This document shows positions 1-32,127 of a stretch of DNA of 32,127 nucleotides, piece by piece; positions within the stretch are counted from its first letter, which is position 1; every line of letters begins with the position of its first letter. This DNA comes from Bacteroidota bacterium (GTDB taxonomy: Bacteria > Bacteroidota > Bacteroidia > Sphingobacteriales > Sphingobacteriaceae): NCBI GenBank assembly GCA_013287375.1, contig JABDDX010000022.1:1-32127 (forward strand), given 5' to 3'. Made by a program: the position numbers and the translations under genes. The notes under the pieces are model-generated. The model was given only the letters and a program-made list of their open reading frames with translations. It was not told the DNA's origin and made no database searches.

Positions 1-269
1 ACGGCTTACCTGAAAAAGCCCGCGAGATAATGGATAGCCTTAAGACAGATTTCAACCTGCAATATGAGGAGAAAGATGCTATCGGCAAACGTTACCGCCG
101 TCAGGATGCTATCGGTACACCTTTCTGTATCACGGTAGATCATCAAACTTTAGAAGATAATACAGTTACTATCCGCTACCGCGATAAAATGGACCAGGAA
201 CGCGTTGCTGCTGATGACTTGAGAAAAATCATCGGCGATATGGTGAGCTGGAGAAACCTTTTGGGATAA
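1..269 (+). CDS. glyQS: Glycyl-tRNA synthetase, C-terminal fragment (5' end outside window)
   Basis: This is the last ~89 residues of a class II glycine-tRNA ligase, which charges tRNA-Gly in the cytoplasm. The open frame runs in from the left window edge (first full codon at base 3) and stops with TAA at 267-269. The visible part is the anticodon-binding domain: it has the [12 protein letters not shown] strand, the NTVTIRYRD strand with its charged turn, and the usual C-terminal tail ending SWRNLLG. This is the single-chain dimeric type rather than the GlyQ/GlyS tetrameric type. A perfect palindromic terminator begins 14 bases after the stop. The catalytic domain is not in the window, so nothing can be said about its motifs. 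Identification rests on family memory of this conserved C-terminus and is fairly secure. Confidence 0.88.
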
Positions 270-282
270 AACCTAAGATATT

Positions 283-320
283 AAACAGAAAAGGAGGCTA
301 ATTAGCCTCCTTTTCTGTTT
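283..320. terminator. Perfect 38-bp palindromic terminator between convergent genes
   Basis: Bases 283-320 form a perfect palindrome whose arms each start with AAACAGAAAAGGAGGCT. It ends in a T-rich run on both strands. It lies between the stop of the glycyl-tRNA synthetase gene (269) and the stop of the convergent M16 peptidase gene (337), so it most likely terminates transcription in both directions. Confidence 0.85.
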
Positions 321-336
321 ATGGCTATTAAGCTTT

Positions 337-1671
337 TTAATTATTCACCGGGTTATCGCCAGTATGCAGTGTTCCGTTTTTATATAATGTCGGATCAACT
401 TTTTTGGTATCGCCCTGATAAACCCAAATTATATTGCCAATGTATTTTACAAAAGCATTATTGATGTCAGCGAGGGTAACTTTTTTAACATTATCAATTA
501 ACGTTAATGATTTTCTCCAATCGTTATGCAATACCTCGTTGGATACAATTGATGATGCCTGCGCGGAGTTGGTTTCGTTTTTATAGTAGAAACCGGTAAG
601 GTAGGTTACCTTCATATCAGCCAGTTCGGCTGGTGTAAAGCCATTGTGTTTGGTGCTGTCAACAAGTTTATCAAATACAGCTATGTATTTATTAGGCTGT
701 GTGGTTGATACCGAGAACTTAGCTACAGATATGGAACCTGAGCTAAACCATGCCTGTGGTGCGTATGATAATCCGTTATTGGTACGAACATCAAGGAAAT
801 GCCTGTCGGCAAAAATGCGCATCGCTATTTGGAAAGCGTAATAATCAGGCGCGCTTACCTGCGGGCCGCTGGTTACTCCCTCAACATAATTCGTTGCCAA
901 TTCTTTCGATTCCTCATTAAATGAGTTATTGTAAGCCCTGAAGAAAGATTCCTTCATCGCGTAAGGCGCACCTTTTTTAATGGTAGACAATAAACCTTTA
1001 ACCTTACTTTCAATATCAGCCTGACTTATATCGCCCACAATAACAATAAACATGCGCGACTTGGTTAAAACAGAATTGTAATAGGTTTTAGTTTCAGCGG
1101 CAGTTAAGCTATTAATGATTTCGGGAGTTCCTTGTGGTTCTTTGGCGTAATCTCTACCTGCAAAAGCTATCTGATTGGCCATTTTATCAATAGATGCATC
1201 CGGTTGCGATTCATTTGCACGCAGGGCGTTTATCGCATCCTGTTTAATACGTGTGAATTCCGTTGTATCAAACTTTGGTTCAGTTATAGCCTCAGTATAA
1301 AGTGGCCAAACGGTATCAAAGTCAGGTTTTACACAGCTCATCGCAATAACTGCGTAATCTTTACCTGCATAACCATTTACAGATGCGCTAACTTTATCTA
1401 ATGCATCTTTAAAACTGTTTTTATCATGTTTGGCGGTACCGCATTCTGTTAAAGCACGCATTGCCATGGCCTCAATACCCATTTTACTAGCCGGGTAAGT
1501 ATCAACGCCGCCCTTTATTACAGTTTGTATCTCAATAATATCGTTACCGCTTGGCTGCACAATAACCTTTACGCCATCAACTATGGTTTCATAGGCTTTA
1601 GTTTGGGCCATTGCCGGTTTTATGCTTCCTATTGCTGATGCGATCAGCAGGGTGTATATGTATTTCTTCAT
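337..1671 (-). CDS. M16 family peptidase-like protein lacking the zinc motif (non-catalytic partner)
   Basis: A 444-residue secreted M16 (pitrilysin/insulinase-type) protein. An N-terminal signal peptide (residues 1 to about 22, ending AMA before QTK) predicts export to the periplasm. The N-terminal half keeps the family fold pattern, but the helix that should carry HxxEH reads MGIEAMAMRALTE, so neither zinc-binding histidine is present. The C-terminal half has the usual inactive-domain sequence with LDVRTNNGLSYAP. It follows the catalytic M16 gene by 17 bases on the same strand, so the two are almost certainly co-transcribed. In such gene pairs the active and inactive subunits typically form a heterodimer that degrades peptides. 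The partner assignment is inference from family knowledge and spacing; the missing motif is seen directly. Confidence 0.85.
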   Translation of the reverse strand: MKKYIYTLLIASAIGSIKPAMAQTKAYETIVDGVKVIVQPSGNDIIEIQTVIKGGVDTYPASKMGIEAMAMRALTECGTAKHDKNSFKDALDKVSASVNGYAGKDYAVIAMSCVKPDFDTVWPLYTEAITEPKFDTTEFTRIKQDAINALRANESQPDASIDKMANQIAFAGRDYAKEPQGTPEIINSLTAAETKTYYNSVLTKSRMFIVIVGDISQADIESKVKGLLSTIKKGAPYAMKESFFRAYNNSFNEESKELATNYVEGVTSGPQVSAPDYYAFQIAMRIFADRHFLDVRTNNGLSYAPQAWFSSGSISVAKFSVSTTQPNKYIAVFDKLVDSTKHNGFTPAELADMKVTYLTGFYYKNETNSAQASSIVSNEVLHNDWRKSLTLIDNVKKVTLADINNAFVKYIGNIIWVYQGDTKKVDPTLYKNGTLHTGDNPVNN

Positions 1672-1688
1672 GTGTGATAAAGTTTAAA

Positions 1689-3068
1689 TTATTGTGCCGC
1701 AAAAAATGAAGCAGCGTTAACTGTTTTATTTAATTCGGGATTTATAATGATACCGCCAATAAATGGTTTAGCTACAACATAGGTATCCAAATATCTTTTG
1801 ATGTCTTCGCGCGTTACTTTCTGGTAATCGTCGGTATTATCAGTATAATAATTTAACGATGTACTTGCCCATGAATAGCTTAACTGACTTGGTAATGAGG
1901 ATGGTTTTTCCTTAGCGTACTCATCATTACGCAGTAATATCGCCTTGGCATCTTTTAACTGTTCATCAGTATAATAATCTGCCTGGCTCCACATGTTTAT
2001 TTGCTTGTTTAGCTCGTAATAGCATTCCTTAACCTTGTTTGGATTTGGTACAACGCTTACTGTAATAGGGCCAACGTATCTACTGGTTGAATAATCAAGG
2101 CTTACGCTGCTTGCCAAACCTTTATCAACTAAAGCTTGCTGTAATTTTGATGAATTTAAACCTACAATAGTTGAGAATACATCTGCAGCAATAGTTGATG
2201 CTGAATCAGTTTCGTAAGACGGGCCTTGCCATACGTACATAACAAATGGCACTTGGGCTAAGCTTGATTCTTTTACAAACAAGTCTGTTTTTACGATTGG
2301 TTTAAATTTCGGTATCGGGAATTTTGTTATTGGGTCGAAGCCACTGCTTTCCCAATCGCCAAATATTTTATCTGCCATTGCAAAAGCTTGTTCGTGCTTA
2401 ACATCGCCACAAATAGTAAGTAAGCTATTGTTAGGGAAATAGTATTTATTTTTTATCACCATCATCTTTTCTGGTGTAGCAGTATTGATAATCTCGTGGA
2501 TACCAATTGGGTTTTTACGGGTATATAAATCGCCCCAAACCTTTTTATTAACCGCTATATATAACTGTGCAAACGGATTGCTTTCCATACGCTGAAACTC
2601 GCCATCAACCACTACTCTTTCTTTCTTCATGTCCTCAACACGATATATTGGAAAACGGATGGCAGCATTCAGGAATTTTAAGCCTTGATAAAGGCTGTCG
2701 GTATCAAACGTGAAAAAATAATTAACACGTTCATTTCCGGTAGTACCGTTCCATATAGCGCCTAACTCCTGCGTACGTTTTAAAAACTGCGCCTGGGTAG
2801 GGTAATCCTTATTCGCTTTAAAAAACATATGCTCAAATAGGTGCGAAAGTCCGTTATATACCGAATCTTCGGTAAACGATCCGTTCTTCACCGCTATTTC
2901 TACAGTTGCCAGGGGCACTTTGCTGTTTTCTATTACAACTACCTGTAAGCCGTTTGGCAGCTTCTTGTAGTAATAACCGGCAGGCAGCCGCAACTGGGCA
3001 AATGAACCGGCCGCAATAAACAGCAAAGCCATACTTAAAGTAATGCTTTTAATAAGTTTTGAGGTCAT
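1689..3068 (-). CDS. Secreted M16 family zinc peptidase (catalytic subunit)
   Basis: A 459-residue M16 metallopeptidase with a signal peptide (residues 1 to about 24, ending SFA before QLRLP). The inverted zinc motif HLFEH lies at residues 76-80. The third ligand, E157 in VVDGEF, sits at the spacing expected for HxxEH-x76-E. E150, seven residues before it, matches the second conserved glutamate. The C-terminal half is the inactive homologous domain usual in the family. It is the first gene of a two-gene unit with the motif-less M16 protein 17 bases downstream. It should act in the periplasm or be anchored there, cutting peptides; the substrate cannot be told from sequence. The upstream gap carries a TATATTTA element, but I could not pair it with a -33 element. 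Confidence 0.9.
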   Translation of the reverse strand: MTSKLIKSITLSMALLFIAAGSFAQLRLPAGYYYKKLPNGLQVVVIENSKVPLATVEIAVKNGSFTEDSVYNGLSHLFEHMFFKANKDYPTQAQFLKRTQELGAIWNGTTGNERVNYFFTFDTDSLYQGLKFLNAAIRFPIYRVEDMKKERVVVDGEFQRMESNPFAQLYIAVNKKVWGDLYTRKNPIGIHEIINTATPEKMMVIKNKYYFPNNSLLTICGDVKHEQAFAMADKIFGDWESSGFDPITKFPIPKFKPIVKTDLFVKESSLAQVPFVMYVWQGPSYETDSASTIAADVFSTIVGLNSSKLQQALVDKGLASSVSLDYSTSRYVGPITVSVVPNPNKVKECYYELNKQINMWSQADYYTDEQLKDAKAILLRNDEYAKEKPSSLPSQLSYSWASTSLNYYTDNTDDYQKVTREDIKRYLDTYVVAKPFIGGIIINPELNKTVNAASFFAAQ

Positions 3069-3180
3069 AAAAATTAAGATTTAGTTTAGTTTGATAAATA
3101 TATCAGTAATTATTAAAATGAAGATGGAATTAACATTTTTTAAGACTCCAGATAAGCCAATTTGTTACAATTACTGTAAA

Positions 3181-3216
3181 ATAAAAAGGGCAACCGTAAT
3201 TAAACGATCGCCCTTT
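3181..3216 (-). terminator. Intrinsic terminator downstream of osmC
   Basis: Read on the minus strand, GGGCGATCG pairs with CGGTTGCCC (9 pairs, two of them G-U) around an 8-base loop and is followed by TTTTTATTTT. AAA/TTT pairs extend the stem. It lies 18 bases after the osmC stop and before the M16 gene pair begins. Confidence 0.7.
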
Positions 3217-3234
3217 CTGTAAAATTTGATATTG

Positions 3235-3654
3235 TTATTTATATTGAATATCCAAAGTAATTGGCACATTTAGAGCTTTTGATATAATGCAATTAGCTTT
3301 AGCACCTTCGGCAATTTCTTTAAACTTATCTTCAGATACACCGTCGATAGCAGAACCTACTAATGACAAATGGATACCGGTGATACTTAATGCCTGCATA
3401 TCCAAATCTAAAACTGCTTCGGTATTTAAATCGCCTGGAGTAAAACCAGCCTGGGTTAAAGCCGCACCAACTGCCATGGTAAAGCAACCTGCATGCGCTG
3501 CAGCAATCAGTTCTTCAGGATTGGTACCTATACCATCTGCGAAACGGGTTTTAAATGAATACTGGGTATTATTAAGAATGGTGCTTTGGGTAGTTATTTC
3601 GCCTTTACCATCCATTAAATTTCCATTCCAATGTGCTTTTGCTGTGCGTTTCAT
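3235..3654 (-). CDS. osmC: OsmC family peroxiredoxin
   Basis: A 139-residue cytoplasmic OsmC/Ohr-family thiol peroxidase, which reduces organic hydroperoxides with a reactive cysteine pair. The two family cysteines are present: C57 in HAGCFTMA and C122 in KANCIISKAL. The activating arginine (R37 in KTRFADG) and glutamate (E47 or E48 in NPEELIAAAHA) are also present. The length and the start MKRTAKAHW match the OsmC branch closely. It lies 83 bases downstream of the NamA-type old yellow enzyme on the same strand, so it may be co-transcribed with it or have its own promoter in that gap. A terminator follows the stop. The neighbourhood fits a peroxide or electrophile defence role. OsmC rather than Ohr is my best reading of the motif spacing. 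Confidence 0.9.
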   Translation of the reverse strand: MKRTAKAHWNGNLMDGKGEITTQSTILNNTQYSFKTRFADGIGTNPEELIAAAHAGCFTMAVGAALTQAGFTPGDLNTEAVLDLDMQALSITGIHLSLVGSAIDGVSEDKFKEIAEGAKANCIISKALNVPITLDIQYK

Positions 3655-3737
3655 AGTAGTGTTTTTTTAGTTTTTGTTGATGTAAAATTACGGTTTTGTT
3701 TGATAGTTGTATATCGATAATATCTATGTGATATAGC

Positions 3738-4811
3738 CTATTTATGCCATTTGGCACGCTCATATTGTACCGGCCATTTAACCTCGTGGTTAAGCTCATG
3801 TGCCGCACGTAACGGAAAATATGGATCTCGCAGGAACTCTCTGGCAATAATTATCATATCGGCGTGACCATTCCGGATGATGCTATCGGCCTGTAGTGGT
3901 TCGGTTATCATACCTACCGCACCCGTTAATATATCGGCTTCTTTGCGCACCTGTTCTGAAAACGGTACCTGATAACCCGGCCCAACTGGGATTTTAGCGG
4001 TTGCTACGTTTCCACCTGTTGAACAATCAATCAAATCAACGCCTTTAGTTTTTAAAACTTTGGCCAATGCAGCAGAATCATCACCGGTCCAACCGCCTTC
4101 TGTCCAGTCGGTTGCGGAGATTCTTACAAACAATGGCAGATCTTCGGGCCAAACCTCCTGAACTGACGCGATAACCTCCAACAAAAGCCTGATACGGTTT
4201 TCAAATGAGCCACCATACTCATCCGTACGTTGGTTGCTTAACGGCGAAAGAAATTCATGTAATAAATAGCCATGCGCGCCATGCAATTCTATCACTTTAA
4301 AACCCGCTTTAATTGCCCTTGCAGCTGCGGCTTTAAAATCGGCTTTCACTTTTTTAATGCCTGCTTTATCCAGTTCTAACGGGGCGTCTTCGCTATCTGT
4401 AAATGCAATAGCACTTGGGCCTACTGATTCCCATCCGCCGGGCTGGTCGGTTTTTATTTGCTTGCCACCAATCCAAGGGGCCTGGTGACTGGCTTTACGG
4501 CCAGCGTGCGCTAATTGCGTCCCGGCTATAGCACCATGGGCATGTATAAAATCCGTAATCTGCTTTAGCTTTTCAATATGCTCGTCTTTGTAAATTCCTA
4601 AATCCGAAGCTGTAATACGACCCTCCGGGGATACAGCGGTAGCTTCGGTAATGATTAATCCGGCACCACCAACCGCCCTACTGCCCAGGTGAACCAAGTG
4701 CCAATCGTTAGCAAAACCATCTTCGCTGGAGTATTCACACATCGGCGATACGACAATACGATTTTTAAATTCGATGCTTTTTATTTTTAAAGGGGAAAAC
4801 AAATGTGCCAT
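3738..4811 (-). CDS. namA: NADPH dehydrogenase, YqjM/NamA-type old yellow enzyme
   Basis: An FMN-dependent ene-reductase of 357 residues, using NADPH to reduce the C=C bond of alpha,beta-unsaturated carbonyls and other electrophiles. It is of the thermophilic-like YqjM class: C25 and Y27 in SPMCEYS are the redox-sensing cysteine and active-site tyrosine. H177 and H180 in HGAHGYLLHEF bind the substrate carbonyl, and the C-terminal PVQYER arginine reaches into the neighbouring subunit in this class. I place the start at 4811 (MAHLF) rather than the in-frame ATG at 4844, because family members begin at this residue and the extra 11 residues are hydrophobic and unlike the family. It is divergent from a dienelactone hydrolase, with a palindrome in the shared 131-bp gap, and upstream of osmC. 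Confidence 0.92.
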   Translation of the reverse strand: MAHLFSPLKIKSIEFKNRIVVSPMCEYSSEDGFANDWHLVHLGSRAVGGAGLIITEATAVSPEGRITASDLGIYKDEHIEKLKQITDFIHAHGAIAGTQLAHAGRKASHQAPWIGGKQIKTDQPGGWESVGPSAIAFTDSEDAPLELDKAGIKKVKADFKAAAARAIKAGFKVIELHGAHGYLLHEFLSPLSNQRTDEYGGSFENRIRLLLEVIASVQEVWPEDLPLFVRISATDWTEGGWTGDDSAALAKVLKTKGVDLIDCSTGGNVATAKIPVGPGYQVPFSEQVRKEADILTGAVGMITEPLQADSIIRNGHADMIIIAREFLRDPYFPLRAAHELNHEVKWPVQYERAKWHK

Positions 4812-4862
4812 ATATTCTTTTTGTACAAATATGAAGAGTAACATCTACTGCAATCTCATCGC

Positions 4863-4884
4863 TTTGTAAATTGTATTTTACAAA
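4863..4884. promoter_or_regulatory. Perfect inverted repeat in the divergent namA / hydrolase promoter region
   Basis: TTTGTAAA (4863-4870) and TTTACAAA (4877-4884) form an 8-bp perfect inverted repeat with a 6-base spacer. It sits between the divergent genes starting at 4811 and 4943. The symmetry and position fit a dimeric repressor or activator site controlling one or both genes. No regulator gene lies directly beside it. Confidence 0.45.
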
Positions 4885-4914
4885 ACCCCGCCCGATGATA
4901 AATGCATAAACCCA

Positions 4915-4922
4915 TATATTTG
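4915..4922 (+). promoter_or_regulatory. Bacteroidota -7 promoter element for the dienelactone hydrolase
   Basis: TATATTTG matches the Bacteroidota -7 consensus TAnnTTTG exactly and ends 20 bases before the ATG at 4943, giving a predicted leader of about 15 bases. I could not find a convincing TTG -33 element at the expected distance, so the call rests on the -7 match and position. Confidence 0.5.
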
Positions 4923-4942
4923 TTTCATACAGACACTACAAT

Positions 4943-5650
4943 ATGACAAACGAAAAGAACTATGTTGACCTGGCTATAAGTGATGGCTCGGAAATGGCAG
5001 CCTACATTGCACTACCCGAGAACTTGCAAGCCGGTACACCAGCTATTATTTTAATACAGGAAGCTTTTGGTGTAAACCATCATATACGTAACGTGGCCAA
5101 TCATTTTGCTAAAGATGGTTACGTGGTGATAGCCCCGGAGATATTCCATCGCAGCGCCCCAAAATATTTTGAAGGCCCATATGATAACTTTCAGGCGGTT
5201 ATGCCCCACTACGCTGCAATAACTAACGAAGGCCTGGAGGCTGATCTTAAAGCCTGCTACGAATGGCTAACTAAACAAGGTAATGTTGATACTGACAGGG
5301 TATTTAGCATTGGTTATTGTTTAGGTGGCAGGGTATCATTTTTAGCTAATGCAGTATTGCCATTAAAAGCAGCTGTATCTTATTACGGCGGCGGTATTGA
5401 GCAGATTGCCGACAAAGCAAAAGATTTGCACGGCAGGCATTTATTCTTCTGGGGTGGAAAGGATACCCACATTCCGGATGAAACCGTAAACAAAACTTTA
5501 AAAGCTTTGGATGAAGCCGGTAAGGATTACATCAACGTAAAAATATCATTTGTAGGCCATGCATTCAGTTGCGACGAAAGGCCTTCATACAATGAAATGG
5601 CATCTAAAGATGCCTTGGCACTTACTTTAGCTTTTATGAAAAACAGCTAA
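4943..5650 (+). CDS. Dienelactone hydrolase family protein
   Basis: A 235-residue alpha/beta hydrolase of the dienelactone hydrolase family, predicted cytoplasmic (no signal peptide). The triad is complete: C126 in the nucleophile elbow GYCLGG, D174 in GGKDTHIP, and H206 in VGHAFSC. E40 in IQEAFG corresponds to the glutamate that holds the cysteine in dienelactone hydrolase. Family members hydrolyse dienelactones or other small esters and lactones; the true substrate here is unknown, and no aromatic ring-cleavage genes are nearby. It is divergent from the NamA-type reductase across a 131-bp region holding a palindrome, which suggests related regulation. Confidence 0.88.
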   Translation: MTNEKNYVDLAISDGSEMAAYIALPENLQAGTPAIILIQEAFGVNHHIRNVANHFAKDGYVVIAPEIFHRSAPKYFEGPYDNFQAVMPHYAAITNEGLEADLKACYEWLTKQGNVDTDRVFSIGYCLGGRVSFLANAVLPLKAAVSYYGGGIEQIADKAKDLHGRHLFFWGGKDTHIPDETVNKTLKALDEAGKDYINVKISFVGHAFSCDERPSYNEMASKDALALTLAFMKNS

Positions 5651-5656
5651 GGGATG

Positions 5657-5722
5657 GAATCAAGATGTAAGAGTCATGGATCAAGATAGGTGTATTAATC
5701 CTCATATCTTGGTTCTTGATTC
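5657..5722. repeat. Degenerate TCAAGAT-unit inverted repeat
   Basis: GAATCAAGA (5657-5665) is exactly complementary to TCTTGATTC (5714-5722). An inner GATCAAGATAGG faces an imperfect TATCTTGG, so the segment could fold into an interrupted hairpin. Its composition resembles degenerate intergenic TCAAGA repeats that I recall from related genomes; that is memory rather than a search. Confidence 0.4.
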
Positions 5723-5738
5723 TAAACTTCTATATTTA
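5709..5738 (+). promoter_or_regulatory. Probable promoter of the antiporter gene
   Basis: TTG at 5709-5711 and TATATTTA at 5731-5738 are separated by 19 bases, the Bacteroidota -33/-7 arrangement, with 7 of 8 matches to TAnnTTTG. The ATG follows at 5759. The -33 part overlaps the right arm of the upstream inverted repeat. Confidence 0.4.
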
Positions 5739-5758
5739 CTAATAACAATAAGCTGAAT

Positions 5759-6967
5759 ATGACATCGTACACCACCTTAATCATATTAAGCGGACTGGTA
5801 ATATTTTCTTATCTGTTTGATCTGATTAGCGGGAAAACAAAAATCCCCTCAGTTATTTTATTAATGTGCCTGGGCATTGGCATTAAACAGATACTGGATT
5901 ATTTCAGCTTTACTGCACTAAATTTCACCAATATTTTACCCACACTGGGTACGCTCGGGCTTGTGCTTATCGTTTTTGAAGGGGCGCTTGAGTTGAGGTA
6001 TAGTAAGGATAAAAATAGCATTATTAAGAAGTCGTTTTTTTCGGCATTAATTATTTTACTGGTTACCTCGCTGGTTGTCACCTTAATTATTCAATATATC
6101 AGCGGCCAGGATTTTTATCGTTGCTTTATAAACTCAATCCCATTTTGTGTAATCAGCTCGGCGGTAGCCATACCGGCGGCGGCCAACATGAGTAAGGAGA
6201 AAAAAGAGTTTATTGTTTATGAATCGTCTTTTTCCGACATCCTCACCGTTGTGTTATTCAACTTTATGGTGAATAACCGGCAAATTAGCTTTTCATCATT
6301 CACTAAACTGGGCGCTGAATTAGGTGTAATTTCCGTGGTAGTGATTTGCTCTTGTTTGCTACTGCTTTACCTCATCGGCAGGTTAACACACCATGTAAAA
6401 TCGTTTCTTGTAATATCCATATTGATATTGGTTTATTCAATCGGGCAGATGTTCCACTTGTCATCACTTATCATAGTTTTGGCGTTGGGCTTATTCCTGA
6501 ATAACGCCAGCCAAATCAAACTTCCAATCTTCAGAAAATACTTTATCTACCCCAAATTAAGATATGATATTAAGCAGCTATTTCAATTATCAGCAGAAAG
6601 CGCGTTTTTAATGCGGACGTTCTTCTTCATCATGTTTGGCTATACGATGGATATTTATCAGCTGCAAAACTGGTCGGTTTTACTTTCCGGCACAGCGATG
6701 TTAGTTGGGATATATTTGGTGAGGTTTCTTTACATCAAACTGGTATCAAAAACCGACTTGATGCCCGAGCTGGTATTGATACCACGTGGGTTAATAAGTG
6801 TGTTGTTGTTTTATAGCCTCCCGGCTGAACTGAAAATTAAAGGAATTGAAACAGGTTTGCTTTTTGTGGTGATATTAGGCACCAGCTTAATACTGAGTCT
6901 AGGTTTACTGATTACCAAACGACAAGGGTTAAGCACCCAGCAGGGTGACACTGATTTTGAAAGCTAG
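5759..6967 (+). CDS. Cation:proton antiporter, CPA-type (Na+/H+ exchanger family)
   Basis: A 402-residue integral membrane protein with about 11-12 hydrophobic helices spread over its whole length and a short charged C-terminal tail. Motifs typical of monovalent cation/proton antiporters are present: FEGALEL near residue 75, VISSAVAIPAA near 130-140, and ESSFSDILTVV near 155. In most relatives the last motif reads E-S-x-x-N-D; here the asparagine position is serine while the aspartate is kept. The likely role is exchange of Na+ or K+ for H+ across the inner membrane for pH or salt balance. It appears to be a single-gene unit with its own promoter. The exact subfamily and ion cannot be judged from sequence alone. 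Confidence 0.8.
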   Translation: MTSYTTLIILSGLVIFSYLFDLISGKTKIPSVILLMCLGIGIKQILDYFSFTALNFTNILPTLGTLGLVLIVFEGALELRYSKDKNSIIKKSFFSALIILLVTSLVVTLIIQYISGQDFYRCFINSIPFCVISSAVAIPAAANMSKEKKEFIVYESSFSDILTVVLFNFMVNNRQISFSSFTKLGAELGVISVVVICSCLLLLYLIGRLTHHVKSFLVISILILVYSIGQMFHLSSLIIVLALGLFLNNASQIKLPIFRKYFIYPKLRYDIKQLFQLSAESAFLMRTFFFIMFGYTMDIYQLQNWSVLLSGTAMLVGIYLVRFLYIKLVSKTDLMPELVLIPRGLISVLLFYSLPAELKIKGIETGLLFVVILGTSLILSLGLLITKRQGLSTQQGDTDFES

Positions 6968-6997
6968 TTTGACTTTCAAAATCAAGTTAAGATAATG

Positions 6998-7363
6998 TTA
7001 TTCACTCTTATCTTCCCGCTTAACCAATAGCAGATCATCGCCGTCCAACGGTAAGTAAGCATATTCATAGCAAAAATGGTATCGTTTATCATTTTTAGTT
7101 TGGTAGATGCTGGTGAAATAATCAAAATCGAATCCTTTAACCAGCATTTTCTCGCGCGTAGTTCTTGTTTTGCCGGATGGATTAAGCTCTTCCATAATCC
7201 GGCGGTTACGGCGTAATATGTTGTTAATATTGCGGATTAAATTATAACTGCTGCTATTGAGCTGGTTATTATAATTATTGCGGCACATATCGTTACAAAA
7301 CTTCTTATCTGCCCGGCCGTGTATTACTTCGCCGCAATCCAAACAGTGTTTTTCGGTATTCAT
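6998..7363 (-). CDS. Small zinc-ribbon protein, function unknown
   Basis: A 121-residue protein with an N-terminal zinc ribbon, C7-x2-C10 and C23-x3-C27 in a CLDCG...KKFCNDMC context. The ribbon is followed by a basic, asparagine-rich helix (residues about 30-60) and a C-terminal domain of about 55 residues with many aromatic residues (FDFDYF, HFCYEYAYLPL). No signal peptide or membrane helix is visible. I recall proteins of this layout as conserved hypotheticals in Sphingobacteriaceae, but no function is known to me. The ribbon plus basic helix would suit nucleic acid or protein binding; that is inference. The gene is divergent from ssb, and the shared gap holds a LacI-type operator-like palindrome. 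Confidence 0.7.
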   Translation of the reverse strand: MNTEKHCLDCGEVIHGRADKKFCNDMCRNNYNNQLNSSSYNLIRNINNILRRNRRIMEELNPSGKTRTTREKMLVKGFDFDYFTSIYQTKNDKRYHFCYEYAYLPLDGDDLLLVKREDKSE

Positions 7364-7393
7364 AATGCTAATATAGGCAAATCATTATCCGTT

Positions 7394-7407
7394 TGCAAAC
7401 GCTTGCA
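7394..7407. promoter_or_regulatory. LacI/GalR-type operator-like palindrome
   Basis: TGCAAACGCTTGCA matches the LacI/GalR-family operator pattern TGnAAnCGnTTnCA at every fixed position. It overlaps a perfect 12-bp palindrome CGTTTGCAAACG at 7390-7401. It lies between the divergent zinc-ribbon gene (start 7363) and ssb (start 7511). No LacI-family gene is in this window. Confidence 0.45.
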
Positions 7408-7510
7408 AATGGGAATTGTCGACTATAAGCATTTAGTAACCGATTAATTTTCATCGCCACCCTCACCTTTGTATCAAGCAATAACAAACGATAAAATAAA
7501 AATTAGCAAT

Positions 7511-7849
7511 ATGAATACATTAAGAAACAGTGTGCGCCTTGTAGGTAACCTGGGTATGGACCCAGATGTGAAAAACCTTGAAAACAACAAAAAACTAACC
7601 CGCCTATCAATTGCTACAAATGAAAGCTACAAAAATGACAAAGGCGAAAAGATTGTTGATACACAATGGCACTCGCTGATATTTTGGGGTGCACAGGCCA
7701 AACTTGCTGAAGACTACTTAAAGAAAGGTGATGAAGTAGCTATTGAAGGTAAATTAGCTACCCGCTGTTATACCGATAAACACGGCAACAAACGCTATGT
7801 AACAGAAGTTGTGGTGAACGAGTTTTTAAAGATGAATAAGCAAGCCTAA
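7511..7849 (+). CDS. ssb: Short single-stranded DNA-binding protein
   Basis: A 112-residue single OB-fold protein that binds single-stranded DNA. The family features are clear: NSVRLVGNLGMDPDVK at the start, RLSIATNES, a TQWHSLIFWG strand, a GDEVAIEGKLATRCYTD segment and a final VVVNEFLKM strand. I use the ATG at 7511 (MNTLRNS), because SSB proteins begin right at this strand; an upstream in-frame ATG at 7469 would add 14 residues unlike the family. The protein stops directly after the OB fold. It lacks the glycine/proline-rich linker and the acidic tip (DDDIPF-like) that housekeeping SSB uses to recruit partner proteins. It may therefore be a second, specialised SSB. A strong terminator follows. 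Confidence 0.9.
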   Translation: MNTLRNSVRLVGNLGMDPDVKNLENNKKLTRLSIATNESYKNDKGEKIVDTQWHSLIFWGAQAKLAEDYLKKGDEVAIEGKLATRCYTDKHGNKRYVTEVVVNEFLKMNKQA

Positions 7850-7872
7850 ATACTTATACCTATCCTTATCAC

Positions 7873-7908
7873 AAACAGGGGAGCGCGTAAGCGTTCTTCT
7901 GTTTTTTT
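7873..7908 (+). terminator. Rho-independent terminator after ssb
   Basis: A 14-pair stem (7873-7886 with 7891-7904, three of the pairs G-U) closes on a GTAA loop and runs into seven T residues. It starts 24 bases after the ssb stop. Confidence 0.8.
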
Positions 7909-7975
7909 GCGTTGGGTGCACAAAAAACTTAACCGCTCTTTTTGAAGAGCTACAAAAACATTATTCCTCTGAGTT

Positions 7976-8074
7976 TTAGTCAAGTAACTTCTTACCGCGT
8001 AAAACTAATGTTCTGATGATCATAAACACCGGAGCCGCTACCAGTAGCGCTTCGATAATAAATGTGCTGTTCAT
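7976..8074 (-). CDS. Possible 32-residue single-pass membrane peptide
   Basis: The minus strand from ATG at 8074 to TAA at 7978-7976 encodes 32 residues. They begin MNSTFIIEALLVAAPVFMII and end with a basic segment (R, LVLRGKKLLD). A hydrophobic stretch of about 18 residues followed by positive charges is what a small inner-membrane protein with a cytoplasmic C-terminus looks like. Base composition matches real genes here and is richer in GC than the AT-rich DNA beside it. No ribosome-binding site is evident, which is normal for this phylum. I do not recognise a family. It could be a chance ORF; at this length only conservation in relatives would settle it. Confidence 0.35.
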   Translation of the reverse strand: MNSTFIIEALLVAAPVFMIIRTLVLRGKKLLD

Positions 8075-8112
8075 TGCTTAAAAATTAATATAAGTTGAAA
8101 TTGTGATGTATT

Positions 8113-8307
8113 ATGTATACCAAATATTATTCCTATTTTATAATATACGATAACGCAATAGCTTATAGACTTATTTACTTTGGCAATGAATATAATGAAC
8201 GAAATATGTATATATTATTCCCCAAAAAGAGAATTACTATACACGTTATGAGAAATAAATTCTACATAAATAATGGACTTTATGAGTTATTAGCTCTAAA
8301 AAGCTAA
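8113..8307 (+). CDS. Low-confidence 64-residue ORF, tyrosine-rich
   Basis: An ATG-to-TAA frame of 64 residues, very AT-rich and full of tyrosine and isoleucine (MYTKYYSYFIIYDN at the start), with no family I recognise. Codon use is unlike the neighbouring genes and simply reflects the AT-rich DNA. No promoter or terminator of quality flanks it. It is either a young or transferred gene or, more probably, a chance open frame. Confidence 0.15.
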   Translation: MYTKYYSYFIIYDNAIAYRLIYFGNEYNERNMYILFPKKRITIHVMRNKFYINNGLYELLALKS

Positions 8308-8319
8308 AAGTTTAGCAAC

Positions 8320-9024
8320 TTAAGGTGTAGATAATGCTACCGGCAATACTTTGCCATTAAAAAACTGATGCCCGGTTAATGCAAAATCAGCAATATATTT
8401 ACCCATCTCAAAGGCCATAACCGGCGATTGGTAACCGGGGAAAGCTTTCTCAAGCATTTCCGTTTGCGCCGAACCGAGCGCAAGACAATTCACTTTAACA
8501 CCTTGCTCTATAAACTCTTGCGCCAAACACTCTGTAAGCGTATGTAACGCAGCTTTACTTGCCGAGTAGGCAGACAGGCCCGGAAACTTAGCACTCCCCT
8601 GATAGCCGCCCATACTGCCAATATTTACAATATGAGACCCGGAAGGCATTAATGGCAAAACGCCCTGTATCATGCGCACGTGACCTATAAAATTACCTTG
8701 CAGCATTTCCACAAAATCCGTTTCTAGCATTTGCGCGAATGGTTTATTGATTAGCACGCCTGCATTATTAATTAGGGCATCTATCCGATTATCAAAATTA
8801 GTGGCAATAAACTGCTGCAGGCTATCGTAATCGTCATGCACAATATCAAAAGCGATGGCATACAGGTTACATTCCGGATTTAGATTATTGGCAATTTCCA
8901 ATAATCGCTCTAATTTGTCCTGCGAACGTGCAAGGGCAATCACCTTATGCTTGCCTGATAATATTAGCTCGATAACCGCTTCAAAACCAACACCACTGCT
9001 GGCACCTGTTATTATAATATTCAT
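8320..9024 (-). CDS. SDR family NAD(P)-dependent oxidoreductase
   Basis: A 234-residue classical short-chain dehydrogenase/reductase, cytoplasmic, with a complete Rossmann fold and active site: TGASSGVG (6-13), NNAG (86-89), S137, and Y153/K157 in YSASK. An arginine (R33) after the second strand favours NADP(H). It is the last gene of a same-strand run; its start is 41 bases downstream of the aromatic amino acid hydroxylase. Some SDR enzymes of about this length reduce pterins, including quinonoid dihydropteridine reductase. A role in recycling the hydroxylase cofactor is therefore plausible, but this is inference from context only; generic SDR activity on another carbonyl is equally compatible. 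Confidence 0.88.
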   Translation of the reverse strand: MNIIITGASSGVGFEAVIELILSGKHKVIALARSQDKLERLLEIANNLNPECNLYAIAFDIVHDDYDSLQQFIATNFDNRIDALINNAGVLINKPFAQMLETDFVEMLQGNFIGHVRMIQGVLPLMPSGSHIVNIGSMGGYQGSAKFPGLSAYSASKAALHTLTECLAQEFIEQGVKVNCLALGSAQTEMLEKAFPGYQSPVMAFEMGKYIADFALTGHQFFNGKVLPVALSTP

Positions 9025-9065
9025 AAGTCCGCTCCCAGCTAAAGGAAGAATAATTTTTAATAATG

Positions 9066-10844
9066 CTAAAATATCAAATTTTGCTCAACCGGATGCTTTA
9101 TTAAATATAATCCATCATTAATAAGTTTAGTAAATTCAGGTTCATGGGCAGCTTTTTGTTCAAGAAAGCTCCTGATCTCAATAGCTAACTGAGGTTCAGC
9201 ATTTTCATGATCTAATAGCTCCAATATTTCAAGCGCGCAAAGCCAGTCGTCGTGGTGATCGACTTGCAGCTTGCGCCAAACATTACCTAAGAAACCATAA
9301 TCACCACCGGTATACCTGCGATTGCGCACCTGTTGATACAATTGATGCAACTCGAGTGTACGATTATCATACTGAACATGGTGTGTACCCGTTGTGGATT
9401 TATGCGGAACCTCAATAAATTCTTCCTTATCGGCAGCGCCACAAAAAACAGAAACTATTTTCTCCCCTACAGCCATATCATAAACACCCCAGGTTGGATC
9501 GAATAATATGTCACATTCCTGGTCTTTAACAGTACAATCAGTAAAGGTGATCAACTGTACCTTTTCGTTGTTTATTAAAATTAATTTTACAAGCCCACTT
9601 ACTGTTATACCACTCTCAAAATTGAGTACCGCTGTTTCATTTTCTTTTATGCCGATAGCGGATAGCTCCTCTTCCGAAAAATCCTCCAAGGGCTTATCAT
9701 TTCCTTTCAACTTTCCAACCGGCGAACTGAAACCATCTTTATGATAATCTTTACCATGACCATGCAGTTGCTTGTTGTTTACTGATAAAGCGCTTGGGCC
9801 ACTTGTTTTTATAAAATAGGGCTCGTTGCTTTTATCTGTTTTAAACTCGGCAATCGTACCTGTAACCTGTAAGCCGGAGCTATAAACCGCTGTACAGGTA
9901 TTTTTACTATCGAGTGCTTTTTTCAGCCCACTTGCACCACCTGCCCTAAATGCCATAGTATCGGCATATTGTTCCAATACATCTATCAAGTTTTGAAACG
10001 TTGGGGTTACAAATAGATGCGGTTGGGGCTTGGTGATGTCATAAGAGTATTTTATAGCATCAATTGTATACCAAAGCTTTTCAACATTCGGATTCATGCA
10101 GCTTGCGCTTTCGCCAATAGATGAAAGTAAGCCCGCTCCATATATTTTTGGATTTTCTAAAGTTCCTATCAGGCCATATTCAACCGTCCACCAATGCAGG
10201 CGACTTAATAATGCCATTTCGGATGGCTCACCCATATTTTCCTGTTGCCAGGCAACTAAATCTTCTGCCTTTTTAAGCTCAGCCTCATTGGCATTTGGCA
10301 TTTCTTTTAATATCGATAACGCGCGAATAGCTTCGTACAGATCAAAATCCTGCGCCGAGAACATAGCCTTAGCCCCTATTGACCCAAAATAACTGAGGTA
10401 TTGATGATAATCATGATCTGCAATTATGGGCGCATGGCCTGCAGACTCATGGATAATATCAGGCGCAGGTGTGTATTCAATATGGTTTAACTGGCGAATA
10501 TCCGCCGCAATAACCAAAACCCGGTAAGCTTGATACTCCATAAAGGCAGCAGGAGGAATAAACCCATCAACCGTAACAGCCCCCCAGCCTATTTTGGCAA
10601 GAGCATCATTCATTTCCTGTAAGTTAGGTATTTTTTCTATGGATAACCCGGCTTTGGTTAGCCCGGGAATGTATGGGTAGTAAGCTATATCTTTTAAATA
10701 GCTATAATTTTGGCGCATTACGTACCGCCAAACAGCATGATCTACGGGGGTGTAATGATCATAGTTTTGCTCAACAATAAATTGTTTTAAATGCGCAGGC
10801 AATGCGGCAACCTGCGGGTTGCCAAAATCATTAAAAGAAGCCAT
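9066..10844 (-). CDS. Aromatic amino acid hydroxylase with long C-terminal extension
   Basis: A 592-residue pterin- and iron-dependent hydroxylase, phenylalanine 4-monooxygenase family (phenylalanine to tyrosine is the usual reaction). The iron ligands are all visible: H132 and H137 in DIIHESAGHAP and E222 in WWTVEYGL. The catalytic domain ends near residue 300. The remaining ~290 residues are not part of bacterial PhhA (about 260-300 residues in total) or of the animal enzymes' short tetramerisation tail. They hold beta-rich sequence (about 310-460) and a helical end with HHDDWLCALEILELL. I recall similarly long versions in Bacteroidota, but I know no function for the extension. There is no N-terminal ACT regulatory domain. 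The gene lies 45 bases after a flippase-like membrane protein gene and 41 bases before an SDR gene, all on one strand. The substrate (Phe, Tyr or Trp) cannot be assigned. Confidence 0.88.
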   Translation of the reverse strand: MASFNDFGNPQVAALPAHLKQFIVEQNYDHYTPVDHAVWRYVMRQNYSYLKDIAYYPYIPGLTKAGLSIEKIPNLQEMNDALAKIGWGAVTVDGFIPPAAFMEYQAYRVLVIAADIRQLNHIEYTPAPDIIHESAGHAPIIADHDYHQYLSYFGSIGAKAMFSAQDFDLYEAIRALSILKEMPNANEAELKKAEDLVAWQQENMGEPSEMALLSRLHWWTVEYGLIGTLENPKIYGAGLLSSIGESASCMNPNVEKLWYTIDAIKYSYDITKPQPHLFVTPTFQNLIDVLEQYADTMAFRAGGASGLKKALDSKNTCTAVYSSGLQVTGTIAEFKTDKSNEPYFIKTSGPSALSVNNKQLHGHGKDYHKDGFSSPVGKLKGNDKPLEDFSEEELSAIGIKENETAVLNFESGITVSGLVKLILINNEKVQLITFTDCTVKDQECDILFDPTWGVYDMAVGEKIVSVFCGAADKEEFIEVPHKSTTGTHHVQYDNRTLELHQLYQQVRNRRYTGGDYGFLGNVWRKLQVDHHDDWLCALEILELLDHENAEPQLAIEIRSFLEQKAAHEPEFTKLINDGLYLIKHPVEQNLIF

Positions 10845-10889
10845 TGGTCAGTCAGTTTATAAAAAACGCAAATTAAGAAAATAGCTTTA

Positions 10890-11840
10890 CTATTCCTTAA
10901 TTTCTTCTGCTTTTGGCAGGCCTTCTTGTAAACGGCTAGGGCGTATCAAATAATAGATGCCACTTAAAGCAACTAATAATGATATTAAAAAGAATGAGAT
11001 ACTAAGATAAATACCCAAACTGGCATCGATATGGAAGAAACCAGCTGATTTTTGGAAAACAAGTTCACGTGCACCAGCACCTCCGATATTTATTGGCACT
11101 ACAGCAGCAAGCGCTGAAACCAGAAAGGCTAACAAGTATGGCGCAAATTTACCGGTAAAATCCTGCCCTAAAAGTACCATAATGATGGTTAACACCTGGA
11201 AAGCCTGCACTACAATAGCTTTTGCATGTCCTTTAAAAAAATGCTTGCCAAATTCTTTAAAAAAGATTCTTACAACTACATAATAGATGATGCTGCCCAC
11301 AACAAAAATGCTTGCAGGAATGGCAAAATTAATTGGTATTTGCGGAATGAATATTTTAAGGCATACTATAATTAGCCCTATTGCCCATAAACCGCTAAGT
11401 CTATCAAAAAGAATTGCCCAGAATACCTTTTTTGCCGGTAATTTATACGTTTTATTCAACAGATATATTTTATAGCCATCGCCACCGATACCGCCAGGAA
11501 GTAAGAAATTATAGAAGATGCCTAAGAGATACAACCTGAAATTGAATCTTGAATCAAGCCGTAAATTTATCGACTTAAAAAAGCTCAACAAACGCCATGA
11601 AGATGCCACCATTGAAGCGAAATAGAATACGACACCTGCAAACATCCACCAGTAATTTGCATGTACAAACCTCGCCGCTACTGAATCAAACGGTACCTTT
11701 TTAAATACATAGTATAAAAGTGCAGCGGTGATAACAATTTTTAATACTGTTTTGGTGATATTCCAAAGTGTCTGTTTCCAGGTTTTGGGCTTAATATCCT
11801 CCTCAACACCTTCAACTATGGAGTCTTCGATATGTGTCAT
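10890..11840 (-). CDS. Lysylphosphatidylglycerol synthase TM-region / flippase-like membrane protein
   Basis: A 316-residue polytopic inner-membrane protein of the UPF0104/AglD-like family, related to the flippase half of MprF. A charged cytoplasmic N-terminus (1-30) is followed by about eight hydrophobic helices. The family signature LPGGIGGDGYKIYLL lies near residues 114-128. The second, VPINIGGAGARELVF, lies near 250-264, and an LFDRLSGL segment is between them. The aminoacyltransferase half of MprF is absent, so the likely role is moving a lipid or lipid-linked molecule across the membrane. It is the first gene of a probable three-gene unit with the aromatic amino acid hydroxylase and SDR downstream. 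What links these functions is not obvious; they may simply share a transcript. Confidence 0.85.
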   Translation of the reverse strand: MTHIEDSIVEGVEEDIKPKTWKQTLWNITKTVLKIVITAALLYYVFKKVPFDSVAARFVHANYWWMFAGVVFYFASMVASSWRLLSFFKSINLRLDSRFNFRLYLLGIFYNFLLPGGIGGDGYKIYLLNKTYKLPAKKVFWAILFDRLSGLWAIGLIIVCLKIFIPQIPINFAIPASIFVVGSIIYYVVVRIFFKEFGKHFFKGHAKAIVVQAFQVLTIIMVLLGQDFTGKFAPYLLAFLVSALAAVVPINIGGAGARELVFQKSAGFFHIDASLGIYLSISFFLISLLVALSGIYYLIRPSRLQEGLPKAEEIKE

Positions 11841-11847
11841 GCTGTTG

Positions 11848-11855
11848 CAAAACTA
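11848..11855 (-). promoter_or_regulatory. Candidate -7 element for the flippase-hydroxylase-SDR unit
   Basis: On the minus strand TAGTTTTG matches TAnnTTTG and ends 7 bases before the ATG at 11840, which would give a near-leaderless transcript. No TTG is found at 19-21 bases upstream, so the assignment is tentative. Confidence 0.3.
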
Positions 11856-11955
11856 AGTATTTTTTAATTGAGCATTTGTTCACGATGTGATTATTTTTTG
11901 TGTTCACGAGATCGCTACGCTAAGTCCACCAAAATTTCATATTGAAGTAAACCAA

Positions 11956-12300
11956 TTATTTCAGTGCACCCGAGAGGTCTTTTACGCCCCAATCCTGCAA
12001 AACACTGATGACCGGCATAAGCGACATACCATATTCCGTCACTTTATACTCTACTCTCGGCGGGATCTCGGCGAAAATAGTACGTTCTATAATTTCATCT
12101 TCTTCCAATTCACGTAATTGGTTGACCAGCATTTGTTTACTGATAAGTGGGATGGCACGTTGCAGCATGCTGAAGCGGTTACATTTTTTTGATATGGCAT
12201 AGATCAACAATATCTTCCATTTGCCGCCAATCAAGTTCATGCAGTGGGTAACCGGGCAATTGCCGGGATTAAAATCTTTGTTTTTACGGGTTGTTGCCAT
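11956..12300 (-). CDS. HxlR family transcriptional regulator
   Basis: A 114-residue winged-helix DNA-binding protein of the HxlR (DUF24) family, acting as a dimer. Typical features are NCPVTHCMNLIGGKWKILLIY at the N-terminus (quoted region about 14-34), SKQMLVNQLRELEEDEIIER (recognition helix and wing), and the closing VEYKVTEYGMSLMPVI segment. C15 occupies the conserved N-terminal cysteine position that senses disulfide or quinone stress in several relatives (YodB, QorR); C20 is an additional nearby cysteine. It is divergent from the 189-residue unknown gene at 12392, its most likely target besides itself. Electrophile-reducing enzymes in the neighbourhood fit a redox-sensing role, but that is inference. 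Confidence 0.9.
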   Translation of the reverse strand: MATTRKNKDFNPGNCPVTHCMNLIGGKWKILLIYAISKKCNRFSMLQRAIPLISKQMLVNQLRELEEDEIIERTIFAEIPPRVEYKVTEYGMSLMPVISVLQDWGVKDLSGALK

Positions 12301-12355
12301 TAGTCTAAAAAGATGTACTATAAGCTGGTTATAAGACTACTTGTATTAATAAGAC
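12301..12355. promoter_or_regulatory. Candidate operator region between HxlR gene and its divergent neighbour
   Basis: The 91-bp divergent gap holds two ATAAGAC copies 18 bases apart (12331-12337 and 12349-12355). It also holds an inverted pair TAGTCT (12301-12306) / AGACTA (12334-12339). Such repeats are plausible HxlR contact sites, but no clean palindrome could be drawn. Confidence 0.3.
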
Positions 12356-12391
12356 AAAGTTAACAACTTAGCCTTATTAAACTGAAAACCA

Positions 12392-12961
12392 ATGACAACA
12401 GAGCAAACCAAAGAATTTATAAAAGGCGGCAAATGGGTAAACATTGCGCCCGAAGTAAGGCCAAGCACCAGTAAATCGGCAGATGGGACTATTAAGCCTT
12501 TTTATTTGACGAGAGAATTTGTTTATGACGATAACGACACGTTTGCATGTATCGTAATTAATTACGCCGACCCAAACGCTAAGGTACCATTAGTAAAAAT
12601 TACAATAAAAGGCCATTTGCAATGGCAGGGAGAACATCCTATTGCAGTTGGAGCCTACAAAGTTGATTACGTTGCTGATACAGCTTATGAAGTGACGCCA
12701 TTATTACAAGGCTTTGCCGATGCTGTTAACCAGGCACCTGCAAGTGATTTAAATAAATGGGAAGTGGGTGTTACGCAAGACCTGATCGGCAAATCATTTC
12801 CGGCGTTTTCATTGACGGCAGGGCAAACCTATATTGATTATGACCTGATATACATTTACAACGATATGCTTTTTAACGGCAGTAAAAACGTTGATGGCCG
12901 CGCTTTTAATAAACCTGAAAACAGGCCGACTAATTTGCAATTGCCTTTGGTTAGGATATAA
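12392..12961 (+). CDS. Unrecognised 189-residue protein with APCDD1-like sequence pattern
   Basis: A soluble-looking protein without signal peptide or membrane helix, rich in predicted beta-strands. I do not recognise a bacterial family with a known function. The order of motifs recalls the beta-barrel domain of the animal Wnt inhibitor APCDD1. It has a start GGKWVN followed by EVRP, then FYLTREFVYDDNDTFAC and a hydrophobic strand with NYADP. An IKGHLQWQGEHPIAVGAY segment follows, with YDLIYIYNDMLFNG near 150 and a closing RPTNLQLPLVRI. That resemblance is from memory and needs a profile search. The gene is divergent from an HxlR regulator with a 91-bp gap, so HxlR control is likely. A bidirectional terminator follows. 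Confidence 0.65.
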   Translation: MTTEQTKEFIKGGKWVNIAPEVRPSTSKSADGTIKPFYLTREFVYDDNDTFACIVINYADPNAKVPLVKITIKGHLQWQGEHPIAVGAYKVDYVADTAYEVTPLLQGFADAVNQAPASDLNKWEVGVTQDLIGKSFPAFSLTAGQTYIDYDLIYIYNDMLFNGSKNVDGRAFNKPENRPTNLQLPLVRI

Positions 12962-12962
12962 T

Positions 12963-12997
12963 AAAAAAAGCCCTTAGTAATCTAAGTGCTTTTTTAT
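12963..12997. terminator. Bidirectional terminator between convergent genes
   Basis: AAAAAAGC-C-CTTAG and CTAAG-T-GCTTTTTT pair around a TAAT loop with one internal mismatch, giving T runs on both strands. It separates the gene ending at 12961 from the old yellow enzyme ending at 13013. Confidence 0.8.
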
Positions 12998-13012
12998 TGA
13001 GTTTCTATTTTA

Positions 13013-14119
13013 TTATGACATCACCAACTCGCCTAATGCTGCGGGTGAGAAGCCTTTTAATTCATCTGTACGACCCTCGTGTATTTTCTTAGGCCAGAAA
13101 GGATCAGCCAATATTGGGCGACCAACGCCTACCAAATCAAAATCACCGCGATCAAAACGTTTAATTAATTCATCCAGTGAACTTGTCTCTGAACTTTCGC
13201 CTCTGAATGAGCCAAAGAAATCACCTGATAAACCTACCGAGCCAACAGTGATCGTAGCTTTGCCACTTACTTTTTTAGCCCAGCCCGCAAAGTTCAGATC
13301 AGCACCTTCAAACTCAGGTTCCCAGAAACGGCGTTGTGAGCAATGGAAAATATCAACACCAGCATCAGCCAATGGGTTGATCCAAGCTTCCAGTTCCTGC
13401 GGTGATTTGGCTAACTGATTGGTATAAGCAGATGGTTTAAATTGTGACAAACGGATAATCACCGCGAAATCTTCGCCTACACGTTTACACACCTCTTTAA
13501 TAACTTCTATCGCAAAGCGGCTGCGTTCAGGTAATGTTTTACCACCAAAAATATCAGTACGTTCATTAGTGCCTTCCCAAAAGAACTGGTCGATTAAATA
13601 ACCGTGCGCGCCATGTATCTCCACACAATCAAAACCTAATGCTTTGGCATCGGCAGCTGCCTGGCCAAAAGCTTTTATGGTCTCGGCAATATCGCTATCA
13701 GTCATGGTATTACCATTGTTGAAACCCGGCCTGTTTAAGCCCGACGGCCCTTCGAATGGCTGAGATGGAACCCAACCCGAAGCGTGGTTATCCATAATAC
13801 CCATATGCCATATTTGCGGACCCATTGCGCCGCCTGCTGCATGCACGCCATCAATAACATTTTTCCATCCGGCTAACGCCTCAGCACCATAAAAATGCGG
13901 AATATTAGCATCATTTGATGATGATACACGATTGATCACTGTTCCTTCTGAAAGAATCAATCCGGCTTCACCTTCTGCGCGTTTACGGTAGTAAGCCGCA
14001 ACATCAGCAGTCGGTACACCATTGGGTGAAAATGAACGCGTCATTGGCGCCATTACTATACGATTTTTTATGTTTAATGATTTTAGGCTAAATGGCCTGA
14101 ATAAGCTATCGGTACTCAT
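13013..14119 (-). CDS. Old yellow enzyme family NADH:flavin oxidoreductase
   Basis: A 368-residue FMN-dependent ene-reductase barrel, cytoplasmic. The FMN-binding start is IVMAPMTRSF, with T27 where the YqjM class has cysteine. H169 and H172 in EIHGAHGYLIDQFF are the substrate-binding pair, and the barrel closes with GVGRPILADPFWPKK. It is not a close copy of the NamA-type enzyme at 3738-4811; the C25/Y27 signature and the C-terminal arginine finger are missing. It is the second gene of an operon, 12 bases after a small ArsR-type regulator. It likely reduces toxic unsaturated carbonyls, quinones or nitro compounds. The physiological substrate is unknown. Confidence 0.9.
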   Translation of the reverse strand: MSTDSLFRPFSLKSLNIKNRIVMAPMTRSFSPNGVPTADVAAYYRKRAEGEAGLILSEGTVINRVSSSNDANIPHFYGAEALAGWKNVIDGVHAAGGAMGPQIWHMGIMDNHASGWVPSQPFEGPSGLNRPGFNNGNTMTDSDIAETIKAFGQAAADAKALGFDCVEIHGAHGYLIDQFFWEGTNERTDIFGGKTLPERSRFAIEVIKEVCKRVGEDFAVIIRLSQFKPSAYTNQLAKSPQELEAWINPLADAGVDIFHCSQRRFWEPEFEGADLNFAGWAKKVSGKATITVGSVGLSGDFFGSFRGESSETSSLDELIKRFDRGDFDLVGVGRPILADPFWPKKIHEGRTDELKGFSPAALGELVMS

Positions 14120-14131
14120 ATAATTTTTAAT

Positions 14132-14431
14132 TTAAATTTCTGATTGAATGATCTGGTTCAGCAGAGCAAAACCTTCTTCGTTGCGCTGGTAGTAGGTCCA
14201 CTGCCCTACCCGGTTTGATTTAACCAGACCTGCACGTTGCAGCGTTGACAAATATTCGGACACGGTTGATTGCGTTAACCCGGCTTTCATTTGTATCTGC
14301 CCCACACAAACACCATTAGCATAACCGTGCACGGCCTGATCCGGGAAGTTAGTTTCCGGTTCTTTAAGCCAGTTAAGTATTTGCAAACGCGACTTATTTG
14401 AAAGTGCTTTGAATATTTCTACCTGATCCAT
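14132..14431 (-). CDS. ArsR-type winged-helix transcriptional regulator
   Basis: A 99-residue DNA-binding protein of the ArsR/SmtB fold. Helices start at MDQVEIFKALSNKSRLQILN, the recognition helix is in LTQSTVSEYLSTLQRAGLV, and the wing is RVGQWTYYQRNEEG. The metal-binding CxC of classic ArsR is absent; one cysteine (in NGVCVGQIQ) precedes the recognition helix, and the only other cysteine would be in the optional N-terminal extension. I choose the ATG at 14431, not 14467: family members begin with MDQVEIF, and a strong promoter ends 5 bases before 14431, inside the longer frame. The stop is 12 bases from the old yellow enzyme start, so the two form an operon that the regulator probably represses itself. 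Confidence 0.85.
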   Translation of the reverse strand: MDQVEIFKALSNKSRLQILNWLKEPETNFPDQAVHGYANGVCVGQIQMKAGLTQSTVSEYLSTLQRAGLVKSNRVGQWTYYQRNEEGFALLNQIIQSEI

Positions 14432-14435
14432 CCCA

Positions 14436-14467
14436 CAAAGATATATCGACTTTTCCCGATATGCCAA
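14436..14467 (-). promoter_or_regulatory. Promoter with embedded palindrome for the ArsR-OYE operon
   Basis: On the minus strand TTG (14467-14465), a 21-base spacer and TATCTTTG (14443-14436) form a full Bacteroidota -33/-7 promoter. The spacer carries an inverted repeat ATATCG...CGATAT (14443-14448 and 14457-14462, 8-base gap) where a repressor would block RNA polymerase. Only TGGG separates the -7 element from the ATG at 14431, so the transcript should be leaderless or nearly so. Confidence 0.6.
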
Positions 14468-14502
14468 TTATATGTTTGGATATGACAGTTGGTTGATAAA
14501 CG

Positions 14503-14540
14503 AAAAAGCCTGCGGATATGATCTGCAGGCTTTTTGTTTA
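14503..14540 (-). terminator. Strong hairpin terminator, symmetric
   Basis: AAAAAGCCTGC (14503-14513) pairs perfectly with GCAGGCTTTTT (14525-14535) around an 11-base loop, giving T runs on both strands. It most likely ends minus-strand transcription from the GH3 gene before the ArsR promoter. Confidence 0.75.
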
Positions 14541-14632
14541 TTGTCATTTCGACCAGAGGGAGAAATCTTCTTCGCCGTGCATAGTCCGCTATGCTTCTTG
14601 TAGAAGATTTCTCCCTCCGGTCGAAATGACAA
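14541..14632. repeat. REP-like 92-bp intergenic hairpin element
   Basis: TTGTCATTTCGACC at 14541-14554 is exactly complementary to GGTCGAAATGACAA at 14619-14632. The arms continue through GAGGGAGAAATCTTCT and AGAAGATTTCTCCCTC. The centre holds a second small hairpin, GCATAG-TCCG-CTATGC (14579-14594). I recognise this sequence type as a dispersed repeat in Sphingobacteriaceae and related genomes. No RAYT transposase lies in the window. Confidence 0.85.
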
Positions 14633-14649
14633 GGAGGAGAATTTTGGGT

Positions 14650-17010
14650 TTATTTGCCTTTATACTCATCTTCAATAGCTACTTCAGGTTTTAAAACGTT
14701 GTGATCTTTTTCAACCACGATAGTTTTCAAAACTTTGAAGTCTGCTGTTTGCCTAATATCGCGTGATGAAGCGCCTGCTTTAAGTACATAGCTACCTGCA
14801 TCAGTAATCCACGATGATGCATCGGTGTGGAATGAGGCAAGATCAGCCGCATTTATTTTGAAGGTTAATATTTGCGATTCGCCCGGCTGCAACAAGCGGG
14901 TTTTGCCGAATGCTTTTAACTCCTGCGCAGGCTTGTCGATGGTTTTGGTTGGCGCGCTGATATAAACCTGCACCACCTCTTTACCCGCAACCTTACCTGT
15001 ATTCTTTACGGTTACGGTAGCAGTTAACAATCCATTGAATATGGGTGAGCTTATTTTTAAGTTATTTATGGAGAAATTGGTGTATGATAACCCATAACCA
15101 AACTCATACATCGGTTTTACTTTGTAAGTATCATAGTAACGGTAACCCACATAAATTCCTTCCTGATAAATTACATGATCGGGGTTGCCTGCCGGTAGAC
15201 CCGGGAAGTTTTTAGCTGAAGGCACATCCTCATATTTAACAGGGAAAGTGGTTGCTAATTTACCTGATGGATCAACTTTACCGGTCAATATATCAGCAAT
15301 AGCATTACCGGCTTCTTCGCCCGGTTGCCATGCTAATAGGATGCCATCGGCATTATCTTTCCAGCCATTCATATCAATTACACCACCTATATTTAATACA
15401 ATTACAACTTTCTTGCCTTTAGCGTGGAAACTGTCTGCAATCTTTTTGATCTGTTGTTGTTCGCTCGGTGTTAGGGTATAATTAGTTTCCAGGTTACGGT
15501 CTGATCCTTCACCGGCATTTCTGCCTATAGTAATTAACGCCATATCACTGTTATCAGCTTTTTGGTTGATAGTTTCATCGGTTGCTATCATTTCAGGCAC
15601 CGGGCCCGGCCAATGATGTGCTGCCCTTGCTATTGCCCGTAATTTTTGGGTGGTATCATTAATGAAAGTGGTATAGCTTGTTTCTAAGTTAGCATCCAAA
15701 GTATAACCAGCATTTGCCAGACCTTTAGTTACTGAAATTACATAGGCTTTGTTTACATCTCCACTACCTGTACCGCCTGCAATGGTAAAATATGATGCAT
15801 TACCAAAAGCAGCAATTGATTTTATGTTTTTGCTGATAGGCAATGCATGGTCTTCATTTTTCAATAAGATCATACCTTCTGTAGCCGCTTTGCGGGATAC
15901 AATGGCATGCGCTTTCAGATCAGGTTTATCGGAGTAGGCGTATTTTTTGAATGATGGCGATTTTAGGATGATGTTTAAAATATGCGCCACATTTTCATCC
16001 AGAACTTTCATACTCAGCGAATCGTGTTGAACCGCGCTCATCAAGTCTTCAATCTGATCTGGGCGACCGGGCATGATCAGGTCGTTTCCGGCACGTTCTT
16101 CAGCTACTGCGCTGTAACCACCGCCCCAGTCTGTCATTACAAAACCTTTGAATTTCCACTCATCACGCAAAACAGTAGTGATTAAATCGTGCCTTTCAGC
16201 GGTGTATGTACCATTTAGTTTATTGTATGATGACATTACCGTCCAAGGTTGTGATTCAGTAATGGCAATACGGAAATTCCTGAGGTATAATTCTCTTAAA
16301 GCCCTTTGGCTTATGATCGCGTTAACAGAATTACGATTTGTCTCCTGATTATTCGCGTCAAAGTGTTTGATAGATGTACCTACACCGTTTGATTGCACAC
16401 CATTGATTAAGGCTGCTGCCATTTTACCTGCAATCAGCGGATCTTCAGAGTAATATTCAAAATTACGTCCGTTTAAAGGGTTACGATGAATATTTACACC
16501 AGGTGCTAATAAAATATCAATACCATATTCTTTAACCTCATTACCGAAAGCGCGTCCTACTTGTTCCACTACAGATGGGTCCCAGGTTGATGCCAATAGC
16601 GTTCCTACCGGGAAAGCGGTAGCAAAATAAGTATGAGTACTATCGCCTTTGCGATGCGGGTCAATTCTAACTCCGGCAGGGCCATCGCTTAATACTAATG
16701 ACGGGATACCTAACCGCGGAATGGCGGTAGTATTACCTGCTGCACCCGGAACTTTACGTTCTGTTTTACCGATCATCGGCGGTGGAGCTACATAGCCGCT
16801 GCTTACACCGGCTTTCATAGCAGGTCTGGGTGCTTTACCTGAACCTACTACAAGGGAGCATTTCTCTTGCAGTGTCATGGCGGCAATAACTTCTTGTATG
16901 GTATTTTTACCCAACTGGGGTACAGGTTTTGTTTGCGCTTTTACTGTGATGGAACTCGCAGTAAGCATTGCCAGCATGATACCGGCTGCATAATTTTTAC
17001 AAAGGCTCAT
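14650..17010 (-). CDS. Glycoside hydrolase family 3 beta-glucosidase, secreted
   Basis: A 786-residue GH3 enzyme. I place the start at 17010 (MSLCKNYAAGIM), giving a normal signal peptide ending VKA before QTKP; the in-frame ATGs at 17073 and 17067 would put a long polar, aromatic stretch ahead of it. Domains: a GH3 TIM barrel (about 35-350) with the SIKHF substrate site and the nucleophile D294 in VMTDWGGG; a GH3 alpha/beta sandwich (about 380-620) with GRNAGEGSDR; and a C-terminal fibronectin III-like domain (about 665-740). It should remove terminal beta-linked glucose or related sugars from oligosaccharides in the periplasm. It stands outside the SusCD locus at the right end, and gluconokinase is about 640 bases away on the other strand. 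Confidence 0.93.
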   Translation of the reverse strand: MSLCKNYAAGIMLAMLTASSITVKAQTKPVPQLGKNTIQEVIAAMTLQEKCSLVVGSGKAPRPAMKAGVSSGYVAPPPMIGKTERKVPGAAGNTTAIPRLGIPSLVLSDGPAGVRIDPHRKGDSTHTYFATAFPVGTLLASTWDPSVVEQVGRAFGNEVKEYGIDILLAPGVNIHRNPLNGRNFEYYSEDPLIAGKMAAALINGVQSNGVGTSIKHFDANNQETNRNSVNAIISQRALRELYLRNFRIAITESQPWTVMSSYNKLNGTYTAERHDLITTVLRDEWKFKGFVMTDWGGGYSAVAEERAGNDLIMPGRPDQIEDLMSAVQHDSLSMKVLDENVAHILNIILKSPSFKKYAYSDKPDLKAHAIVSRKAATEGMILLKNEDHALPISKNIKSIAAFGNASYFTIAGGTGSGDVNKAYVISVTKGLANAGYTLDANLETSYTTFINDTTQKLRAIARAAHHWPGPVPEMIATDETINQKADNSDMALITIGRNAGEGSDRNLETNYTLTPSEQQQIKKIADSFHAKGKKVVIVLNIGGVIDMNGWKDNADGILLAWQPGEEAGNAIADILTGKVDPSGKLATTFPVKYEDVPSAKNFPGLPAGNPDHVIYQEGIYVGYRYYDTYKVKPMYEFGYGLSYTNFSINNLKISSPIFNGLLTATVTVKNTGKVAGKEVVQVYISAPTKTIDKPAQELKAFGKTRLLQPGESQILTFKINAADLASFHTDASSWITDAGSYVLKAGASSRDIRQTADFKVLKTIVVEKDHNVLKPEVAIEDEYKGK

Positions 17011-17115
17011 AACGTAGGATTTGTTGAGGCTGTAAATATATAATTTTAACCAATACCATTGCTTCATAATCAAACAATGTATTAAAAAGATTACTTATCC
17101 CTTATCCCAACAAAT

Positions 17116-17526
17116 TTAAAGCCTGCGATCGCGTTCATTTATAGCCAGATCATTGATGCTGGCAAAACGCTTTTTCATTAAGCCATTTTCGTCAAACTCC
17201 CAATTTTCGTTACCATAGGCACGAAACCATTGCCCGGTATGATCGTGGTATTCGTACTCAAACCTTACAGCTATTTTATTTTCGGTAAATGCCCACAACT
17301 CCTTTTTTAATTTATAGCTGAGTTCTTTTTTCCACTTTTCGGTTAAGAATTTAATCACTTCATCCCTACCGTTTATAAAAGCCGAACGATTACGCCATTC
17401 CGTATCAATAGTATAAGCAAGCGCGATGCGCTGTGGGTCCTGACTGTTCCAGGCATCTTCGGCTAGTTGAACTTTTTGTGTGGCAGTTTCAACGGTAAAA
17501 GGCGGCAAGGGCAGTTTTTGTTCCAT
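17116..17526 (-). CDS. NTF2-like protein, DUF1348 family
   Basis: A 136-residue single-domain protein of the nuclear transport factor 2 / SnoaL-like fold. Recognisable segments are [70 protein letters not shown] (in parts) and [11 protein letters not shown]. These match what I know as the DUF1348 family, cytoplasmic with no assigned reaction. The cone-shaped fold typically binds small hydrophobic ligands, and many members are enzymes or stress proteins; function here is unknown. It precedes the GH3 gene by about 105 bases on the same strand and is divergent from gluconokinase. Confidence 0.82.
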
Positions 17527-17611
17527 TATGCAAGCTAGGGTAATTTCACCGACGTATTATGGTAATATTTATGGCTTGTATGGTATTAATCTTACAAATT
17601 GCAGGCATCAA

Positions 17612-17638
17612 CCCTAAATTAAAACCTGTAATTTAGGG
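17612..17638. promoter_or_regulatory. Perfect inverted repeat just upstream of gluconokinase
   Basis: CCCTAAATT (17612-17620) and AATTTAGGG (17630-17638) form a 9-bp perfect inverted repeat with a 9-base spacer, ending 15 bases before the ATG at 17654. It may be an operator for a dimeric sugar-acid regulator or a hairpin in the mRNA leader. There is no T run, so it is not a terminator. Confidence 0.5.
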
Positions 17639-17653
17639 CGATAATATATTTTA

Positions 17654-19147
17654 ATGCAGGCATACTTATTAGGTATTGATATTGGCACCGGCAGCACAAA
17701 AGCGGTGGCTGTTGATCTGGATGGAAAATCAGTTGGGAGTTCACAACACCATTACCCCGTGGATAGTCGGCAAGCTGGTTATAGTGAACAAGACCCTGAA
17801 ATTATTTTCAAAGCCTTTGTTAATTGTATTACCGATGTGGTGAAAGCAATCGGCAATTCTCCTATAGCCATAAGTTTAAGCAGCGCCATGCATAGCGTTA
17901 TCCCGGTTGATAAAAATGGCAATGCTTTGGCCCCCATGATTACCTGGGCAGATTCCAGAAGTGAGAACGTAGCAGAGCGAATAAGAAATTCAGACCAAGG
18001 CCCTGATATTTATAAAACATCCGGCACACCGATACATGCCATGACGCCGCTTTGCAAAATCATCTGGATAAAGGAAAATAAGCCCGGATTATTTGCAGCC
18101 AGCTATAAATTTATTTCGATAAAGGAATATATATGGCACCGGTTATTTAATGTTTTTGAGGTTGATTATGCCATCGCTTCTGCAACCGGATTATTCGATA
18201 TTATAAAACTTGATTGGAATACTGTTGCCTGTGATTTGGCGGGGATAATAAAAGATCAGCTTTCGGCACCGGTAAATACCACTTATAAAAGAGCAGATTT
18301 TAGTACTTCGATAGCCGGAATGCTATCTATTGATGCCAGCACACAATTTGTTATTGGCGCCAGCGATGGTTGCTGTGCCAACCTGGGTAGTTATGTTACA
18401 GAACCGGGCGTAGCATCGCTAACCATTGGCACAAGTGGCGCAGTGCGTATAACCAGCAAACAGCCTGTATATAATTATCAGAGCATGATATTTAACTATC
18501 TGCTGAATGAAAATACTTTTGTTTGCGGCGGGGCAATTAACAATGGCGGCATTGTGTTGGATTGGTTATTCAAAACATTCTCAGGCAAAAACCCGTTAAC
18601 CCACGCTGATTATGAATTGCTATTTGAAGATATTGCCAATATCCCTGCGGGCAGTGAAGGGCTGATATTTTTGCCCTATTTATATGGTGAACGGGCTCCT
18701 ATTTGGGATACCAAAAGTTGTGGTGTATTCTTCAACATCAAACCACAACATACACAATCACATTTTTTACGCGCAGGATTAGAGGGTATTTGCTTTGCAT
18801 TGAATAATGTAATAGAATCGGTTGAGAAATCGTCACCTATCGAACGAATTCACATTAGTGGTGGATTTATAAGTTCACCTGTTTGGGTACAAATTCTGGC
18901 TGATATTACTCAAAAACAATTAATTACCATTCAGCAGGACGATGCATCCGCTTTAGGGGCCATATTCCTGGCTGATGAGGCATTGGGTCTAAATAAACTT
19001 GGTAAGCGGCCCAAAATGGATAACGATGTAATGGCATCGCCCAATAAAAGCAACAAGCAAGTTTATACAGACCGCTTTTCGATATTTAAAAAATTGTACC
19101 AGGATTTGAAAGAGACAATGCATTGGATGCATGAAAACAATCAATAA
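17654..19147 (+). CDS. gntK: Gluconokinase, FGGY family
   Basis: A 497-residue sugar kinase of the FGGY family. It resembles Bacillus-type gluconokinase along its length: LGIDIGTGSTKAV at residues 6-18, SLSSAMHSVIPVD near 75-87 and APMITWADSRSE near 93-104. It also has SGTPIHAMTPLCKI, ISIKEYIWHRLF, FVIGASDGCCANLGS, LTIGTSGAVR and IHISGGF. Xylulokinases and glycerol kinases differ at the SAMHS and SGTPIHAMTP segments, which supports gluconate as substrate. The reaction is D-gluconate + ATP to 6-phosphogluconate, feeding the pentose phosphate pathway. No gluconate permease or 6-phosphogluconate dehydrogenase is in the window; the gene stands alone behind a palindrome. It converges with the peptidase gene, leaving 12 bases between them. 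Confidence 0.88.
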   Translation: MQAYLLGIDIGTGSTKAVAVDLDGKSVGSSQHHYPVDSRQAGYSEQDPEIIFKAFVNCITDVVKAIGNSPIAISLSSAMHSVIPVDKNGNALAPMITWADSRSENVAERIRNSDQGPDIYKTSGTPIHAMTPLCKIIWIKENKPGLFAASYKFISIKEYIWHRLFNVFEVDYAIASATGLFDIIKLDWNTVACDLAGIIKDQLSAPVNTTYKRADFSTSIAGMLSIDASTQFVIGASDGCCANLGSYVTEPGVASLTIGTSGAVRITSKQPVYNYQSMIFNYLLNENTFVCGGAINNGGIVLDWLFKTFSGKNPLTHADYELLFEDIANIPAGSEGLIFLPYLYGERAPIWDTKSCGVFFNIKPQHTQSHFLRAGLEGICFALNNVIESVEKSSPIERIHISGGFISSPVWVQILADITQKQLITIQQDDASALGAIFLADEALGLNKLGKRPKMDNDVMASPNKSNKQVYTDRFSIFKKLYQDLKETMHWMHENNQ

Positions 19148-19159
19148 CCTCTCGCCCTG

Positions 19160-20605
19160 CTACAATTTTGATAATACCCCCCAACCTGAACAAGCATCCC
19201 AGCCCGGCCCGGCGGTATATCCTGTATCGACAGAAGTAGTTTTATTATTACCGCTTGTTATATCCCGACATAAACCGGGGGTACTATAAAGTTGCGGATG
19301 AATATACCCTGATGGTTTTCCGTTTTGCTGATTAAGCAATGCTATTAAGCCTGCCATTAGCGGGGCTACTGCACTGGTACCTCCTATAACTAACTCCTGC
19401 CCATCAACCAAAACCTTGTACCCTGTATCCGGGTCAGCATTCGCGGCTACATCGGGTACACCACGACCTTTAAATTGAGTGTCTATTTCTAAAGGTACAT
19501 TAGCATTGGCTTGATAATCGGGCAAGGGAAAATAACTGCTTACGCCGCCACCAGAGGCTGAGGTATTGGAATCATGCCAAACTACTTCCGAAGTAATAAC
19601 ATTGTTGTTAACCGTCAAACTGGTGCCACCACAAGCCAAGGCATAAGGGCTTGACGCTGGGAAATCCACGTGCACTTTGCCATCGGTTTCACCATCGCTT
19701 GAGCCACTATCGCCAGCGGCAATACAAATACTAACCCCTAATGATGCAGCGGTTTGAAAAGCTTCGTTAAAGTTATCCATAGCCTGCTGTGTCCAATTAA
19801 CCTCTGCCGACCCCCAACTGATTGAAATAACGGATGGATTATTGGTAGTGTCGTGTATCGCGGTGGTTATGGCATCCAAAAAGCCCTGATCGGTATTTGT
19901 AGTAAAGTAGACTACAATGTTTGCGCCGGGTGCAACGGCACCAGCTACTTCAATATCCAGCATCACTTCTCCATCCGCACCATTGGCTGTGGTTGGATCG
20001 TTTTTTCCACCATCAACAGCTATTGCTTTAACCTGGGGTGCAGTAATATTTAAGCTCTTAAAATAATTAGTAATATCAGCAGGCCGGAATCCGCCACCAA
20101 GTTCAATTATAGCTATACATTCCCCACTGCCATTAACATTTTGCGGGAAGCCATAAATTTTGGATAGTTGATCAGGCGTAAATGCCTGGGGTGCCTCGGC
20201 ATGCGAAATGATTCTACCGTTTTTTTTAGCTACCTGAAACATTGGACGCGCTATAGGTTTATTTTGCAATCCAAATACACCAACAACAATATCTTTTAGC
20301 TCCTCCGGGATTTGCACCTCCGGGCTAAAATCACGATAGTTGTTATGTTTTTTAAATTTGATATTGAACGCTGTTTCAAAATCACTAAGCTTACCGGTAA
20401 GCATTACACTTCGGCGGGCCAGATCAATTACAGCAGTACTCAGCAGGTGTTCATGAGCAAAGGCTTCAACCTTTGCCGCATCTTCCTGTGCTGAGGAATA
20501 ATCGTTTAGATATTGCTCGCGTGTAAGTAGTTTGCCTATTGGTGGCAGATCTTTTTTTCTACGCAGGCGTATTGTTACTGTGATATTTTCATCCTGTAAA
20601 TCCAT
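19160..20605 (-). CDS. Sedolisin (S53) serine-carboxyl peptidase, kumamolisin-like
   Basis: A 481-residue S53 peptidase with an N-terminal pro-domain (about 1-135, ending near FQVAKKNGR) followed by the subtilisin-like catalytic domain. The catalytic set is complete: E213 and D217 in GEVMLDIE, the oxyanion aspartate D299 in AAGDSGSS, and S411 in GGTSAVAPL. The calcium site near the end (CRDITSGNN, GPGWDACSGWG) is also present. Such enzymes cut proteins at acidic pH after removing their own pro-domain. No classical signal peptide is visible: the first 30 residues are charged and polar. Bacterial kumamolisin precursors also start this way, yet act outside the cell, so the export route is unclear. 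Confidence 0.92.
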   Translation of the reverse strand: MDLQDENITVTIRLRRKKDLPPIGKLLTREQYLNDYSSAQEDAAKVEAFAHEHLLSTAVIDLARRSVMLTGKLSDFETAFNIKFKKHNNYRDFSPEVQIPEELKDIVVGVFGLQNKPIARPMFQVAKKNGRIISHAEAPQAFTPDQLSKIYGFPQNVNGSGECIAIIELGGGFRPADITNYFKSLNITAPQVKAIAVDGGKNDPTTANGADGEVMLDIEVAGAVAPGANIVVYFTTNTDQGFLDAITTAIHDTTNNPSVISISWGSAEVNWTQQAMDNFNEAFQTAASLGVSICIAAGDSGSSDGETDGKVHVDFPASSPYALACGGTSLTVNNNVITSEVVWHDSNTSASGGGVSSYFPLPDYQANANVPLEIDTQFKGRGVPDVAANADPDTGYKVLVDGQELVIGGTSAVAPLMAGLIALLNQQNGKPSGYIHPQLYSTPGLCRDITSGNNKTTSVDTGYTAGPGWDACSGWGVLSKL

Positions 20606-20677
20606 ATAATTACAATACAGTTAAACAAGAAAAGTTTGAATATTTTTTAAATAAATCAAGAAAGATATATCCAGTAT

Positions 20678-21910
20678 TTAACTAGATAATTTGCTTAAGC
20701 GTTCGTTTATCGTATCCTGTATAACAGTAATCATATTGCTTACAGCTTTATCCAACATAAAATGCTTTTTGAATGACTCTGTGGCTCTTTCACCCATTTT
20801 TAATTTTTCATCGGTAGTTAAACTCAGCCACTGCTTTAACATGTTTTCCGTACCAATTAAATTATCATCTTCAACTATTCCTGCCCCTCCATTACTTATT
20901 TCATGCCAGATATTTACCTGGTTTGATATCAGGACGGGTTTTCCACACGCCATCGCCTCAACTACTGCTATTCCAAAATTCTCCTGATGACTAGGCAATA
21001 CGAATGCCTCACAACCATAAAATGCCCCCCATTTGCTTCCACCGCTTAACATACCGGGGAAGTAAATTTCATTTTTCAGTTCAGGATATTTTTTTACTTC
21101 AAGCCATATTTTCTCAGCAAAATTAGTATCCAAACCCGGGCCGGCTACTACTAGTTTGGGTAATTGAGTATTGGTTACTTTTGCAGCTTCCAGCAGCTTC
21201 AAATATGTCTTTATTAATAAATCAACACCTTTTTTTAAGTCAATACGGCCGAGGAATAAAAGATAAGGCTGATTTCCTAATCCTTCGCAAGATTGATTGA
21301 AAGCAAGTTTCATATCCTGGTTATATTCTGGCGGGTTATTAATACCATAACCTACATTGTATTCCTTTTTAGGCTTGTATGATTTGAATGTTTCACGAGC
21401 TAACAGCAATTCTGTTTCAGTGGTAAATAACAGCCCATCAGCATCGTTTATTACATCTCTTTCAACTATTGCCCAATACAATATGTTCCTTAAAGCTTTA
21501 AAGCGCCGTTCTTTAGCCCGTTGAAAATAGGGATCAAGCATGCCGTGAGGCATAACAAAAATGCTTGGAAGTTTATTTTCAGAACCTCTTTTTTTAAGCT
21601 TGTGCACTGCTTTCCATACAGCATAACTATGAAAACCCCATAAGCCATTAATAATAACCGCATCAAAGCGTGTAATATTTTCGGTTAACCAAGGTATTAG
21701 CTGTTTGGTATGATTTAAAAACCCATAGCTCGGCCCGAGGGAATGAAAAGGTGTAATATTGGATTTTAAATAATCAACCCCTGGAGGATCTAACGTAACA
21801 ACTTCATTAGAAACCGATTTTTGCTCAGATATTGAGATAAAAGATTTTACAGCTTCAGCAACACCACCCATAGCGGGATTAAGAGAAGGGGTAATATGTA
21901 GAATTTTCAC
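20678..21910 (-). CDS. Glycosyltransferase, GT4-like (GT-B fold)
   Basis: A 410-residue cytoplasmic or membrane-associated glycosyltransferase of the GT-B fold. The N-terminal domain has the acceptor-side glycine loop (HITPSLNPAMGGVAEAV). The C-terminal domain starts near YLLFLGRIDLKKGVDLLI and carries the nucleotide-sugar site SHQENFGIAVVEAMACGKPVL (309-326 core) with the E310/E318 EX7E pair typical of retaining GT4 enzymes. Such proteins add a sugar to a lipid-linked or polysaccharide acceptor. It stands alone, without other polysaccharide genes around it, so donor and acceptor cannot be predicted. Confidence 0.88.
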   Translation of the reverse strand: MKILHITPSLNPAMGGVAEAVKSFISISEQKSVSNEVVTLDPPGVDYLKSNITPFHSLGPSYGFLNHTKQLIPWLTENITRFDAVIINGLWGFHSYAVWKAVHKLKKRGSENKLPSIFVMPHGMLDPYFQRAKERRFKALRNILYWAIVERDVINDADGLLFTTETELLLARETFKSYKPKKEYNVGYGINNPPEYNQDMKLAFNQSCEGLGNQPYLLFLGRIDLKKGVDLLIKTYLKLLEAAKVTNTQLPKLVVAGPGLDTNFAEKIWLEVKKYPELKNEIYFPGMLSGGSKWGAFYGCEAFVLPSHQENFGIAVVEAMACGKPVLISNQVNIWHEISNGGAGIVEDDNLIGTENMLKQWLSLTTDEKLKMGERATESFKKHFMLDKAVSNMITVIQDTINERLSKLSS

Positions 21911-21934
21911 TATTTAAATAGGGGTATATTTCTA

Positions 21935-21942
21935 CAAAAGTA
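21935..21942 (-). promoter_or_regulatory. Candidate -7 element for the glycosyltransferase
   Basis: TACTTTTG on the minus strand fits TAnnTTTG and ends 24 bases before the ATG at 21910. The upstream DNA is almost pure A/T and no TTG -33 element is found at the right spacing. Confidence 0.35.
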
Positions 21943-22169
21943 TTTAATTATTAGTAATTTAATATAAATTAAATGTTATTAAAATAATATTAATAAATAG
22001 CCCATAAATATTATTACGTTTTCTTGAGCAAAAAGGCGCTTAATAAGTATTATTGAGCTGGAATTGATAGAAAGGCGAGGTATTATTGAATTATTGAAGA
22101 TTTATATTAAATGAGAGCCCCTGGTTTTAAGCAATGAATTATTAATAAGCGATGGGTTATTAAAAGAAA

Positions 22170-22823
22170 TTATAATTTAATAAGCTCGCTTTTGAGTGCT
22201 GAAATCACCAGACCTGTTCTTGATTTTGTTTCAAATTTTTCAAAAAGTGCTTCCCTGTAATTATTAATGGTGAATGGACTTAAATTCATCATATCAGCTA
22301 TTTCTTTATAAGTAAGATCAGAGCAGCATAGTTCCAAAAACTTCAATTCATTTGCACTTACCTGTATCTTAGATGTTTTTACAGGCACATTATTTTGAAT
22401 ATTATTCAGCAACTTACCCGAGACAAGATCATTAATAAAGAAGGTTTGTTTTTCAATAGTTTTAATAGCGTTAATTAGATCCGCTGCTTTTGCTTGTTTA
22501 AGCATGTACCCACCTGCGCCACTTTTTAACATATTTATTATGGGCGTATCTTCTTCAAACATACTTAAGGCCAGCACCTTAATTTGTGGGTAATTTTGTT
22601 TTATCCATCGGGTACTTTCATATCCGTCCATTACCGGCATGGTAATATCCATAAGTATAACGTCGGGCAAGGGCTGCATGGGCAGTTTCCGTATCATTTC
22701 TGCACCATCACCTGCATCAAAAACCACCTCGATCTCGTTTGACTCGGTGAGCAAATGAGCTAAACCCTGCCTAAATAAAGTATGATCATCGACTATTCCT
22801 ATTGCTATTTTTTGTGTTTGCAT
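22170..22823 (-). CDS. NarL/LuxR-family response regulator
   Basis: A 217-residue two-component response regulator. Receiver domain (about 5-120): acidic pair D12/D13 in IVDDHTLFRQG, phosphoacceptor D59 in VILMDITMPVMDG, and switch lysine K109 in GGYMLKQ. A linker leads to a LuxR-type helix-turn-helix (about 150-210) with LTYKEIADMMNLSPFTINNYREALFEKF. It is the last gene of a four-gene operon, starting 2 bases after the histidine kinase stop, so the kinase is surely its partner. It should bind DNA when phosphorylated; targets are unknown. The AT-rich gap after it (21943-22169) shows no clear terminator. Confidence 0.93.
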   Translation of the reverse strand: MQTQKIAIGIVDDHTLFRQGLAHLLTESNEIEVVFDAGDGAEMIRKLPMQPLPDVILMDITMPVMDGYESTRWIKQNYPQIKVLALSMFEEDTPIINMLKSGAGGYMLKQAKAADLINAIKTIEKQTFFINDLVSGKLLNNIQNNVPVKTSKIQVSANELKFLELCCSDLTYKEIADMMNLSPFTINNYREALFEKFETKSRTGLVISALKSELIKL

Positions 22824-22825
22824 TA

Positions 22826-23614
22826 TTAGTTAGAGGGTGCTGTAATTACAATAACAGACCCGTTACCAGGTATTGAAGTGATTGTGGCTGTACCATTTAT
22901 CATAGCTGCACGTCTTTTTATATTGTAAAGACCCATTCCCATCTTAAGATTTAATTTTTCATCAACATTAAATCCAATACCATTATCACTAATAGTTAGT
23001 TTAAAGGAGCTGTTATCCTGCTCTAAAATAATAACTATTTTTGATGCTTTAGCATGCTGTATTATATTATTTATAACCTCCTGAAATAAGCGAAAAACCA
23101 TCGTTTCTTTAGCACTATCTGCAATTGATTCAAAATTATTTTTCTCGAAACTTATTTGATATCGTTCAGATCTTTTTAGCCATTCCAGTTCAAACTCAAT
23201 GGCTGCGGCAAGCCCCTTGCTAATCAATTCTTCGCCATGTAACAAGCGGGATAGCGCTTTCAGTTCATTTATAGAACGCCTTGTGAGGTCATCAGTAAGT
23301 GTTATTTTGCTGGCTATTTTGCTATTTTCTTCTAAATCAATAGTACTTAATGTAATAGTGATCAGGCTTAACAGCTGGCCAATATTATCGTGAAGATCAT
23401 TGGCAACAGTTTTAAGTGTTTGCTCCTGAACCTCCATTTGAGTTTTCAGCAACTCATTTTCAAATGTTGTTTTTAGCCAAACTTTTTCTTCCAGATGCTT
23501 CTTTTTCCTGCGATTGTAGGATAGCACGTACAAGATCAAAAAGCATGGAGCTATTAAAAATATGATAGAGGTTAGGCCTATCAGGAATATGATTTCCTCT
23601 GAAGATATCTGCAT
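22826..23614 (-). CDS. Sensor histidine kinase, HisKA_3 type with no extracytoplasmic domain
   Basis: A 262-residue kinase of the NarX/DesK class. I use the ATG at 23614 (MQISSEEIIF); the longer frame from 23662 is possible, but the shorter start gives a single N-terminal membrane helix (about 7-33) directly. A basic coiled-coil linker follows, then the dimerisation/phosphoacceptor helix with H75 in ANDLHDNIGQLLS. The ATPase domain has the N box VINNIIQHAKAS, ISDNGIGFN and GMGLYNIKRRA. No periplasmic loop is present to sense a signal, so sensing must go through the membrane segment or partner proteins. Its 5' end overlaps the upstream membrane-protein gene by 34 bases, and its stop is 2 bases from the regulator, which implies tight coupling. 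Confidence 0.92.
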   Translation of the reverse strand: MQISSEEIIFLIGLTSIIFLIAPCFLILYVLSYNRRKKKHLEEKVWLKTTFENELLKTQMEVQEQTLKTVANDLHDNIGQLLSLITITLSTIDLEENSKIASKITLTDDLTRRSINELKALSRLLHGEELISKGLAAAIEFELEWLKRSERYQISFEKNNFESIADSAKETMVFRLFQEVINNIIQHAKASKIVIILEQDNSSFKLTISDNGIGFNVDEKLNLKMGMGLYNIKRRAAMINGTATITSIPGNGSVIVITAPSN

Positions 23615-24237
23615 ATAAAAGCGTAAGACCAAAAGGAGTACAGAATTACATCTAATATACAAAAAATGATATACCTAATAGAGAATTCGTAACTAATGGA
23701 AGGATATTTAATAAGGTAATCAAAAAACAAGTTACATGCTGTGCTTCCGAAATAGAAGAACAGCGTACCGCTAACCCACCAAAAAGGAGCATAAAACAAT
23801 AACCTTTCGAAATGCTCGTCTTTTAGTTTTAGGTAATAATAGTAAAGGCTTGCCAATACAAATACAACCGACATAACGGAGGCAGTTATAGACACAAAGT
23901 TGTTAAAGTGATTGAGGACAAGCTCAGTAAAATACATAATCAGGAAAATACCGAGCCAGATTATTAACCACTTAATTTTAGGATGATAGGCTTTGTATAG
24001 ACTATAAAAAAAGTAGCTGGTAACAAAACACTCCGGTATAACAGATAGGTTATAAAGCGGAATATTTGATACATGTAATGATGTACGGATATATATACCG
24101 GCAACTTCAACAATACAGGTTAATAATAAATACCATATCAGCAGCCTCCAGGCCGGATCTTTATCTTTAAATAAAAATATTAATCCGGCCAGAAAGCATG
24201 CAAGTTCTGATATTGTATTAAATGTTATAAATATCAT
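23581..24237 (-). CDS. Seven-helix membrane protein of unknown function in a signalling operon
   Basis: A 218-residue integral membrane protein with seven evident hydrophobic helices and almost no soluble part. Two ends are basic (FKDKD after helix 1; CRYLQRKSYS at the C-terminus, likely cytoplasmic). Conserved-looking membrane residues include the NLSVIPECFVTSYFFYSLY segment (helix 3) and APFWWVSGTLFFYFG (helix 6). The start at 24237 is set by an ATGA overlap with the stop of the lipoprotein gene; the longer frame from 24288 begins inside that gene with unlikely sequence. I recognise no family. Its place between a lipoprotein and a kinase without a sensor domain suggests that it transmits or receives the signal; this is inference. 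Confidence 0.75.
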   Translation of the reverse strand: MIFITFNTISELACFLAGLIFLFKDKDPAWRLLIWYLLLTCIVEVAGIYIRTSLHVSNIPLYNLSVIPECFVTSYFFYSLYKAYHPKIKWLIIWLGIFLIMYFTELVLNHFNNFVSITASVMSVVFVLASLYYYYLKLKDEHFERLLFYAPFWWVSGTLFFYFGSTACNLFFDYLIKYPSISYEFSIRYIIFCILDVILYSFWSYAFICRYLQRKSYS

Positions 24238-24827
24238 TGAGTAATTAAAGTAGCTCCGATAGTAGCACAGTTGCTTGGCGGCGGGCACATCTCTCCGCGA
24301 TTTTCAGGTGATGTACCTACACTAAGTATAAATCCTTTTGAATCGGATTTTGAGTTAGATGTTGGATCAATATTATTACCATAATAATCACGGTGAAATT
24401 TAAGACTATCTTTGGTAGATACCATTACCAGCGTGGTATGCCCCCAGTATTTACGCGCAGGTATATGGCCGAACTTATCATTTGGAGTATAAACACTGTC
24501 GTACGTAGCCAGATAAAAACGTACACCATCGCCACCCTCAGCTTTTATCTTGTTTACCATTGCCTGCAACCTGTCGATACCAAACCATATGGTACGGCTA
24601 TTAGGTAACTTTTTTACTTTGTTCAACTGCTCACCAGTGTAAACAGAATCAACATAGCCTGCATGTTTCGCGTAATTGTCTACGTATTTTTTTGCCACAG
24701 TTACGCTCACCGTGTCAGAATCTAATGAACTGACTTTAGCAGCTACGTCGGCATGTTGGTTTTGCTGGCATGAACTAAAGCCAAATACAGCTAAACCCAG
24801 GTAAATTAATGTGTTTTTAATTGTCAT
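24234..24827 (-). CDS. Lipoprotein of unknown function, first gene of a signalling operon
   Basis: A 197-residue exported lipoprotein: a hydrophobic leader ends in the lipobox GFSSC with C20 as lipidated residue, followed by QQNQ. The mature part has a helical YVDNYAKHAGYVDSV segment, then SRTIWFGIDRLQAMVNKI near 77-94, GGDGVRFYLATYDSVY near 98-113, and WGHTTLVMV near 128-136. It ends with a cysteine-bearing MCPPPSNC motif near 180-187. The two C-terminal cysteines could form a disulfide in the periplasm. I recall similar hypothetical proteins in Bacteroidota but no function. The gene overlaps the next one by 4 bases (ATGA), which indicates translational coupling within the operon. It may be the ligand-binding part of the sensor, which is inference from position. 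Confidence 0.78.
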   Translation of the reverse strand: MTIKNTLIYLGLAVFGFSSCQQNQHADVAAKVSSLDSDTVSVTVAKKYVDNYAKHAGYVDSVYTGEQLNKVKKLPNSRTIWFGIDRLQAMVNKIKAEGGDGVRFYLATYDSVYTPNDKFGHIPARKYWGHTTLVMVSTKDSLKFHRDYYGNNIDPTSNSKSDSKGFILSVGTSPENRGEMCPPPSNCATIGATLITQ

Positions 24828-25006
24828 GATAGTTATAAATTAAGGTTTACCGAAAATGATTATTTATATGTGGATAAACAATGCATTTCAAACTTTTTTT
24901 ATCCCTAAAAACAACCTGATAAAAAGGCAATTCTACCCTGTTAGCTGCCGGACTTCGTTCCTAAATTTACATAACAAATCCGAAGGGATAACCTAAACCT
25001 TTTCAA

Positions 25007-25047
25007 ATAAACAATGCGTACCGGTTTATGCCGGTGCGCTTGTTTAT
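25007..25047 (-). terminator. Terminator hairpin after the GH2 gene
   Basis: ATAAACAA (25007-25014) pairs with TTGTTTAT (25040-25047) and ACCGG pairs with CCGGT around a TTTATG loop. A small internal mismatch lies between the two stems. On the minus strand the hairpin runs into TTGTTTATTTG. It starts 29 bases after the GH2 stop and ahead of the signalling operon. Confidence 0.65.
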
Positions 25048-25075
25048 CTTATAAATTATCGCTCATTATTCTACC

Positions 25076-27967
25076 TTATTTCTCTACCGACGCTACTATA
25101 GCCGGCATTTGTGTGGGAACAGTGGTAATTTCCAATTTATTTTCTTTGAGGCCTGGTGATGTTGATGTTAAAACAATTCGTCCGGGTTCGCCGGTTGATT
25201 GTACAATTACCTGCGCCAGGCCGTTGAATAGTTTTCGTTTCCATTGCGCTGGTGGTATGATGATTTGCACGGTACCGGGGTTTGTGTTATTATAATCCCA
25301 GCTATTTTTATTAATGAAAGGCGTAGTAACAATGGCTATACTATTCTTTCCGGGATGAAAGATATTTTTTGTGAGCTTAAGCTCCTTACGCGCAGCTGAA
25401 CTATCATTGCTTTGTACAAACTGCCCATTAATATAAATAGATTGTGTTTTGCCGATATTGTTATAAAACAAGGTAAGCGCAGCATCATCAATATTATCCG
25501 GCATTTGGATGGCACCACGATAAACCACCGCTTTGGCCGTTTCGGGAAATCTGATGCTTTTAAACGCAGGCGGCCAGTTTGTATCATCAAAATCGGTGGT
25601 GACTTCGGGGCGGTTTTCGATGTTTTCAACCACTTTCTCTTTCAGGTTTTCAATATTAACCGGGATCACCTGCTCTATATATTGGTCAGGTTCCAGTGAT
25701 GTTTCACTGCCATTGCCTACCCCGATTATTTTTCCAGGGCCTTGTATACTGAATGCGATTTGATTATTGGCGGTAGGTACCCACAAGCCGTTTTTATCAT
25801 TTACCTGAATTTTTATGACAGATATATCTGCCCTATTCGCTTTTATCACTGAGCGATCAGCTGTGGCTAATAATGCTGCCGGGGCATCGGTTGTTTGTAC
25901 TATATCATCAGCTACTTTTTTACCTGCCTTATAGCCAATAGCTTCTAACTTGCCAGGTTGGTAAGCTACCGACCATTCCAGATGCCCGTTGCGTGGCATA
26001 GTTTTTTTGCCAAGGCTTTTTTTGTTCAGGAACAGCTCCACTTCATCGCTATTACTGTAAACCCAAACGGGTATATCCTGTCCATCTTTTCCCTTCCAGT
26101 TCCAATGCGGTAAAATGTGCACCACATCTTTATCCATCCACCACGACTTTAAATACCAAACATCATCCTTCGGAAATCCACAGGCATCCAACATACCATG
26201 GTATGAATAAATTGACGGCCAACCGAATGGAGTAGGTTCGCCACGATAATCAAAACCTGTCCAGATAAACATACCGGCTAAATACGAGCGTGTCGCGTAA
26301 TGTTTCCAGCCTTGTTCAATACTGAAAGATTCACTATTTCGAGGCCGATCATAGGCTGCTAATTGATGTTTAGCCAGGTCATCAACGTAAATCCCCCGGG
26401 ATGCTGTTGTAGCCCCCTCTTCAGTGCCCCAGCTAAGCTGGTTAGGGAATTTTTGATGTTGCTCATCGGTATTTTTGTTGACCACATAATTATAGCCCAT
26501 TAAATCCATAACGGTTGAAATACCATTACCACCAATCCCACCGCTGTACGCAGCCGTAATGTACCTAGTCGAATCAATTGTTTTTGCATAAGCCTGCATA
26601 GTGGTTGCTACCCGTGCTCCAGTAACCGTTCCTTCCATATTCCACTCCTCATTACCTATCGACCAGGCTATTATGCATGGATGATTCCTATCGCGGAGCA
26701 TCATTTGTTTTAATTCATTCAAATGATAATTGGTTACGCCCATTAAACGATTTTCGTCTAACACCAACATTCCCAATCTGTCGCAAGCATCCAAAAACTC
26801 AGGTGTAGGCGGATTGTGCGAGCAACGGATGGCATTACAGCCGAAAGCTTTCTGGGCTTTGATCCTAAAATCCTGCAAAGCATCGGGCATGGCTACGCCT
26901 ACGCCGGCATGATCCTGATGATTGTCAGCTCCGGTAATTTCAAGGTGCTTTCCGTTTAAAAAGAAACCATGGTTGGCATCAAATCTAATAGTCCGTATAC
27001 CGAAAGTAGTTTCGTATTGATCTACAATAGCGCCATCCTTGCTTACAGTAGTTATCAGCTTATGTAAATAAGGTGTATCTATCGACCAGAGTTTAGGATT
27101 TGTTATGTTGAGATTGCTTGAAAAATCTTTTTCCCCTAATAAATTAAGGTTCAAATCCTTTTGCTCATCAGATGCGATGACTTTGCCATCAGCATTAAGA
27201 ATTGTTTGTTTTACACTAAAATTAGATACGCTGCTATCAGCATCATTATCCACCGTTACATGGGTTGATATTATAGCCTGACCATCTTTTAATTTAGTGG
27301 TAACAAAAGTACCATTACGTGCTATATGCAATCGATTGGATTTATTTAGCCAAACATGGCGATAAATACCTGCCCCCTCATAAAACCAGCCTTCTTCCAT
27401 AGTTGCATCAACCCTTACTGCTATAACGTTAGTGCCTCCGTAATTGAGATATTCAGAAATATTATACTCAAAACTACTATACCCGCTTTCTTCTGTGCCT
27501 AAATAATGTCCGTTTACCCATACAATGGAGTTACGAAAAACACCATCAAATGCGACGCTGATATGTTTGCCTAAATCTGAAGCCGGAATAAAGAAAGTTT
27601 TACGATACCAGCCTACGCTTGCGTCAGGGAAGTTACGGCCGATGGCCTTGAACCCATGACTAAAACTTCCTTTGGGAGAGAATGGCTGCTCCACGGCCCA
27701 GTCATGGGGTAGGTTAACTTTTCGCCATGCACGATCATCAAAACGAGGATCGGCAGCTCCATCGCCATAACCAGCCTTTGCGAAATAGGAAAAATAGCTT
27801 GTGCCGTTGTTAAAATCCTTATTTGTATCGTATGGATGCCCAAATGCAAAATGCCAGTTGTAATCCATCAACAAATGCTCACGCGGCGAAGGTTGTGTTT
27901 GGCCGAATGTATACTTAGTGGTTATTATTGCAAGAAACAAGAATAATATTTTCTTAAACTGAATCAT
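25076..27967 (-). CDS. Glycoside hydrolase family 2 beta-galactosidase-like enzyme, secreted
   Basis: A 963-residue GH2 enzyme with a signal peptide (about 1-22, ending TFG before QTQP). Domain order: a jelly-roll sugar-binding domain (about 30-215) with FDGVFRNSIVWVNG, and an Ig-like sandwich (about 215-328). The TIM barrel (about 330-640) carries the acid/base E440 in WSIGNEEW and a likely nucleophile E516 in SWGTEEGATT. An Ig-like domain follows (about 730-800, with FSIQGPGKIIGVGNG), and a second sugar-binding-like module lies near 800-915. GH2 enzymes of this layout mostly act on beta-galactosides or beta-glucuronides; the exact specificity cannot be read off. It lies downstream of SusD on the same strand and likely degrades the glycan that SusCD imports. 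Confidence 0.9.
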   Translation of the reverse strand: MIQFKKILFLFLAIITTKYTFGQTQPSPREHLLMDYNWHFAFGHPYDTNKDFNNGTSYFSYFAKAGYGDGAADPRFDDRAWRKVNLPHDWAVEQPFSPKGSFSHGFKAIGRNFPDASVGWYRKTFFIPASDLGKHISVAFDGVFRNSIVWVNGHYLGTEESGYSSFEYNISEYLNYGGTNVIAVRVDATMEEGWFYEGAGIYRHVWLNKSNRLHIARNGTFVTTKLKDGQAIISTHVTVDNDADSSVSNFSVKQTILNADGKVIASDEQKDLNLNLLGEKDFSSNLNITNPKLWSIDTPYLHKLITTVSKDGAIVDQYETTFGIRTIRFDANHGFFLNGKHLEITGADNHQDHAGVGVAMPDALQDFRIKAQKAFGCNAIRCSHNPPTPEFLDACDRLGMLVLDENRLMGVTNYHLNELKQMMLRDRNHPCIIAWSIGNEEWNMEGTVTGARVATTMQAYAKTIDSTRYITAAYSGGIGGNGISTVMDLMGYNYVVNKNTDEQHQKFPNQLSWGTEEGATTASRGIYVDDLAKHQLAAYDRPRNSESFSIEQGWKHYATRSYLAGMFIWTGFDYRGEPTPFGWPSIYSYHGMLDACGFPKDDVWYLKSWWMDKDVVHILPHWNWKGKDGQDIPVWVYSNSDEVELFLNKKSLGKKTMPRNGHLEWSVAYQPGKLEAIGYKAGKKVADDIVQTTDAPAALLATADRSVIKANRADISVIKIQVNDKNGLWVPTANNQIAFSIQGPGKIIGVGNGSETSLEPDQYIEQVIPVNIENLKEKVVENIENRPEVTTDFDDTNWPPAFKSIRFPETAKAVVYRGAIQMPDNIDDAALTLFYNNIGKTQSIYINGQFVQSNDSSAARKELKLTKNIFHPGKNSIAIVTTPFINKNSWDYNNTNPGTVQIIIPPAQWKRKLFNGLAQVIVQSTGEPGRIVLTSTSPGLKENKLEITTVPTQMPAIVASVEK

Positions 27968-28227
27968 ATTTTTATGTAAAGGATTATCAATAACGCAGGT
28001 ACAATTTAATTTCTAAATCATCGGTTGCAATAAATACAAAACCGAACATATAACGTATAACAAGAAAATGCGACTCATGGCAATAAAGCCATTGCATGTA
28101 TCTTTAAGATCATAAATGTTCGATTGACAATTAAGTTTATGGAGCTAAAAGTACTTAACATTTTCTTTTCATCCAAGAAAACGATTAGGTATTAATCTGA
28201 TAAGATTTGGCTAGTCAAATTGTTATT
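27968..28227. other. Intergenic region upstream of the GH2 gene
   Basis: Together with the adjoining terminator this gives about 330 bases without a gene. It should hold the GH2 promoter, because a strong terminator separates GH2 from SusD. I found no exact TAnnTTTG near the start codon. A small inverted repeat GCAAT-AAAGCC-ATTGC sits within GGCAATAAAGCCATTGC around 28080-28097. Nothing else is evident. Confidence 0.4.
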
Positions 28228-28279
28228 TATTATTCAATAAAAAAGCAAGGGACTTCCCCTGCTTTTTTATTGAATAATA
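28228..28279. terminator. Long perfect terminator after SusD
   Basis: A perfect 19-bp stem, 28228-28246 paired with 28261-28279, starts from the loop side with GC followed by six A/T pairs. The loop region can itself pair as AGGG with CCCT. The outer arms are A/T-rich, so it can act on both strands. It ends transcription of the SusCD unit 18 bases after the SusD stop. Confidence 0.85.
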
Positions 28280-28296
28280 AGAGATGAGATACTTAT

Positions 28297-29961
28297 TTAT
28301 TTAAGTATCCACATAATGCCATTGATGTCATCATTACCACCATATTGGCTGGCTAATGCTTTCTGATAATTTACTGTATTTCCTGTTCTATCACTTAAAG
28401 GATATAAGAACCGGGTTGCTATACGCTGACCATTATCAGTGCCAGGTCCGGTACTGAAATTAGGCACCCCTGTTCTGCGATAGTTAAAATAAGCTTCTAA
28501 ACCTGAATGGCGGAATAAGGCTATATATTTTTGTTGCAAAATTTGTTTTAACCCTACTGCGCCACTTGCATATTGTACATTAATCTGTGAATAATAAGTA
28601 CTCCAGTTAACACTTATATTATAGGTATCATAATTTGTTAAATCGGCAACGCCAGTTGTTGAACTTGCCGCTGGATGATAAAAATACGCAGTATATGTTC
28701 CGGTAAGCGGGATACTGTAAGATGCCATTGAGGCTTGTATACCTGCTATGTAATAAGTTTCGGCATTACCACTTGCCCAACCGCGGTTAATACCTTCGGC
28801 AATATTAAACATTAATTCAGGGTAACCAATTTGTATGCTTGGTTCACCTGTATAGGTCGAGTAATACCGTTTCCTATTGATAAATGAGTAGCGTTGCAGC
28901 CCCGCATTACTATACATTGTACCCAAATCTAATCCCGGATCAGCACCTGCAAATGATGAAAATGCTGTAGGACTTTGATGCAATGTATCAACCTGGTAGC
29001 GTGAAGGTTCTGCAACAGCAAAAATCCTCGGATCCTGCAACAAATCAAGCAGGCCAACATAAGTTTGAGACATGTTTTGCCTTGAACCGCTCTGACCAAA
29101 AATATCCGGATACTGCGGATAGTAATTGGTATTAATTGTTGAGATAAATGTATATTGAAGATTATCTGTAGCGCTTTGCATCAACGGATATTTAGTGGGG
29201 TTGCCAATAATCGAAGCAAATTGAGCCGGAACATTTAAATCAGGATCGGCGGATTGCTTGCTTAATTCAATCAGCAATCTAATTCTGAAGGTATTTACTA
29301 CCTTTTGCCATTGAGTTAAACTATTTCCATAAAATATATCTCCGCCTAACGTTGACCCTAAACCTGTTCCACCCACACTTGGGTTAGCAATTAGCTGAGT
29401 AAGATCAGCATTAGCGCTTTCTAACCATGCTAATGATTGCAGCATTACTGCTTTCTGAGTATCATATGCAGGGGTAAGATTAGCAAGGCCTTGTAAAGCC
29501 TGGGTCATTGGAATATCACCTCTTTCCAAACTCATTTTACTGAAAAAGTATGCTCTGAAAAATTTCCCCATTGCTTCATATGGGTTAACAGCTGCTCCGC
29601 CCGAAGCAGCTGCCTTACTTTCCATTGCCAAAACATTTGTTAACGTAGAATAGTAATCAGCTCCCGGATCAAAATCATAGGTATTATTACCATAATAATC
29701 GTAGTTATAAATGTAATACTGCCCCCATATTTCATCTTTATTTGATGCATTGGGATATACCATACTACTTTGTGTACTGCTGCTGTAAGCACCATCAGGT
29801 AAATCAACCATATTAGTTAATACTCCTGTTAAAAGCAAAGATGCAGATACGCTATTGGGTAAGTTGTTATTGGTAGTGTCGTCAATAAAACTTTTTTTGC
29901 AGCTGCTTACTGTCAGCAAGATCATTACCGGCAGAAAATAAATTATTAATATCTTTTTCAT
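28297..29961 (-). CDS. SusD/RagB family nutrient-binding outer-membrane lipoprotein
   Basis: A 554-residue SusD-like lipoprotein, the surface lid that binds glycan and hands it to the SusC channel. I take the ATG at 29961 (MKKILII) rather than the one two codons upstream. The leader ends in the lipobox TVSSC with the lipidated C21, followed by KKSFIDD. Helical TPR-like pairs appear at FFRAYFFSKMSLERGDIPM and WLESANADLTQLI, and the typical end includes QKYIALFRHSGLEAYFNYRRTG (in parts), with RTGVPNF and FLYPLSDR. Family members of this sequence style are often called SusD/RagB type. It starts 20 bases after the SusC stop (29982), so the two are co-transcribed, and a strong terminator follows. 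Confidence 0.93.
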   Translation of the reverse strand: MKKILIIYFLPVMILLTVSSCKKSFIDDTTNNNLPNSVSASLLLTGVLTNMVDLPDGAYSSSTQSSMVYPNASNKDEIWGQYYIYNYDYYGNNTYDFDPGADYYSTLTNVLAMESKAAASGGAAVNPYEAMGKFFRAYFFSKMSLERGDIPMTQALQGLANLTPAYDTQKAVMLQSLAWLESANADLTQLIANPSVGGTGLGSTLGGDIFYGNSLTQWQKVVNTFRIRLLIELSKQSADPDLNVPAQFASIIGNPTKYPLMQSATDNLQYTFISTINTNYYPQYPDIFGQSGSRQNMSQTYVGLLDLLQDPRIFAVAEPSRYQVDTLHQSPTAFSSFAGADPGLDLGTMYSNAGLQRYSFINRKRYYSTYTGEPSIQIGYPELMFNIAEGINRGWASGNAETYYIAGIQASMASYSIPLTGTYTAYFYHPAASSTTGVADLTNYDTYNISVNWSTYYSQINVQYASGAVGLKQILQQKYIALFRHSGLEAYFNYRRTGVPNFSTGPGTDNGQRIATRFLYPLSDRTGNTVNYQKALASQYGGNDDINGIMWILK

Positions 29962-29981
29962 GATCATTTATCCTCTTTTGA

Positions 29982-31736
29982 TTAAAATGTTAATTTAAAG
30001 TTGATGCCATAGCTACGTATGGTAGGTGATTGCAATACAGATTGACCTGTAGTACCATTATATTGGTTTAGATCAACGTCTTCAAACTCCTTGTCAGCAT
30101 AGAAGTACAATAAATTACGACCGTATATAGAGGCTGTGGCTGTGGAGATAAAAGATTTCTCTAACCATTTTTTAGGGAATGAATATCCAAATGTTACCTC
30201 ACGAAGCTCTGCATAAGTTTTACTCATCAGGTTAGCTTCATCAACATTGTAGTAGGAGCTAACATATCCCTGGATAAAGGCTGTTTGGGTATTTGGCGCG
30301 AACTGCAAACTACTATAATTAAGTATTTGCCCTGTTTTGGAATCGTAATTGGGAGCAACTCCGTTAGATATTACTACTCCCGGGCCAACATATGTGCCCT
30401 TGTAACCAGGTTTCCCATAATTTAACCAGTCTTGGTAGCGAGCAGCACCAATTGCACCTTCAGCAGTTATTGCATTTGAACCACCAACAGTGGTTTTCAG
30501 GTGCATGTAATCTATCATGTGCCCACCAACTGAACCATCAAACTGAAAACCGAAATTGAATTGTTTGTAAGTAAAGTTATTGGCAATTGTCCAGCTGTAG
30601 TCAGCATTAGCATTTCCTAAAAACTGATTTACAGGGTTAACCATTGGCGTGCCGTTGGCATTATTAATAATTTGGCCTGTTTTTGTGCGAACAAATGCGG
30701 TACCAAAGAATTCATCTGTACGGTCGCCAACACTTACATATCCACCGTTGTAAGCATATGACGTTTGCCCGGCGGGTAATTTTTCAAAATACTGTTGGAA
30801 ACGAGACCAGTTAACCAACACGCTCCAGCTAAAATCTGAAGATTTAACAGGTAAGCCGCTTAAAGAAACTTCCTGACCGGTTTTCCTGGTTTTTAAAGCA
30901 TTCAGATATTCAGTGGTGTAACCAGTTGAGGTTGCTACGGGGTTTGCCAAAATTTGAGGCCCGTCAATATATTGAAATGCTGTAGCACTTAAACCTAAAC
31001 GGTTCTGCAAAAATTTAGCATCAAATCCTTCTTCGTAATTAACGCGGGTTGATGTTTGAATATTTGATTGGTATAATGAAGTAGTAGAATAACCCGCTGT
31101 TTGGTTATTGTACGGTTTACTTGTAGAATAAGATGGATTTAGCGCATAGTTTGGTCCATTATATGGTGACAGATATGTAGCACCATAATCAAGCGGATTA
31201 TCATAAAGTGACGGGCCAGTGCTGCCTCCAAAAGCCGTTATTGAGCTAAATGGAGCAGGGCCTATAGTTGGGCTAGTTTCGTCGGCACGAACATTTGAAT
31301 AGGATGCTCTTACTTTTAAGAAAGTAATAAACTTCGGCATCTCAATATAATCAGAAACTACTGACGCTAAAGATAAACTTGGGTAGTAATAAGTAGTTGG
31401 CACCTGGAACGCGGATGTTTTATCAACGCGACCTGTGCTCGAAAGGGTGGCGTATTTGCCAAAGCTTGCATCTAAGGAATAAAAAGCGCTCGCCACCATC
31501 ATGTACGAGCTAAAGCTTGTAGCCTGTAGTGCGTTTTCGGAGTTACTGAATGCATAAACACCGGGTACATTTAAATAATTAGTTGATACCCAGCTTGAGT
31601 TGTAAGAAAAATCGCGAAAGTTACCACCTACTAAACCAGACAGGTTGAGGAACTTTTTAACAGTATAATCGTAATTTAATAAAGCCTCAGTATTGTTATC
31701 AAACAAATCACGGCGATCTTCACTCAGACCGTACAA
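29982..31736 (-). CDS. SusC/RagA family TonB-dependent receptor, beta-barrel part only (5' end lost at a junction)
   Basis: The last ~585 residues of a SusC-type outer-membrane transporter: beta-strands of the barrel with GLVGGNFRDFSYNSSW, SPYNGPNYALNPSYS, ATAFQYIDGPQILANP, and the typical end IYGRNLLYFYADKEFEDVDLNQ (in parts) ...RSYGINFKLTF. A full SusC has about 1000 residues, so the signal peptide, carboxypeptidase-D-like domain, TonB box, plug and first strands are missing. The frame stays open to about 31784, but homologous sequence seems to stop near 31736 (ALYGLSEDRRD). The only local start would be TTG at 31736, which is not a credible start. Beyond it the opposite strand codes for a SusC plug. 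SusD follows on this strand. Confidence 0.88.
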   Translation of the reverse strand: MYGLSEDRRDLFDNNTEALLNYDYTVKKFLNLSGLVGGNFRDFSYNSSWVSTNYLNVPGVYAFSNSENALQATSFSSYMMVASAFYSLDASFGKYATLSSTGRVDKTSAFQVPTTYYYPSLSLASVVSDYIEMPKFITFLKVRASYSNVRADETSPTIGPAPFSSITAFGGSTGPSLYDNPLDYGATYLSPYNGPNYALNPSYSTSKPYNNQTAGYSTTSLYQSNIQTSTRVNYEEGFDAKFLQNRLGLSATAFQYIDGPQILANPVATSTGYTTEYLNALKTRKTGQEVSLSGLPVKSSDFSWSVLVNWSRFQQYFEKLPAGQTSYAYNGGYVSVGDRTDEFFGTAFVRTKTGQIINNANGTPMVNPVNQFLGNANADYSWTIANNFTYKQFNFGFQFDGSVGGHMIDYMHLKTTVGGSNAITAEGAIGAARYQDWLNYGKPGYKGTYVGPGVVISNGVAPNYDSKTGQILNYSSLQFAPNTQTAFIQGYVSSYYNVDEANLMSKTYAELREVTFGYSFPKKWLEKSFISTATASIYGRNLLYFYADKEFEDVDLNQYNGTTGQSVLQSPTIRSYGINFKLTF

Positions 31737-32127
31737 GGCAGCGACTTTACAACCGCGCGTGACCCTAATCCTATTACCGGTTTAACAGGTAAAGTTGCAG
31801 GTTTATCTGTAGGCGCATCGGCAGAATTACTGGGCGTACCTAGTGTTTTAATGCGGGGAGATGCTGTTACACTATACGTAGTTGACGGTTTCCCGATCAA
31901 CACGGATACATTTAACCTTAGCCCTGATGATATTGAAACAATCACCGTATTAAAAGGACCCGCAGCGGCGGCTTTATATGGTAGCCGTGCACAAAATGGC
32001 GCCATATTAATCACAACCAAAAAAGGTGACAAAAATAAGAAAGGCTTTACTGTTGAATTGAACAGCAGTACTGAAATAAACAAAGGTTTTCTTACTTTTC
32101 CTAAAACACAACACTCATACGGCCCGG
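31731..32127 (+). CDS. SusC/RagA family TonB-dependent receptor, plug-domain part, inverted orientation (both ends incomplete)
   Basis: The plus strand from about 31731 to the window end reads VQGSDFTTARDPNPITGL, then GKVAGLSVG, LMRGDAVTLYVVDGFPIN, LSPDDIETITVLKGPAAAAL, YGSRAQNGAILITTKKG and finally FLTFPKTQHSYGP. This is the classic TonB-receptor plug of SusC proteins (about residues 120-260 of ~1000). The frame has no stop to the window edge. It has no start codon or N-terminal region at its left end: the left edge abuts the barrel of a SusC on the other strand. It may be a separate divergent SusC gene that lost its 5' part, or the missing part of the same gene in flipped orientation. Confidence 0.88.

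What the first reader, a model, noticed from the sequence alone, without database searches (positions are those of the whole stretch)
31715..31745. Head-to-head junction of two SusC pieces: inversion, deletion or chimera
Left of about 31736 the minus strand codes for a SusC barrel; from about 31731 the plus strand codes for a SusC plug. Both pieces lack the N-terminus and meet within ~10-20 bases in opposite orientation. One gene cannot read through this. Known precedent: invertible SusC/SusD loci in Bacteroides fragilis, where recombination inside SusC genes switches variants. Alternatives are a deletion that removed the N-termini of two divergent SusC genes, or an inverted chimera from whole-genome amplification or mis-assembly. 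The plug piece precedes the barrel piece in normal gene order by roughly 300 residues, which would fit a fold-back chimera of a single gene. No clear inverted repeat and no recombinase gene is visible in the window. The junction is under 400 bases from the window end; if that is a contig end, an artefact becomes more likely.
Basis: partly seen in the sequence, partly recalled or inferred. Interest (0 to 1): 0.8.

Follow-up and report, generated by a model that had tools for sequence, protein, structure and literature searches.

The report
Fold-back assembly artefact in transporter gene
The two head-to-head gene pieces come from one ordinary sugar-uptake receptor gene that was folded back on itself at the end of an assembled contig, almost certainly while the DNA was amplified or assembled, so it is an artefact and not a biological switch.

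Summary
The window is an entire contig (32,127 bp) of a 58.5%-complete, 188-contig assembly, Mucilaginibacter by its best named match. The junction lies at 31722/31723, 405 bp from the contig end. Both pieces belong to ONE susC gene, intact in Mucilaginibacter sp. L196 (91% nt): the barrel piece is its 3' part; the plug piece is joined inverted from 1,168 bp upstream, with 2 bp of overlap. In 83 of 83 fetched loci plug and barrel lie on the same strand. The breakpoints share no inverted repeat (9 of 40 columns; random mean 10.1), and 30 scanned frames hold no recombinase. The same lesion occurs in unrelated genes of this assembly: contig C111 ends in such a fold-back, and 5 of 60 sampled contigs carry an inverted copy of >=50 bp from within 5 kb, four of them directly beside N-gaps, against 0 of 137 size-matched L196 pieces. 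This is the published signature of inverted MDA chimeras (PMC1855051), or an equivalent assembly fold-back. Not a SusC shufflon.

The parts
29982..31723 (-). 3' (barrel) part of a susC gene, truncated at its 5' side by the junction
   Evidence: 97% aa / 91% nt to L059 (Mucilaginibacter sp. L196) 5999-7740; TIGR04056 positions 469-981
31722..31723 (.). crossover point; 2 bp (AC) fit both sides
   Evidence: overlap of the two BLASTN segments against L059
31722..32127 (+). inverted piece of the plug region of the same susC gene, running to the contig end
   Evidence: 90.6% nt to L059 4831-5236; Pfam Plug; best match is the same gene as the barrel's in G032 and G022
28297..29967 (-). intact susD partner gene (SusD-like_2)
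   Evidence: Pfam PF12771 E 6.2e-56; next to the susC barrel in 62 of 64 loci, the other two ending inside susC

Best explanation
It is an artefact. During whole-genome amplification (most likely phi29 multiple displacement amplification of one or few cells) a strand copying the susC gene towards its 5' end was displaced after the barrel part. It re-annealed by a few bases to a nearby displaced strand of opposite polarity about 1.2 kb away in the same gene, and was extended back in the sense direction. The chimeric molecule was then assembled as the tip of the contig. SHOWN: one gene, inverted join, 1,168 bp apart, 2-bp overlap, contig tip, and like lesions elsewhere in the assembly. INFERRED: that the DNA was MDA-amplified and that coverage was low there (no reads or source record seen); an equivalent fold-back in library making or assembly would leave the same trace. 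The confidence given is for an artefact of either origin.
For: (1) Both pieces match one intact gene in close relatives: L196 at 91% nt; G032 at 92% (plug) and 85% (barrel) aa. (2) 83 of 83 fetched loci have plug and barrel on the same strand, spacing 759-816 bp. (3) The breakpoints have no inverted similarity beyond chance, 9 of 40 columns, 72% of random pairs reach that, and a 2-bp overlap. (4) It sits 405 bp from a contig end. (5) Same lesion elsewhere: C111 (L162) ends with about 830 bp inverted from about 0.9 kb away with 9 nt of microhomology, giving one frame with a Peptidase_C1 start and a polyprenyl-synthetase end. Inverted copies of >=50 bp at >=95% within 10 kb occur in 5 of 60 contigs (504 kb) against 0 of 137 size-matched pieces (1.197 Mb) of L196. 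Four of the five start directly at one of only 15 scaffold gaps in those contigs. For two of them, L147 and L149, the search of L196 shows collinear flanks and no copy of the inverted piece between them. (6) This matches the published signature of MDA chimeras: 85% inverted, 83% of inversions joined from <10 kb apart, complementarity of 2-21 nt in 76.8% (PMC1855051, parts 1 and 2 of 4 read).
Against: No reads were available, so coverage and an uninterrupted allele could not be looked for. The amplification method and origin of G000 are unknown; a full 16S gene in a 58% genome only hints at a single-cell genome. Of the 8 sampled contigs that map to the L196 stretch, only one (L162) has a terminal inversion; one more (L178) has a direct 37-kb jump at the edge of a tRNA-His gene that may be natural. 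L149's inverted copy is near a contig end but not at a gap. L173 was inconclusive against L196, L161 had no match there, and L184 was not searched against it. The 60 contigs were not drawn at random: C60-C95 by fives, C100-C150 and C155, 4.7 to 18.9 kb, so the longest contigs were not sampled. The control is a different assembly, and I have no known MDA assembly for comparison. Up to the contig end, an in-place inversion of the 1,168-bp segment would look identical.
Confidence: 0.95

Rival explanations
1. A genuine in-place inversion of about 1.17 kb inside one susC gene, by a site-specific invertase (intragenic switch) or as a one-off mutation.
For: Geometry up to the contig end is the same as for a fold-back. 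Invertible SusC/SusD loci and within-gene inversions are known in Bacteroides (PMC5729914 and PMC12632263, passages only).
Against: No inverted repeat at the crossover; 0 of 83 loci inverted; no recombinase among 30 scanned frames (the rest of the genome was not searched for one); like lesions in unrelated genes at gaps and contig ends. Neither the missing 5' part nor the middle part was found in the assembly, so the partner junction could not be looked for.
Confidence: 0.03
2. A deletion removed the 5' parts of two divergent susC genes and joined the remainders head to head.
For: The orientation would fit: both pieces face the junction with their gene-5' sides.
Against: Both pieces have as best match the same single gene in L196, G032 and G022, at orthologue-level identity; two paralogues would point to two genes.
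Confidence: 0.01
3. Mis-assembly or library chimera without MDA, for instance in a metagenome-assembled genome. This is a variant inside the artefact reading, and its share is counted within the 0.95.
For: The genome could be a MAG; contig tips are error-prone.
Against: Inverted joins from within a few kb, with microhomology where measured and repeated over the assembly, are the specific MDA pattern (PMC1855051); but the method of G000 is unknown, so this is not excluded.
Confidence: 0.15

Closest known systems
Inverted chimeras of multiple displacement amplification (Lasken & Stockwell 2007, PMC1855051; parts 1 and 2 of 4 read)
   Same: Two segments of one locus <10 kb apart joined in inverted orientation, few-nucleotide overlap, intervening segment missing, breakpoints inside unrelated genes, recurrent in the assembly.
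   Different: Use of phi29 MDA for this genome is not documented in anything seen here.
Bacteroides fragilis susC/susD (ragA/ragB) intergenic shufflon
   Same: A susC gene is involved.
   Different: There, extensive inverted repeats overlap the susC start codon downstream of an invertible promoter (PMC5729914, passages). Here the break is inside the coding region, without repeats at the crossover, and only one gene is involved.

Membership tests
MDA-type inverted chimera | Two segments of one neighbourhood joined in inverted orientation with the intervening part missing | tested here: met
   L059 5999 side joined to inverted 4831 side
MDA-type inverted chimera | Segments usually <10 kb apart | tested here: met
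   1,168 bp
MDA-type inverted chimera | Short complementarity (2-21 nt) at the join | tested here: met
   2 bp against L059, the minimum; the true G000 sequence beyond the break was not found in the assembly, so it is measured on a relative at 91% identity
MDA-type inverted chimera | Similar joins elsewhere in the same assembly, unrelated to gene function | tested here: met
   L162 terminal fold-back, 1 of 8 mapped contigs; 5 of 60 contigs with inverted copies, 0 of 137 control pieces; 4 of the 5 beside N-gaps
MDA-type inverted chimera | DNA was amplified with phi29 polymerase | not testable with these tools
   G000 is unnamed; no reads or source record
SusC/SusD shufflon (B. fragilis type) | Inverted repeats at the crossover | tested here: not met
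   9 of 40 columns identical, random mean 10.1. Nearest listed in L059: an 11-nt pair at 91% that starts 16 bp and 3 bp inside the two breakpoints, one of 18 pairs listed in the gene. In the window a 20-nt pair at 75% (31108-31127 / 31717-31736) spans the junction but pairs it with a third place, not with the other breakpoint
SusC/SusD shufflon (B. fragilis type) | Recombinase gene nearby | tested here: not met
   No recombinase family among 30 window frames scanned with Pfam; elsewhere in the genome not tested
SusC/SusD shufflon (B. fragilis type) | Inverted orientation or exchanged susC cassettes seen in relatives | tested here: not met
   83 of 83 loci have plug and barrel on the same strand; exchange of whole cassettes was not examined

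The most novel reading that the evidence does not exclude
A repeat-independent, in-place inversion of about 1.17 kb inside a susC gene that reversibly disables one SusC/SusD transporter in part of the population.
Probability: 0.02. Interest if true: 0.5.

Novelty: not a real feature. Interest (0 to 1): 0.06.

Why it matters
It removes a false lead for antigenic or nutrient-uptake switching. It also shows that this assembly carries fold-back tails at some contig tips and scaffold gaps, so apparent fusions, head-to-head genes or invertible loci near its sequence ends should not be read as biology without read support.

Tried and rejected
Two different susC genes joined: rejected, since both pieces match one gene. 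Site-specific inversion: disfavoured for lack of repeats at the crossover and of a recombinase in the scanned frames. Missing gene parts elsewhere in the genome: a DNA search of G000 with L059 1-6100 returned nothing for 4453-4830 or 5237-5998 (40 of 65 first-look candidates scored). Literature search for a single-cell Mucilaginibacter source: 6 papers listed, none opened, none clearly the source. Searches on MDA chimeras and single-cell assemblies gave listings, of which only PMC1855051 was opened. A 37-kb direct jump in L178 (17-nt overlap at the edge of a tRNA-His gene) was not counted as a chimera because it could be natural. L155's 34-bp inverted pair fell out of the >=40 and >=50 counts by length; the six pairs at >=34 bp are L147, L149, L155, L161, L173 and L184. 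An earlier, looser census at >=30 bp and >=90% (20 contigs and the window) also listed self-overlapping palindromes, which were not counted, and one 32-bp pair in L143 at 90.6% that falls below the later limits. Rows dropped before counts: hits under 84% identity or 80 bp and contigs whose longest hit was 600 bp or less. The 83 loci come from two searches (19 + 64) and were not checked for the same genome appearing twice.

Full report
What is there. Its best named match is Mucilaginibacter sp. L196, followed by other Mucilaginibacter and Pedobacter. Minus-strand ORFs give an intact SusD-like lipoprotein (28297-29967) and, upstream of it in gene order, the barrel part of a SusC (29982 to the junction). 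From the junction to the contig end the plus strand codes for a SusC plug region.

One gene, folded. Mucilaginibacter sp. L196 (L059) holds one intact susC gene (stop-to-stop frame 4453-7740, 1,095 codons). Window 31723 down to 28295 matches L059 5999-9427 at 91.3% over 3,429 bp without gaps; window 31722-32127 matches L059 4831-5236 at 90.6% on the opposite strand. So the sequence reads up the gene to position 5999, jumps to 4831 and reads back down. The two matches share 2 bp. Plug and barrel also point to the same gene in the next relatives, G032 and G022 (92% plug; 85% and 83% barrel). In 83 of 83 fetched loci plug and barrel lie on the same strand, 759-816 bp apart. Of the 64 named-collection loci, 61 have a frame of at least 1,000 codons; two of the other three are cut by contig ends and one has a shorter frame of 859 codons. 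The rest of the gene (L059 4453-4830 and 5237-5998) was not found in the incomplete assembly.

No recombination site. If an invertase had made the join, the two breakpoints would carry inverted copies of one sequence. Aligned about the crossover they agree in 9 of 40 columns; 5,000 random position pairs in the same gene average 10.1, and 72% reach 9. An 11-nt inverted pair (91%) starts 16 bp and 3 bp inside the two points, not at the crossover, and is one of 18 inverted pairs listed in the gene; in the window a 20-nt pair at 75% spans the junction but matches a third place, 31108-31127. The two 200-bp neighbourhoods share one 8-nt inverted seed where shuffles give 0.65. No recombinase family was found in 30 translated window frames; the rest of the genome was not searched for one.

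The same lesion elsewhere in the assembly. I sampled 60 of the 188 contigs, by number and not at random (C60-C95 by fives, C100-C150, C155; 504 kb), and as control took 1.2 Mb of the L196 genome. Of the 60, 8 match that stretch by more than 600 bp. One, C111 (L162), is collinear down to its position 8701 and then turns round for its last 830 bp or so, with about 0.9 kb left out and 9 shared nucleotides at the join. The result is one frame with a Peptidase_C1 start and a polyprenyl-synthetase end. Another, L178, makes a direct jump of 37 kb at the edge of a tRNA-His gene. The other six show no terminal rearrangement in the parts that match; two of them (L163, L183) match only in part. A census of inverted copies (>=50 bp, >=95%, within 10 kb) finds 5 in the 60 contigs and 0 in 137 pieces of L196 cut to the same lengths. 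Four of the five begin exactly at one of the 15 runs of N in those contigs: the loose end of a sub-contig consists of an inverted copy of sequence 0.6-5 kb away. The fifth, in L149, lies about 140 bp from its contig end. For L147 and L149 the L196 genome has collinear flanks, and no copy of the inverted piece was listed between them. L173 was inconclusive, L161 gave no match in L196, and L184 was not tested that way. Fold-back tails at sequence ends thus recur in this assembly and have nothing to do with SusC.

Mechanism and known precedent. In MDA of a single E. coli cell 85% of 475 chimeras were inversions with intervening deletions, 83% of the inversions joined segments under 10 kb apart, 76.8% of chimeras showed complementarity of 2 bp or more (up to 21) at the join, and about one chimera arose per 22 kb (PMC1855051, parts 1 and 2 of 4 read). 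The window's junction fits the first three points, the overlap only at its minimum. That G000 was MDA-amplified is an inference from this pattern, from its incompleteness, and weakly from a full 16S gene in the assembly. A fold-back from library making or assembly in a metagenome is the residual version of the same reading.

Comparison with SusC switching. In B. fragilis the relevant loci have extensive inverted repeats overlapping the start codons of susC homologues downstream of an invertible promoter (PMC5729914, passages), and a review notes SusCD-linked and within-gene inversions (PMC12632263, passages). The features tested here (repeats at the crossover, recombinase nearby, inverted orientation in relatives) are not met. 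A true in-place inversion of the 1,168-bp segment would look the same up to the contig end, so it cannot be excluded formally without reads; I give it about 3%.

Verdict. An artefact at a contig tip; interest low. The useful by-product is a warning about inverted tails in this assembly.

Noticed in passing
window 28195-28294: A second break in gene order: window 13011-28194 matches L196 contig C17 (+) in three pieces and 28295-31723 matches L196 contig C8 (-) (only window 12128-32127 was searched). The GH2 gene beside susD here was not found in any of 64 loci, which reach at most about 4.4 kb past susD. The 100-bp spacer holds a 54-bp imperfect palindrome (terminator-like). Natural rearrangement or another chimera: undecided.
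   Followed up: partly
window 14541-14632: A roughly 92-bp imperfect palindrome that is a dispersed repeat: matches at 6 places in 1.2 Mb of L196 C8 and in 5 of 60 sampled contigs of this genome, and at further places in L196. REP-like element (name recalled).
   Followed up: partly
window 282-321: Perfect 40-bp palindrome between ORFs, with no other match in the window, the 60 sampled contigs or 1.2 Mb of L196; looks like a terminator.
   Followed up: partly
L178 (G000:C131) 5750-5766: Direct join of sequences 37 kb apart in L196, with a 17-nt overlap at the edge of a tRNA-His gene (5750-5824) near the contig end: direct chimera or natural event at a tRNA.
   Followed up: partly
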